From positions 1 through 42,174 of the IMG/VR virus record IMGVR_UViG_3300046642_000533: a DNA stretch of 42,174 nt; one strand, written 5' to 3'. The notes under the pieces were generated by a model that was given only the letters and a program-made list of their open reading frames with translations, was not told the origin of the DNA and ran no database searches. Positions 1 through 42,174 of the stretch are shown here, piece after piece; within the stretch, counting starts at the first letter, position 1, and every line of letters starts with the position of its first letter. The stretch comes from a virus. The position numbers and the translations under genes are program-made.

Positions 1-153
1 TTCTTGACGTGACGCTCCACGGTTGACAGGTCCACGCTGGGGAACCAGCCAAAGATGTGGTTGGCGGCATCGATGGGCAGCGAGATGGGGACGTTCTCCG
101 GGAACGTATAGGGCACACCGTCAAAGCGGTCGCTGATCGGAAAGTCGTTCCGA
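1..153. repeat. Terminal repeat, left copy (assembly overlap of a circular genome)
   Basis: Matches 42022-42174 base for base except at positions 3 (c here, t there) and 27 (c here, a there). An open reading frame continues through it from one end of the window to the other, so it is best read as the overlap of a circular or circularly permuted genome and not as a physical end. Both differences are silent in that frame (Lys AAG/AAA and Leu CTG/CTT). Confidence 0.9.
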
Positions 154-218
154 TTGACCACCTTGACATTCATGATCTGGGGCTGGCCGAGTTCAGATTC
201 TGTGACCGGTTCAGTCAT
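1..218 (-). CDS. Hypothetical virion-module protein, N-terminal part (gene crosses the circular join)
   Basis: The start codon is at 218-216 and overlaps the stop of the upstream 87-aa gene as ATGA. The frame runs off the left end in phase and continues at 42021 down to 41826, giving a protein of 137 aa in all. The N-terminus reads MTEPVTESELG, followed by a hydrophilic region containing HIFGWFPSVD. No signal peptide or membrane segment is visible. It lies between the capsid/decoration genes and the head adaptor gene, so a role in the virion or head completion is likely by position only. I do not recognise the family. Confidence 0.75.
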   Translation of the reverse strand, partial: MTEPVTESELGQPQIMNVKVVNRNDFPISDRFDGVPYTFPENVPISLPIDAANHIFGWFPSVDLSTVERHVK

Positions 219-478
219 GATTTTGCCTTCTTTCTAGCAGGCGTAAGCTCGTCCTCGGTTATCGGGGGCGGTAGAGGCCCAACCACTTCCGGCGCAAGCG
301 TTTCGGGTTCCGGGGGGTGTTCGCGTTCGTCCGGGTAGTTGATCCACGTATTAAAGGCATTCGCCATGGCAATGAACATTGCGGCGTCGAAGTGATCGTT
401 GTTGTCGCGCGGGGCCGTTGCATAGGCATCTCGTTTAGCCTTGGCGACCGCCTCTATCAAGTCCTTGATGTGGTCCAT
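215..478 (-). CDS. Hypothetical 87-aa protein
   Basis: Small protein of the head module with a helical N-terminal half (MDHIKDLIEAVAKAKRDAY) and a proline-rich C-terminal half ending in basic residues. It starts 4 bp after the stop of the 409-aa structural gene and its own stop overlaps the next start as ATGA, so it is co-transcribed and probably translationally coupled. No family was recognised. Codon use and tight packing support it as real. Confidence 0.7.
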   Translation of the reverse strand: MDHIKDLIEAVAKAKRDAYATAPRDNNDHFDAAMFIAMANAFNTWINYPDEREHPPEPETLAPEVVGPLPPPITEDELTPARKKAKS

Positions 479-482
479 GGGA

Positions 483-1712
483 CTAGTCGTTGATCATCAT
501 TTGCAGGACGGAGGTGTCGTTGATGCCGCCTTGGGTCATGGCCGAGAACACGATGGACCCCGTTCCTATGGATGAACTTTGCAGAACGCCGAAGTTGGCG
601 GCGATCAGCAGTTTCTGGAACCCGAAGCCAGGGTCCTCCATGGTCAGGGCGCCGGCCGTGGAGGTGAGGACACCTCGGGCGGGCCGGGGCTGTAGCCAGT
701 TGTTGTTATAAAAGGCCGTGGTAATGGGCGGAGCGGTAGCGGGCGTGAGAAGACCCAGCGAGCTGACCCAGGCATTCCCAACAGTGTAAGCAGTGCCCGA
801 ACCGCCGGTCAGGGTCAGCAGCGCGGTGGAAAGAATGGCGGTGGCGGCGGCGCTGGTTGGGCCGTTGGCGAAGGTGATGGCTGGGATGGCCGAGGCAAGG
901 TAGCCGGAACCGTAGTCGGTGACCACGAGGCCGGTGAGGGTGGCGCTCCCGGCGAGGGCCGGGCCGGTGATCAGGGCGCCAGTCGTTCCCGAAGCCGGGG
1001 TCAGGCCAGAGGCCCAGTTCTGAGGCGGCAAGTTGGTGATCAGGCCGGGCGGGAAGTATGGAGCCGGCAAGCCGGTGGCCGGAACCGTATAGGGCAGCGC
1101 CAGGGAACCGGGGTAGTCCAGGAACTGCGGCACCACGTAGAAGTTAGGCACCGAGGTGTAGCCGGCGCCAGGATTAACCATGGTCACTGAAGTGATGGCG
1201 CCGCCGGCCGTCAGAGCTGCCACTGCGGTAGCCTGAATGCCTCCGGGGGGCGGCGGATCGATCAGGATGGTGGGCGGTGTCACGAAGCCGGAACCGGCTT
1301 GGGTAACGGTCGCGGTGCCGCCTGCGGTCCCAACCGCCCCGCCGATGATGGCATAGCCTTTGGCTTGGATACCGGAGGCCGGGGCCGCGATGGTGACCGT
1401 GCAGCCGGTCTGGGTGGGGCCGATGCCGTTGGTCCCCACCGTCCCAGGAGTCGTAATCGAAGCCCCTTGCACCACGCCCGACATGTTGATGATGCGCCAG
1501 TTGTAGCCGTCCACCGCCATGGCGAAAGTAGGAGCGCCGGCCGTGGACATGTTGCGCCAGGACCATTGCACCGGGTCCCACCACTGTAGGATGGTCTGCC
1601 CACCCAAGGTGATTAGGTAGTTTCCCGGGGGCAGGTAGGAATAGGCCCCGCCGGGAAGCGAAATCGGGAATGAACCCGCCTGGTTGAATGGAAATGCGCC
1701 ACCGAGTCTCAT
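483..1712 (-). CDS. Glycine-rich beta-structured virion protein (decoration or fibre candidate)
   Basis: This 409-aa protein follows the major capsid gene with a 10-bp gap and a good ribosome binding site (AAGGGTG). It is rich in Gly, Ala, Thr and Pro and poor in charged residues. Two copies of a module of the type GSGF/Y-x(3-5)-P-x-I followed by a Gly/Ala-rich strand lie near residues 135-190 and 245-300. The same module recurs in the next two connector genes across the circular join. No enzymatic motif is seen. Position next to the capsid gene suggests a capsid decoration or surface protein; a small fibre is the alternative. Function is inferred. Confidence 0.7.
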   Translation of the reverse strand: MRLGGAFPFNQAGSFPISLPGGAYSYLPPGNYLITLGGQTILQWWDPVQWSWRNMSTAGAPTFAMAVDGYNWRIINMSGVVQGASITTPGTVGTNGIGPTQTGCTVTIAAPASGIQAKGYAIIGGAVGTAGGTATVTQAGSGFVTPPTILIDPPPPGGIQATAVAALTAGGAITSVTMVNPGAGYTSVPNFYVVPQFLDYPGSLALPYTVPATGLPAPYFPPGLITNLPPQNWASGLTPASGTTGALITGPALAGSATLTGLVVTDYGSGYLASAIPAITFANGPTSAAATAILSTALLTLTGGSGTAYTVGNAWVSSLGLLTPATAPPITTAFYNNNWLQPRPARGVLTSTAGALTMEDPGFGFQKLLIAANFGVLQSSSIGTGSIVFSAMTQGGINDTSVLQMMIND

Positions 1713-1722
1713 GGGTTCACCC

Positions 1723-2730
1723 TTAAATGTTCAGGTAGGCGAGGTTGTCGAACTTGCCGTGGGCCTTGCACTTGACATCAACCATCTCCAGAAGCGTCAG
1801 GAGCGCGCCGAGATAGCCAAACTGGCCGTTGGCCAAAGTGCTTTCAAACCCGGTGAAGTGGAAGGATGCACGCTCATGAATGTAGAGAGAGAGGTAGTCA
1901 GTGTTGAGGAGATAGAGGGTGCCCTCGGGACAATAGGGGTCGGGATAAAATGGCACCCCGGCGATATCAAGGGCCTTGAACAGGGCTTCGACCTTGCCCT
2001 CGCTGAAGGAGGAATTGGGGGTGACGTTGTAGCGTTCATTCGGGGTAAAATCTTGCGCCAAATTTGTCCAGGTTCCAAACCCCATGAGCCCCATCTTGGG
2101 GGTCTCGCCCGTAACCTTCGTCACCTGGCTGATGTATTGCAACATCAAATTTCGGGTGGGGGTGGTAGCCGAGGAGTTGTGGACGTAAGTTGATTTCCAA
2201 AACGCATTGTTGGTTCTGGATAGACCGCCGTAGCTGGCGGCGAAGGTTCCGTCATCCACCGCCGCCGGCAACCCAACCATGGACTGGGTATTGGCGATGT
2301 TGTTGTACATGTCGGTGGAGAAGCGGTCTAATGTAACGTTGGTGGCGTCGTTCATGCGCGCTTCGATCAGCGGCACTACCGAGTAGTCCAACTGGACCAA
2401 GCCCTCCATTCCTAGGAACGGAATGGCGGTGAGATACCCTTTGAGGTCGAATTCCGCGTTCTGCAAACCAGGCGTCACACCAGGCTGGTTGAACGATCCG
2501 TCATAGCCGATGTTCTGAATCGTCACCATGGGGTTGCCCTGGAGGGGAACCGTGATGGGTGACAAGCCGCCGGAGGCCACCTGAGCGTGGGAAAGCATCG
2601 CCGCCATCCACGGAGTGGACTTCCAAAGTTGGACGAACACCTTGGGAATGAAGGCTCGACGGGTGACAGCCGCCAATTCCGCAGCTATCGCGCCTTGCGC
2701 TGGAATAATGCCTTGACCGAATACCGGCAC
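1723..2730 (-). CDS. Major capsid protein
   Basis: A 335-aa protein directly after the scaffold candidate and downstream of portal, in the normal place for the major capsid protein. The N-terminal helix is followed by text typical of HK97-fold phage capsid proteins: a stretch around residues 50-75 with SPITVPLQGNP, a long middle region with FSTDMYNNIANTQ, and a C-terminal part with GVPFYPDPYCPEG and TLYLLNTDYLSLYIHERASF, as seen in capsid proteins of Rhizobiales podoviruses. No protease gene is visible nearby, so maturation may not require cleavage. The family is assigned from pattern recognition and position, not from a search. Confidence 0.85.
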   Translation of the reverse strand: MPVFGQGIIPAQGAIAAELAAVTRRAFIPKVFVQLWKSTPWMAAMLSHAQVASGGLSPITVPLQGNPMVTIQNIGYDGSFNQPGVTPGLQNAEFDLKGYLTAIPFLGMEGLVQLDYSVVPLIEARMNDATNVTLDRFSTDMYNNIANTQSMVGLPAAVDDGTFAASYGGLSRTNNAFWKSTYVHNSSATTPTRNLMLQYISQVTKVTGETPKMGLMGFGTWTNLAQDFTPNERYNVTPNSSFSEGKVEALFKALDIAGVPFYPDPYCPEGTLYLLNTDYLSLYIHERASFHFTGFESTLANGQFGYLGALLTLLEMVDVKCKAHGKFDNLAYLNI

Positions 2731-2758
2731 ATGAGCCTCCTACTGTTATTGCCGCCGG

Positions 2759-3262
2759 TTATCGGCCGGCGCGAAATTCATCAATGATGGCGTAGGCAGC
2801 ATCCGAGGCCGCTTTTTCCGGGTTTTGCAGCAGGCCAGGGAGGTTTGGAAACTCCCAGATTTGCCCGTGACGCATCTTGTCGCGATTGGATGGCTTCGAG
2901 GGAGCAATATCGGCGGCGTAGACCTTGGCGGCGGCCTCGTAATCGTTGAGTCCGTACTTCTTCATCACGCCGGTTTCGATTTCCTTGACCTGATCCTCGG
3001 TGTATTTCCCCGAATTGATCAATTTGTTGCGCTGGTTGCGCGCATTTCGCTGCGCCTGCTCCGCTTTGGAGCGGATTTCCTTCTCTTCCTGCTCTCGCTT
3101 GAACTGCAACTTGAAATCTTCGAACTGAACATCGGCCGGAAGGCGGTAATTCGGGTCCACCTTCTTCATTTGCTTGAGAAAATCGTTGCGCGTATTAGGG
3201 TCGCCGGCCAGTTTCATGGCCAGTTGCCCCAGAGATTGCAGAACTTCAGGTGTGACAGCCAT
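2759..3262 (-). CDS. Scaffolding protein candidate
   Basis: I place the start at MAVTPEVLQS (3262), one base after the stop of the 75-aa gene, giving 167 aa; an upstream ATG at 3274 would overlap the neighbour. The middle third (about residues 50-110) is strongly charged and predicted helical or coiled coil (KREQEEKEIRSKAEQAQRN), typical of phage scaffolds, and the gene sits immediately before the major capsid gene. The C-terminus contains GQIWEFPNLPGLLQNPEKAA. There is no sequence signature that proves the function, so this is inference from position and composition. Confidence 0.6.
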   Translation of the reverse strand: MAVTPEVLQSLGQLAMKLAGDPNTRNDFLKQMKKVDPNYRLPADVQFEDFKLQFKREQEEKEIRSKAEQAQRNARNQRNKLINSGKYTEDQVKEIETGVMKKYGLNDYEAAAKVYAADIAPSKPSNRDKMRHGQIWEFPNLPGLLQNPEKAASDAAYAIIDEFRAGR

Positions 3263-3263
3263 G

Positions 3264-3491
3264 TTAGTACCCATCTTTGAGTTTGATGCCGGCAAGACCG
3301 GGGTAACCGGACGGATTGCCGTAGTTCTTGGCCTTAGAGGTGTCTTTGAGGTTGCCGGTCGGGAACGCTTTCTCGAAATTGCGATTGATTTCGACAATCA
3401 TCTTGTCTGACGTGCCCACCATGTAGCCCTTGCGGCCGAACGGATTGATGATGCTGTCGGCCTCGGCGGTGTCTTTGGCTTTCTCGGCCAT
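3264..3491 (-). CDS. Hypothetical 75-aa head-module protein
   Basis: Short basic/polar protein starting MAEKAKDTAEADS, whose start overlaps the upstream stop as TAATG. It contains NPFGRKGYMVGTSDKMIVEI in the centre and ends in IKLKDGY. No domain was recognised. Tight packing between portal and capsid genes suggests a virion or assembly function. Confidence 0.65.
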   Translation of the reverse strand: MAEKAKDTAEADSIINPFGRKGYMVGTSDKMIVEINRNFEKAFPTGNLKDTSKAKNYGNPSGYPGLAGIKLKDGY

Positions 3492-3688
3492 TAGATCGGC
3501 TTGCCCTTGCGGGTGAGGTCACTCTTCTCCAGGGACAGCGGCCGGTCGGGCGCCATCACCTTGGAGGCGGACGAGAACCCGCCGTACTCAGAGAAGGACG
3601 CGACGTTCTGGAACATGCCGTTCTTGGCTTTTCGGGTGCCCATGTCGCCCGAGGAAACCTTGGGGCGAAGGTAGTTATATTCTGCCAA
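3491..3688 (-). CDS. Hypothetical 65-aa head-module protein
   Basis: Small protein beginning MAEYNYLRPKVSSGDMGTRK, 12 bp after the preceding gene and with a clear ribosome binding site (AGGAGGTTAC) before the ATG. Its stop overlaps the next start (TAATG). No family was recognised; likely a small structural or assembly factor by position. Confidence 0.65.
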   Translation of the reverse strand: MAEYNYLRPKVSSGDMGTRKAKNGMFQNVASFSEYGGFSSASKVMAPDRPLSLEKSDLTRKGKPI

Positions 3689-3700
3689 TGTAACCTCCTG

Positions 3701-4141
3701 TTATGCGCCGCCGCCGGGCATTTCCATCGGAGCCATTGTCGGGGCGCCGATGCCGGGGCGAGGTGTGATTCCGGGGGGAGGCGCTGCACCACCAATGCCG
3801 CCACCCTTTGCGGCTTGCGCCATCTGGGTGGCGACAGCCGGGGCCATCGCGCCGTCCTGCTCCTTGCCGAAGTTTGCAGTGAGGGCTCTCACGGCGTTGA
3901 TCAACCCGTTGTACTTCTTGCTGGCGATTGGGTAGGCGAGCAGCGCCTTGTGCAGAGTTTCAATCGCAAACTTTACCTGTGCGTCTGCCGCCGCTTCTTT
4001 GCCTGCTCCTTCCCCGGGGGAAAGCGCGGGCGACGATCCTGGACCAGTCGGCCCACCGGCCGGATTTCCCGGCAACGCCGGCCTGGGCGGCAACATGCCG
4101 CCGGCTGTCATTGGTGGTCGAGGGCCGAAAGGAGGAGACAT
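3701..4141 (-). CDS. Proline/glycine-rich head-module protein with LHK-SKKYN motif
   Basis: A 146-aa protein with low-complexity Pro/Gly/Ala-rich ends (residues 1-48 and 108-146) and one ordered central helix pair (about 55-95) containing ETLHKALLAYPIASKKYNGL. The same motif pattern is found in the 7094-6936 protein, so the two share a domain. It is the first gene after a strong terminator, with a possible promoter (GTGACA, 18-bp gap, TATTGC) at about 4200-4171 and GGAG before the ATG. It probably heads its own capsid transcription unit. Function is unknown; scaffold-like or portal-associated roles are possible. Confidence 0.65.
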   Translation of the reverse strand: MSPPFGPRPPMTAGGMLPPRPALPGNPAGGPTGPGSSPALSPGEGAGKEAAADAQVKFAIETLHKALLAYPIASKKYNGLINAVRALTANFGKEQDGAMAPAVATQMAQAAKGGGIGGAAPPPGITPRPGIGAPTMAPMEMPGGGA

Positions 4142-4210
4142 TCTTGCTCCAAAACTAATTCGTTTTTGAGCAATACGCCTAAATGGGGGAGCTTGTCACC
4201 GCGACGGTCG

Positions 4211-4248
4211 ACAAACAAAAACCCCGCCAGGGGGGACAAGGCGGGGTT
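4211..4248 (-). terminator. Rho-independent terminator between portal and capsid genes
   Basis: On the minus strand AACCCCGCC (4248-4240) pairs perfectly with GGCGGGGTT (4228-4220) around an 11-nt loop, followed by TTTTGTTTG. It is a classic 9-bp GC-rich stem with a U-rich tail. It lies after the portal gene and the 11-codon ORF and would separate the terminase/portal transcripts from the capsid transcripts. Confidence 0.85.
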
Positions 4249-4280
4249 CTCGCGTCCGTGGGGACTGACAGGGTTTGCGT

Positions 4281-4316
4281 TTAGCGCCGCCTGCCGCGTC
4301 GGTGCCGCCTAGCCAT
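4281..4316 (-). CDS. 11-codon arginine-rich micro-ORF
   Basis: Reads MARRHRRGRRR then TAA: eight of eleven residues are Arg or His. The ATG is preceded by a full Shine-Dalgarno sequence, GGAGGT, with a 4-nt gap, far better than most neighbours. It lies alone between the portal gene and the terminator, so it is on the same transcript. A peptide this basic could bind nucleic acid or be a packaging or protamine-like peptide; equally it may be a regulatory leader ORF. No function can be shown from sequence. Confidence 0.45.
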   Translation of the reverse strand: MARRHRRGRRR

Positions 4317-4415
4317 GGTGACCTCCATTTTGATTACCCGTCATTGCGGGCGGGAGTTTCTACCAGGACATTCAACTACAGAAATAGCCGGGGCGCAACG
4401 CGACGAACGACGCTA

Positions 4416-6143
4416 TTAAGCCGCCTTATGCCCCTTCTTGTCGCCGCCCATCGCGGCCTGCTGCTGGGCCTTCTGCACTTCCGCCTTCACGCGCTTGCGC
4501 AACTGATGAATCAAGTTGTCGGCGTTGGGCGGGTTTAACATGCGGATCAGTTGCTCGCGATCAATCGCCTGGGCCTTGAACAAGCCGGCGGCCTGTTCCT
4601 TGGCCTCGTCAGCAAACAAGGGCGAGTGGCTGTGTCCCGCCACCCTGATCTTGAGTTTGGACTCTGCCATCAGGGCCGGGATCAACTCCTGTCCGGTGTC
4701 GGTCATCATGCGGACATCGGAGTTCTTCTGGATCAGTTTAATACCAATGTCGGCTATCTTGACGAGGGGCTGTTCGAGCCCTACCGCCACTTTGCGAATT
4801 CGGCCGGAACCGGTCGTCGCCAGTTGTTTAGCATGACCGCGACCTCGGACGCCCGATGTGCCTTGGCCGGTGACCGTTTCAGTAAGCCCACTCGCTTCCA
4901 GGAAGATTTGCCCAATTTCATTGAACTCACGGAATAGGTCTTCCGGCATGGGCGGCTTGAGTTCATCCACTTTCGCGCCCGGGACCATATCCATGACCCA
5001 CGAGCCGGGACCGCCGAGCGCCTCGGCCTTTTCGTCACTAAGCCCCATGAAGCCAGAAAAGACCTTGGCAGGATCCACTTGCCGTTCCAGTATATCGCTA
5101 ATTTGCTGGAGCCTTTCGTTGGTCCAAACTTGTAGGGGTATGAGACGGTCACTATGCGCCTCACCCCAAAAAAAGTTGTAGAGCGAATACGGCTTGACAT
5201 GAATGAACGGATGCTCCTGCTCCAGGAATATGTTGGACTTGCCCTTGTACTGCTTGCGCACGCTGTCGAGCGAGGTGGCGCGTCCTAGAGCGGCGATGGT
5301 GTCGCGCGAGTCGGACAGTACCCCGTCCACGCCGTCGCAACATGTAAACAGGGCAAAGTCCTCGGTCACGTCATCCCAAACCCAAACCTCATGGAAACGA
5401 ACCATAGGATTGTCGCTGTTGGGCTCGTAGGTAGCTCTCGGCTCGTAGTCCACGGTGGCGCGCCCCATCATGGCGCCCGAGAGGTTGGGGCCTCCGGTGG
5501 CCGATATGAGGAGGTTGGCTAGGACCGGGGGCATCTCGTCACTAAATTGCCCCGGACGGGCCGCCATCTGCTTGATGAGAGGCTTCTTCCCTGCCCGCAG
5601 CAACCTCTGTACCGCGTTGTCCCAATTGATGGAATAGGAATGGACAAACGCTTCCTGGCTGTCGAGTTCCGGCTCCGACTCGTCATAGACCGAGAAGTCG
5701 TGCGGGGCAAACAGCCGGCCGAAAAGCTCACCCCTGGCGTTGTTCCATCCCATTTTGATGAACATCGAGTCGAACACCAGGGACCACAGCAGGGCGTCGT
5801 TGAACATGTAGGCGATGCCCGAATCCCTGAACACATCGTTCCACTCATCCTCCATGGACATAATCTGCGCCACGATCTCGTCGGAGGAGTTGCGGGGGGC
5901 CGCAATGTTGAACCGGCAATGGTCGGCCGCGTACAGGAAGGAGGCCACCAGGTCGGTATGGGCCTGGAGCCTGTTATACTTTACTTCGACACTGTAGTCC
6001 GAGGTGCCAAACATGAAGTACCTCTTTCTGCGGAGATACAGGGCATCTCGGTCGCGCTTTGAGGATAGGCAAGTGTCAAGAATGGACTGCACCTTGTCGT
6101 CGCGGTCTTTGCCGCCTTTGATGTTGCCGCGCGGGATTATCAT
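4416..6143 (-). CDS. Portal protein
   Basis: A 575-aa protein of the size and layout of podovirus portals (P22/T7-like head-tail connector, a dodecamer at one capsid vertex through which DNA passes). Regions recognised: N-terminal helices with LYLRRKRYFMFG, FNDALLWSLVFDSMFIKMGW at about residues 113-132, the central LYNFFWGEAHSDRLIPLQ followed by WTNERLQQISDI (the adaptor-facing clip/stem region), and a C-terminal helical, charged tail ending in GGDKKGHKAA. The start overlaps the upstream zinc-ribbon gene by 4 bp (ATGA). Assignment rests on pattern and on position downstream of terminase. Confidence 0.85.
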   Translation of the reverse strand: MIIPRGNIKGGKDRDDKVQSILDTCLSSKRDRDALYLRRKRYFMFGTSDYSVEVKYNRLQAHTDLVASFLYAADHCRFNIAAPRNSSDEIVAQIMSMEDEWNDVFRDSGIAYMFNDALLWSLVFDSMFIKMGWNNARGELFGRLFAPHDFSVYDESEPELDSQEAFVHSYSINWDNAVQRLLRAGKKPLIKQMAARPGQFSDEMPPVLANLLISATGGPNLSGAMMGRATVDYEPRATYEPNSDNPMVRFHEVWVWDDVTEDFALFTCCDGVDGVLSDSRDTIAALGRATSLDSVRKQYKGKSNIFLEQEHPFIHVKPYSLYNFFWGEAHSDRLIPLQVWTNERLQQISDILERQVDPAKVFSGFMGLSDEKAEALGGPGSWVMDMVPGAKVDELKPPMPEDLFREFNEIGQIFLEASGLTETVTGQGTSGVRGRGHAKQLATTGSGRIRKVAVGLEQPLVKIADIGIKLIQKNSDVRMMTDTGQELIPALMAESKLKIRVAGHSHSPLFADEAKEQAAGLFKAQAIDREQLIRMLNPPNADNLIHQLRKRVKAEVQKAQQQAAMGGDKKGHKAA

Positions 6144-6622
6144 TTGGTGCCTCGGTGGATGGCCTCATATTTAGGGACCATCCCGGTGGAGTTGGGCGAC
6201 TTCTCGCTCACCTGAGTTTTGACCCCCAATTTGCCGGCCGCAATCGGCAGTTTGGCGGTAACTCCGGTAGGAGCACATATGGACGCAGGGTTGCCGGCGG
6301 CGTCAAGCGGTAAATCGACGGACCACCCGGCCATGCCGGCGGGCTGGAACTTCATGGTCTTGCCCGGGGTCACCACCGGGTTGACCTTGGGCGCCGTAGA
6401 CTCGTGCCTGCGCGGGGAGCGGTAGTTTTTGTCGCCGTAGGCGGCCGTCAACTGGGAAACAGTGCGGTCTATCTCCTTGGTTCTGTCTGATCGCAGCGCC
6501 ACTGGCCTGGGCACCCATTGCACGCGGATGCCGCCGCACCTGGGACAGGGCGGATGGTCACCCTCGCCATCCCATTGGTGGAGACAGTGTTTATTGAGAC
6601 AAATCCAAGACCGGATGATCAT
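6140..6622 (-). CDS. Zinc-ribbon hypothetical protein next to portal
   Basis: I choose MIIRSWICLN (ATG at 6622), which overlaps the HTH gene's stop as ATGA, giving 160 aa; the open frame extends upstream only through the neighbour. The N-terminus carries a probable zinc ribbon, C-x4-C then CPRCG within the first 35 residues, with WVPRP just after. The rest is polar and glycine/proline rich. Its stop overlaps the portal start. A similar small zinc-ribbon gene commonly sits beside the portal in related phages (my recollection); the role is unknown. Confidence 0.7.
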   Translation of the reverse strand: MIIRSWICLNKHCLHQWDGEGDHPPCPRCGGIRVQWVPRPVALRSDRTKEIDRTVSQLTAAYGDKNYRSPRRHESTAPKVNPVVTPGKTMKFQPAGMAGWSVDLPLDAAGNPASICAPTGVTAKLPIAAGKLGVKTQVSEKSPNSTGMVPKYEAIHRGTK

Positions 6623-6939
6623 GCCGCTCTCCTGGACTTGGGATATTCGTAACGCGGCAGTGACGGGAATTCCGGCCCCGTGATCTCGTACTTGCAATTT
6701 CTGCCGGGGCGATGCCAGCGCAGTCCGTTCTGGACGCACTGGATAGCGTACTCCAGCCGCTTGCGGTGTCCCGCACCCAGAGGCCGTTTCCGCGCCAGTA
6801 TCGCGTAGAGGTTAGTTCTGTTTATCCCCACAAACTCGCACAGCGGGGTTATTCGTATCGTCAGGGAGCCGTTCTCGTCCCTGAACTCCTGATCGTATTT
6901 GAATCGTCGGAACCACCTGATGATCTCGTCTGTGTTCAT
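6619..6939 (-). CDS. Small helix-turn-helix protein (regulator, or small-terminase candidate)
   Basis: A 106-aa protein with a Cro/CI-like helix-turn-helix at about residues 32-66 (LCEFVGINRTNLYAILARK) and a basic C-terminus. It could be a transcription regulator, but it lies between the large terminase and the portal, where a DNA-recognition subunit of the packaging motor could also sit; no other obvious small terminase was found. Both neighbours overlap it by a few bases. Start ATG at 6939 overlaps the upstream stop. Confidence 0.6.
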   Translation of the reverse strand: MNTDEIIRWFRRFKYDQEFRDENGSLTIRITPLCEFVGINRTNLYAILARKRPLGAGHRKRLEYAIQCVQNGLRWHRPGRNCKYEITGPEFPSLPRYEYPKSRRAA

Positions 6940-7094
6940 GCACTCCCTTGCCCAAGGTCTTCTAGTTGTTTTATAAGTATGTTGTACTTTTTACTACCAA
7001 TCGCGTACTTTGTAAGCGTCTTATGTAAAAATTTAACCAACATTTTTACCTGCTTGTCTTCAGCCCTTTCCTTTTTTTTACTCCTGGCCATCAT
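6936..7094 (-). CDS. 52-aa basic protein with LHK-SKKYN motif
   Basis: The ATGATG at 7094-7089 overlaps the upstream stop as ATGA and follows AGGGAG; the second ATG (7091) has better spacing. The N-terminus is very basic (MMARSKKKERAEDKQVK), then VKFLHKTLTKYAIGSKKYN. This motif is also in the 146-aa protein at 4141-3701, suggesting a shared interaction domain for the head or packaging module. No known family was recognised. Confidence 0.6.
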   Translation of the reverse strand: MMARSKKKERAEDKQVKMLVKFLHKTLTKYAIGSKKYNILIKQLEDLGQGSA

Positions 7095-7474
7095 ATGCTC
7101 CCTAGTTTCTTGCATGTCGGGCAGTAGGACCGCCGCTTCTGAAACTTCCAACCAATCCTCTCAAACGCCGTGATGACATCGTTGGTTATGTCGGTGTCTC
7201 CCCGGCGGATTTGCTTGGTGTCCCCCCAGGCAAGGGTTCCTACGCGGTTGTGGACGATGGGGGAGTCCACACCGCACCGGAAGCAGTTGGTGCGGAACGG
7301 AGCCAGTTGCTGGAACCACTTGGCAAAGTATGCGGCATATTCCTCTTCCGGTGATTTAACCGGGGCCGGTGCCGGCTCCTGGGGCTTCCCATCCATCGCC
7401 TCTTGGTATTGCTTCTTGCGCTCGTGCAGCGCCTTAACGGCCTTGTCGAGAAAGGCCAGCTTGTCCTCAGGCAT
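7091..7474 (-). CDS. Zinc-ribbon hypothetical protein
   Basis: A 127-aa protein with a charged helical N-terminus, a proline-rich stretch near residue 35, and four cysteines in two pairs (NCFRCGV near residues 63-68 and YCPTCKK near 117-123) that could bind zinc. Between them is VHNRVGTLAWGDTKQIRRGD. It overlaps the upstream gene by 8 bp. It lies between terminase and portal; packaging or head assembly is possible but not shown. Confidence 0.6.
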   Translation of the reverse strand: MPEDKLAFLDKAVKALHERKKQYQEAMDGKPQEPAPAPVKSPEEEYAAYFAKWFQQLAPFRTNCFRCGVDSPIVHNRVGTLAWGDTKQIRRGDTDITNDVITAFERIGWKFQKRRSYCPTCKKLGSI

Positions 7475-7670
7475 CAGTTTTCCTTTCGTTATTCATAGCC
7501 TCGATCACGGCGCGGGCGGCAATACAATAATAACCATGCCACCCCTTACCAAGCTGACTGTCCCATCCATCCTTTTTCAGATGATTGTCCTGCTGGTCCA
7601 TCATTGTATCAAAGATTAGTTTGCCAATCCGCTTCTCCTGATCGGTATATGGTCCTATGGCGCTGACCAT
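7467..7670 (-). CDS. Hypothetical 67-aa protein after terminase
   Basis: Starts at the ATG that overlaps the terminase stop (TAATG at 7672-7668). It contains KRIGKLIFDTMMDQQDN and GKGWHGYYCIAARAVIEAM, a compact helical protein without a recognised domain. Overlapping starts on both sides suggest it is translated together with terminase. Confidence 0.65.
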   Translation of the reverse strand: MVSAIGPYTDQEKRIGKLIFDTMMDQQDNHLKKDGWDSQLGKGWHGYYCIAARAVIEAMNNERKTDA

Positions 7671-9502
7671 TAGTTTCTCCTCTCATCGATCATTATCTTC
7701 TGGCTGCGGAGGTAGTCGATCCCTATCCTCTGCGCCGCGTCGGGGCCGGCGCCTATCGTCTCCATGTAGGCGCGCTCGAATGTGAGCCCCATGTTGCGCA
7801 GCTTGGGCTGCACCCAGCGTCGCCACGCCTCATGGGCCAGAGCCGCCGCCATGACCCTATCATCCTTGTTGCTGCCCTCGGCCTGAATGTTACCGTCCTT
7901 GATGACGATGGTCTTCATTTCCTCCAGGAGGTACATGGAGTTTATGATAAACCTATGGAGTTCGAATGCGTCCTTGAAGGCGTGCATCATGGGCGGCTTG
8001 TTGTTACCATTGGTGCGCCAATGGTAGGCGAGGCCGCCGCCCATGGAGTCTGAGCGTCGATAGAGAAACGACCTCATGTTGTTGAGGACATAGCGTATAT
8101 CATTGGGGTCGCGGCCATCGCTCGCATGGTTTATCATATTGTTGGTCTGGGTGCGAAGGGCGTTAGCCTCGTTCATCACCGCCTCTCCTGGGCCGTTTAT
8201 CTCGATAATCGGCATCACGTTGCGGTAGTAGCCGGCTAGATGACAGAGTGCCCAAGCGCATTGATACGTCGAGACATTCGGTGACACAAACTCCGCAACT
8301 TGCACCATTCGGTCGCTGAAACATCTTGCGACGTGGATAACTGCTCGATCAGCTTCGTCGCTACTTCCATATGCTGGATCACAGCCAATAACGTAGTGGC
8401 CTTTGGGACTGGGCTCTTCCCATATCTTGAGTTCTGCACGGCGGTCCCTCGTGGCGTTGACTATGGTGTCCTGCCAGCGTTCCGACATGGCGTATTTGAA
8501 CGGCATGAAAGGCTGCTGGCGAGCGCGCTTCATCGCCTCGGTCAGGCTGGTGTTGGTGAAGAAGATGGACCCGGTGGCGACGAATGCGTCGTCCTCCAGC
8601 CACGGATACATCTCGTCCATCTTAGACTGATCGCCCGCGCACTCGCTTGGACTCTCAAGTTTCCAGCGGTACCAGGCGATTTGGTTCATGGTGACTTCTA
8701 CGCCGTACTTTTCCTTGACGAGTCTTCTCCGTCTGCGCTCCAGTACGTGTAAAGGAGTCTCGTGTCCTTGAGGCATGTAGATAGAAAACCACGGGTGATC
8801 GTCCGGGAAGGTATAGTGATCATGGCGCCACCAGCCGACAAATATACATCGTATCGTTGGGTCCTCGCGCGCCTCCGTATACCTCTCTTGCCAGAAGTTA
8901 AAGCCATTGGCTGTGGTCTCCTCTACCTTCAGGCGATGGGGGTAGTAGGTGGACATGGTGGCGGACAGTTCGTTGAGGTCGTCGGGCGACCCCCAGAACG
9001 CCACCTCGGTGGCATGGATGTAGTTGTTGGCCGATGATCGACCCAGCCCGCCCTTGGACTTCTCCTTGATGCCGGCCACCAGGTACTGGATGACGGAGCC
9101 GTTCTTGAGCACGAGCATGTCGCGGTTTTCCACGTCCCATCGTATTTTGTGGGACTTCGGTAGCCCCGCAAAAAACACCTTGAAGGTGTTGCGGAACACG
9201 GCCTTGGAGCGGTCCTCGTGGGTGACGAAGGCGCCGAGGAGCCCGTTGTGGTTCATGGCCCAGAACAGGTCGAGGGCGATGAAGAACGTGGTCATGCCGA
9301 GTTGGCGGGCCTTGAGGATGTAGAACGTGGTGATGCCCTTATCTATGGCGTCGCACATCTCGTCCAGCACGTAACGCTGGGTCCCCAGCATGGTCATGGG
9401 GATGAGGCCGAAGTCCTTGGTTTGTATCTTGAGCTTGGACAGAAATGTCTCGAAGCGCACCCGAGGGAACGGAGCTACCGCAAATTTAGAGACCGCGTTC
9501 AT
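7670..9502 (-). CDS. terL: Terminase large subunit
   Basis: The 610-aa DNA-packaging motor with N-terminal ATPase and C-terminal nuclease domains. The Walker A-like motif is KARQLGMTT (residues 64-72, a non-classical form lacking the GK pair but common in terminases). Walker B with the catalytic acid is YIHATEVAFW (161-170, E166), and the coupling motif is EETTANG (194-200). RNase H-like nuclease acids are D375 (VIGCDPAYG), E434 (PIIEING) and D547/D548 (NKDDRVMAAA). Length is normal. The start overlaps the 94-aa upstream gene by 17 bp. Confidence 0.95.
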   Translation of the reverse strand: MNAVSKFAVAPFPRVRFETFLSKLKIQTKDFGLIPMTMLGTQRYVLDEMCDAIDKGITTFYILKARQLGMTTFFIALDLFWAMNHNGLLGAFVTHEDRSKAVFRNTFKVFFAGLPKSHKIRWDVENRDMLVLKNGSVIQYLVAGIKEKSKGGLGRSSANNYIHATEVAFWGSPDDLNELSATMSTYYPHRLKVEETTANGFNFWQERYTEAREDPTIRCIFVGWWRHDHYTFPDDHPWFSIYMPQGHETPLHVLERRRRRLVKEKYGVEVTMNQIAWYRWKLESPSECAGDQSKMDEMYPWLEDDAFVATGSIFFTNTSLTEAMKRARQQPFMPFKYAMSERWQDTIVNATRDRRAELKIWEEPSPKGHYVIGCDPAYGSSDEADRAVIHVARCFSDRMVQVAEFVSPNVSTYQCAWALCHLAGYYRNVMPIIEINGPGEAVMNEANALRTQTNNMINHASDGRDPNDIRYVLNNMRSFLYRRSDSMGGGLAYHWRTNGNNKPPMMHAFKDAFELHRFIINSMYLLEEMKTIVIKDGNIQAEGSNKDDRVMAAALAHEAWRRWVQPKLRNMGLTFERAYMETIGAGPDAAQRIGIDYLRSQKIMIDERRN

Positions 9503-9770
9503 CGGCCGCCTTCATGGCGTTGAACACCATCCCGAGTGTGACGCGCAAATGATAATCGTTCTTGTAGTTGAAACTCTCCATCTTGAACTTCTCGTCCGGT
9601 GTCGAGTGAGTGGGCCAATGGAGTCCGGCATATTCCATGAACGTCCTCACCCCGGCGTCGAGAATTTCCTTCCCGGGCATTTCGATGATCTTGTCGTCCA
9701 ACTCGGCATGGTGGACAGTTTCCTCGTCATCGATGATGGCGACCTTGATGGGGCCTTTCCTGCTCATCAT
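9486..9770 (-). CDS. Hypothetical 94-aa protein preceding terminase
   Basis: Begins MMSRKGPIKVAIIDDEETVH; ATG at 9770 overlaps the preceding stop as ATGA and the gene ends inside terL. No helix-turn-helix is apparent, so although its position fits a small terminase subunit, there is no sequence support for it. The C-terminal half (YHLRVTLGMVFNAMKAADE) is probably helical. Function unknown. Confidence 0.6.
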   Translation of the reverse strand: MMSRKGPIKVAIIDDEETVHHAELDDKIIEMPGKEILDAGVRTFMEYAGLHWPTHSTPDEKFKMESFNYKNDYHLRVTLGMVFNAMKAADERGL

Positions 9771-9988
9771 CGGACACCTAAATTGATGTGAACACCAGCC
9801 AGCATGTTCAAGAGCGGGATCACGATGTAGAAGATGACGATTGCCACCACCACGATGATAAGTATGACGTTGATGGCCTGGGCGAAGATCGGTTCCATTG
9901 GGATGAGACCAATCACCAGACGAGCGGCCCAGAAGATAAACCCGGCTATCAGCAGGGCTATGATGATCTGAATGAGAAGCGGCAGCAT
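9767..9988 (-). CDS. Two-span membrane protein, holin candidate
   Basis: A 73-aa, very hydrophobic protein with two membrane helices (about residues 3-28 and 38-64) and almost no soluble part. The size and two-span layout match class II holins, which release endolysin by making holes in the inner membrane. It is followed by the terminase module and preceded by a membrane-anchored coiled-coil protein and the endolysin candidate, so this is the likely lysis region. An ion-channel or other small membrane role cannot be excluded. Confidence 0.55.
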   Translation of the reverse strand: MLPLLIQIIIALLIAGFIFWAARLVIGLIPMEPIFAQAINVILIIVVVAIVIFYIVIPLLNMLAGVHINLGVR

Positions 9989-9997
9989 TATGACCTC

Positions 9998-10417
9998 CTA
10001 TTTGGCCGGGTGTGACTCATGCTTTTCCTCGTTCTCGATGGCATTGATGCGCGCGATCAACTGATCGATCAGCTTGTTGCGCTCGGTTTCCCATGCTTTG
10101 AACGCATCGTCCCGTAGGAATGGCGTCGCCATGTACTGATCGACTCGCTTTACAAACTCATCGTGCGCGGCCTTGGTCAGCCGAGTCTCCTTGATGTAGT
10201 CGATTTCCTTGCGAAGGAGTTGGTCGTTTTTGTTTGTGTCCGCTCTCAACTGATTTATTACATTCTCCGTAAGAGTAAATCTGGTGTCGGCATTTCTGGA
10301 CAACGACGCTATATCCGAAACCAGGATAAAATACTCCCCGGCCATGATTGTGCCGATAAGCCCAAGCGTGGCCACGATATTCCCCCATGATAGGAGTGAT
10401 ATGAGTGGTGCCGGCAT
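9998..10417 (-). CDS. Membrane-anchored coiled-coil protein, i-spanin-like candidate
   Basis: A 139-aa protein with one N-terminal membrane segment (about residues 6-33, LLSWGNIVATLGLIGTIMAG) and a long polar, probably coiled-coil remainder ending in EEKHESHPAK. This is the layout of an inner-membrane spanin (Rz-type), which links inner and outer membranes during lysis of Gram-negative cells. No matching outer-membrane lipoprotein is evident nearby. It is an inference from topology and lysis-region context. Confidence 0.5.
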   Translation of the reverse strand: MPAPLISLLSWGNIVATLGLIGTIMAGEYFILVSDIASLSRNADTRFTLTENVINQLRADTNKNDQLLRKEIDYIKETRLTKAAHDEFVKRVDQYMATPFLRDDAFKAWETERNKLIDQLIARINAIENEEKHESHPAK

Positions 10418-10458
10418 ACCCCCATCATAGGGCTAAGACTCGGGTATGTCATCGCCTA

Positions 10459-10746
10459 TCAGGGGGCCGTGGTTTGGGCCTTGGCGACCTCGGTGGCGTT
10501 GTCCGCAATCAAGGAGCGGATTTGGGTCACTGCCGCCTCGACATCGGCGTCGGAGGTGCCGGGGGTGGTGATCTTCGTCAGTAGTGTTTCAATCTCGGCG
10601 TTGTTGACCACCAGTTGGTTGGCGAGGTCGTCAAGGGCGGCTTTAAGATCGGTAAGGGCCGACATCATCTTCTCCATCGTTGCCGTGATCGCATCGAGTT
10701 TATCATCAATGCGTAGAAAAAACTCCCATTCCCATGGCCCAATCAT
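10459..10746 (-). CDS. Coiled-coil 95-aa hypothetical protein
   Basis: Start placed at MIGPWEWEFF (10746), which overlaps the upstream stop as ATGA; an open stretch upstream of it lies inside the neighbour. Residues 12-60 have heptad-like spacing (LDAITATMEKMMSALTDLKA), followed by a Thr/Ala/Asp-rich tail. Small coiled-coil proteins of this kind occur in phage lysis and tail regions; function is unknown. Confidence 0.65.
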   Translation of the reverse strand: MIGPWEWEFFLRIDDKLDAITATMEKMMSALTDLKAALDDLANQLVVNNAEIETLLTKITTPGTSDADVEAAVTQIRSLIADNATEVAKAQTTAP

Positions 10747-11051
10747 GAGCCCTCTGGGAGTACAGGGGTGGGGCTGAGTACCTGGGAATTGGGCTGGCCA
10801 GGGGTGTTGTGGTTGAGGAAGTCCTTGAACACGTCCAGCCATGACTTGCCGGTTTCTCCCTTCATGAACCGGAGAGCGCCGATAAGAAATGGTACCGCCT
10901 TCATGATCAGCGACACGGCGGGGAGAATACCCGCCAGACCGCCAATCGTTTCTATCAAACCCTGATGGTCTTCGACCCCTTGAAGAGTGTTTTCCGCTAT
11001 GGTGTACAGATCGCCAACTGTCGGAGTGGCGCCGGTGTCAGTATTGGTCAT
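10743..11051 (-). CDS. Small membrane-associated protein, alternative holin candidate
   Basis: A 102-aa protein with a polar N-terminus, a hydrophobic hairpin at about residues 34-63 (LIETIGGLAGILPAVSLIMK and following AVPFLIGALRFMKG), and a polar, proline-rich C-terminus. It lies directly after the endolysin gene, so it could be a holin, with the 73-aa two-span protein as the rival candidate. RBS GAGGAAAAAC precedes the ATG. Confidence 0.55.
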   Translation of the reverse strand: MTNTDTGATPTVGDLYTIAENTLQGVEDHQGLIETIGGLAGILPAVSLIMKAVPFLIGALRFMKGETGKSWLDVFKDFLNHNTPGQPNSQVLSPTPVLPEGS

Positions 11052-11070
11052 GTGTTTTTCCTCTCGTCAT

Positions 11071-12213
11071 TCATGGGACCGGTAGGTCTACGGTGCAGGT
11101 GTTGTCGGTCTGGAGGCCCAGCGCGGCGGCAAGTCCGGGGCTCATATCACAGATGCGGCCCGTATTGGTATTGGGACCCCAATCGATGGGACGGGCCTTC
11201 AGGGTTTTGCCCTTGGCCGTGACCATCACCATGATGCCCTGGAGGTATGAACGGGAGGTCTGCTTATAGTCCCAGCGGCACGCGATGTAATGGGATGCCG
11301 GGTCCAATCTGCGGGCCAAGCCGGTGGTTCCGGGCGGCTGTTCAGGGAGGAAATACCCATCGAACTTGTCCATCTCTGACACCTCACAGAGGGCGAGCCC
11401 TTCATCCGGGGCAACGCCCTTATCGGTGGGGCCGCCGAACGTGGACATCTTGCCGGTCATGGTGGAGATGGCCAGGGGATTGGGCGGGGGCGGGTTGACC
11501 ACCTGGGAGTTAGAATCGGCGGGGGCGGAGACCGGCCCACTGGACGGCAGCGGGACGGACTTGGGCCAGTAGTAGCCGACTAGGCCGAAGTTGGAGCCGT
11601 TCTTTGGCAATGCCTCGATCCGCACACCATCGGACTCGTTGCCGCCGAGCGTGTTGATGCTGGTAGTAGTCTCGCTGACATAGAACCCTACATGGCCGAT
11701 GCCGGATGATTTGCTGTCGCGCCAGAAGACAACGATGCAGCCAACCGTTGGCTTGGTGATGGATATGAAGTTGGGGTTGATGGTGAACGACTGGGAGGAG
11801 GCGCTGCGGGTGCCGGTTACCCCGGCCTGCTCAAGCTTGGCGTTGGCCCAGATGGCGCACCAGGGGTCACCAAGGCTCCCAACATGGGCCTGGGAGATGA
11901 AGGTTTCTATGCCACGGTTAACCCCGGTTTCGTGGAAGCCAACGTCCTTGAGCCCAAGCGTGTACCAGAGCGGCAAACCCGGGGTTGCGGCGGGCGGCGG
12001 GGGTACGGGGGCTGGTGTGGGGGCCGGTGCCGGCGGTGGGGCTGGGGGGGAGGGCTGTACCACCGGCACCGGGGTCGTGGAACCGGGCCTGACCAGTTCC
12101 AAGATGATTGTCTGCACGAAGTTGAGGAAGCGGAGCGCCAGGAATAGCATCCCGCCGAAGACGATGATCACCGCCCCGAGCGTCATCGCCACCATGATCT
12201 GCTGCTGATCCAT
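11071..12213 (-). CDS. Membrane-anchored endolysin: CHAP/NlpC-like peptidase plus double-psi beta-barrel
   Basis: A 380-aa protein. Residues 5-40 form a membrane segment without a clear cleavage site (signal anchor); 44-80 is a Pro/Ala linker. Residues about 82-218 resemble TIGR02594/CHAP-type cysteine peptidases of phage endolysins: C119 in DPWCAIWANAKL, H174 in IGHVGFYV, and GGNESDGVR at 190-198. Residues about 255-378 resemble an RlpA-like double-psi beta-barrel (RPIDWGPNTNTGRICDMSPG, D344). The protein would reach the periplasm tethered to the membrane and cut peptidoglycan. Combining the two domains in one anchored protein is unusual. Pentanucleotide array A lies just upstream. Confidence 0.75.
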   Translation of the reverse strand: MDQQQIMVAMTLGAVIIVFGGMLFLALRFLNFVQTIILELVRPGSTTPVPVVQPSPPAPPPAPAPTPAPVPPPPAATPGLPLWYTLGLKDVGFHETGVNRGIETFISQAHVGSLGDPWCAIWANAKLEQAGVTGTRSASSQSFTINPNFISITKPTVGCIVVFWRDSKSSGIGHVGFYVSETTTSINTLGGNESDGVRIEALPKNGSNFGLVGYYWPKSVPLPSSGPVSAPADSNSQVVNPPPPNPLAISTMTGKMSTFGGPTDKGVAPDEGLALCEVSEMDKFDGYFLPEQPPGTTGLARRLDPASHYIACRWDYKQTSRSYLQGIMVMVTAKGKTLKARPIDWGPNTNTGRICDMSPGLAAALGLQTDNTCTVDLPVP

Positions 12214-12250
12214 GGCGACACCTCATAGGCCACCCTCTTGGTTTTGTCTA

Positions 12251-12358
12251 GCCTCGCCTTGCCCTGCCGTGCCGAGTCCGGCCATGCTCAGCCACGCCGT
12301 GCCCTACCTCGCCGGACCTCGCCACGCCGCGCCCGGCCCCGTCTCGCCCGGCCGCGCC
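12251..12358 (-). repeat. Pentanucleotide (GGCNN)n array A
   Basis: Twenty-two consecutive 5-nt units in perfect register. On the plus strand each unit is GCC plus two variable bases; 17 of 22 are exact GCC and five have one change (units at 12276, 12286, 12306, 12316, 12341). On the coding (minus) strand this reads GGC-NN, so GG recurs every 5 nt. It starts in register with the stop codon of the 203-aa gene (TAG at 12360-12358) and ends 37 nt before the endolysin start codon. There is no convincing gene inside it. Confidence 0.95.
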
Positions 12359-12969
12359 TAGTCCCAACGCTCAATGCGGAACTTCCCGAACACGCCTCGG
12401 AAAGTCCCCAAGCCAATAGCACGACCCCCCTCCTCGACCAGGTTCATAACGTCCTGCTCCTTAATCTCCCTGTTTGGGAAGATGTCCACCGTGAACTTGA
12501 TGCCCCAATCAAGGGGCAGCACCGGGCGCACCTTGGGATTAGGGATGCCCTTGTCGAGCCGCGCCACCGAGTAGTGGATGTAAATTCCGCTGACGGGATC
12601 GCGGTCGTGATCGAGTTTCCCAAACACGATTGGCTTGCCGTCGCGGATGAGTGGGATGAACGTCTCACGGATCGATACGAATGACAACATCGCGTTGGCT
12701 ATGTCCTTGAACTTGCGCTTGTCGCGCAGGCGTTTCGGCGCTGAATTGGTGTTGTGGGCCGACAAGAACGACATGATATTGAGACTTGGCAAGCCAATAA
12801 CTTTGGTATCTCCCGGAGCGAAGTACAGCTTTTGATGCGGCTCCAGCTTGGTGGCGTTGTCGCCCGGATAGCGGTCGAACATCAGTTCCGTCAGCCCCGT
12901 CAGTTCCACTTTTCTGGTCACAGTGTCGGTTGGTCTGTTGATCTTCACTGCCGTTGTCTTGTCCAACAT
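12358..12969 (-). CDS. 203-aa phage protein with glycine-rich C-terminal motif (RAMP-like?)
   Basis: The start MLDKTTAVKINR is preceded by GGAGGGAAAT. The N-terminal part holds VELTGLTELMFDRYPGD, the middle SLNIMSFLSAHNTNS and a charged helix, and the C-terminal third LDWGIKFTVDIFP then a glycine-rich end GRAIGLGTFRGVFGKFRIE. I recall a widespread phage protein family with the same order (an LLM-like N-terminal strand and a terminal GLGDWRPRFGRFEV-type motif). The glycine-rich end resembles that of RAMP/Cas5-Cas7-fold proteins, but that link is inference. The gene is flanked on both sides by (GGCNN)n arrays. No catalytic residues can be named. Confidence 0.7.
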   Translation of the reverse strand: MLDKTTAVKINRPTDTVTRKVELTGLTELMFDRYPGDNATKLEPHQKLYFAPGDTKVIGLPSLNIMSFLSAHNTNSAPKRLRDKRKFKDIANAMLSFVSIRETFIPLIRDGKPIVFGKLDHDRDPVSGIYIHYSVARLDKGIPNPKVRPVLPLDWGIKFTVDIFPNREIKEQDVMNLVEEGGRAIGLGTFRGVFGKFRIERWD

Positions 12970-12994
12970 ATTTCCCTCCTGCGTTTGGTTGATT

Positions 12995-13077
12995 GCCGCG
13001 CCTTGCCTTGCCTCGCCGAGCCAAGCCCTGCCCGGCCGATCCGGGCCGCGACTTGCCCAGCCTTGCCTTGCCCGGCC
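12995..13077 (-). repeat. Pentanucleotide (GGCNN)n array B
   Basis: Seventeen 5-nt units in register; 15 of 17 are exact GCC on the plus strand (exceptions at 13040 and 13050). It ends about 25 nt before the start codon of the 203-aa gene. It is separated from array C by a 34-nt AT-rich spacer (13078-13111), which on the minus strand has AGGA and then ATGAGTAGGAAAC, so a basic reading frame could enter this array. Confidence 0.95.
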
Positions 13078-13111
13078 CGATTTGTTTCCTACTCATTAAT
13101 TAAAATTCCTT

Positions 13112-13209
13112 GCCCTGCCGTGCCTCACCATGTCTCGCCGCGCCCTGCCACGCCGCGCCGCGCTATGCCGTGCCATGCCTTGCCCTGCCGTGCCCGGCCA
13201 TGCCGCGCC
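13112..13209 (-). repeat. Pentanucleotide (GGCNN)n array C
   Basis: Twenty 5-nt units in register; 17 of 20 are exact GCC on the plus strand (exceptions at 13127, 13132, 13162). It begins 3 nt after the stop of the 333-aa gene. On the minus strand it contains a 26-codon ORF (MARHSAARRGRARRDMVRHG and six more residues) that stops in the AT-rich spacer. There is no other gene in this stretch. Confidence 0.95.
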
Positions 13210-13212
13210 AAA

Positions 13213-14214
13213 TTATAGTTCCCAGACCTTCTTCAGATTGGGCCACTTGTCCAAGGACTTCTGGTCCAACAGGTTAGCCGCCTCGATCAGTTGCAGATCG
13301 CGAAGCATCTCGTTCGAGGTATTGAACCCACCACTGAACCTTAGATGGACGGCATTGCCATCTCCGGGGGTTTCCAATGTTCTCGGCCGGTCCAGGATAG
13401 AGAAATTGTAGGCCAGTGCCTCAGCCTCCTTGCCGAAGGTATCAGCCACCGTAGCCCTGCTCTGCGGGTTGGACGGGTCGAACATCTGGCCTTCGTAGAT
13501 GTTGGTGCCGTAGATCGAGTGCAGGCCGCCGCCAAAGCAGATGGACTCCGGTAATTTCTTGTCCTCCAACAACTGATACACCCTCACCAGGTGATCGTGC
13601 AGGGAGCCGTCCTTGTGTTTGTGCGAGAGGGCTCCGCGTTTTACCAGGAATTCGGACAGCTTCTCGAAGTTGTCGGATCGTTTGTTTCTGACCTTGTACA
13701 TCAGGGTAAGGCGCAAGGATGTACATTTGCGGGACACCGCCCTGGCGCAGTGCATGAGGTTGGAGGGGAGGATTAGTGCCCTGTTGGGCCAAGGAATTGC
13801 CGAGTTCTGCTGACCAGCCTGCGAATACCAATGCGTTTCGCCGGCCCAATCGGGTTCCCATTTATCGCAGATGTAGATGATGACGGTCTGCTCGTCGGCC
13901 CGGACGCTATCGGTATGGAAGTAGCCATCGGTCCCGTACTGGTATCCGTTGGCATAGCAGCGGACGAGAGCGGGGCCTGTGTGTTTGTTGCGGATCAGGT
14001 TCCAGGCGTCCAACAATGGAGGTGATAGGAGGTAGGTCAGATCCGCCAGGTTGTGGCGGGAGTCGCGGCCAATGGGCTTCCAGGACCAGTGGCCATGCGG
14101 GTCAGTCTGGCTGTTCGACTTCGACCCATACTTCATCGGCTGGCTCTGCACGTATTTGCGCAGCTTGTCGTAGAGGTCGGCCGGGAGAAAGTTGTCAATT
14201 ACGCGCGGGGTCAT
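13213..14214 (-). CDS. 2OG-Fe(II) oxygenase fused to an HD-like (DUF6817-type) domain
   Basis: A 333-aa two-domain protein. Residues about 1-175 match a prolyl-hydroxylase-type 2-oxoglutarate/iron oxygenase: H100 and D102 in GYFHTDSV, distal H155 in PSNLMHCARAV and R168 for 2-oxoglutarate. Residues about 195-300 resemble DUF6817, an HD-like metal domain: LHDHLVRVYQLL (H206-H208) and GGLHSIYGTNIYEGQ (H232, with Ser in place of the HD aspartate). Substrate is unknown; hydroxylation of a protein or modified base is possible. The start overlaps the upstream stop as ATGA. The second-domain name is from memory. Confidence 0.75.
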   Translation of the reverse strand: MTPRVIDNFLPADLYDKLRKYVQSQPMKYGSKSNSQTDPHGHWSWKPIGRDSRHNLADLTYLLSPPLLDAWNLIRNKHTGPALVRCYANGYQYGTDGYFHTDSVRADEQTVIIYICDKWEPDWAGETHWYSQAGQQNSAIPWPNRALILPSNLMHCARAVSRKCTSLRLTLMYKVRNKRSDNFEKLSEFLVKRGALSHKHKDGSLHDHLVRVYQLLEDKKLPESICFGGGLHSIYGTNIYEGQMFDPSNPQSRATVADTFGKEAEALAYNFSILDRPRTLETPGDGNAVHLRFSGGFNTSNEMLRDLQLIEAANLLDQKSLDKWPNLKKVWEL

Positions 14215-14375
14215 TCTCTCTCCGCCAGAAGGGGGGTGCTGTTTCCGTTACCAAATATTTTGTCACCACGCGCTATTAGATCTTCCAGACACTTAATCCG
14301 AGCCTGGAGTCTGTCTATCTCATCCTGCATTTCACCCACTATGGTCTGGACCTTCAGCATTTCCACTGTATTCAT
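14211..14375 (-). CDS. 54-aa coiled-coil protein
   Basis: Start at MNTVEMLKVQTIV (14375) with AAAGGG upstream; an ATG at 14444 in the same frame would run back over another likely coding stretch. Residues 10-38 form a heptad-like helix (GEMQDEIDRLQARIKCLEDL). The stop overlaps the oxygenase start (ATGA). Function unknown. Confidence 0.6.
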   Translation of the reverse strand: MNTVEMLKVQTIVGEMQDEIDRLQARIKCLEDLIARGDKIFGNGNSTPLLAERE

Positions 14376-14406
14376 TGTCTGACCCTTTGGTTGTTGCCGG
14401 CGTCGA

Positions 14407-14536
14407 TCACCTTGTCGGCCTATCGTCAGGATGGGTTGCGACATCCTGGGCGCCCTCCGAGGTGATCTTTCTGTACTCCGAGCCGCCGGCTACCCGAAGA
14501 AAGGACGGGCGCCTATGGAAGTCAGTACCCCATGTA
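14407..14536 (-). pseudogene. Frame-displaced C-terminal part of the small membrane protein
   Basis: A 43-codon open stretch without a usable start codon, reading TWGTDFHRRPSFLRVAGG then SEYRKITSEGAQDVATHPDD and ending in TGA at 14409-14407. Its composition looks coding. It joins the 39-aa membrane ORF in one frame if a single G is skipped or removed at the four-G run (plus-strand CCCC at 14528-14531), giving one protein of about 77 aa with a membrane helix and a soluble basic tail. Could be a real frameshift mutation, an assembly error, or programmed +1 frameshifting just before the TGA. Confidence 0.45.
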
Positions 14537-14641
14537 TCGGACTATGGCATGGGCCACGATGATGATGGAGACCACCACTGTTATGGCGCCTACGAACGCA
14601 AAGCCCCAGAGTATTCCACCAAGAAACCCGTCCTCACTCAT
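14522..14641 (-). CDS. 39-aa single-span membrane protein
   Basis: Reads MSEDGFLGGILWGFAFVGAI then a run of Thr/Val/Ile, ending VRYMGY. One membrane helix spans about residues 8-33. It starts 10 nt after the stop of the 182-aa coiled-coil gene. The frame probably continued once into 14536-14407 (see that entry). Too small for family assignment. Confidence 0.55.
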   Translation of the reverse strand: MSEDGFLGGILWGFAFVGAITVVVSIIIVAHAIVRYMGY

Positions 14642-14651
14642 GCTCGATGTC

Positions 14652-15200
14652 CTATTCCTGGTTCGCACTTCTGCTACCGGCATCGATTGCTTCAATGGCA
14701 TTCTTGAGCGCCGCCCGCAGACGTTCGATCTCCTTGAATTGCCCTAGCACCGTCTGCTCTGCATTGTGGGCTCGGTCGAGCAGCCGTTCGTTTTCCTCAT
14801 AAAGACTGAACGCCCCATCCTCATTTCGTGATCTGTGGTCATCTCTCCCACTCACCTCCTGGCCGAGAGCGGCATCTATTATTTTGTCGAGAGCGTGCGG
14901 CCTGCCATATACGGACCTTCCTTCAACATACGGCCGCAGCCAATGGAGCGCGGCTCGCAGCCGTTCGATTTCGGCCGCCAGCGCAGCAATATCACGCTCG
15001 TAAGCAGCATTGCGCTCCTGCGAGCGGATCACGTCCTTGTCGGCTCGCAGCCGCTCGATCTCGGCCTCGCGGTTGCCGATCAGCGCGTGCAACAGCGCGT
15101 TGGCCTTCATCAGGTCATCGCGTTCGGCCGCCAAGCAGATTGGGCACATTCCGTCTGCGACCGCTGCCTCGGATTCCCAGTGCGCGTGCCTGCATGTCAT
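14652..15200 (-). CDS. Coiled-coil protein with N-terminal zinc-finger-like cluster
   Basis: A 182-aa hydrophilic protein. The N-terminus has C3-x-H5 and CPIC near residues 19-22, a possible zinc site. Three repeats of the form EIERLRA lie near residues 47-53, 77-83 and 157-163, showing long coiled coils. It is separated by 7 nt from the upstream 74-aa gene. Coiled-coil proteins like this are common in accessory phage regions; no function is known to me. Confidence 0.65.
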   Translation of the reverse strand: MTCRHAHWESEAAVADGMCPICLAAERDDLMKANALLHALIGNREAEIERLRADKDVIRSQERNAAYERDIAALAAEIERLRAALHWLRPYVEGRSVYGRPHALDKIIDAALGQEVSGRDDHRSRNEDGAFSLYEENERLLDRAHNAEQTVLGQFKEIERLRAALKNAIEAIDAGSRSANQE

Positions 15201-15207
15201 TTGGAAT

Positions 15208-15432
15208 TCAACCCAAATGAACTCTGGCGCGCGGCGCCCAGCACCGATCGACGATCTTTCCGGTCGGATCGAGCAGCCTCACTTCGCCCTGTCGTAAGTC
15301 GCACTTGATCTTATCGAAGACGGGCCTCACTGACGCTTCGTCCGGCCCTGTGGCGCGAACCTTGTATGTATCAGAATAGCGCCCGCCGTGCCGATCAACG
15401 ACCCATGGGCTCAAGCCTGTCATCTGCCTCAT
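15208..15432 (-). CDS. Hypothetical 74-aa protein
   Basis: Begins MRQMTGLSPWVVDRHGGRYS and ends with a basic stretch DRCWAPRARVHLG. It sits between the DUF1064 gene and the coiled-coil gene with short gaps on both sides. No domain recognised. The second Met (residue 4) is an alternative start. Confidence 0.55.
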   Translation of the reverse strand: MRQMTGLSPWVVDRHGGRYSDTYKVRATGPDEASVRPVFDKIKCDLRQGEVRLLDPTGKIVDRCWAPRARVHLG

Positions 15433-15442
15433 CTGGTGTCTC

Positions 15443-15826
15443 TCACACAGGTATCTCTGTTATGGCGATGCCATACTGCGCCTCGATCAGTTTCTTCTTG
15501 AGCCGATAGAGCGGCGTGCGGAAGCCCTTGACATCCTCCACCACCGTCATGGGGTGTGGCGGAACATTGTCCACGTAGGAGAAGTCGGCCACATAGGTAA
15601 AGATCAGTTCCGAGGTCATGCCCTTGGCTGGTTGGTAATAGAACGGAAAGCGCGGCTGTAGCCTGAGGCCGCTGATCTGGCCGGCCTTCTCCAGCAGCTT
15701 CAACTCGGCGTACCGCTTGGTCTCGGCCTGCGAGTCAAAGGTGATGCCGTCAACCTCAACCCGCTTGTTGCCGTACTTGGACGCCTTCGGCGGGAGCGGT
15801 GCGGTCGGTGTCCTACGATAGCCCAT
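15443..15826 (-). CDS. DUF1064 family, PD-(D/E)XK nuclease-like protein
   Basis: A 127-aa protein with the classic DUF1064 pattern: KYGNKRVEVDGITFDSQAE at about residues 17-35, ELKLLEKAGQISGLRLQPRF, then D81 in YVADFSYV and VVEDVKGFRT (E97/D98 and K100), ending with YRLKKKLIEAQYGI. The fold is that of phage nucleases of the VRR/PD-(D/E)XK kind. A role in DNA recombination, branch cleavage or host DNA degradation is plausible; the biochemical function of the family is not settled as far as I know. Confidence 0.85.
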   Translation of the reverse strand: MGYRRTPTAPLPPKASKYGNKRVEVDGITFDSQAETKRYAELKLLEKAGQISGLRLQPRFPFYYQPAKGMTSELIFTYVADFSYVDNVPPHPMTVVEDVKGFRTPLYRLKKKLIEAQYGIAITEIPV

Positions 15827-15832
15827 CAGGGT

Positions 15833-16090
15833 TCATCCCAAAGAAGGTGGTGGACCGGAGACCAACAGGGGGGCCTGCGAATACCGATGCGTCTGGCTCC
15901 AGAACGCTATCTCGGAGACATGAAACTCGGAGACGAAAAACCCATAGTCAATCTCGGTGACCGCGTGCCATTCGATGGCGTGGACCGGCATGATCGATGT
16001 AGCCCGCACAATGGCAGGGGCAGCACAGAAGAAGGCGCCGAGGCCAGTGATCAGTCCGCGTCTGGTGGGCTGTTCAATTGCCATTGTCAT
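15833..16090 (-). CDS. Small exported protein with twin-arginine-like signal
   Basis: An 85-aa protein with RRGLITGLGAFFCAAPAIVR at residues 10-29: an Arg pair, a hydrophobic core and an AxA-like site, then SIMPVHAIEW. I recall small Tat-type proteins of this pattern (RRxFLxxLxAAPAIVRA..LMPV) as common in Rhizobiales phages. The mature part is short and unrecognised. The start overlaps the preceding 37-aa ORF; M3 (16084) is an alternative. Confidence 0.65.
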   Translation of the reverse strand: MTMAIEQPTRRGLITGLGAFFCAAPAIVRATSIMPVHAIEWHAVTEIDYGFFVSEFHVSEIAFWSQTHRYSQAPLLVSGPPPSLG

Positions 16091-16187
16091 AAGGAGCTAG
16101 CAACTCACGCCCCACCCTCTCGCTCTCGCGCAACGAGTCTCGCAGTATCTCCCGCACAAGGGTATGGGGGAGATCGACGTAAGCCAT
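16074..16187 (-). CDS. 37-aa small ORF bridging two genes
   Basis: Reads MAYVDLPHTLVREILRDSLR then ESERVGRELLAPYDNGN and stops at TGA 16076-16074. Its ATG overlaps the upstream stop (TAATG) and its end overlaps the following start by 17 bp, the same tight packing as certain genes here. The sequence is a plausible amphipathic helix. Function unknown. Confidence 0.5.
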   Translation of the reverse strand: MAYVDLPHTLVREILRDSLRESERVGRELLAPYDNGN

Positions 16188-16399
16188 TAATCCCACCCGC
16201 CATCATCGGAACGATCCTTGGAAAAACGCTCTAAATCTCGCTGGAACTTCTCTCTGATGATCTTACACCGCTCCGCATAAAACTCCGGTGTCCACTTCCC
16301 CATCGACAGTTGGGAATACGCAACCCCCTCTCTGCCGGCCCGCAAGGCAAGCGCCAGGGAAACGTCAGGGCCGGAAATTATGAGAGGTTTCTTGTCCAT
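16187..16399 (-). CDS. Hypothetical 70-aa protein
   Basis: Starts MDKKPLIISGPDVSLALALR and has a charged helical C-terminal half (YAERCKIIREKFQRDLERFS). A TTGACA box lies 34 bp upstream of the ATG with TACTCA at a 17-bp gap, leaving only 5 nt between the -10 element and the ATG, so if this promoter is real the mRNA would be leaderless. No family recognised. Confidence 0.6.
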   Translation of the reverse strand: MDKKPLIISGPDVSLALALRAGREGVAYSQLSMGKWTPEFYAERCKIIREKFQRDLERFSKDRSDDGGWD

Positions 16400-16629
16400 G
16401 AGGCTGAGTACCTCATCTGGGGCGACATGTCAACTGCTGACGCAGTTCTGAAACCCCTGTCGCCAAGGTGCTGGCTGGGAGCCAGGGGATGGGCCGCCAG
16501 ATTACGTCGAGACGGACGTAAACGTCCTATTGGACCGCAAGCCCACCCCCCAGCCGGTAGTACCGACATCGCCATGCCCAACATCATCAGGGAGGATAGG
16601 AGCCGGGCGATCCACACACCTCCCACCAA
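16378..16629 (-). CDS. Doubtful signal-peptide-like ORF (TTG start)
   Basis: An 83-codon frame with a TTG start and a signal-like N-terminus (WIARLLSSLMMLGMAMSVLP) followed by GGWACG, which is close to a lipobox but not a proper one. The C-terminal part does not look convincingly coding. A G6 run near 16552 separates it from another open frame ending RSNRTFTSVST, so the true product may be a shorter frameshifted signal-peptide protein. Ribosome binding site is weak. It is the only candidate in 16400-16641. Confidence 0.25.
   Translation of the reverse strand: MVGGVWIARLLSSLMMLGMAMSVLPAGGWACGPIGRLRPSRRNLAAHPLAPSQHLGDRGFRTASAVDMSPQMRYSASWTRNLS
16405..16433 (-). promoter_or_regulatory. Putative leftward promoter with TTGACATGTC box
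   Basis: TTGACA (16433-16428), 17-bp gap, TACTCA (16410-16405). The box is embedded in TTGACATGTC, identical to the one at 22212-22203, whose core GACATGTC is a perfect palindrome. It may be a shared operator for the phage's own XRE-type repressor. Confidence 0.4.
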
Positions 16630-16641
16630 AAGGGCAGGGCG

Positions 16642-17250
16642 TCAAGGGTGCCGCTTGTACTCCCGCACCGGAACCGTCAGGGCATCCTCCAACGACCACC
16701 CCTTCCGTAGCCTCTGGTAAACCGCAGCACGGTCAATCCCCAGGTCGGCGACAACATCCACCAGCAACGTCTTAACCCCGTCCTGTTCGATAAACAAATT
16801 GTTGCGCTTGTTCCTGTTCTGCTCCGCTGGCGTCGCCCACCGGCAATTGCCAGGCTCGTAATTCCCATGCGGATTGGGCCACCGATCCACCGTGTGCCGC
16901 GGCGTCGGCCTCGGCCCCATATCCACAATGAAATCGTGGAAACTCGCCCGCCACCGATCGCAAATCGTAACCCCCCTCCCCCCATACAGCCCGTAATTGC
17001 GATCCTCACGGTCATAACACCGCCGCTTCATCGCCGCCCAAGACCGATACCCCGGCGTGTTCCAAAATGGCCGGTGCCAACACTTGGGTCCACGCCGCGT
17101 CCGATTACCAACACGCTGCCCAATAGCCCCACATTCACACCGATAACCCCACACAGCCTCCCCAGACTTGCTCCTCCCAACAAGCCCCGTAACCTCAAGA
17201 GCGCCAAACCGCTGCCCCGTCAGGTCTATGAAATTAACCGGTATGCCCAT
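16642..17250 (-). CDS. HNH-like endonuclease family protein
   Basis: I place the start at MGIPVNFIDLTGQRFG (17250), giving 202 aa; the frame is open to 17271 but the predicted promoter overlaps that part. A small zinc-like cluster (YRCECG at about 37-41 and C57) precedes the conserved core YRSWAAMKRRCYD, YGLYGGRGVTICDRW, DMGPRPTPRHTVDRW and NYEPGNCRWATPAEQNRNKR (about 68-149), which I know from phage and bacterial proteins annotated as HNH or AP2-linked endonucleases. The C-terminus (160-190) looks like a helix-turn-helix, common in homing endonucleases. It heads the long leftward block. Confidence 0.7.
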   Translation of the reverse strand: MGIPVNFIDLTGQRFGALEVTGLVGRSKSGEAVWGYRCECGAIGQRVGNRTRRGPKCWHRPFWNTPGYRSWAAMKRRCYDREDRNYGLYGGRGVTICDRWRASFHDFIVDMGPRPTPRHTVDRWPNPHGNYEPGNCRWATPAEQNRNKRNNLFIEQDGVKTLLVDVVADLGIDRAAVYQRLRKGWSLEDALTVPVREYKRHP

Positions 17251-17259
17251 AAACACTAG

Positions 17260-17287
17260 CCCATACACCACTCACTATCAATGTCAA
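17260..17287 (-). promoter_or_regulatory. Leftward promoter of the long minus-strand block
   Basis: Perfect -35 TTGACA (17287-17282), 16-bp gap, -10 TATGGG (17265-17260). Transcription would start about 17253, next to the ATG at 17250, implying a leaderless or nearly leaderless mRNA for the HNH-like gene. Confidence 0.5.
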
Positions 17288-17849
17288 GGGGAAGAAGGCT
17301 GGCCGTTTTTGGGGCGGGGGCTAGGAGGGGCGCCCGCGTTCGCGATCACAAACCCCATCGCCCTTTGCGCGCGCGCTCGCGCGCTCCCTCTGAGCCCCTA
17401 ACCCTCCCCGAGCCTGTAAACATCTATTACGTGTGCGGTGCTGGAATGTGAAGCAATATCAACCACATAAGCATCGTAGTCGAACGCTGGGTAACGGCAT
17501 GGGTAACACCACCGAACACCGATCACCACCACCAATCCCTAGTGCCACAAGCACGGCCCTATTGCCTTGCGTCTAGCTCTGTGGTTACCTTGGGCCGGTG
17601 GCGTTTTTGCACCCCCCTTCCTCGTCCTGTCACCGTTCATCCGACTGATCGTCGTCTTCTCTCTATGGGGCTTGCGAGCTATGCTCGCGTCTTCCCTTCC
17701 TGTCTTTGGCCGGTCAGGGAAGTCTTAGCCGCGCGCGGTATGCCACAACCGCTGCAATTGTGTCAACGAATCAGCGGTGGAAGCTACCCGTTTCGTGATC
17801 GATTGTAACACTCTGTAACAATTCGTGATGACGCCATGTCGTATTTCCC
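17288..17849. other. Intergenic control region without a convincing gene
   Basis: About 560 bp between the divergent leftward and rightward blocks. It holds an alternating GC run (GCGCGCGCGCTCGCGCGC, about 17367-17384), two GGGTAAC repeats 12 bp apart near 17489, an Arg/Pro-rich open frame at 17542-17808 that does not look coding, and paired direct repeats at 17792-17829. Likely promoter/operator DNA or a replication element. Confidence 0.6.
17792..17829. promoter_or_regulatory. Paired direct repeats (operator or iteron candidate)
   Basis: TTCGTGAT occurs at 17792-17799 and 17822-17829 (30 bp apart) and encloses two TGTAACA repeats at 17804-17810 and 17814-17820 (10 bp apart, one helical turn). 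The nested arrangement lies just upstream of the rightward early promoter, which fits a regulator binding site. Confidence 0.45.
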
Positions 17850-17878
17850 ATGACATTACGTCCTAGCTGTGAGATAGT
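17850..17878 (+). promoter_or_regulatory. Rightward early promoter
   Basis: ATGACA (17850-17855), 17-bp gap, GATAGT (17873-17878). Start of transcription would be near 17885, followed by GAAAGGA and the ATG at 17924. Confidence 0.5.
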
Positions 17879-17923
17879 GAATTGCGGCTGGATGTGCCGC
17901 ACAACAACGAAAGGACCATCGAA

Positions 17924-18190
17924 ATGCTCTCCGCCAAAGAGGCCGCGATCCACCTTGAGAACCTCCGCCAATCCCACGAATTCACCCGCAACCTAATGGC
18001 CCATGTCTCGCAAAGTCGGATCACTTTGTCGGTGGACGCGCGTTGCGGATGGCGGGCTACATTCTGGCAAGTTGCTGATATGCCGAATGAAACACTGCCA
18101 TTGCCTTGGACAAACAAGACGCCCGCCGCGACGGTAGCCGCCGACATCGCCAAGCGGTTCCCCAGTGCCAAGATCACAGTCCGCGTCTAA
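17924..18190 (+). CDS. Hypothetical 88-aa early protein
   Basis: Start MLSAKEAAIHLENLRQ at 17924 with GAAAGGA 9 nt upstream; the frame is open farther upstream from a TTG, but that overlaps the promoter. Contains CGWRATFWQVADMPNETLPL and ends AKRFPSAKITVRV. It is the first gene of the rightward early block. No known domain. Confidence 0.6.
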   Translation: MLSAKEAAIHLENLRQSHEFTRNLMAHVSQSRITLSVDARCGWRATFWQVADMPNETLPLPWTNKTPAATVAADIAKRFPSAKITVRV

Positions 18191-18225
18191 TCCATCAACA
18201 CACTGAACCATAAAGGATAATACCA

Positions 18226-18453
18226 ATGGCACAAGAATACAGAGATCCCTCGCGCGAGGCCGATCCACATGCCCTCCCCGACATCGAAGTGTTTCATATG
18301 ACGGCTCAGGAGGCCGCTTGGAACACCGCTGCCGGAACGGCGGCCGGCTGGTACTGGTGGGCTTGCTTCCCTGGGTGCCTGCCCGATTGCGATCCGGTAG
18401 GGCCATTCGACACCGAGGCCGAGGCCCTCGCAGACGCCCGGCAGGAGGTCTGA
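18226..18453 (+). CDS. Hypothetical 75-aa early protein, conserved phage type
   Basis: Preceded by TAAAGGATA, a ribosome binding site repeated before the 18598 gene. Contains GWYWWACFPGCLPDCDPVGP followed by FDTEAEALADARQ. The WYWWxCFPGCLPD-x-DPxGPFxTExEAxxDAR pattern is one I recall from many phage and prophage proteins of unknown function. Cytoplasmic by appearance. Confidence 0.7.
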   Translation: MAQEYRDPSREADPHALPDIEVFHMTAQEAAWNTAAGTAAGWYWWACFPGCLPDCDPVGPFDTEAEALADARQEV

Positions 18454-18521
18454 CCAATGGCGACATGGCACCAGCTACAGCGAACTATAAAGCTCTACCA
18501 CCCTAGTAGGTGAATGCCATT

Positions 18522-18569
18522 GAATTGCGGCCTAGGGCGCCCCTACGGGGGCGCCGCGGGGCGCAATTC
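18522..18569 (+). ncRNA. Long hairpin in the leader of the 18598 gene
   Basis: Outer stem GAATTGCG (18522-18529) pairs with CGCAATTC (18562-18569); inner stem GGCGCCCC (18536-18543) pairs with GGGGCGCC (18548-18555) around a TACG loop, with a 6+6 internal loop between. No U-tract follows, so it is not a simple terminator. It lies in the 144-bp gap between two early genes and may control translation or RNA stability. Confidence 0.5.
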
Positions 18570-18597
18570 CGCGTCGAAACCGTAAAGGATACCTCAT

Positions 18598-18795
18598 ATG
18601 AAAACGCATAAATTTAGCAAGCGACAGCTATGGATGGCTGACGTGGAACTAGCCGTAAATAAGGCTCGCACGCTAACGCGCGGCAAGATTGATTGGGATA
18701 CCGCCACGCACTTTTTCAACATGGGAGACAGTGTGGAAACTGCAGCGCAAAAGATAATTGCCGCGCACGACCGGGATAGTGAGGTGCAGTCATGA
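18598..18795 (+). CDS. Hypothetical 65-aa basic early protein
   Basis: Preceded by TAAAGGATA 8 nt before the ATG. Reads MKTHKFSKRQLWMADVELAV and contains DWDTATHFFNMGDSVETAAQ. Small, charged, probably helical. The stop overlaps the next start as ATGA. Family unknown. Confidence 0.6.
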   Translation: MKTHKFSKRQLWMADVELAVNKARTLTRGKIDWDTATHFFNMGDSVETAAQKIIAAHDRDSEVQS

Positions 18796-18893
18796 ACTGG
18801 TACACGTTGGATGTGGCCATGGCCATTGCGCTTGCATTGGCCGGGGCCATGCTGCCAAACATATTCACGGTAATCGCATGGGTGCTCAAATGA
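18792..18893 (+). CDS. 33-aa single-span membrane peptide
   Basis: Reads MNWYTLDVAMAIALALAGAM then LPNIFTVIAWVLK: one membrane helix. It overlaps the upstream stop and the downstream start, both as ATGA, which is strong support for a real coupled gene. Function unknown; small membrane peptides of early regions may alter host envelope or block superinfection. Confidence 0.55.
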   Translation: MNWYTLDVAMAIALALAGAMLPNIFTVIAWVLK

Positions 18894-19078
18894 ACCCGGG
18901 CTTTAGTGTGATCCTACGGCAAGGCCCGTGCATGGCCTTTGCGACTTGGAACGGCGCCACATGGCGCCTGTTCCTATTCGACACCGACGCCATCAAATGC
19001 GATGATCTGGGCGACTTTGCTTCGTTCACAGAGGCCAGCCGCGCCCTCGTCGAGAGGAGGAGCACCCATGCACTATGA
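18890..19078 (+). CDS. Hypothetical 62-aa early protein
   Basis: Starts MNPGFSVILRQGPCMAFATW, overlapping the 33-aa gene as ATGA. Contains NGATWRLFLFDTDAIKCDDL and ends ERRSTHAL. Compact beta-rich appearance, no domain recognised. Confidence 0.55.
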   Translation: MNPGFSVILRQGPCMAFATWNGATWRLFLFDTDAIKCDDLGDFASFTEASRALVERRSTHAL

Positions 19079-19151
19079 CGTTCTAGAGTTCAGGCTGTAC
19101 GGGTTTTGCACGGTCGCCTATCTGATCTTGCTGGCCCTCATGTTGTGGTAG
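19068..19151 (+). CDS. 27-aa single-span membrane peptide
   Basis: Reads MHYDVLEFRLYGFCTVAYLI then LLALMLW, one membrane helix at the C-terminus. A strong AGGAGGAG lies 5 nt upstream of the ATG, inside the preceding gene, with an 11-bp overlap. It is the last ORF before the four-hairpin cluster. Confidence 0.5.
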   Translation: MHYDVLEFRLYGFCTVAYLILLALMLW

Positions 19152-19160
19152 AAATACGGC

Positions 19161-19273
19161 ATTGGCCGGGCAGTGTGGGGAAACACAACGCCCGGCCGAT
19201 AAACCCTACCTGGGTACCGAAAGGTACTCAGGTAGGGGGCGCTTCAAGCGCTGGTAGCGCTAACTAAGCGCTA
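19161..19273 (+). ncRNA. Cluster of four adjacent hairpins (structured RNA candidate)
   Basis: Hairpin 1: 11-bp stem 19161-19171/19190-19200 with an inner GTGT/ACAC helix. Hairpin 2: 15-bp stem 19204-19218/19223-19237 closed by a GAAA tetraloop, one G-U pair. Hairpin 3: GCGCT/AGCGC at 19239-19243/19247-19251. Hairpin 4: TAGCGCT/AGCGCTA at 19255-19261/19267-19273. Only 1-3 nt separate the stems. No U-tract, no ORF. It sits in the 192-bp gap before the HTH gene. Could be a regulatory RNA, a protein-binding leader or an exonuclease-resistant element. Confidence 0.6.
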
Positions 19274-19343
19274 TTTCGGGCCGGAAACGTTCTAAAGGGC
19301 AAACTTTTTCATCGGGGACAAAATTCGAATTGGAGGATGTACC

Positions 19344-19583
19344 GTGGACCATTTGGACTTCAGGGGCGCTTTAGCGGACCTGGGCTGGACAATTGTTGGC
19401 TCGGGGGCTCGGCTCGGAATATCCCCGCGTCACGCCCAGAGGTTGGCGTCGGGAAACATCCGCGTGACCCTTACCATCCAGCGGCTCCTGGAGGCCCACC
19501 TGGAGCTAAAAGCCCTGTACGAACAACGTAATAACTCATGGGCCTCCAAATGGAGGGAGGCTACCCCTCCGCCCCCGGCATGA
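19344..19583 (+). CDS. Helix-turn-helix regulator candidate (GTG start)
   Basis: A 79-aa protein starting GTG with TTGGAGG 7 nt upstream. Residues about 15-45 look like a Cro/XRE helix-turn-helix (GSGARLGISPRHAQRLASGN) followed by a helix LTIQRLLEAHLELKALYEQ. The C-terminus is proline-rich and overlaps the convergent 19926-19561 gene by 23 bp. Likely controls early promoters; target unknown. The structured RNA cluster lies in its leader. Confidence 0.6.
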   Translation: MDHLDFRGALADLGWTIVGSGARLGISPRHAQRLASGNIRVTLTIQRLLEAHLELKALYEQRNNSWASKWREATPPPPA

Positions 19584-19926
19584 AGCACCTGATCACGGTG
19601 CCCTGCGGGTACCCGGCCTCGACCGGCCACAGCACCGCATGGCCCACCCGGTTGCCGGCCTGCACCACGGCCTCGGGCGGCACGTCCATCCAGACGGCCT
19701 TGTAGAACACCTGGTAGCCCTTCTCGGTGAGCTTCCAATCCGGGTCGTCCACCGTCTGGCCGTCCGCAAACGAGCAGCACAGGCCCCCGCTCTTGGATTG
19801 GAGGGTGTTGAACCACTGGCGGATGGCCGGGGAGTTCTGCACCCACTGCCCGTTGTCGCGGGTAGGGAGAAGGTAGGGAGAAGGTAGGGAGAAGGGTAGG
19901 AGAAAGAATACAATGCCAATCCTCAT
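19561..19926 (-). CDS. Small exported protein, signal peptide encoded by 11-bp tandem repeats
   Basis: Start at MRIGIVFFLLPFSLPSPYLL (19926) in the GGGAGGGAAAAACCATGAG block; 121 aa. The hydrophobic signal is written by four 11-bp units (19861-19904). The mature part has WVQNSPAIRQWFNTLQSKSG, LCCSFADGQTVDDPDW, a WMDVP-x-EAVV segment and a terminal RCFMPGAEG; I recall similar secreted proteins from Rhizobiales phages and prophages, function unknown. Since 11 is not a multiple of 3, gain or loss of one unit would break the frame. Confidence 0.65.
   Translation of the reverse strand: MRIGIVFFLLPFSLPSPYLLPTRDNGQWVQNSPAIRQWFNTLQSKSGGLCCSFADGQTVDDPDWKLTEKGYQVFYKAVWMDVPPEAVVQAGNRVGHAVLWPVEAGYPQGTVIRCFMPGAEG
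19861..19904. repeat. 11-bp tandem repeat, 3 exact and 1 degenerate copy
   Basis: GGTAGGGAGAA at 19861, 19872 and 19883, then GGGTAGGAGAA at 19894. It lies in the signal-peptide codons of the exported 121-aa protein. Confidence 0.95.
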
Positions 19927-19940
19927 GGTTTTTCCCTCCC
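19922..19940 (-). repeat. Duplicated translation-start block, copy 1
   Basis: Minus-strand GGGAGGGAAAAACCATGAG, identical over 19 nt to 20242-20224. It contains the Shine-Dalgarno GGGAGG, the start codon of the exported protein and the stop of the preceding gene. Confidence 0.9.
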
Positions 19941-20228
19941 TGGAAACGGTTGCCACTTTCTGAACGATGGGGCATTCCCTGTCTCCTGCACCGTCAGACC
20001 GGCGGCCGTTCCTAGTGTGGACCGCAAGGCCACGATGTCCGGTTTGTCGGCGTGGACCATCTCGATTTTGGTGCCCGGGTCGGCCCCATCCTCCAGGAGC
20101 GCGCGGGCGGCGCTCAGGAGCGGTGTTTTGGTCGGGGGGCTAGGTAGGTAGCGCCCGGCCTCCCAAAGCCAATAATCGGGCCTACCGCCGGACGGGAAAA
20201 CGGTAATGGTGATCGATGGAGCACTCAT
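19923..20228 (-). CDS. Hypothetical 101-aa protein
   Basis: Starts MSAPSITITVFPSGGRPDYW in the second copy of the duplicated translation-start block and ends PFPGREKP because the next copy of that block overlaps its stop. Contains ARALLEDGADPGTKIEMVHA and KPDIVALRSTLGTAAGLTVQ. Compact alpha/beta appearance; I associate such proteins with the replication/accessory region of Rhizobiales phages but cannot name a function. Confidence 0.65.
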   Translation of the reverse strand: MSAPSITITVFPSGGRPDYWLWEAGRYLPSPPTKTPLLSAARALLEDGADPGTKIEMVHADKPDIVALRSTLGTAAGLTVQETGNAPSFRKWQPFPGREKP

Positions 20229-20242
20229 GGTTTTTCCCTCCC
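20224..20242 (-). repeat. Duplicated translation-start block, copy 2
   Basis: Same 19 nt as 19940-19922, holding the ribosome binding site and ATG of the 101-aa gene and the last codons (GREKP, stop) of the 165-aa gene. Confidence 0.9.
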
Positions 20243-20722
20243 GGGCTCGAACCGCCCAATAGGGCGCCCGTAAATGGCCACAGCAGCCCCGTAGTCCGCC
20301 AGAATGGTCCCAGGTGGGTGACGGCCATCCGGCCCAGGAAGTGGATCAGCGGGCTTCTCTGTGGCAATGCGGGCCTGTGGTGCCGGGATACTCTTTAGGC
20401 GTTCCAGCTTAATCCGGCGCGCGGCTGCCACTTCGCATGACACCCGCAACTCGTAGCGGGTTGGGGGGAACTCGCAGACGTTGCCGCAGGAAACGGCCCC
20501 GGCCTCGGCATCGCGCGGGTCGTATTCCATCAAGAGACTGGCGAGATTGACGATATAGCCCTCGGGGTCATGCAGGTTCTTCAGGCTCGGGTAGCCCGAG
20601 AGTAGTTTGTCTACCAGCCTCCCCGCCGCCTCGCGCGTAAGCGCGGAGCTTGGCGAGGGCGATCCCGGTTCGTTCTTCGCGGTCCTCGCGGGAGTGGGGT
20701 CGTGGGGCGTGTCCGTTGCCAT
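20225..20722 (-). CDS. Hypothetical 165-aa protein, possibly replication-associated
   Basis: Start uncertain: MATDTPHDPT at 20722 (AAAGG upstream) gives a 155-bp overlap with the upstream gene, but there is no better ATG. From about residue 29: TREAAGRLVDKLLSGYPSLK, then HDPEGYIVNLASLLMEYDPR and a helix RVSCEVAAARRIKLERLKS. The AYP/GYP-x-DPEGYVxxLxxLLxxYP pattern is one I recall in phage proteins located just after the replication initiator, perhaps acting in helicase loading. Function not shown. Confidence 0.55.
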   Translation of the reverse strand: MATDTPHDPTPARTAKNEPGSPSPSSALTREAAGRLVDKLLSGYPSLKNLHDPEGYIVNLASLLMEYDPRDAEAGAVSCGNVCEFPPTRYELRVSCEVAAARRIKLERLKSIPAPQARIATEKPADPLPGPDGRHPPGTILADYGAAVAIYGRPIGRFEPGREKP

Positions 20723-21149
20723 TGCCGTTGCCTTTCTGTTGGAAGGGGGAGGTTACCCATTTTCTCCAGACGCACTGCCAATCCACCCAAGGCGTGCCGC
20801 TGGCGAGGTAGTGGTAGCGGAACCGTTCCGCTTCAGCAGCCGCCTCCTCGGAAGTCCACTTCCTTTTTTCCATCGCCCATGCGAGGTCGGGTTGGAAATC
20901 GGGAGGGAGGGGGCGCTTGCGCCCCTCTTTACTTACTTCCTTTCTTTCTTTCTTACTTACTTCTCTTATAGAGGTGTCACGCATGTCACGCTGGTCACGC
21001 GTGACACCGTTACGCGCCCTATGATTTCGTTGACGAATTCGGTTCTGTTCCCGAACCGTTGCCAACCGCTCATCCTGCTCAACCTCTAGAACTCGCAGGA
21101 CTTCTTTGTCCGTGAGGCCAGACGCTTTGAGGACGCGGATTGAAATCAT
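20568..21149 (-). CDS. Probable phage replication-initiation protein
   Basis: Start at MISIRVLKASGLTDKEVLRV (21149), 193 aa; the frame is open farther upstream but that part looks non-coding. After an N-terminal helical part comes a basic repeat region (RQRNHRARNGVTRDQRDMRD), then PPDFQPDLAWAMEKRKW, EAERFRYHYLASGTPWVDWQ and CVWRKWV, a C-terminal pattern typical of phage DnaT/O-like replication proteins, and a glycine/asparagine-rich tail. The gene includes 9-bp iteron-like repeats and a pyrimidine-rich tetranucleotide tract (20927-21008), as an in-gene origin would. No polymerase or helicase gene is present, so it presumably recruits host machinery. Function is inferred. Confidence 0.6.
   Translation of the reverse strand: MISIRVLKASGLTDKEVLRVLEVEQDERLATVREQNRIRQRNHRARNGVTRDQRDMRDTSIREVSKKERKEVSKEGRKRPLPPDFQPDLAWAMEKRKWTSEEAAAEAERFRYHYLASGTPWVDWQCVWRKWVTSPFQQKGNGNGNGHAPRPHSREDREERTGIALAKLRAYARGGGEAGRQTTLGLPEPEEPA
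20927..20966. repeat. Pyrimidine-rich tetranucleotide tract
   Basis: CTTT/CTTA units on the plus strand, nearly all pyrimidine, including CCTTTCTTTCTTTCTTACTT; AT-rich compared with its surroundings. It encodes the KK/EVSK-rich part of the replication protein, and lies 10 bp from the 9-bp repeats. Confidence 0.8.
20973..21008. repeat. 9-bp iteron-like repeats with palindrome
   Basis: GTCACGC at 20976, 20985 and 20994, each 9 bp apart, ending in the perfect 12-bp palindrome GTCACGCGTGAC (20994-21005). The whole is bracketed by GGTGTCACGC (20973-20982) and GCGTGACACC (20999-21008). Spaced repeats beside an AT-rich tract inside an initiator gene resemble the lambda origin layout. Confidence 0.75.
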
Positions 21150-21266
21150 GGGGAGCCCTTGTCCGGGAGGGCAGAAAGAAGGCAGCCGGTAAGCCCTGGA
21201 CGGGGGCAAGTGGGATCAGCACCTGTCCCGGCTGACGGCCAGACTAGGCCGAGCGGATAATTACAG

Positions 21267-21482
21267 TCAATAGCCTCTGTCCCTGTGACGGAGATCGGAC
21301 ACAAGGGGGTAGTCCCAGGTTGCCATGGGCCTAGGGTCGAACATCTCGGGGTTCAGGTGCCGATGGCCCTCGGACGTGTAGGGGTTGGTCGGCTCTGGCC
21401 GGGACGCCACTCGCATGACTACCCAACCAATTTGTACGGCGATCAGAATGGCCATGGCCATGATGAGGATTGCCTTGGTCAT
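21267..21482 (-). CDS. 71-aa single-span membrane protein
   Basis: Start at MTKAILIMAMAILIAVQIGW (21482), overlapping the GcrA-like gene stop as ATGA. One N-terminal membrane helix, then a polar tail with PTNPYTSEGHRHLNPEMFDP. Its longer open frame upstream is inside the neighbour. Function unknown. Confidence 0.6.
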   Translation of the reverse strand: MTKAILIMAMAILIAVQIGWVVMRVASRPEPTNPYTSEGHRHLNPEMFDPRPMATWDYPLVSDLRHRDRGY

Positions 21483-21928
21483 AGCGACCTCCAGTCTCGG
21501 GTGGGGCGCACGGCCTGCCTGGAGTGGTACAGGCAGTAGGACTGGTGGTAGACCTCCTGGCCGCAGAAGGTGTAGGGGGCGGCCGCCCCCGAGGGCCAGC
21601 GGCACATGCCGCCTTCCAGGTCCAGGAGTTTTATGGTGCCGGGGCGCGGCTCCTCTCCGGGCTCAAGCGGGCGCGGGCGCTTGGGCACGTAATTGGCCCT
21701 GGCCTTGGCGCGGCGGCGCCTGACCTTCTCCGATGGGTCAGCCACCGGCTTGCCGGGGAGCTTTAGACCATTCCGGTGGCAGAACCCCACCACGGCACAC
21801 CGGCTACGCCCGACCAATTGCGTGGAAATCTGGCGGGCGAAGAGGCCGGCGGCTATACCGGCGATCACGATGTCACGTTCCCCTGTCTTCCATGCATTCC
21901 AATGGTCACCTGGCTTTGGCTTTGGCAT
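21479..21928 (-). CDS. GcrA-like cell-cycle regulator
   Basis: A 149-aa protein with the GcrA layout: N-terminal helix-turn-helix (AAGLFARQISTQLVGRSRCA followed by VVGFCHRNGL, about 26-55), a basic linker (SEKVRRRRAKARANY), and a C-terminal part with IKLLDLEGGMCRWPSG, FCG and SYCLYHSRQAV (about 97-142). GcrA is an alphaproteobacterial transcription factor that works with sigma-70 at CcrM-methylated GANTC promoters. A phage copy could redirect host cell-cycle transcription. It is in an operon behind the XRE regulator. The WP/FCG/YCxxH residues fit the family well. Confidence 0.8.
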   Translation of the reverse strand: MPKPKPGDHWNAWKTGERDIVIAGIAAGLFARQISTQLVGRSRCAVVGFCHRNGLKLPGKPVADPSEKVRRRRAKARANYVPKRPRPLEPGEEPRPGTIKLLDLEGGMCRWPSGAAAPYTFCGQEVYHQSYCLYHSRQAVRPTRDWRSL

Positions 21929-22163
21929 CGGCTCGTTTCCTTCTCATTTTGAGCATCTTCTCGATCTTGCGGAAGACTTCCACGGCGTGCAAGCGCACCG
22001 GGCCGTACTCTGGCGGCCCCCACCGTTCCCAGTTACCCATGGTGGTGCGCCCCACCGAAAACCGTGCGGCGTATTTTGTCTGATCCTCGCCCAGCTTGAC
22101 GCGAAGATCGTACAGTTGCTTGGCGAACGGATCGTTCTTGGGTTTATATCGGGATCGTTTCAT
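21906..22163 (-). CDS. XRE-like DNA-binding regulator
   Basis: Start at MKRSRYKPKNDPFAKQLYDL (22163) with GGAGGTCAAA upstream; 85 aa. Helix-turn-helix at about 26-50 (EDQTKYAARFSVGRTTMGNW) followed by ERWGPPEYGPVRLHAVEVF and a very basic tail (KMRRKRADAKAKAR). It is the first gene behind the bidirectional promoter and overlaps the GcrA-like gene by 23 bp. Probably represses the divergent recombination genes and itself; candidate binder of the TTGACAT inverted boxes. Confidence 0.7.
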   Translation of the reverse strand: MKRSRYKPKNDPFAKQLYDLRVKLGEDQTKYAARFSVGRTTMGNWERWGPPEYGPVRLHAVEVFRKIEKMLKMRRKRADAKAKAR

Positions 22164-22181
22164 TTTGACCTCCATGGGGTC

Positions 22182-22212
22182 TTGACATAGATGCCATTAG
22201 GTGACATGTCAA
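22182..22212. promoter_or_regulatory. Bidirectional promoter with inverted TTGACAT boxes
   Basis: Plus strand: TTGACA 22182-22187, 17-bp gap, CATGTC. Minus strand: TTGACA 22212-22207, 17-bp gap, TATGTC (22189-22184). The two -35 boxes face each other and each overlaps the other's -10, around the perfect 10-bp palindrome TGACATGTCA (22202-22211). Drives the XRE/GcrA operon leftward and the exonuclease operon rightward, probably in mutual exclusion. Confidence 0.6.
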
Positions 22213-22232
22213 CCCCTGACATAGGAGGACAC

Positions 22233-23021
22233 ATGGGACTGACCAAGGAACAGATCGATAAACGCAAGGGGAGGCTCACTGCTTCCCGCGTTGCTTGCTT
22301 AATGACGGGGGATAAAGAAAAAATCATGCAGCTATACCTTGAGATGACTAACCAGGCAGAGCCCGAAAATTTAGATCACATATGGCCTGTCAGGTTGGGT
22401 GAAGCCACGGAGTCTCTTTCCTTGGAATGGTATGAGCGCAAAAGCGGGTGTGTTCTGAGCCGCCGAGGTGAGGTTATTTCTCATTCCACCCATAACTGGG
22501 CGGCGGCCACTCTGGACGGGTGGGACCCAATTTTGGGTTGTCCGTGTGAATGCAAACATTGTGGCGGGCGTGAGCCGCTTGAGGTTTTGATTGACAGATA
22601 CCAGCCCCAATGCCAGTGGCAAATGTTTGTCAGCGGAGCCCAACAATGCGCTCTGTCGGTCATCATGGGGGCCAACGAACCCATCGTGGAATACATCGAC
22701 CGCGACGATGCCTACATTGCGGAGATGGTCAAGCGCGGCGAGCAGTTCATGCTGTGTGTCGCGCTGCGCCGCCCGCCCGTCGATCTGGAGCCCGTGCCGC
22801 CGCCGGCCGACGCCACCAAGATCATTGACATGGCTGGCAACAACTACTGGGCCGCCGACGCGGCTGATTGGCTGGAAACACAGGACGCAGCCGTCAAAAA
22901 TAAGGACAGGGAGAAGGCGCTCAAGGCCATGGTGCCGGTCGACGCCAAGAAATGCTTTGGGTATGGTGTTAGGATAACGCGAGATAGAGCAGGAAGATTG
23001 TCACTCAGGAGGGATGAATGA
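22233..23021 (+). CDS. YqaJ-type viral exonuclease (recombinase)
   Basis: Start at MGLTKEQIDKRKGRLTASRV (22233) with AGGAGG 5 nt upstream; 262 aa. PD-(D/E)XK signature of the lambda-exonuclease/YqaJ family: RLTASR near the N-terminus, E57 in RLGEATE, D95 in AATLDGW, E106-C-K108 in CECKHC, and the QxxxQ-type helix YQPQCQWQMFV. It digests one strand of linear duplex DNA to give single-stranded tails for an annealing partner, here the 264-aa protein just downstream. An HNH gene has been inserted between them. Good family match; length is normal. Confidence 0.85.
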   Translation: MGLTKEQIDKRKGRLTASRVACLMTGDKEKIMQLYLEMTNQAEPENLDHIWPVRLGEATESLSLEWYERKSGCVLSRRGEVISHSTHNWAAATLDGWDPILGCPCECKHCGGREPLEVLIDRYQPQCQWQMFVSGAQQCALSVIMGANEPIVEYIDRDDAYIAEMVKRGEQFMLCVALRRPPVDLEPVPPPADATKIIDMAGNNYWAADAADWLETQDAAVKNKDREKALKAMVPVDAKKCFGYGVRITRDRAGRLSLRRDE

Positions 23022-23446
23022 CTAAGGAGGAGTTTTTCAAAATAGTTATTCCTGACCCAATGTCGGGGTGTTGGATATGGATGGGTGCCATAGAGGATGA
23101 GCGAGGTTATGGTCTTGTCTATGTTGGCGCCAAGAGAACCGGAGCACATAGATATTCTTGGCAACTTCACAATGGCCCCATACCAGATGGGGTTCTTGTT
23201 TGTCACCGCTGCGATGTTCCATCTTGTGTAAACCCAGATCATCTTTTTCTGGGATCAAAAAAGGACAACTACGATGACTCCCGCTCTAAGGGGAGGGCCT
23301 ATTTGGGTGATCATCAAAAAGTGAAGACGCATTGCCCTCAAGGTCACTCCTATGAGGGGAGAAATTTGATCTTATACCAAGGACGGCGTTACTGCCGTTC
23401 CTGCATGTACATGTACAACAGGAGAAACAATGTCACTCCCAACTAA
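23018..23446 (+). CDS. HNH homing endonuclease between recombination genes
   Basis: A 142-aa protein with GCWIWMGAIEDERGYGLVYV, the HNH core GVLVCHRCDVPSCVNPDHLF with LGSKKDN (H63, N72, H75, N84), and four C-terminal cysteines (HCPQGH, YCRSC) that can bind zinc. It overlaps the exonuclease stop (ATGA) and the annealing gene start (17 bp), so it invaded an operon without disrupting either gene. Such free-standing endonucleases cut intron-less alleles to spread. Its AT content is higher than its neighbours, which fits later acquisition. Confidence 0.85.
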   Translation: MTKEEFFKIVIPDPMSGCWIWMGAIEDERGYGLVYVGAKRTGAHRYSWQLHNGPIPDGVLVCHRCDVPSCVNPDHLFLGSKKDNYDDSRSKGRAYLGDHQKVKTHCPQGHSYEGRNLILYQGRRYCRSCMYMYNRRNNVTPN

Positions 23447-24224
23447 GACCCCTACCGGCGACGATGCTCTAGAGTCTGTTATAATTAAAGGAGACTTAGC
23501 CAAACTAACACCAGATGAGCGGGTAAAATATTATCATGCCGTCTGCAAGAGCGTGGGCCTCAACCCGCTGACGCGCCCGTTTGAATACATTACCTTGAAC
23601 GGGAAACTGACGTTGTACGCCCTTCGTGCCTGCGCGGACCAACTGCGGCAGATCAACAAGGTATCACTCAAGATCGTTAGCCGGGACGTGACCGAGGGCA
23701 TCCTGACCGTCCATGTGCAGGCGAGTCTGCCGGATGGCCGGGTTGACGAAGACCTCGGGTGCGTGGCCTTCCCGGACACGCTCAAGGGTGAGGCTAGGGC
23801 CAACGCGGAACTCAAGGCCATTACCAAGGGCAAGCGGCGAGCTACGCTCTCGATTTGTGGTTTGGGATGGCTTGACGAATCCGAGGTGGAGAGCATACCG
23901 GGGGCCAAGAAGCCGCCGGTACCGGCCCCTAATGCGATGAAGGCGGTCCACACGGGTGATGTCGATAAGGCTGACGCAGTGGACGGGAAAGAGGAGCTGG
24001 AGGTTCTGCACTATCCCCCGACGCCGCCCTCCATGAAGGAGTTAGCCGAGGCCGCACAGGCGGCGGCGCGTCAGGGGGAGGTGGCGTTCAAGGAGTTCTG
24101 GCGGCCCCTCACCGTGGCGCAACGCTCCATGCTGGGCGGCATGGGCGAGGAGCTACGCAGGCTTATGGAGGAGCCAACTGAACGGATGGACTTGGAGACG
24201 GGGGAGCTACAAACACCGCAGTAG
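23430..24224 (+). CDS. Probable single-strand annealing recombination protein
   Basis: A 264-aa protein with AGGAG before the ATG. Conserved block at about 25-75: LTPDERVKYYHAVCKSVGLN, PLTRPFEYITLNGKLTLYAL and DQLRQINKVSL; then GEARANAELKAITKGKRRAT and ICGLGWLDESEVESI. I know this pattern from many phage proteins encoded next to recombination exonucleases, where they are taken to be annealing (Rad52/ERF-like) proteins; the biochemical proof is not known to me. The C-terminal third is acidic and low complexity. Its end overlaps the convergent tail-module gene by 62 bp. Confidence 0.65.
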   Translation: MSLPTKTPTGDDALESVIIKGDLAKLTPDERVKYYHAVCKSVGLNPLTRPFEYITLNGKLTLYALRACADQLRQINKVSLKIVSRDVTEGILTVHVQASLPDGRVDEDLGCVAFPDTLKGEARANAELKAITKGKRRATLSICGLGWLDESEVESIPGAKKPPVPAPNAMKAVHTGDVDKADAVDGKEELEVLHYPPTPPSMKELAEAAQAAARQGEVAFKEFWRPLTVAQRSMLGGMGEELRRLMEEPTERMDLETGELQTPQ

Positions 24225-24588
24225 CCCGTTGCTGAGTAATCACACCCGCCGTCACCAAGGCCGCAATCAAGGTCTGAACCTGGGACATGGACAAGTCTAC
24301 GTGCCGCACCGCGTAGAGGACCCGGTGTAACTGAACATGGTTCTGGGCGAAGGTAAAAAAGGCGGTGTATTCCTGATCGGTAAGTCTGGTCAGGAGTGCA
24401 CTCGCCTCAAGTACCTGAGCGGGGACATCCACGTAGGCCGCCGCAGCCGTTGCCGCGGCTGTCTTTTGCTGTGCAGTGGCGGCCGGCTGGAAGAAGATGT
24501 GGCCATCCGCAGCCACCCCATCGATGTCGGGGCAGGCGGCGCGAATGGTGGCGTCAAAGGCACCTAGATTGGTGATGGTCATAGCCAT
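24163..24588 (-). CDS. Last gene of the tail-fibre block, fibre-associated hypothetical protein
   Basis: A 141-aa protein after the 446-aa fibre gene, overlapping it by 10 bp. Start M1 or M3. Ala/Thr-rich N-terminus (AATAQQKTAAATAAAAYVDV) followed by a helical part LTRLTDQEYTAFFTFAQNHV and a proline-rich C-terminus. It resembles short proteins that end tail-fibre operons, possibly an assembly chaperone. It converges on the annealing gene with a 62-bp overlap and no terminator between. Confidence 0.6.
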   Translation of the reverse strand: MAMTITNLGAFDATIRAACPDIDGVAADGHIFFQPAATAQQKTAAATAAAAYVDVPAQVLEASALLTRLTDQEYTAFFTFAQNHVQLHRVLYAVRHVDLSMSQVQTLIAALVTAGVITQQRATAVFVAPPSPSPSVQLAPP

Positions 24589-25919
24589 ATAGCCCCAAAT
24601 AGTTGATTGGCACTGGAGCGATCAAATGTATTGGCAAAACTGCCATCGCCTTGCTCTATGGCAAAGATTATCCTGAGTCCAGTCGAAGAAATAGAAAATG
24701 GAGTGTTCAGAGCAATGTTAGAAGCAGCCGCCCCTGAATTTGTAATTTCGGAATAAACATTAAACGCATTACTGGCAATCCCCACTCCAACGATCATGCC
24801 AGCGCCCGAGTTGGCAGTTGTAGTTCCATCGGCTAAATAGCTAAAATTAGCAGCCCGCTCGCTGTCCGATTGAATGTATGAAATCTGATTTCCGCCGCTT
24901 GCTCTGGCCTGCCTAGCAGTGGCAGTTGTATATGTATAGATGGCCCCATTGTCCTCAACGACGGTGTTAAACAACACCTTGTTGTAGTAGTTGCAGAGGC
25001 CGAAGGATGCCGCCGTTCCACCCGATGCTGCCCCCCCATAAATCCATTGAGATTCACCGTCAGTGGGCGACGTATAAACTGTTCCAACAAATGTGCCTTG
25101 GTTGGCTGGCACTGAGATAGTTGTTGTTGAGTTTATTCTCATTGTGGCGGTAGTTGCGTTGGTCAGCATACCTCCAAAAATAGAAAGTGCCGTTGCCCTA
25201 GAAGGGGGCGGGCTAGGGCCTGGCTGTGTCCACTGAACAGTGGCCAATATTGGAACACCGGAGTTTAAGGTAACAAACACGTCAAAAGCATTGTTGATGG
25301 GCCAGTTGGCGCTGCCCAACATATTTATGAGCAACCCGGTCTGATCTGATAGAGAACTACAAAAATTGTATTGTTGAAGTGTTGACCCATTCCATATGGG
25401 GACAAACTGGCTAGTGTAGGGAGCGTAATATATGGTCCCAGTGCCGGCTTGGTTTGCAGTCATAACCGGAGTGTTGGGTGTAAGTGTCAGGCGCCCACCG
25501 GGAGTGCCACCAAGCCCCACAGACCCGCCGCCAATGGCCGGTTGCTCCAGGAAAAACCCCGGAAACCCACCGGCCAAGGTGGCGCTGTAGATCAGGACGT
25601 ACTCCTGGCCATTGACCAGATCGCCTATGTTGGCCTGAGTGACGCCATCGGCGTGGTATACCGGCAGGAAGCCAATGCCGTTGAACTGCGCCGTCACCGC
25701 GCCGTTGGAACTCCCATTGGCCCGGAAGCGATAGCCACCCAACTCGGTGTACGACGTCAGGGCCGGGCAGTTGATCAGGGGGGTTAGAGACACAGCGTTG
25801 TTGCCCGAGGCCGAGCACGGTATTTGGATCATGGCGGCAGTCTGGTTGAACATGCCGTCGAATAGGGAAAGCGGCTGATCGCCGCCGAGCAACGTGCCGA
25901 AAATTACCGGCCATGTCAT
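24579..25919 (-). CDS. Tail fibre-like protein
   Basis: A 446-aa protein starting MTWPVIFGTLLGGDQPLSLF, rich in Gly, Ser, Thr, Ala and Asn and poor in Lys/Arg. The C-terminus is typical of LamG/concanavalin-like phage fibre domains (NAFNVYSEITNSGAAASNIA and RSSANQLFGAIWL). Unlike the five genes transcribed before it, it has no signal peptide. Its start block CATGAC-A-TGGCC is repeated at the start of the upstream HNH gene. Likely a host-binding fibre; inferred from composition and position. Confidence 0.65.
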   Translation of the reverse strand: MTWPVIFGTLLGGDQPLSLFDGMFNQTAAMIQIPCSASGNNAVSLTPLINCPALTSYTELGGYRFRANGSSNGAVTAQFNGIGFLPVYHADGVTQANIGDLVNGQEYVLIYSATLAGGFPGFFLEQPAIGGGSVGLGGTPGGRLTLTPNTPVMTANQAGTGTIYYAPYTSQFVPIWNGSTLQQYNFCSSLSDQTGLLINMLGSANWPINNAFDVFVTLNSGVPILATVQWTQPGPSPPPSRATALSIFGGMLTNATTATMRINSTTTISVPANQGTFVGTVYTSPTDGESQWIYGGAASGGTAASFGLCNYYNKVLFNTVVEDNGAIYTYTTATARQARASGGNQISYIQSDSERAANFSYLADGTTTANSGAGMIVGVGIASNAFNVYSEITNSGAAASNIALNTPFSISSTGLRIIFAIEQGDGSFANTFDRSSANQLFGAIWL

Positions 25920-26416
25920 GGGGCTGACCTCGCAAATTCACCAAATACCTTCAATGCCTCCAATTTGTAAGCCAGCACAGCATCATCTTTGCTGTTGAAC
26001 CGCCCTATTGTTTTTTTTGCTACTCTCACCCTCCACCTCTTGGTCCACGGATCGAACGATACGCCCTTATACCCAGAAGTGTTTCTTTTGCCAATATTCG
26101 TGTTTGCAACATTTTGGGAGCGAGTAGAGAGCCGCAAGTTCGACCACTTGTCGTTTTTAGGGTCTGTATCTTTGTGGTCTATTTCCACAGTTGGCCACTC
26201 TCCCATCATTAATGCCCAGGCGATTCTGCTCCTCAAAAAGTCTATGCCATCAATACAAATACAGACACGTCCGTCACTCTTTCGAGCGTGCCCAGCCAAG
26301 TCTCCAGACTTAAGCATCCCCCTGTCAGTGCGGCAAACAACAACCCCGGTAGTCGGATCGTAGCTGACCACCTCCCTTAACCGTTCTATTGAAATGCTAT
26401 TGGTGGGCCAAGTCAT
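25916..26416 (-). CDS. HNH-AP2 homing endonuclease in the tail-fibre operon
   Basis: A 166-aa protein with an N-terminal NUMOD-like part, the HNH core WPTVEIDHKDTDPKNDKWSN (D80, H81, N88, N93) and RLSTRSQNVAN, and a C-terminal AP2 DNA-binding domain (SGYKGVSFDPWTKRWRVRVA to KVFGEF, about 114-162). Both its start and stop overlap neighbours by ATGA. The 12-nt start block CATGAC-T-TGGCC is repeated with one change at the downstream gene start, so it may have copied the junction on insertion. AT-rich relative to the flanking genes. Confidence 0.9.
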   Translation of the reverse strand: MTWPTNSISIERLREVVSYDPTTGVVVCRTDRGMLKSGDLAGHARKSDGRVCICIDGIDFLRSRIAWALMMGEWPTVEIDHKDTDPKNDKWSNLRLSTRSQNVANTNIGKRNTSGYKGVSFDPWTKRWRVRVAKKTIGRFNSKDDAVLAYKLEALKVFGEFARSAP

Positions 26417-28653
26417 GTGAAGTGTCCGTTCGCCGGGTCGATCCAGGTCGGAAATGCCGCAGTGGTGGCTGTGCTATTGGGATCGAAACCTAGCGCCTGC
26501 CAAGAGGTAAAGGTTAGATTGGACCCGGAAATTCTGTTGAATTGAGAAGAGTTGGTGCCGCCCGAAGTGGCGTTAGGGCACAGGTAGTTGTTGCGATCCA
26601 CTATGGCCGTTGTGAACTGCGCAGATGGTCCCATATCCATAATATTGCAGGACGCTCCGGTGCGCGTGTCCTCGATCTGGTTGTCGGTGGACACGAGAGG
26701 CTTGGTTGCGGTTATCGTGTTGGTGGTCGGCAACATAACTATCGCGGCAGCTGTTGCTGATGACTGATAAATCTTGTTCCTGTAAACCTGGTATCTCATG
26801 CTACCAGTACATAAAGCGGCACCGCCGGTCCCCGACAGGGATGGGAGAAACCAGCCTGCGTCACTTCCCCAGACAAAGTGATCGCGGAAGGTGCCTCTAA
26901 GCAAACAATTCGGCGGGTATCCTCCTTGACCAAGGTTGGAGTGAGCGCACTTTTGCGAGACAACATCCACCCATTGGACTGCCGTGGCGTTGTTGAATCC
27001 GTCGCTGAAATCAGACGCGACCTCACACCCGCTGAAATAACAGGAGTCAATGCAAAAGTAGTGTACGAAGTGAACCGATACGCTACCTACATATATGGCA
27101 GTCCCTGTGGTAAGGGTTAGAGCACTAAGCTGGTAGGTTCCTATGCCTCCTGGAGTTCCCGTTAGCTGCATTGTTATGGTGACACCAGGAGGAACCGCTG
27201 TGTTGAAGTTAACACAATACAAAGTCATCCCCACTTGGATTGGCGGGGTCCCTCCAAACAAAGTGTTTACAGTAAAAACTCCTGTCGTTATACTACCATC
27301 TAGTATGATAGCACTAGTGTAGTTAGTGTAGTCTCCGTTTATGCAAGATTGTTTGGTTGGACCGCTTCCTGTGTTCGTGGTGGCGCCGAAGTTGATCCAC
27401 CGGCATAGGAAGTTGTCTCCGATGCCAGGGTAAATATGGTGGTCCCTGCTGTTGTCGCTGCCCGCTCCGACTATTGTACCACCCATGATGAAGAACCACT
27501 GGCTCCAGCCGAGGAAAGACATGCTCATGCGATTTCCGGCAAACGGGGCAAGAGGGCTGGTAACCGACATATTCCATGTGCCGGCCCGAACACAATTTGC
27601 TACCGCTGGATCATTTTGGGGGGACAGTGCGAATACGTCCTGCCCAGCTATGTTGAGCGTCGTGCTGACTGTGCAGTTGTCCCAGTAAAAATCATGGTAC
27701 ACGGCAGCAGGGTCAAAGTTGGCACCAATAAACCCCGCAGCATTGCCAAATGTGTTGGTACCACTGGTAACACATTGGATGTTTGAAACCACAATATCCG
27801 TCAGACTGTACCCACCTGACCCAGAACCTGGTCCTGTATTAAATCCAACCGCCGCGTTGTTGGCGGTACCGTCTTGATTTATAATAGGGTCAGCGCCGGT
27901 GCTGTAAGCGTCGAATCGAACTTGATCCAAGGAAGATGCGCCCGAAAACCCGAGCGTTTGACCGACGAAGTTTGAACCACGCTTGAGATGAATAGCAATA
28001 TTGCTGGGGGAAACTCCAGCAGGAGAAACCGCCGACCACGCAGTCTTTGCCGCATTGATGGTTTGGAATGGAGTCCCTGATGAAGTCCCGTTGTTAGAGT
28101 CGCTACCTCCGACTGAATCGCACCACCACTCGTGCGCAGCCGTGAAGGCGGTGGCAGTGAAGGTTGCCGTAGACGTAGCGGTAGTGAACCCAGCTCCGTT
28201 GGCACCGCGGATTGTCAGGGTAACGGTATAGGTGTCGGCTACACGGCAGACGAAGGCGGCGTCAGGGCCGGTCTGGTCAGTGTTCGCATTTACGCTCGGG
28301 CCGCCGGTCGTATAGGGATACACTGCCGGGTTGGTGAAATTCTCTGCGGCAACAGTGCCCCCGGCGCGACTGATGCTCCAGGAATATTCCAAGTCCTCAT
28401 ATGGCTGGGTCGTGCCGGTTGCCGTTATGGCAGACGCCGAGGCTTGGAAGAAAGCTGGCAGTTGGCCGCTCGTGCGCGACATGCTGATGCCGCCGGCAGT
28501 GTTTATGGCTGTGATCGTCACATTGGGGTTGCCACCAAACCCGGGGGGCGGCGGGACAAAGGCAGACCCGTGTGTCCACGCTAACGCTGGCGCCATCCTG
28601 TAAACGACAGCCAATGCTGTGGCAGCTAGAAGTTCTCGTCTGCTAATAAGCAT
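26413..28653 (-). CDS. Tail spike with beta-helix, twin-arginine-like N-terminus
   Basis: A 746-aa protein. Residues 1-26 look like a Tat signal (SRRELLAATALAVVYRMAPA then LAW). Residues about 45-170 resemble an Ig/PKD-like domain, then EWWCDSVGGSDSNNGTSSGT and PFQTINAAKTAW open a long right-handed beta-helix of the pectate-lyase-like, DUF1565 type. This is the architecture of spikes that bind or cleave surface polysaccharide. Catalytic residues cannot be named. A signal peptide on a virion protein is odd; see findings. The start overlaps the upstream gene by 11 bp. Confidence 0.75.
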   Translation of the reverse strand: MLISRRELLAATALAVVYRMAPALAWTHGSAFVPPPPGFGGNPNVTITAINTAGGISMSRTSGQLPAFFQASASAITATGTTQPYEDLEYSWSISRAGGTVAAENFTNPAVYPYTTGGPSVNANTDQTGPDAAFVCRVADTYTVTLTIRGANGAGFTTATSTATFTATAFTAAHEWWCDSVGGSDSNNGTSSGTPFQTINAAKTAWSAVSPAGVSPSNIAIHLKRGSNFVGQTLGFSGASSLDQVRFDAYSTGADPIINQDGTANNAAVGFNTGPGSGSGGYSLTDIVVSNIQCVTSGTNTFGNAAGFIGANFDPAAVYHDFYWDNCTVSTTLNIAGQDVFALSPQNDPAVANCVRAGTWNMSVTSPLAPFAGNRMSMSFLGWSQWFFIMGGTIVGAGSDNSRDHHIYPGIGDNFLCRWINFGATTNTGSGPTKQSCINGDYTNYTSAIILDGSITTGVFTVNTLFGGTPPIQVGMTLYCVNFNTAVPPGVTITMQLTGTPGGIGTYQLSALTLTTGTAIYVGSVSVHFVHYFCIDSCYFSGCEVASDFSDGFNNATAVQWVDVVSQKCAHSNLGQGGYPPNCLLRGTFRDHFVWGSDAGWFLPSLSGTGGAALCTGSMRYQVYRNKIYQSSATAAAIVMLPTTNTITATKPLVSTDNQIEDTRTGASCNIMDMGPSAQFTTAIVDRNNYLCPNATSGGTNSSQFNRISGSNLTFTSWQALGFDPNSTATTAAFPTWIDPANGHFT

Positions 28654-29575
28654 TGATGCCCAGAGCGGTAGCGAAGGTGTTTATTCGGTCGGCCACCTTC
28701 TTGGCATTTGCTGCCGACAGGCCGGTGCTCAGGAAAACAAAAGAAATCTGGTCTGTGGAAAAGTTTGATGCAGCACTGCCATTCCACAGAGCCGATATGG
28801 CAATATTGGTTGCCGGGGGCCCAGCATCAGCCGATGCTGCGTTCGTTGCAAACGGAGTCAGGCTGCTGTTGAGATAGAGGTCTACTTGCGTAGCAGTCGT
28901 TCTGGAGCCAATCCATTGACCTTTGGCTTGAGTGTTGGCCGCGCTGGTGAACGATCCGTCATTAACGCCGAAGTCAGCCGCCGAGGAATTTAGAGGCCGG
29001 ATATAGTCGAAGACGCCCGAATCTGTGGTGCCCAGGAGAAACATGCTGGCACTCATTGTTCTTGCAGACGTTATGTATCCGCCGATCGCAAAACTCGATA
29101 CCGTAACGCCCGCACTATTGGGGTTGAATTGGGTATCCAAATATCCGTCCGATCCATTTCCGACATATCCAACATTGGCGGTAAAGGTAATTGTGCCGTG
29201 GGATACGAGCGAGAAGCTGGTGCCGCAAAGGTTGAGCAAGGAGGTGGCTGAGTCGGGAGCGGCCAGGACGTAGACAGCATACATGGCCCCGCCTGTGACA
29301 CACCCGACGCTATCGGTTTCCAAGCCGCAAATCAGGTTGTCGTAGTTTGTCTTCTGCGGGTCAGTCAGACCAGAGGTGCGAGCTAGAAAGTCGGTCGAGG
29401 GAGTGCAGGAAGGGGTGAATGGCGAGGACCCGGAAACGCCGCACGGCTGGAAGACCAAGGAGTGCTGATTGACGGCACCACAGCCAAGCTGCCCGATCTG
29501 GGCGCGTGCTCCAGGCTGTTGGGCAAGCCACACTATCCCCAGCAGAAGAACCAGGGCTGAGAGAATACGATACAT
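28643..29575 (-). CDS. Signal-peptide-bearing LamG-like tail-region protein
   Basis: A 310-aa protein. MYRILSALVLLLGIVWLAQQ plus PGARAQ is a clear Sec signal. Then a Cys-rich segment (GCGAVNQHSLVFQPCG) and LTDPQKTNYDNLICGLETDS, a LamG/concanavalin-like beta domain (GSDGYLDTQFNPNSAGVTVS; SASMFLLGTTDSGVFDYIRP) and a helical end AKKVADRINTFATALGI. The mature domain order resembles fibre/appendage proteins of Rhizobiales phages. It may be a glycan-binding protein. Two bases separate it from the upstream gene. Confidence 0.7.
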   Translation of the reverse strand: MYRILSALVLLLGIVWLAQQPGARAQIGQLGCGAVNQHSLVFQPCGVSGSSPFTPSCTPSTDFLARTSGLTDPQKTNYDNLICGLETDSVGCVTGGAMYAVYVLAAPDSATSLLNLCGTSFSLVSHGTITFTANVGYVGNGSDGYLDTQFNPNSAGVTVSSFAIGGYITSARTMSASMFLLGTTDSGVFDYIRPLNSSAADFGVNDGSFTSAANTQAKGQWIGSRTTATQVDLYLNSSLTPFATNAASADAGPPATNIAISALWNGSAASNFSTDQISFVFLSTGLSAANAKKVADRINTFATALGINAY

Positions 29576-29576
29576 A

Positions 29577-30386
29577 TCAGTTCGCCTGTGAGTGGATGAA
29601 CTTGCCGGTTCCAGCCGCAGTAAGAACCGGGCAGTCTGTCGAGGAGATGGCTACCACTATTCCGGCCGAGAAGTGCTCCCAAGGCCCTGGATTGTAATTG
29701 ATGCTGGCACCCCAGTCCGTCACACCCTTCTGAAGTTCAAAACATCCCTGTAGATTGCCGGAGGCCGTCCCGACAGTCAGGGTGGCATTGCTGGGGAGGG
29801 ATGTGGCATTTATGATAAACACCCAACCTGCCGCCGAACTGGTCACATAGGCATTCTGGAGATTTCCGGCCGAAGCCTTGGCCACTACATTGGTTGCCGT
29901 TGTGCCGGCCACTACCGTTGTTCCGGCGCTGGTCGAGGTTGAATCCTGGATAATGCCAACACCGCCAATAGAGACAGTAGAGGCTTGAGTAGGAATTGCC
30001 GCCCCTGTATTTGTAGCAATGGAGGCCAGGGATGTGTTTGCTGTGGTTTGATTGGCCGCCGTAGCCGCCCCAGTGGGGAGGGTTATAGTTCCAGCAATAT
30101 TGTTGATGTTGTTAGTGGCCCCCGTGAGTTGGGTGGCAAAAGTTCCCGCGTTGGTGACAGCCCCAGCAACAGAAACGGCGCCACCGGCACTAACCGCTGC
30201 GCATTGGGTTGGGGTAGCTGGGTCGCACAAAAGTTGTTGCGCGTAGTTAACAGCACTCACAACGAGTGAGCCGAAGGTCGTTCCACTTCCCTGTGTTACG
30301 GTGTAATTGGTGGCAAGGGCCGCCACGGGCAGAGCCGCAATGAGGCAGACATAGGCTACCCTGAGAAGCCTGATAGGCCATTTCAT
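29577..30386 (-). CDS. Signal-peptide-bearing fibre-like protein
   Basis: Start at MKWPIRLLRVAYVCLIAALP (30386), overlapping the previous stop (TGATG); 269 aa. A Sec-type signal is followed by an Ala/Thr/Asn repeat region (GAATAANQTTANTSLASIAT), typical of phage fibre shafts, and a C-terminal beta domain with YVTSSAAGWVFIINATSLPS and GCFELQKGVTDWGASINYNP. Likely a minor fibre or appendage; inferred. Confidence 0.65.
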   Translation of the reverse strand: MKWPIRLLRVAYVCLIAALPVAALATNYTVTQGSGTTFGSLVVSAVNYAQQLLCDPATPTQCAAVSAGGAVSVAGAVTNAGTFATQLTGATNNINNIAGTITLPTGAATAANQTTANTSLASIATNTGAAIPTQASTVSIGGVGIIQDSTSTSAGTTVVAGTTATNVVAKASAGNLQNAYVTSSAAGWVFIINATSLPSNATLTVGTASGNLQGCFELQKGVTDWGASINYNPGPWEHFSAGIVVAISSTDCPVLTAAGTGKFIHSQAN

Positions 30387-30583
30387 CAGAAAACTCCTAG
30401 CATAGGTAGAGCACATCCGGCCGATAGATCGAGAGGCCCACTACATCCCGGGGGAGGTGGCGGTGGGGCCAAGGTGTTGTTGGTATTGGGCCCGATCTGG
30501 ATAAGCGAACCAGGACCTATGGGCGCCTGTGCCATGGCCTGGGCCACCAGGAAAGCCATCAGGATGAGGATGAACCACCTCAC
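30386..30583 (-). CDS. 65-aa exported proline-rich peptide
   Basis: Signal peptide MRWFILILMAFLVAQAMA then QAPIGPGSLIQIGPNTNN, a run of six prolines and GCSGPLDLSAGCALPML. It overlaps the upstream stop by 4 bp and the downstream start by one base. Two Cys could form a disulfide outside the cytoplasm. Function unknown. Confidence 0.55.
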   Translation of the reverse strand: MRWFILILMAFLVAQAMAQAPIGPGSLIQIGPNTNNTLAPPPPPPGCSGPLDLSAGCALPMLGVF

Positions 30584-30909
30584 TGGAAGTACTCCACGTC
30601 CACGGTGGCACCGCTACCGATGACTTGGAGGGCAATAAGGGCGTCCCGGCCAGCGATCTGAAAACAGGCCCCCGAGGCTACCGCCATACCGACTGTGGAG
30701 CTTGGAGTTGTGCCCGATGTCGTGTAGCGGATGGCCGCAGTGTCTACGCAGATTTCAGCGATCCTGGCCTGGGTGGGGACGGTCAGGGTCTGGACAGAGG
30801 TTACGGCCAATCCATACTGGGGCGTCCCGGTCGGCTTGTACTGATAGACGGCCTGTGCCCACGCTGGCAATGACACGCAAACCACCGCTGCCGCCAGGAT
30901 CGCTCTCAT
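30580..30909 (-). CDS. 109-aa exported beta protein of the tail region
   Basis: Signal peptide MRAILAAAVVCVSLPAWAQA, then a beta-rich domain with IAEICVDTAAIRYTTSGTTP and GACFQIAGRDALIALQVIGS, ending VDVEYFQ. The pattern is like small phage tail-region proteins of about 100 aa that bind at fibre or capsid surfaces, but with a signal. RBS AGGAGATATT precedes the ATG. Confidence 0.6.
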   Translation of the reverse strand: MRAILAAAVVCVSLPAWAQAVYQYKPTGTPQYGLAVTSVQTLTVPTQARIAEICVDTAAIRYTTSGTTPSSTVGMAVASGACFQIAGRDALIALQVIGSGATVDVEYFQ

Positions 30910-30947
30910 TTAATATCTCCTGCCTCGCCAGCCTCGCCTCCTAGCTA

Positions 30948-31373
30948 TTAGTAGTATTCCAACACTGTGATGTTGGGAGTGGCCGAGGCCGAGGACCCGT
31001 TCCAGGCGGAACCGAGATTGCCAATGACGTTGCCGAGGCCCGAGCCGGGGACGGTGAAGCAGGAGGTGACGCCCGAGGCGATGGCGGGGAGGCCAATACC
31101 CACCGCAGAGGTGGAGAGAACGATGGTGCCGGCGGGGGCCACAAACTCGACCACCGCAGTCGGGTTGCAGAACACGAGGCCCTTGCGGGTGGGGTTCTGG
31201 CCAACGATCTGCACTGGGGTGCCGCCGTTCAGAGCAACGGTGGTGCCTGCGGGGCCAAGCTGAGTACCCTGAGCCTTCACCATGGTTGGTCCTTGGTTAA
31301 CAGCAAGGATAATCAAGCCTGCAACGACCCCGAAGGCAGTCGCAGCTATTACGTTCTCAAGAGCACGATGCAT
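30948..31373 (-). CDS. 141-aa protein with N-terminal signal anchor and beta domain
   Basis: Residues 8-27 are hydrophobic (VIAATAFGVVAGLIILAVNQ), possibly a signal anchor or cleaved at VKAQG. The mature domain has PVQIVGQNPTRKGLVFCNPT, then VEFVAPAGTIVLSTSAVGIG and CFTVPGSG. The QxxGxNPxRKGLxFxNP pattern occurs in small phage tail or head proteins that I recall. Start overlaps nothing; the next gene begins after a short GCC-rich gap with four GCC-N(1-2) units at 30922-30939. Confidence 0.65.
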   Translation of the reverse strand: MHRALENVIAATAFGVVAGLIILAVNQGPTMVKAQGTQLGPAGTTVALNGGTPVQIVGQNPTRKGLVFCNPTAVVEFVAPAGTIVLSTSAVGIGLPAIASGVTSCFTVPGSGLGNVIGNLGSAWNGSSASATPNITVLEYY

Positions 31374-31374
31374 T

Positions 31375-31761
31375 TCAGCCTCCGTTGCCGGTTATACCGG
31401 CTCGCCAGTATAGGGCAACGATTGGACCTAGAACCGTCACCGAGAATAGGGCCGCCGCGATGGTCCGCACCTGAGTTGGGTCCCACACCGCAAAACTCCA
31501 TATGCCGCAGGCGGCCACAACGGCTATCAGACCCAGCAGCCGAGCCGATAGCACATCGAGGGCCGCAATTAGGACGGCAGGATACTCTTTTTTGATTTGG
31601 GCGATAGGCGACGAACGAACTTGGGGCTCCGGGACAGGAATTGGCTCTGGCCTGGGAGGCGGAGGCGGCATGGCCACCACGTTCTCGACAGGCTTGGGAC
31701 CATCATACAAATCCGCCTGCTCCACGCCCTCGGGTAGTTCATTTGGCAAAGAAAGCGCCAC
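31375..31761 (-). CDS. 128-aa two-span membrane protein (GTG start)
   Basis: GTG start at 31761 with AGGAGGAG 4 nt upstream. A proline-rich cytoplasmic N-terminus (residues 31-47) is followed by two membrane helices at about 73-92 and 98-118 (LLGLIAVVAACGIWSFAVWD; IAAALFSVTVLGPIVALYWR). Its place between internal virion proteins and fibre genes is also that of holins in some podoviruses, so it is a third holin candidate. Confidence 0.6.
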   Translation of the reverse strand: MALSLPNELPEGVEQADLYDGPKPVENVVAMPPPPPRPEPIPVPEPQVRSSPIAQIKKEYPAVLIAALDVLSARLLGLIAVVAACGIWSFAVWDPTQVRTIAAALFSVTVLGPIVALYWRAGITGNGG

Positions 31762-31924
31762 TAGCTCCTCCTATTCCTTCGTCTATCTTGTGGCGGATCG
31801 CCAGTATCTTGGCCCCCACCTCGATTGCTTTCAGCCGCTCCGAGTTGGACAACTCCTTGCCACGGAGCGCCCTTCTCACCTCAATCTCCAGCACGTCGAT
31901 CAGACTCTTCTGCCTTGCCGTCAT
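31739..31924 (-). CDS. 61-aa hypothetical protein
   Basis: Charged helical protein MTARQKSLIDVLEIEVRRAL ending GIGGASGAFFAK; ATG overlaps the upstream stop (ATGA) and the end overlaps the GTG-start membrane gene by 23 bp. No family recognised. Confidence 0.6.
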   Translation of the reverse strand: MTARQKSLIDVLEIEVRRALRGKELSNSERLKAIEVGAKILAIRHKIDEGIGGASGAFFAK

Positions 31925-33390
31925 GGCTGAGCCGCGTTGAGGGTGTCGTAGCCTTCCCCCTGATGATCGAGGGCCTGCTGACCACCAACTGCCCCACTTC
32001 GCAGGGTCTGGTCCCGCAGCGACTTCTTGGCGTCCACCCTAGTGGCTGCGTTCTTCGCGGCCTGCTGCTGGTTAATTGTGGCTCTCTCCTGAACCTTAGC
32101 TATCAGATTTTTGATTTGCTGATCTGTTAGGTGTTTACCCAGCTCGCGGAAGGCGGTCTTGGCCGTCGCCAATCCAACTGCCACTGGAAAACTCGCCATG
32201 CCTAGCAGAGGCAACAGGGCATGGGGGACGGCCTTGTCCACAAACCGGGAGCCCCGGGACATAAATGTTCCCTTGACAACATCCTCTAGGGCCTGCTGTT
32301 CCCCGGGTTGCAGCCTGCTCAGCCTCTTGTCGTTCTTGAGTATCCTGTTTAGCCCCTGCAATTCGGCGTTCTGGGTATTTCCGCCCCACCCGGTAACACC
32401 GGCTTGATTTTTGCCCTGCTCAGTTACCTTTTGAAGTTCTTCTACTTGGGACTTGACGTTCCAATCGTTGATGGCGTCCTTTAGGGTATTATTTATTTGT
32501 GGGTCGCGCTGTTTCATAAAATCCACGACTTCAGAGCGAGCTAGTTGACCGGCTATCCGCTCGTCGGCCGGGACGGTTCCCAACTTAGCATGAAGATTCA
32601 TCAAATCCTTGTACCGGGCCGGTTGAGTTCTATCCTTCAAATATCTCTCCATGTACTTATACGTCATGGGAGAATTTATGTCGTCACGAGAATTGGTGTC
32701 CAACCATGTGTCTAATGTAGAATGGAGTGCGTCTGTTTCATGAGTAGGGATAAGGGTTGGGTCGTTCTCGATGACCTTATAGCCTTGTTTAGCACTGGCC
32801 TCGATGTCGGGAGCTTTGGCGAGAGCCTTTCGCCCTGCCGCCTCTCTCATGGCCTTGGAACCCGCTCCAGTTCCAGCCCCGCCGGCAACGCCGCCCGCCA
32901 CGGACGCCAAAGTTTGCCCCCATTCCGGGGCGCCCAATTCCTCGGCAATCTTGCGGCCGTAATGTGAACCGGCACCGCCCATAGCCGCGCCGCCGATCTT
33001 GAGCGCAGCACTACCAGCGCCGAGAAGGTTCAATGGATTAGCCACTGCTTCACCCACGTCACCGGCCAATGTGTCCCCCTGCGGCTCAAGGCCTAGCGCC
33101 TTGTTCATCCTATCGGCGTAGTGCGGGGTGAATTTTGGGTTCTCTGGTATTTGGAGTCCTTCGCGGAGGCCCTTGCCGGTGATGGCCTCGCCCAGAGAGC
33201 CGAGTGTTCCAGTCACGCCCCTGGCCAGCCCCTTGCCAAGCTCCTTGATGCCACTTGGCTCTCCCGGCGCATCGCCCTTGGCTTGGTACTGCTTCTGGGC
33301 CATGGCAATGGCCTGCTCCTGGGTGGCGCCCTCGGGGCCAATCACCTCCAGTTTCGTGCCGTCCGGTGCCGTGACTTCAAACTTGGGCAT
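31921..33390 (-). CDS. Internal virion (ejection) protein candidate
   Basis: Start at MPKFEVTAPDGTKLEVIGPE (33390), overlapping the upstream stop as TAATG; 489 aa. The N-terminal module with VTAPDG-x(3)-EV and GATQEQAIAMAQKQY is one I recall at the start of podovirus ejection proteins. A glycine/alanine-rich, mildly hydrophobic stretch lies at about 110-180 (AGGVAGGAGTGAGSKAMREA) and a second near 390-420, the rest is helical. Such proteins are packed in the head and enter the cell envelope with DNA. Assignment is inference. Confidence 0.6.
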   Translation of the reverse strand: MPKFEVTAPDGTKLEVIGPEGATQEQAIAMAQKQYQAKGDAPGEPSGIKELGKGLARGVTGTLGSLGEAITGKGLREGLQIPENPKFTPHYADRMNKALGLEPQGDTLAGDVGEAVANPLNLLGAGSAALKIGGAAMGGAGSHYGRKIAEELGAPEWGQTLASVAGGVAGGAGTGAGSKAMREAAGRKALAKAPDIEASAKQGYKVIENDPTLIPTHETDALHSTLDTWLDTNSRDDINSPMTYKYMERYLKDRTQPARYKDLMNLHAKLGTVPADERIAGQLARSEVVDFMKQRDPQINNTLKDAINDWNVKSQVEELQKVTEQGKNQAGVTGWGGNTQNAELQGLNRILKNDKRLSRLQPGEQQALEDVVKGTFMSRGSRFVDKAVPHALLPLLGMASFPVAVGLATAKTAFRELGKHLTDQQIKNLIAKVQERATINQQQAAKNAATRVDAKKSLRDQTLRSGAVGGQQALDHQGEGYDTLNAAQP

Positions 33391-34970
33391 TACTGTATGG
33401 GCCTCACCGTCCATCCACCCTGATCAGGTTGTGGAGCCTGTTTTCCAGCGGCTGGGGCCACTTGGACCGGCTCGAATTTTCCCGTCCTGACTTCCTCCTT
33501 AGCGTCCAAAACCGCCTGCCGAGCAGCATTGATGTCTAGAGCGATTGCCTCAAAGGCACCCTGCCGTGCAGATTGCGGCATGTTAGGGTTCAGCGTCTCA
33601 TGCGCCTTGGCTCGTGTCGCATCCGTTGCCTGCCCACCTCTTGCTAGAACAGAACCATAGGAAGTCATCATGGCATTCATCACGTCTACCATCTTGGTGT
33701 AATTCTGATCGCCTTTGATTACCTGCCATTTATTGTCAGCCGCACTCCATATAGAATTTCCCTTGCCAGGACTGGCTGCCGATAGAGCCTGCAACTGAGG
33801 CAACATTCTTGCTACCTCGTCGGCTGCTACGGCAATTTGGCCGCCACGTCGAGCAATAGTTGAAGCCTCCACCTTGCGGGCGTCGTAAGCCACGGCGTTA
33901 GACATTATGTCTTCATTGCTTAAGCCGTTCCTTTGCATGGCGCGCTGCACGGCAGCGTTCCAGTTTGTTGATGCTGAAGCGCCACCCCTTCCTATGGCTT
34001 GTGCTCTAGCACTCTTGTCGCCCTTGACAAATCGGTCAGCGGCATCGTCGTAATTGGCCATCTCCTGTTCGTGCTGGGCTTTAATTCGCCCATCAAGTAG
34101 TTCCATATCCTTCATCATCTTTGCGGACTTTTCCAAGCGCTCCTCGTGGTGGTCACGCTCCGTCTGCTGAAACTCGGCCAGTTTGGTGAAGTCGTGCATC
34201 TTGGCGGTGTTGTACGTGATCTGGTCGTCGTACTTGGTGGCAACCAGCTTCATCATCTCCATCTTCTGGGCGATGTTGGTCTGCTGGTCCTTCCAGACGG
34301 CATTGTACTCGTCCAGCTTCGCCTGATTTACATCGTTGACGTTCTGCTCTGCTTCCTTCCATTCTTGGTGCATCTGGTTGAAGGACTCTACGTTGCCCTC
34401 ATGGAGTCCCTTCATCATGCCCGAGAATGCCGTCAGCGCAGTGGTGGTGCCTTTGCGTGAAAAGCCGCCGGCCAACGCCCCCATCAGGGCGGCCACCTGC
34501 ATATAGGCCATGCTGCTTGCCGAGAAGTCGGCCTTGGGAGGAGGCTTGTTTCGCTCCAAGACTGGAGGCTTGTTCTTCCGCATGTCCTCCATGGTGGACT
34601 GGAGGTCCTTGATGCGCCCCCCCATGTCCGCCTGTTTCTGCTTTTGCAGAACATCGTTGGCGGCGGTCGCCCCTTCAACGGCCTTGCGAACATCGTCAGA
34701 GGTGTAGTCGCCGCCGCCAGGTATGGCACCAGCCCCCATATCCTTGGGCGCTTCTTTGCCGGTTGCAAGTCTGTGGAGGGGCTGGAACCCTTGCGCGGGA
34801 GGCGCCTGTTGGGGGTTAAAGGAGGTAGGAGCTAAGCGGTCGTCATCCTTCAACTCCATTGCCGTCGATTGGAATGACGCTGGAGCAAAGTGTGCATCAT
34901 CCTTCAACGCTGTAGCAAAGTATGCATCATCCTTGAGTTCGTCGGCAAAGGGCTGGCGATCATCGGTCAT
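33390..34970 (-). CDS. Internal virion protein candidate with N-terminal LKDD repeats
   Basis: A 526-aa, largely helical protein. The N-terminus repeats ELKDDAYFA, ALKDDAHFAP and ELKDDDRLAP (residues 11-48), possibly binding signals. The middle (about 100-330) is charged and coiled coil (MHQEWKEAEQNVNDVNQAKL), with a short Gly/Ala membrane-like patch near 150-175 (AYMQVAALMGALAGGFSRKG). It lies between two other probable ejection proteins. No peptidase or lysozyme motif was seen. Confidence 0.6.
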   Translation of the reverse strand: MTDDRQPFADELKDDAYFATALKDDAHFAPASFQSTAMELKDDDRLAPTSFNPQQAPPAQGFQPLHRLATGKEAPKDMGAGAIPGGGDYTSDDVRKAVEGATAANDVLQKQKQADMGGRIKDLQSTMEDMRKNKPPVLERNKPPPKADFSASSMAYMQVAALMGALAGGFSRKGTTTALTAFSGMMKGLHEGNVESFNQMHQEWKEAEQNVNDVNQAKLDEYNAVWKDQQTNIAQKMEMMKLVATKYDDQITYNTAKMHDFTKLAEFQQTERDHHEERLEKSAKMMKDMELLDGRIKAQHEQEMANYDDAADRFVKGDKSARAQAIGRGGASASTNWNAAVQRAMQRNGLSNEDIMSNAVAYDARKVEASTIARRGGQIAVAADEVARMLPQLQALSAASPGKGNSIWSAADNKWQVIKGDQNYTKMVDVMNAMMTSYGSVLARGGQATDATRAKAHETLNPNMPQSARQGAFEAIALDINAARQAVLDAKEEVRTGKFEPVQVAPAAGKQAPQPDQGGWTVRPIQ

Positions 34971-34971
34971 G

Positions 34972-36414
34972 TTACGTTACCGCATTTTGAACGGCAGAAG
35001 GCTTGGCGGCGCTGTTGGTGCTGACCGCCGCCAATAGGCCAAAGGACTTCAATGCATCGCCAACGGCCTGGTTATATTGCTGATCGCCCTGAGCCTGTAG
35101 TTGGGCGGCCTGCAAGAGGGCGTTATTGGCGCCCGAGTTGATGTTGGCGGCTGTCCCGAGGCCGGCGTTTGCTGCCGTAGCGGATTGGAAGGCCGTATTG
35201 ATAAGCTGGGTGATCATAGCCGTCTGTTGAGCTAGGGCATCCTGCTTGATCTGGGCAACGTCGCCCAGGAACCGGCTGTCGCTGTTGGGATCGGTAACGC
35301 CGTGGCTGGCGTAGAACTGGTATCGCTGGTTGGTCTGGTCTTGAACGTACTTAGCCAACGTGGCCGCCTGGGCTGGACTGATCTGGTTATTGGTGGCGTT
35401 GGTCAAGTCGGTGGCCGCCGTTTGGTTGAATAGCGGGACGTTCTGAGTGGCCTGCGGGGACAACTGAGCGGCTTGGGCTTGGGCGTTGTTGACGGCTTGC
35501 TGGGCCTGCGGCGGAATGCCCGGAGCCCCCTTGTACAAAGTAGAACCAAGGAAGCCCAATGGGAGCGCCAGTTCCGCCGCCTTGGTCCACGGGGAGTTCA
35601 GGGCGTTCCCCAGCCCCGCCGTCAGGCCGGAGGAGGCTGGGGCGGCTGCGGCGGCGGCCTGGGGCGCCACTCCGGGATCCGCAGACAGCGACGGAGCCTC
35701 GATTCCACCTGTCGGGTCGGCAACGGAGCCGGCGCTCGCATACGTATCGGTCGGGAGGGAGTTGGCTTGAGAAATCAAGGACCGCAGGCTTTGATCGCTG
35801 ACGGCCGTTTCCGCCGGCTGCACACCGAGGGCCGCGTCGATGTTGGTATTCGTGCCAGCTAGTTCAGTGGCCGGGTCCGTGAAAGCCGCCGTTGCCGATG
35901 GCACAGATGGTGTAGTCCCCGCCGCCAAGGATGTGGCTGCGCTGGTGGCGGGCGTGGCACCGGTTGAGATGTCAGGAGCTAAAGCCAGAGCATTGGTGGC
36001 GTCGCCACCTACCTCAGTACCCAGGCTCCCGCCTAGTCCAGGCGCCTCGCTGAGAGCGGCAATGTCGGCAGCACCAAGACCGGCTCCACTGGTACCCACA
36101 TCGATTGCTCCCGCGCCTAGAGCCCCAACATCAGCGGCGCCCGCCCCCAATGCCCCAATGTCTGCTCCGAGGCTAGGCGCTTCGCTCAAGGCCGCCACAT
36201 CGGCAGCACTGAGGCCAGCATCGGCTGCGCCAAGTCCAACGTCAGCCGCGCCGGCACCCAGATCGGCCAGCCCCAATCCCGCCCCAATCTCTGGGGCCAG
36301 GAAGGGCAGGGCCACGGCAGCACCAATGCCGGCCGCTTCAAGGCCGGATCGCAACGGATGGGCCTCGATCCCGCTGATCTGACGGTTGATCCAGTCCTCT
36401 AGCGAAAAGCCCAT
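34972..36414 (-). CDS. Alanine/glycine-rich internal virion protein candidate
   Basis: A 480-aa protein. The N-terminus has a hydrophobic segment (IGAAVALPFLAPEIGAGLGL, about 29-48) followed by repeats based on ADIAALSEAP-x-LG and GAGAADVGALGAG (50-130). The C-terminal 180 residues are Gln/Ala-rich helices (NNAQAQAAQLSPQATQNVPL) with RYQFYASHGVTDPNSDSRFL. Such Ala/Gln-rich proteins are typical of podovirus internal or needle-adjacent proteins. Function inferred from position. Confidence 0.6.
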   Translation of the reverse strand: MGFSLEDWINRQISGIEAHPLRSGLEAAGIGAAVALPFLAPEIGAGLGLADLGAGAADVGLGAADAGLSAADVAALSEAPSLGADIGALGAGAADVGALGAGAIDVGTSGAGLGAADIAALSEAPGLGGSLGTEVGGDATNALALAPDISTGATPATSAATSLAAGTTPSVPSATAAFTDPATELAGTNTNIDAALGVQPAETAVSDQSLRSLISQANSLPTDTYASAGSVADPTGGIEAPSLSADPGVAPQAAAAAAPASSGLTAGLGNALNSPWTKAAELALPLGFLGSTLYKGAPGIPPQAQQAVNNAQAQAAQLSPQATQNVPLFNQTAATDLTNATNNQISPAQAATLAKYVQDQTNQRYQFYASHGVTDPNSDSRFLGDVAQIKQDALAQQTAMITQLINTAFQSATAANAGLGTAANINSGANNALLQAAQLQAQGDQQYNQAVGDALKSFGLLAAVSTNSAAKPSAVQNAVT

Positions 36415-36423
36415 GGCGGCACC

Positions 36424-38790
36424 TTATGCGTTGTTCAATGCTTCAAACGCTGCGGTATTGTCTATAGGAGCCGCCCCTCCTGGTCTAGCGCGAGGGGCAA
36501 AGAGGCCCAGTTCCGGGTTGAAGTTGCCCAGTGGCGATCCTTCGTCCCCGAGAGTGATGGTGGGAAAGAACGGGTTATTCGCGGGGGATGATCCATCGGC
36601 AGGAGATGTCCCGTCCGCCGGGCTTGTCCCGTCCGCCGGGGTATTTCCTGGTATCGGCTCGATAAGCTGGGACGCCAGCAGGTTGCCGCCTCCACCATTA
36701 CCGCCACCTGCACCACCACCTTCTCCAGCGTTGGATGGCGAGTTTCCGGCTCCAGCAGGGTTCCCGACCCCTGGAGAGTCCAACGCAGCGGACACATCCG
36801 GGTTGGTGCTAGGGGCAATGTCGGGTCCAACTGGAGTTGTAATGTCTGGCGGTGTACCAGGACTAGGACCTGGATCCGGTGCTGGCGCGGCAGGACTAGG
36901 ACCTGGATCCGGTGCTGATGCGGGTGGGGCCGCCGCATCAATCGAGTTGAACCCTCCGCTGGCTATATTGACGTTGGGGGCGGGAGCGGGGGAGGGGACT
37001 CCTCCCGTGGCACTGGCAAATTGGTTCTGTGGATCGACGGGATCGGCAATGCTGCCAGTAAACTGAGACTGAGCACCGACTGCATTGGGGTTGAAAAGCA
37101 CATCAGCGGTCTGGCCAGGGTCTATACCGGGGGTCAGAGAGTCTGATTTGGAAATTCCGAACGATGGCAGGTTATTTCCGGCGTCCAAAGAGGGGGCTCC
37201 GGCATTCTGAACAGGAGTGCCCCAAGTCGTTTGATTGTTGGTGGCCCATGAAGGTAAGCCGCTGGCGTCTTGAATAGGTGCCGGTTGATCCCCAACACCA
37301 GGTTGGCCGTAGGTATTAAAGGCAGTTGGGCTACTGTCTGGAAACATCCCCGCTTGAAGTTGCTGGTTGAACGATGATGTCGTCGTAGGCGGGATTGTTA
37401 CATCGTTGAAGCCCTCGGTTGTCATAAAACTAGGTTCTTGAGCGCCTACGGGAGCGGGAGGACTGGTTGGCTGTCCATCTACTTCAATCCCAAGGATGTC
37501 TGTCCCAGGGCCAAAAGCATTCCCCGCAAACTGCGGCCCCATGTTGGACGGAATCCCTCCCAAACCCAGCCCTTGCTGCGCCGCCTGAGCCTCGGCAATG
37601 GTTGGACCGGATGTTCCCATGGCGTTTGCCATATTGGGCGGGGGGCCTTGATCGATTCCGCCGGGAGCCGGAGCGGGCTGATCCGGGGTCGGCGCATCGC
37701 TGGGCAGCGGGCTGGTGTCTTGGGCGGCCTGCGCCCTCGCCATACCCTGCTGGGCTGCAAGAATTGCCTGATCCCCGGTCTGGGCTGGGACCGGGTTCTG
37801 GTCGCCGGCCACATTCTGCTGTTCGGGACTGGAGGGGGCGGCGTTGGCCGTTCCAAGGGCCTGAGCAATAGGGCTGTCACCCTGGCCGGAAAGAAGACCT
37901 GATAGAGACGAAAACCCGCCGCCGAGTCCTAGAGCCGAAGCGGCGGCAGCGGGGCTGGCGGACGCCACCTGGCCCAAGCCAGAAGGTTGGCTTCCAAGAC
38001 CAGCCAAGCCTCCCATGGGAGATGCTGCCGCTGCTGCTGTTGGCGCTGGGGCTGAGTCCAGCGCTGCCCCCATGGCATCGTTGATGGCCCCGGGAGAAGT
38101 GCCCCCTAGGGAAGGACTCTGATTGTCCGCAGCTTGGCTTGCTGCGCTCTGAGTGGGATCGGTTTGGGTTGTGCCCTGAGTTCCACGGTCACCGCTTGGA
38201 GGTGCCCCCGGGGGAGTACCTTCATTTTCGGCCGCACCGGGGGTCTGGTTTCCACCAGTCGGGTCGGGAGCTGGAGCATTAGAGCCGGGAGAGCTATCAG
38301 AAATTGGACCAGTATCCCGAGCACTGCCCGGGTCCTGAGTTACCTGGCCCGACTCTGAGCCTGTGCTCGCCCCGAGTCCTGGCCCAGAATCAGCCGGACC
38401 ACCACCGCCCTCGGCAGTTGTTCCTTGCGTCCCGCCAGTCGCATCGGACGCTGGCCCTCCTGGGCCAGCATCTGCGGGGCCGGTACCCTGCCCATCAGAG
38501 CGGTCATTGCCGGGGGACTGATTGCCGCCGGTTGGGTCTGAGTTGCTATCGTCGGGCGCGTTGCTATCGTCGGGCGCATTGCTGTCGTCGGCATTGCTGT
38601 CGTCGGCATTGCTGTCATCGTCTCCGGCGGTGTTGTCGTCAGTACTGCCGTCATCATCGTCTCCCCCGCCGTCATCATCGCCGCCGCCATCGTCGTCGCC
38701 ACCGCCATCATCATCGCCGCTCGCAAACAGCCAGGACGGCTGCCAGCCCCACTCGAACTCGTCAAAATAGTCTTTGGTCAGTCTGCGCAT
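36424..38790 (-). CDS. 788-aa largely disordered acidic virion protein
   Basis: Starts MRRLTKDYFDEFEWGWQPSW, then (DDDGGG)3 and SNADD/SNAPDD repeats (residues about 25-85). Most of the rest is Pro, Gly, Ser, Ala, Asn and Asp with short repeats such as PDPGPSPAAP and PADGTSPADG; almost no stable fold is expected. Only the N-terminal 22 and C-terminal about 60 residues look ordered. The conserved ends and place before the internal proteins suggest a virion tether or an injected protein. Acidic runs could bind cations or a basic partner. Family unknown. Confidence 0.6.
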   Translation of the reverse strand: MRRLTKDYFDEFEWGWQPSWLFASGDDDGGGDDDGGGDDDGGGDDDDGSTDDNTAGDDDSNADDSNADDSNAPDDSNAPDDSNSDPTGGNQSPGNDRSDGQGTGPADAGPGGPASDATGGTQGTTAEGGGGPADSGPGLGASTGSESGQVTQDPGSARDTGPISDSSPGSNAPAPDPTGGNQTPGAAENEGTPPGAPPSGDRGTQGTTQTDPTQSAASQAADNQSPSLGGTSPGAINDAMGAALDSAPAPTAAAAASPMGGLAGLGSQPSGLGQVASASPAAAASALGLGGGFSSLSGLLSGQGDSPIAQALGTANAAPSSPEQQNVAGDQNPVPAQTGDQAILAAQQGMARAQAAQDTSPLPSDAPTPDQPAPAPGGIDQGPPPNMANAMGTSGPTIAEAQAAQQGLGLGGIPSNMGPQFAGNAFGPGTDILGIEVDGQPTSPPAPVGAQEPSFMTTEGFNDVTIPPTTTSSFNQQLQAGMFPDSSPTAFNTYGQPGVGDQPAPIQDASGLPSWATNNQTTWGTPVQNAGAPSLDAGNNLPSFGISKSDSLTPGIDPGQTADVLFNPNAVGAQSQFTGSIADPVDPQNQFASATGGVPSPAPAPNVNIASGGFNSIDAAAPPASAPDPGPSPAAPAPDPGPSPGTPPDITTPVGPDIAPSTNPDVSAALDSPGVGNPAGAGNSPSNAGEGGGAGGGNGGGGNLLASQLIEPIPGNTPADGTSPADGTSPADGSSPANNPFFPTITLGDEGSPLGNFNPELGLFAPRARPGGAAPIDNTAAFEALNNA

Positions 38791-38800
38791 GGCAGAATCC

Positions 38801-39151
38801 TCAAGTTATCCCGAGGGCACTTCGGATGAGCGAGTGCTCGTCAGCATGGGTGTCCATCCAATCGGACCACTGGTCGCTCTTTGTCAAGTCCACATCGGCC
38901 AGGTTTATGCCGCCAACCCCACTGAATGTGCGTAGCTGCTGGTGGGTAGCCTCGTGGGACTCAAGCCAGGCCGATATGACCTTTTGATCAGGGTCCCAGA
39001 GGGCAAAATTGTAGTCGGAAATAAAGACAACTGGTGTCTGAGACTGGAATATGCGGACGAACTGAGCGTGCTCCAGGTAGTGCTCCTGAAGCCAGATGGA
39101 GAACCCGGTGGCATCGTGGGGGAGGCAAATATCGTGAAAAAATATACTCAC
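38801..39151 (-). CDS. 116-aa hypothetical virion-module protein
   Basis: Start overlaps the stopper gene stop as ATGA. His/Trp/Asp-rich helical protein: two repeats of the form LExHEATHQQLR and HADEHSLIRSALGI, with FSGVGGINLADVDLTKSDQW between. I recall homologues at the same spot in other podoviruses with unknown role. The many His could bind metal. Confidence 0.65.
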   Translation of the reverse strand: MSIFFHDICLPHDATGFSIWLQEHYLEHAQFVRIFQSQTPVVFISDYNFALWDPDQKVISAWLESHEATHQQLRTFSGVGGINLADVDLTKSDQWSDWMDTHADEHSLIRSALGIT

Positions 39152-40929
39152 GCCGCAGTCCTCGACGCCATGGTGGTGCCGTCCTGATACTCCATTACCA
39201 TTCCATTGATAATTAGGCCAGAGAACGATCCCTCAAGCGTAAGCCCAAGGTAAACACCGGTTCCAGCCGCTTTGCTCCTTTGATAGAGAAACCCAGTTGA
39301 AAACCAGAATACGTCTTGCAGCGAGTTGTTCTGAAATTGCACCTTTTGGTTCAAATTATTGACCCAAGTAACTAAGCCTCCGGTCTGAAACGGGAATGCA
39401 GTACTGCCATTCTCCGTGTCCACAGTCATGTTCATGGTGGATAATGTATTTGAATTTAGCGATACGGAGCATCGCATGGCCCTCTTGCCTTGATGAGGAG
39501 CGCCGTTATCTGATAATGCTGTCTGCACCAGAATAGTAACGGGTTTCGTTGGGTCCTGGAACATCTGGGTAATGTCGCTGCCCGAGGACGAGAAGGTTTC
39601 GATGATGCCGTTGATAGGACACGTGACAATGGAGGTGATAGCGTCTCCTTGACTAGCTAGGAACCACTTGTTCTTGTAGAAAGACAACATGATTGACCGG
39701 GTGATTCCCTTCACTGGGTCTTTGTATCTAGCCAGCAGTAGGAATGTATGGAGAGATGTGTGAAGGTCTTGCACGGCGGCCTGTAGCGGTTGGCTAAAAT
39801 CCATCAAGGCAAATATTCCGTCCATGGGATCAGACACCTTCTCGACCGAAGCCCCGAGGACGGCGTAGACCCCAACCTTGTTGGCAAACAGAATCAGGCG
39901 ATTATAGGATGCAATGCCCCGGGGAAAAGGTGTTCCCTGGTCAGACGATAGGGTGACGATATTAAATATCGTGGTGGAGCCGGAAACTGTAACTGTTCCA
40001 ATCTGCTTGATGGAATTATCGCCGAATATGTACAGGAAGTTATTGAGACTCCGTAATGCAGTGATCGAGTGTACGAGATCGGCATCCGTGATGGTGGTCG
40101 ATCCGGCGGCGTCGGCTGTCGCGGCATCGTCAAAACCTTTCGTTCCTGTCCATGTCAAAACCCGTCCGCCACCGATCCAGACTCTTCCCGCGAAGATTGC
40201 CAGGGTGGTCGCAGTGAGGGAAAAGTGGGGCCAGACAATCGCTGTGGCCGCTGGCGCACCTGTGGCTGGCGAAAACGTAACCGTAATCGTGTCCCCGGCC
40301 AAGTATCCCGTCCCTGCGGTATCCAGGACAACGGCAGTGACCACGCCCCCGGTAATGACGGAATGGGCAGTCGCGGCCACCGCCCCACCGCCAGAACCAG
40401 CCGAGAGAGTAACCCCGGGTGCCGCTCCAAAGGAGCCTCCTCCTGCCGTGACAACAATGTGGGGGGACGCCCCGCCAGATTGGACGAAGACATTTCCATC
40501 CCAGGTGCAGTAGCCTGCCGTCGCATCGGCTATCAGAACGCGCTGAGACGACCAGGTTGTGCAATCGGGGACAAGCGAGAAGGTCCCGGCCAGAGCAAAC
40601 TTTACGGACGTGTTGGCTGTGAGGTTGAAGTCCCAGCCGGAGCCGTCAGCGCCGAACGCTATGATGTGGTCGGCGTTGACCAGCGTATTTGGGTTGGTGA
40701 AATTGGCGAAGAACAGAGAGTCAAATGTGGTTCCCGCGATGTTGAATATTGATGGAGCAGGGCCGTTGCAGACCACCAACTGGTTGGGGCCGACAATCTG
40801 CATGTTCTCGCACCAAGACAATTCATTGACCGCCAGAGCCTCTCTAGCCGACTGCGTGTTCATGGTGGTGAAACCGCGATAGGCGATGTAGGACTTGGTA
40901 TCGACTTGTTGCTGGGCTACGCTGGGCAT
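39148..40929 (-). CDS. gp10-like stopper / DNA-stabilisation protein with inserted beta module
   Basis: Start at MPSVAQQQVDTKSYIAYRGF (40929), overlapping the adaptor stop as TAATG; 593 aa. The size, beta-rich composition and phrases like LSWCENMQIVGPNQLVVCNG, WSSQRVLIADATAGYCTWDG and TTLAIFAGRVWIGGGRVLTW resemble beta-propeller stopper proteins (P22 gp10 type) that seal the portal-adaptor channel. Between the last two phrases (about 156-233) lies a Gly/Ala-rich module VVTAGGGSFGAAPGV to DTAGTGYLAGDTITVTFSP, the same kind as in the 409-aa and 295-aa proteins. Location after the adaptor supports the role. Confidence 0.7.
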   Translation of the reverse strand: MPSVAQQQVDTKSYIAYRGFTTMNTQSAREALAVNELSWCENMQIVGPNQLVVCNGPAPSIFNIAGTTFDSLFFANFTNPNTLVNADHIIAFGADGSGWDFNLTANTSVKFALAGTFSLVPDCTTWSSQRVLIADATAGYCTWDGNVFVQSGGASPHIVVTAGGGSFGAAPGVTLSAGSGGGAVAATAHSVITGGVVTAVVLDTAGTGYLAGDTITVTFSPATGAPAATAIVWPHFSLTATTLAIFAGRVWIGGGRVLTWTGTKGFDDAATADAAGSTTITDADLVHSITALRSLNNFLYIFGDNSIKQIGTVTVSGSTTIFNIVTLSSDQGTPFPRGIASYNRLILFANKVGVYAVLGASVEKVSDPMDGIFALMDFSQPLQAAVQDLHTSLHTFLLLARYKDPVKGITRSIMLSFYKNKWFLASQGDAITSIVTCPINGIIETFSSSGSDITQMFQDPTKPVTILVQTALSDNGAPHQGKRAMRCSVSLNSNTLSTMNMTVDTENGSTAFPFQTGGLVTWVNNLNQKVQFQNNSLQDVFWFSTGFLYQRSKAAGTGVYLGLTLEGSFSGLIINGMVMEYQDGTTMASRTAA

Positions 40930-41816
40930 TACCAGCCCCTCTGCATTCGGCGCCACATAGTCTGGTAGGCGTTCTGCATGCGTCGCGTCTGACGGGTGCG
41001 CTGTATCTGCTGGTACCTTTCTTCATATTTCTTATTGAAGTAGTCGGCCTGACCAAAGTTCTGCAACTTGATCAGGGCTAGGTGGGCCGCGTAAAACTGC
41101 ACACAATCGGCCATTGGCATGATTATTTGAAGATCGCTGTCGGTCGGCAACACTAGCAACCCCGGCAACACCACGGCGTCAATCTCCAAGGTATAAGTCT
41201 GGTCGGGTACCGGGTATAGATAGAAGGTGTTAGCCTCGGTGTAGTTGGACCAAACTGCCGGCTGGCCGCTTCGTAGCGTCGTGTTGGAACGCATGAACGC
41301 CTGAAATGTGCTGAATACCTCCCATTTCATCATGGAACGCTGGGTGCCGAAAATGCTGGTGATCGAGAGGAAGTCCATCACGCGGACGAGAGGAACTGCC
41401 GTCGCTGCGGCAGCGCCAGCCGAGAAAGTGACTGCGGGGGTTGTGGTGTAGCCGGACCCCCAGTTGGTCATGGCGATGGTCGATACCACCATGGTGGGGG
41501 CCGTTCCGGTCATAACAGCCGTTCCGGTGGCCGTTACTCCTCCGCCCCCCGGGGGGTCGAAGGTAATCGTAGGCGTGCTGCTGTAGGTCCCACCGTTGGT
41601 GACTATGGCGCCACCCACCCCGCCGGACATGGGGTAAGTTTCCTGGTTGGCAATCGAGGACAGGTTGGTGAAGAAAGAACGCACGCAATGGAAGTCTAGG
41701 GCAACCCTGGTGCGTGCGTTGTTAATGAATGTCGTTAGCTCTGTAGTTGTAAAATCAATAGCAGAGCTATCGTGGATAAGCTCCTGGACTTGCGAAATGT
41801 AATCGGAGAGGAGCAT
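40929..41816 (-). CDS. P22 gp4-like head-tail adaptor with inserted beta module
   Basis: A 295-aa protein whose outer parts match the adaptor family (about 200 aa in relatives): MLLSDYISQVQELIHDSSAI, DFTTTELTTFINNARTRVAL and NLSSIANQETYP at the N-terminus; VRVMDFLSITSIFGTQRSMM, the TFYLYPVPDQTYTLEIDAVV strand and a basic helical C-terminus RYQQIQRTRQTRRMQNAYQT. Residues 66-141 are an extra Gly/Thr-rich module (GGTYSSTPTITFDPPGGGG; WGSGYTTTPAVTFSAGAAAA) inserted between QETYP and the next strand. It binds the portal to complete the neck. Confidence 0.75.
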   Translation of the reverse strand: MLLSDYISQVQELIHDSSAIDFTTTELTTFINNARTRVALDFHCVRSFFTNLSSIANQETYPMSGGVGGAIVTNGGTYSSTPTITFDPPGGGGVTATGTAVMTGTAPTMVVSTIAMTNWGSGYTTTPAVTFSAGAAAATAVPLVRVMDFLSITSIFGTQRSMMKWEVFSTFQAFMRSNTTLRSGQPAVWSNYTEANTFYLYPVPDQTYTLEIDAVVLPGLLVLPTDSDLQIIMPMADCVQFYAAHLALIKLQNFGQADYFNKKYEERYQQIQRTRQTRRMQNAYQTMWRRMQRGW

Positions 41817-41825
41817 TCATGGTCC

Positions 41826-42174
41826 TTAAGCCCGCGCTTCTGCCGCGTCCACCGCCGCCATGGTCTTGTTCACTTTGGGAGCCCTCTTACCCAAGGGCTC
41901 GCCTTCCTCATCCACCTCTACCGGCACCATTCGATAGAGGATGGGGGTGATTTCGATCTTCTTGTAAAAACTGTCCGCGCGACCGTCCGCGACCATTTCC
42001 GGCGTGTTCCATCCCATCCGCTTTTTGACGTGACGCTCCACGGTTGAAAGGTCCACGCTGGGGAACCAGCCAAAGATGTGGTTGGCGGCATCGATGGGCA
42101 GCGAGATGGGGACGTTCTCCGGGAACGTATAGGGCACACCGTCAAAGCGGTCGCTGATCGGAAAGTCGTTCCGA
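41826..42174 (-). CDS. Hypothetical virion-module protein, right-hand copy (continues at position 218)
   Basis: Same gene as 1-218: the frame enters the window at its right end and stops at 41826, 9 bp before the adaptor start. The C-terminal two thirds read HIFGWFPSVDLSTVERHVKK, RMGWNTPEMVADGRADSFYK and a polar tail KRAPKVNKTMAAVDAAEARA. Full length is 137 aa when the circle is closed. No family recognised. Confidence 0.75.
   Translation of the reverse strand, partial: RNDFPISDRFDGVPYTFPENVPISLPIDAANHIFGWFPSVDLSTVERHVKKRMGWNTPEMVADGRADSFYKKIEITPILYRMVPVEVDEEGEPLGKRAPKVNKTMAAVDAAEARA
42022..42174. repeat. Terminal repeat, right copy
   Basis: Same 153 bp as 1-153 with two silent differences (42024 t for c, 42048 a for c). 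Overlap of the circular assembly. Confidence 0.9.

Follow-up and report, generated by a model that had tools for sequence, protein, structure and literature searches.

The usual teaching is that tailed phages assemble in the cytoplasm, and to our knowledge the fibres and spikes of classical podoviruses fold there and lack a signal peptide. What role, then, could six consecutive genes with apparent export signals have in the tail region of a podovirus-like phage? The window analysed here is the complete IMG/VR virus record in which these genes lie, 42,174 bases in length. The region is present, identical or near-identical, in several other metagenome assemblies and is thus not an assembly artefact.

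Gene order around the six genes

The terminase, the portal gene and the major capsid gene mark the phage as dsDNA and podovirus-like, and its structural genes lie on the minus strand in podovirus order. The six genes, P1 to P6, fill a slot bordered by the internal-virion genes on one side and by P7 on the other. This is the tail region of the structural cluster, where tailed phages have their fibre and spike genes. In the list below, an arrow marks the predicted cleavage site.

7670-9502, minus strand: terminase, structural cluster
4416-6143, minus strand: portal, from gene order against the annotated portals of relatives
1723-2730, minus strand: major capsid, structural cluster
40929-41816 and 39148-40956, minus strand: tail-tube-like genes, structural cluster
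31921..38790, minus strand: four internal-virion-like genes (31921, 33390, 34972, 36424), so labelled by position; upstream border of the slot
31375..31761, minus strand: small conserved membrane protein, C-terminal hydrophobic segments, without signal peptide
30948..31373, minus strand: P1, 141 aa, N-terminal hydrophobic helix, conserved A↓Q site (VKA↓QG; MHRALENVIAATAFGVVAGLIILAVNQGPTMVKA↓QG), small beta-sandwich, conserved Cys pair
30580..30909, minus strand: P2, 109 aa, signal AWA↓QA (MRAILAAAVVCVSLPAWA↓QA) and small domain, 2 Cys
30386..30583, minus strand: P3, 65 aa, signal AMA↓QA (MRWFILILMAFLVAQAMA↓QA) and short proline-rich protein, 2 Cys
29577..30386, minus strand: P4, 269 aa, signal ALA↓TN (MKWPIRLLRVAYVCLIAALPVAALA↓TN), 4 Cys
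28643..29575, minus strand: P5, 310 aa, signal ARA↓QI (MYRILSALVLLLGIVWLAQQPGARA↓QI), 6 Cys
26413..28653, minus strand: P6, 746 aa, spike-sized, RR-containing signal SRRELLAATAL...ALA↓WT (MLISRRELLAATALAVVYRMAPALA↓WT), 16 Cys
24579..25919, minus strand: P7, 446 aa, tail-spike-like, without signal, kept downstream of the slot across relatives

After the internal-virion-like genes come a 61-aa gene, the small membrane protein, P1 to P6, an HNH-like gene and P7. Homologs of the small membrane protein lie directly upstream of P1 in several relatives, and a match to the tail spike of Pseudanabaena phage Pam5 covers 46% of the length of P7. The four internal-virion-like proteins have neither a cysteine nor a signal; the 788-aa one (36424-38790, minus strand) carries a strongly acidic Asp/Gly repeat close to the N-terminus. 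Between P6 and P7, a 166-aa ORF (25916-26416, minus strand) resembles by eye an HNH homing-type endonuclease, and its GC content of 0.483 is below that of its neighbours. Elsewhere in the window, the product of 13213-14214 (minus strand) matches DUF6817 and, weakly, 2OG-Fe(II) oxygenases, and is kept in many relatives, while that of 11071-12213 (minus strand) has a weak CHAP-domain match after an N-terminal hydrophobic segment and is possibly a membrane-anchored endolysin.

Predicted export signals

The six minus-strand ORFs were confirmed, with starts at 31373, 30909, 30583 (GTG), 30386, 29575 and 28653. The initial annotation had read signals on all six consecutive genes from 31373 to 26413 and proposed signal prediction on each protein. 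All six are positive on our own rule-based scorer, which is not SignalP, at a cut-off of 3.0, with scores for P1 to P6 of 3.1, 5.1, 5.4, 5.2, 4.3 and 3.6. The positive controls, seven secretory signals, lie between 3.2 and 5.1, and the TorA Tat signal lies at 1.7; on this predictive scale the signals of P1 to P6 are on a par with those of secreted E. coli proteins. The cut-off is reached by just two further called genes of the window, a 73-aa membrane protein (9767-9988) and an ORF at 19561-19926; the same holds for 8 of the 208 spurious ORFs and for 38 of the 620 genes in relatives, slot genes included. Given so low a background, six consecutive signal genes are far beyond chance.

The signals of P2 to P5 are canonical for Sec and signal peptidase I, having a positive N-region, a hydrophobic core and an AXA site. 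P1 departs furthest from the canonical pattern, having a long spacer between core and cleavage site. The P6 signal had been described as Tat-like. Its SRRELLAATAL segment corresponds to NRRKMLAATSL in its one distinct homolog (G001/G015, MLNRRKMLAATSL...AFA↓W), so that the RR pair is kept and the S/T-R-R-x-F-L-K consensus otherwise partial; Tat routing is possible, and Sec equally so. P2/P3, P3/P4, P4/P5 and P5/P6 overlap, suggesting that they form a single unit with translational coupling, and P1 begins immediately at the stop codon before it. Export of the slot proteins is, from these sequence features, very probable.

Folds and families of P1 to P6

No match to a characterised fibre or virion family was obtained for any of the six. 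No Pfam match above the cut-off and no superinfection-exclusion or Lom-like PHROG was obtained for them, and such a function may still exist; nor was a lysis domain found in any of them. A DNA pattern search for a fibre motif returned nothing. The P1 model is a small beta-sandwich (pLDDT 78) with the hydrophobic helix at residues 2-26; its fold finds no PDB match better than E 0.0098, and many of the matches are cupins and uninformative. Signal-bearing counterparts of P2 (E 2e-16), P3 (a 322-aa protein, E 2e-5) and, weakly, P4 (E 0.001) occur in the relative G007. The C-terminal domain of P5 matches the unannotated phrog_26223 and proteins of Sinorhizobium, Rhizobium and Microcystis phages. 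P6 had been taken for a beta-helix protein, a reading that finds no footing here: it has no Pfam match above the cut-off, no PHROG match and no PDB sequence match, and its model, built from a two-sequence alignment, reaches a pLDDT of 29.8.

The slot in related phages

The major capsid protein served to gather relatives and picked up 37 loci in viral contigs, with identities of 73-100% where the match was full-length. Also read were loci from cellular bins and further virus genomes, these in their entirety or for the most part. The group is described as soil phages. Slot content varies among them. Large slot proteins with signals occur in G007, G013, G011, G017, G001/G015 and L112, most of them not homologous to P1-P6, while in L117 and L122 the slot is wholly or partly filled by signal-less proteins. 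Two Manatee Spring relatives, at about 54% capsid identity, have no comparable exported module. Export would thus be dispensable for an infectious particle in the wider group. The initial description of a whole fibre module with signals stands as to the clustering, which recurs in relatives, and fails as to the whole, as P7 and the internal-virion genes are signal-less.

Relatives also encode signal-bearing proteins outside the slot (L075:3165-3878, L065:4378-5073, L153:14245-14904, L073:13133-13837 and L069:3763-4398), including an outer-membrane beta-barrel (Pfam OMP_b-brl) and one sub-threshold PEP-CTERM match. The distant relative L105, whose contig was binned with Gammaproteobacteria, has two proteins with signals (288 and 272 aa; 3888-5569) between portal and major capsid, a location different from the fibre slot. 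A 146-aa family (MSNRLGTPQS...) that scores as signal-bearing in some relatives was left out, its N-terminus being unlike a signal peptide.

For the alphaproteobacterial host that had been assumed, the relatives give a weak hint: the outer-membrane barrel protein of one of them has one weak plasmid match, in Rhizobium. An Acidobacteriaceae host was set aside; among the cellular genomes of the collection, the sole close match lies in such a bin, on a contig the size of a phage, and misbinning is likely.

The P1 family

A profile search with the P1 domain retrieves exported and signal-less members, the latter standing alone or forming the N-terminal domain of a fibre. Residues N60, R63, N70 and E139 are kept in all aligned sequences of both groups. 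A CN...C pair and an A/G↓Q cleavage site are found in all ten exported members, the distance of the site from the hydrophobic core varying among them, while the Cys pair occurs in none of the 15 signal-less ones. In the P1 tree all exported members fall on one side of a single branch (support 88/93), from which it follows that signal and Cys pair changed together once and were then kept across deep divergence. As read from this tree, the association is one evolutionary event, not ten independent ones, and Fisher values for it do not count as independent evidence.

Cysteine parity

A fully disulfide-paired protein has an even number of cysteines, and the mature parts of P1 to P6 hold 2, 2, 2, 4, 6 and 16. 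Across slot proteins, hand-picked by position and signal and partly related to one another, the number is even in 26 of 28 mature signal-bearing proteins (1.88% Cys), against 6 of 18 signal-less ones (0.96% Cys), or 2 of 14 after removal of ORFs at contig edges, whose true starts may be missing (L111 700 aa and L113 794 aa; as a precaution also L112 152 aa and the G007 110-aa ORF). With one vote per family, 15 of 16 signal-bearing families are even (p = 3e-4). Six signal-bearing proteins checked after the test are all even: the P1 of G023 (2), the L156 270-aa protein (6), the L107 fibre (2), the two of L105 (4 and 2) and the L148 295-aa protein (2). The P6 homolog has an odd count (13), with only five cysteines conserved between the two P6 proteins.

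Links to fibres and virions

Several slot proteins of relatives carry fibre or virion domains. The exported 521-aa protein of G017 matches phrog_4492, tail fiber (5e-15), a domain that G001 has without a signal, behind a P1-like domain (8e-17). The signal-bearing 322-aa protein of G007 matches phrog_10356, virion structural protein (4e-13), and a slot protein of G013 matches phrog_863, tail fibre assembly (6e-5). In G007, G013, G016 and G022 an exported fibre gene overlaps a signal-less P1-like gene by 4 nt, and these fibres share a VTVIGxVTxGxC-type sequence, or one close to it, behind the signal. The more distant relative L107 has a signal on the gene following its tail-tube-like gene; the C-terminal region of this fibre is common to seven genes of cultured phages, none of which has a signal. 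Its N-terminal segment was rejected as proof of docking, with tailspike and minor-tail matches at E 0.07-0.3 only.

Possible roles of the signal-bearing proteins

The preferred reading, which falls just short of an even call, is that P1 to P6 serve in receptor binding or as decoration and are exported, processed and disulfide-bonded before joining virions at lysis. The signals, the cleavage sites, the cysteine parity, the late-cluster position and the fibre-like domains of relatives support it at the level of sequence. Translocation, disulfide formation, attachment to the virion and timing at lysis we infer as follows. P1 to P5 would cross the inner membrane by Sec, and P6 by Tat or Sec; signal peptidase would trim all six, and disulfides would form in the periplasm. 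The proteins, encoded as receptor-binding or decoration proteins in the late structural cluster, would wait there until lysis and then attach to phage particles, through contact with components of cytoplasmic origin such as the tail or P1-like adaptors that lack a signal. Joining at that stage is plausible, since the tailspikes of P22 can be added in vitro to heads that are already complete. More tentatively, the attachment apparatus may be split, with adaptors, spike, internal proteins and capsid made in the cytoplasm and fibre or decoration proteins secreted, oxidised in the periplasm and added during lysis.

The main rival accepts export and places the proteins outside the virion. They would act late on the envelope and, by means of domains that bind receptors or degrade sugars, mask or strip the receptor of the host, which would prevent superinfection and keep progeny from being lost on debris. 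Such a role is possible, and less probable than the preferred one. It shares the well-supported export, it has a precedent in lambda Lom, exported and encoded among tail genes (PMC12309495), and it agrees with the off-slot exported proteins of some relatives, one of them an outer-membrane beta-barrel. However, a masking protein would hardly call for a run of exported genes within the virion cluster, for tail-fibre and virion-structural domains, or for the coupling of an exported fibre to a P1-like gene seen in four genomes.

The other two explanations dispense with release from the membrane or with export itself. Uncleaved tethers that keep the fibre proteins on the inner membrane until a late assembly step would suit the long hydrophobic helix in the P1 model and the long linker before its A↓Q site; the constancy of A/G↓Q in ten P1 homologs despite a varying distance from the core, the ordinary cleavage sites of P2 to P6 and the cysteine parity make them improbable. 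The initial annotation had left export and tethering side by side; export with cleavage fits better, on account of the conserved site and the even cysteine numbers. Signals that are compositional and non-functional, with assembly in the cytoplasm as for ordinary fibres, are more improbable still. The lack of a signal on P7 and the signal-less fibres in the same slot of relatives would agree with them, but the scores resemble those of real Sec signals, the signals recur on largely non-homologous genes, and both the even-Cys pattern and the confinement of the Cys pair to signal-bearing P1 proteins speak against them.

Comparison with known systems

That phage proteins can carry signal peptides is well known. 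Filamentous phage coat proteins are made with them and assembled at the inner membrane; the likeness lies in signal peptides on structural proteins, whereas the present phage is dsDNA and podovirus-like, with core virion genes that lack signals. Secreted and SAR endolysins and spanins are likewise late phage proteins sent through Sec, but no lysis domain was found in P1 to P6, the CHAP-type endolysin candidate lying elsewhere. Lambda Lom is an outer-membrane barrel expressed during lysogeny. Its N-terminus carries a signal and its gene lies between the tail-spike and the tail-fibre region (PMC12309495); Lom is thus akin to P1 to P6 in signal peptide and in location among tail genes, while P1 to P6 are six consecutive, soluble-looking, cysteine-rich proteins in a structural cluster. 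With P22- and T7-like fibre and spike genes the module shares its place in the late structural cluster after internal-virion genes, the tail-fibre PHROG domains (in relatives) and a neighbour, P7, that matches the Pam5 tail spike; it differs in the predicted signals on P1 to P6. In the open-access literature searched, incomplete in coverage, we found no description of a tailed-phage fibre module with signal peptides.

The presence of P1 to P6 in virions, if true, would be categorically new. Exported, disulfide-bonded fibres would add an envelope stage to tailed-phage assembly and could explain extra fibre stability in soil, and a signal peptide together with an even cysteine number in the fibre slot would be a genomic mark of such phages. 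If the proteins instead mask receptors, a secreted multi-gene receptor-binding set within a structural cluster would be a new kind of masking module.
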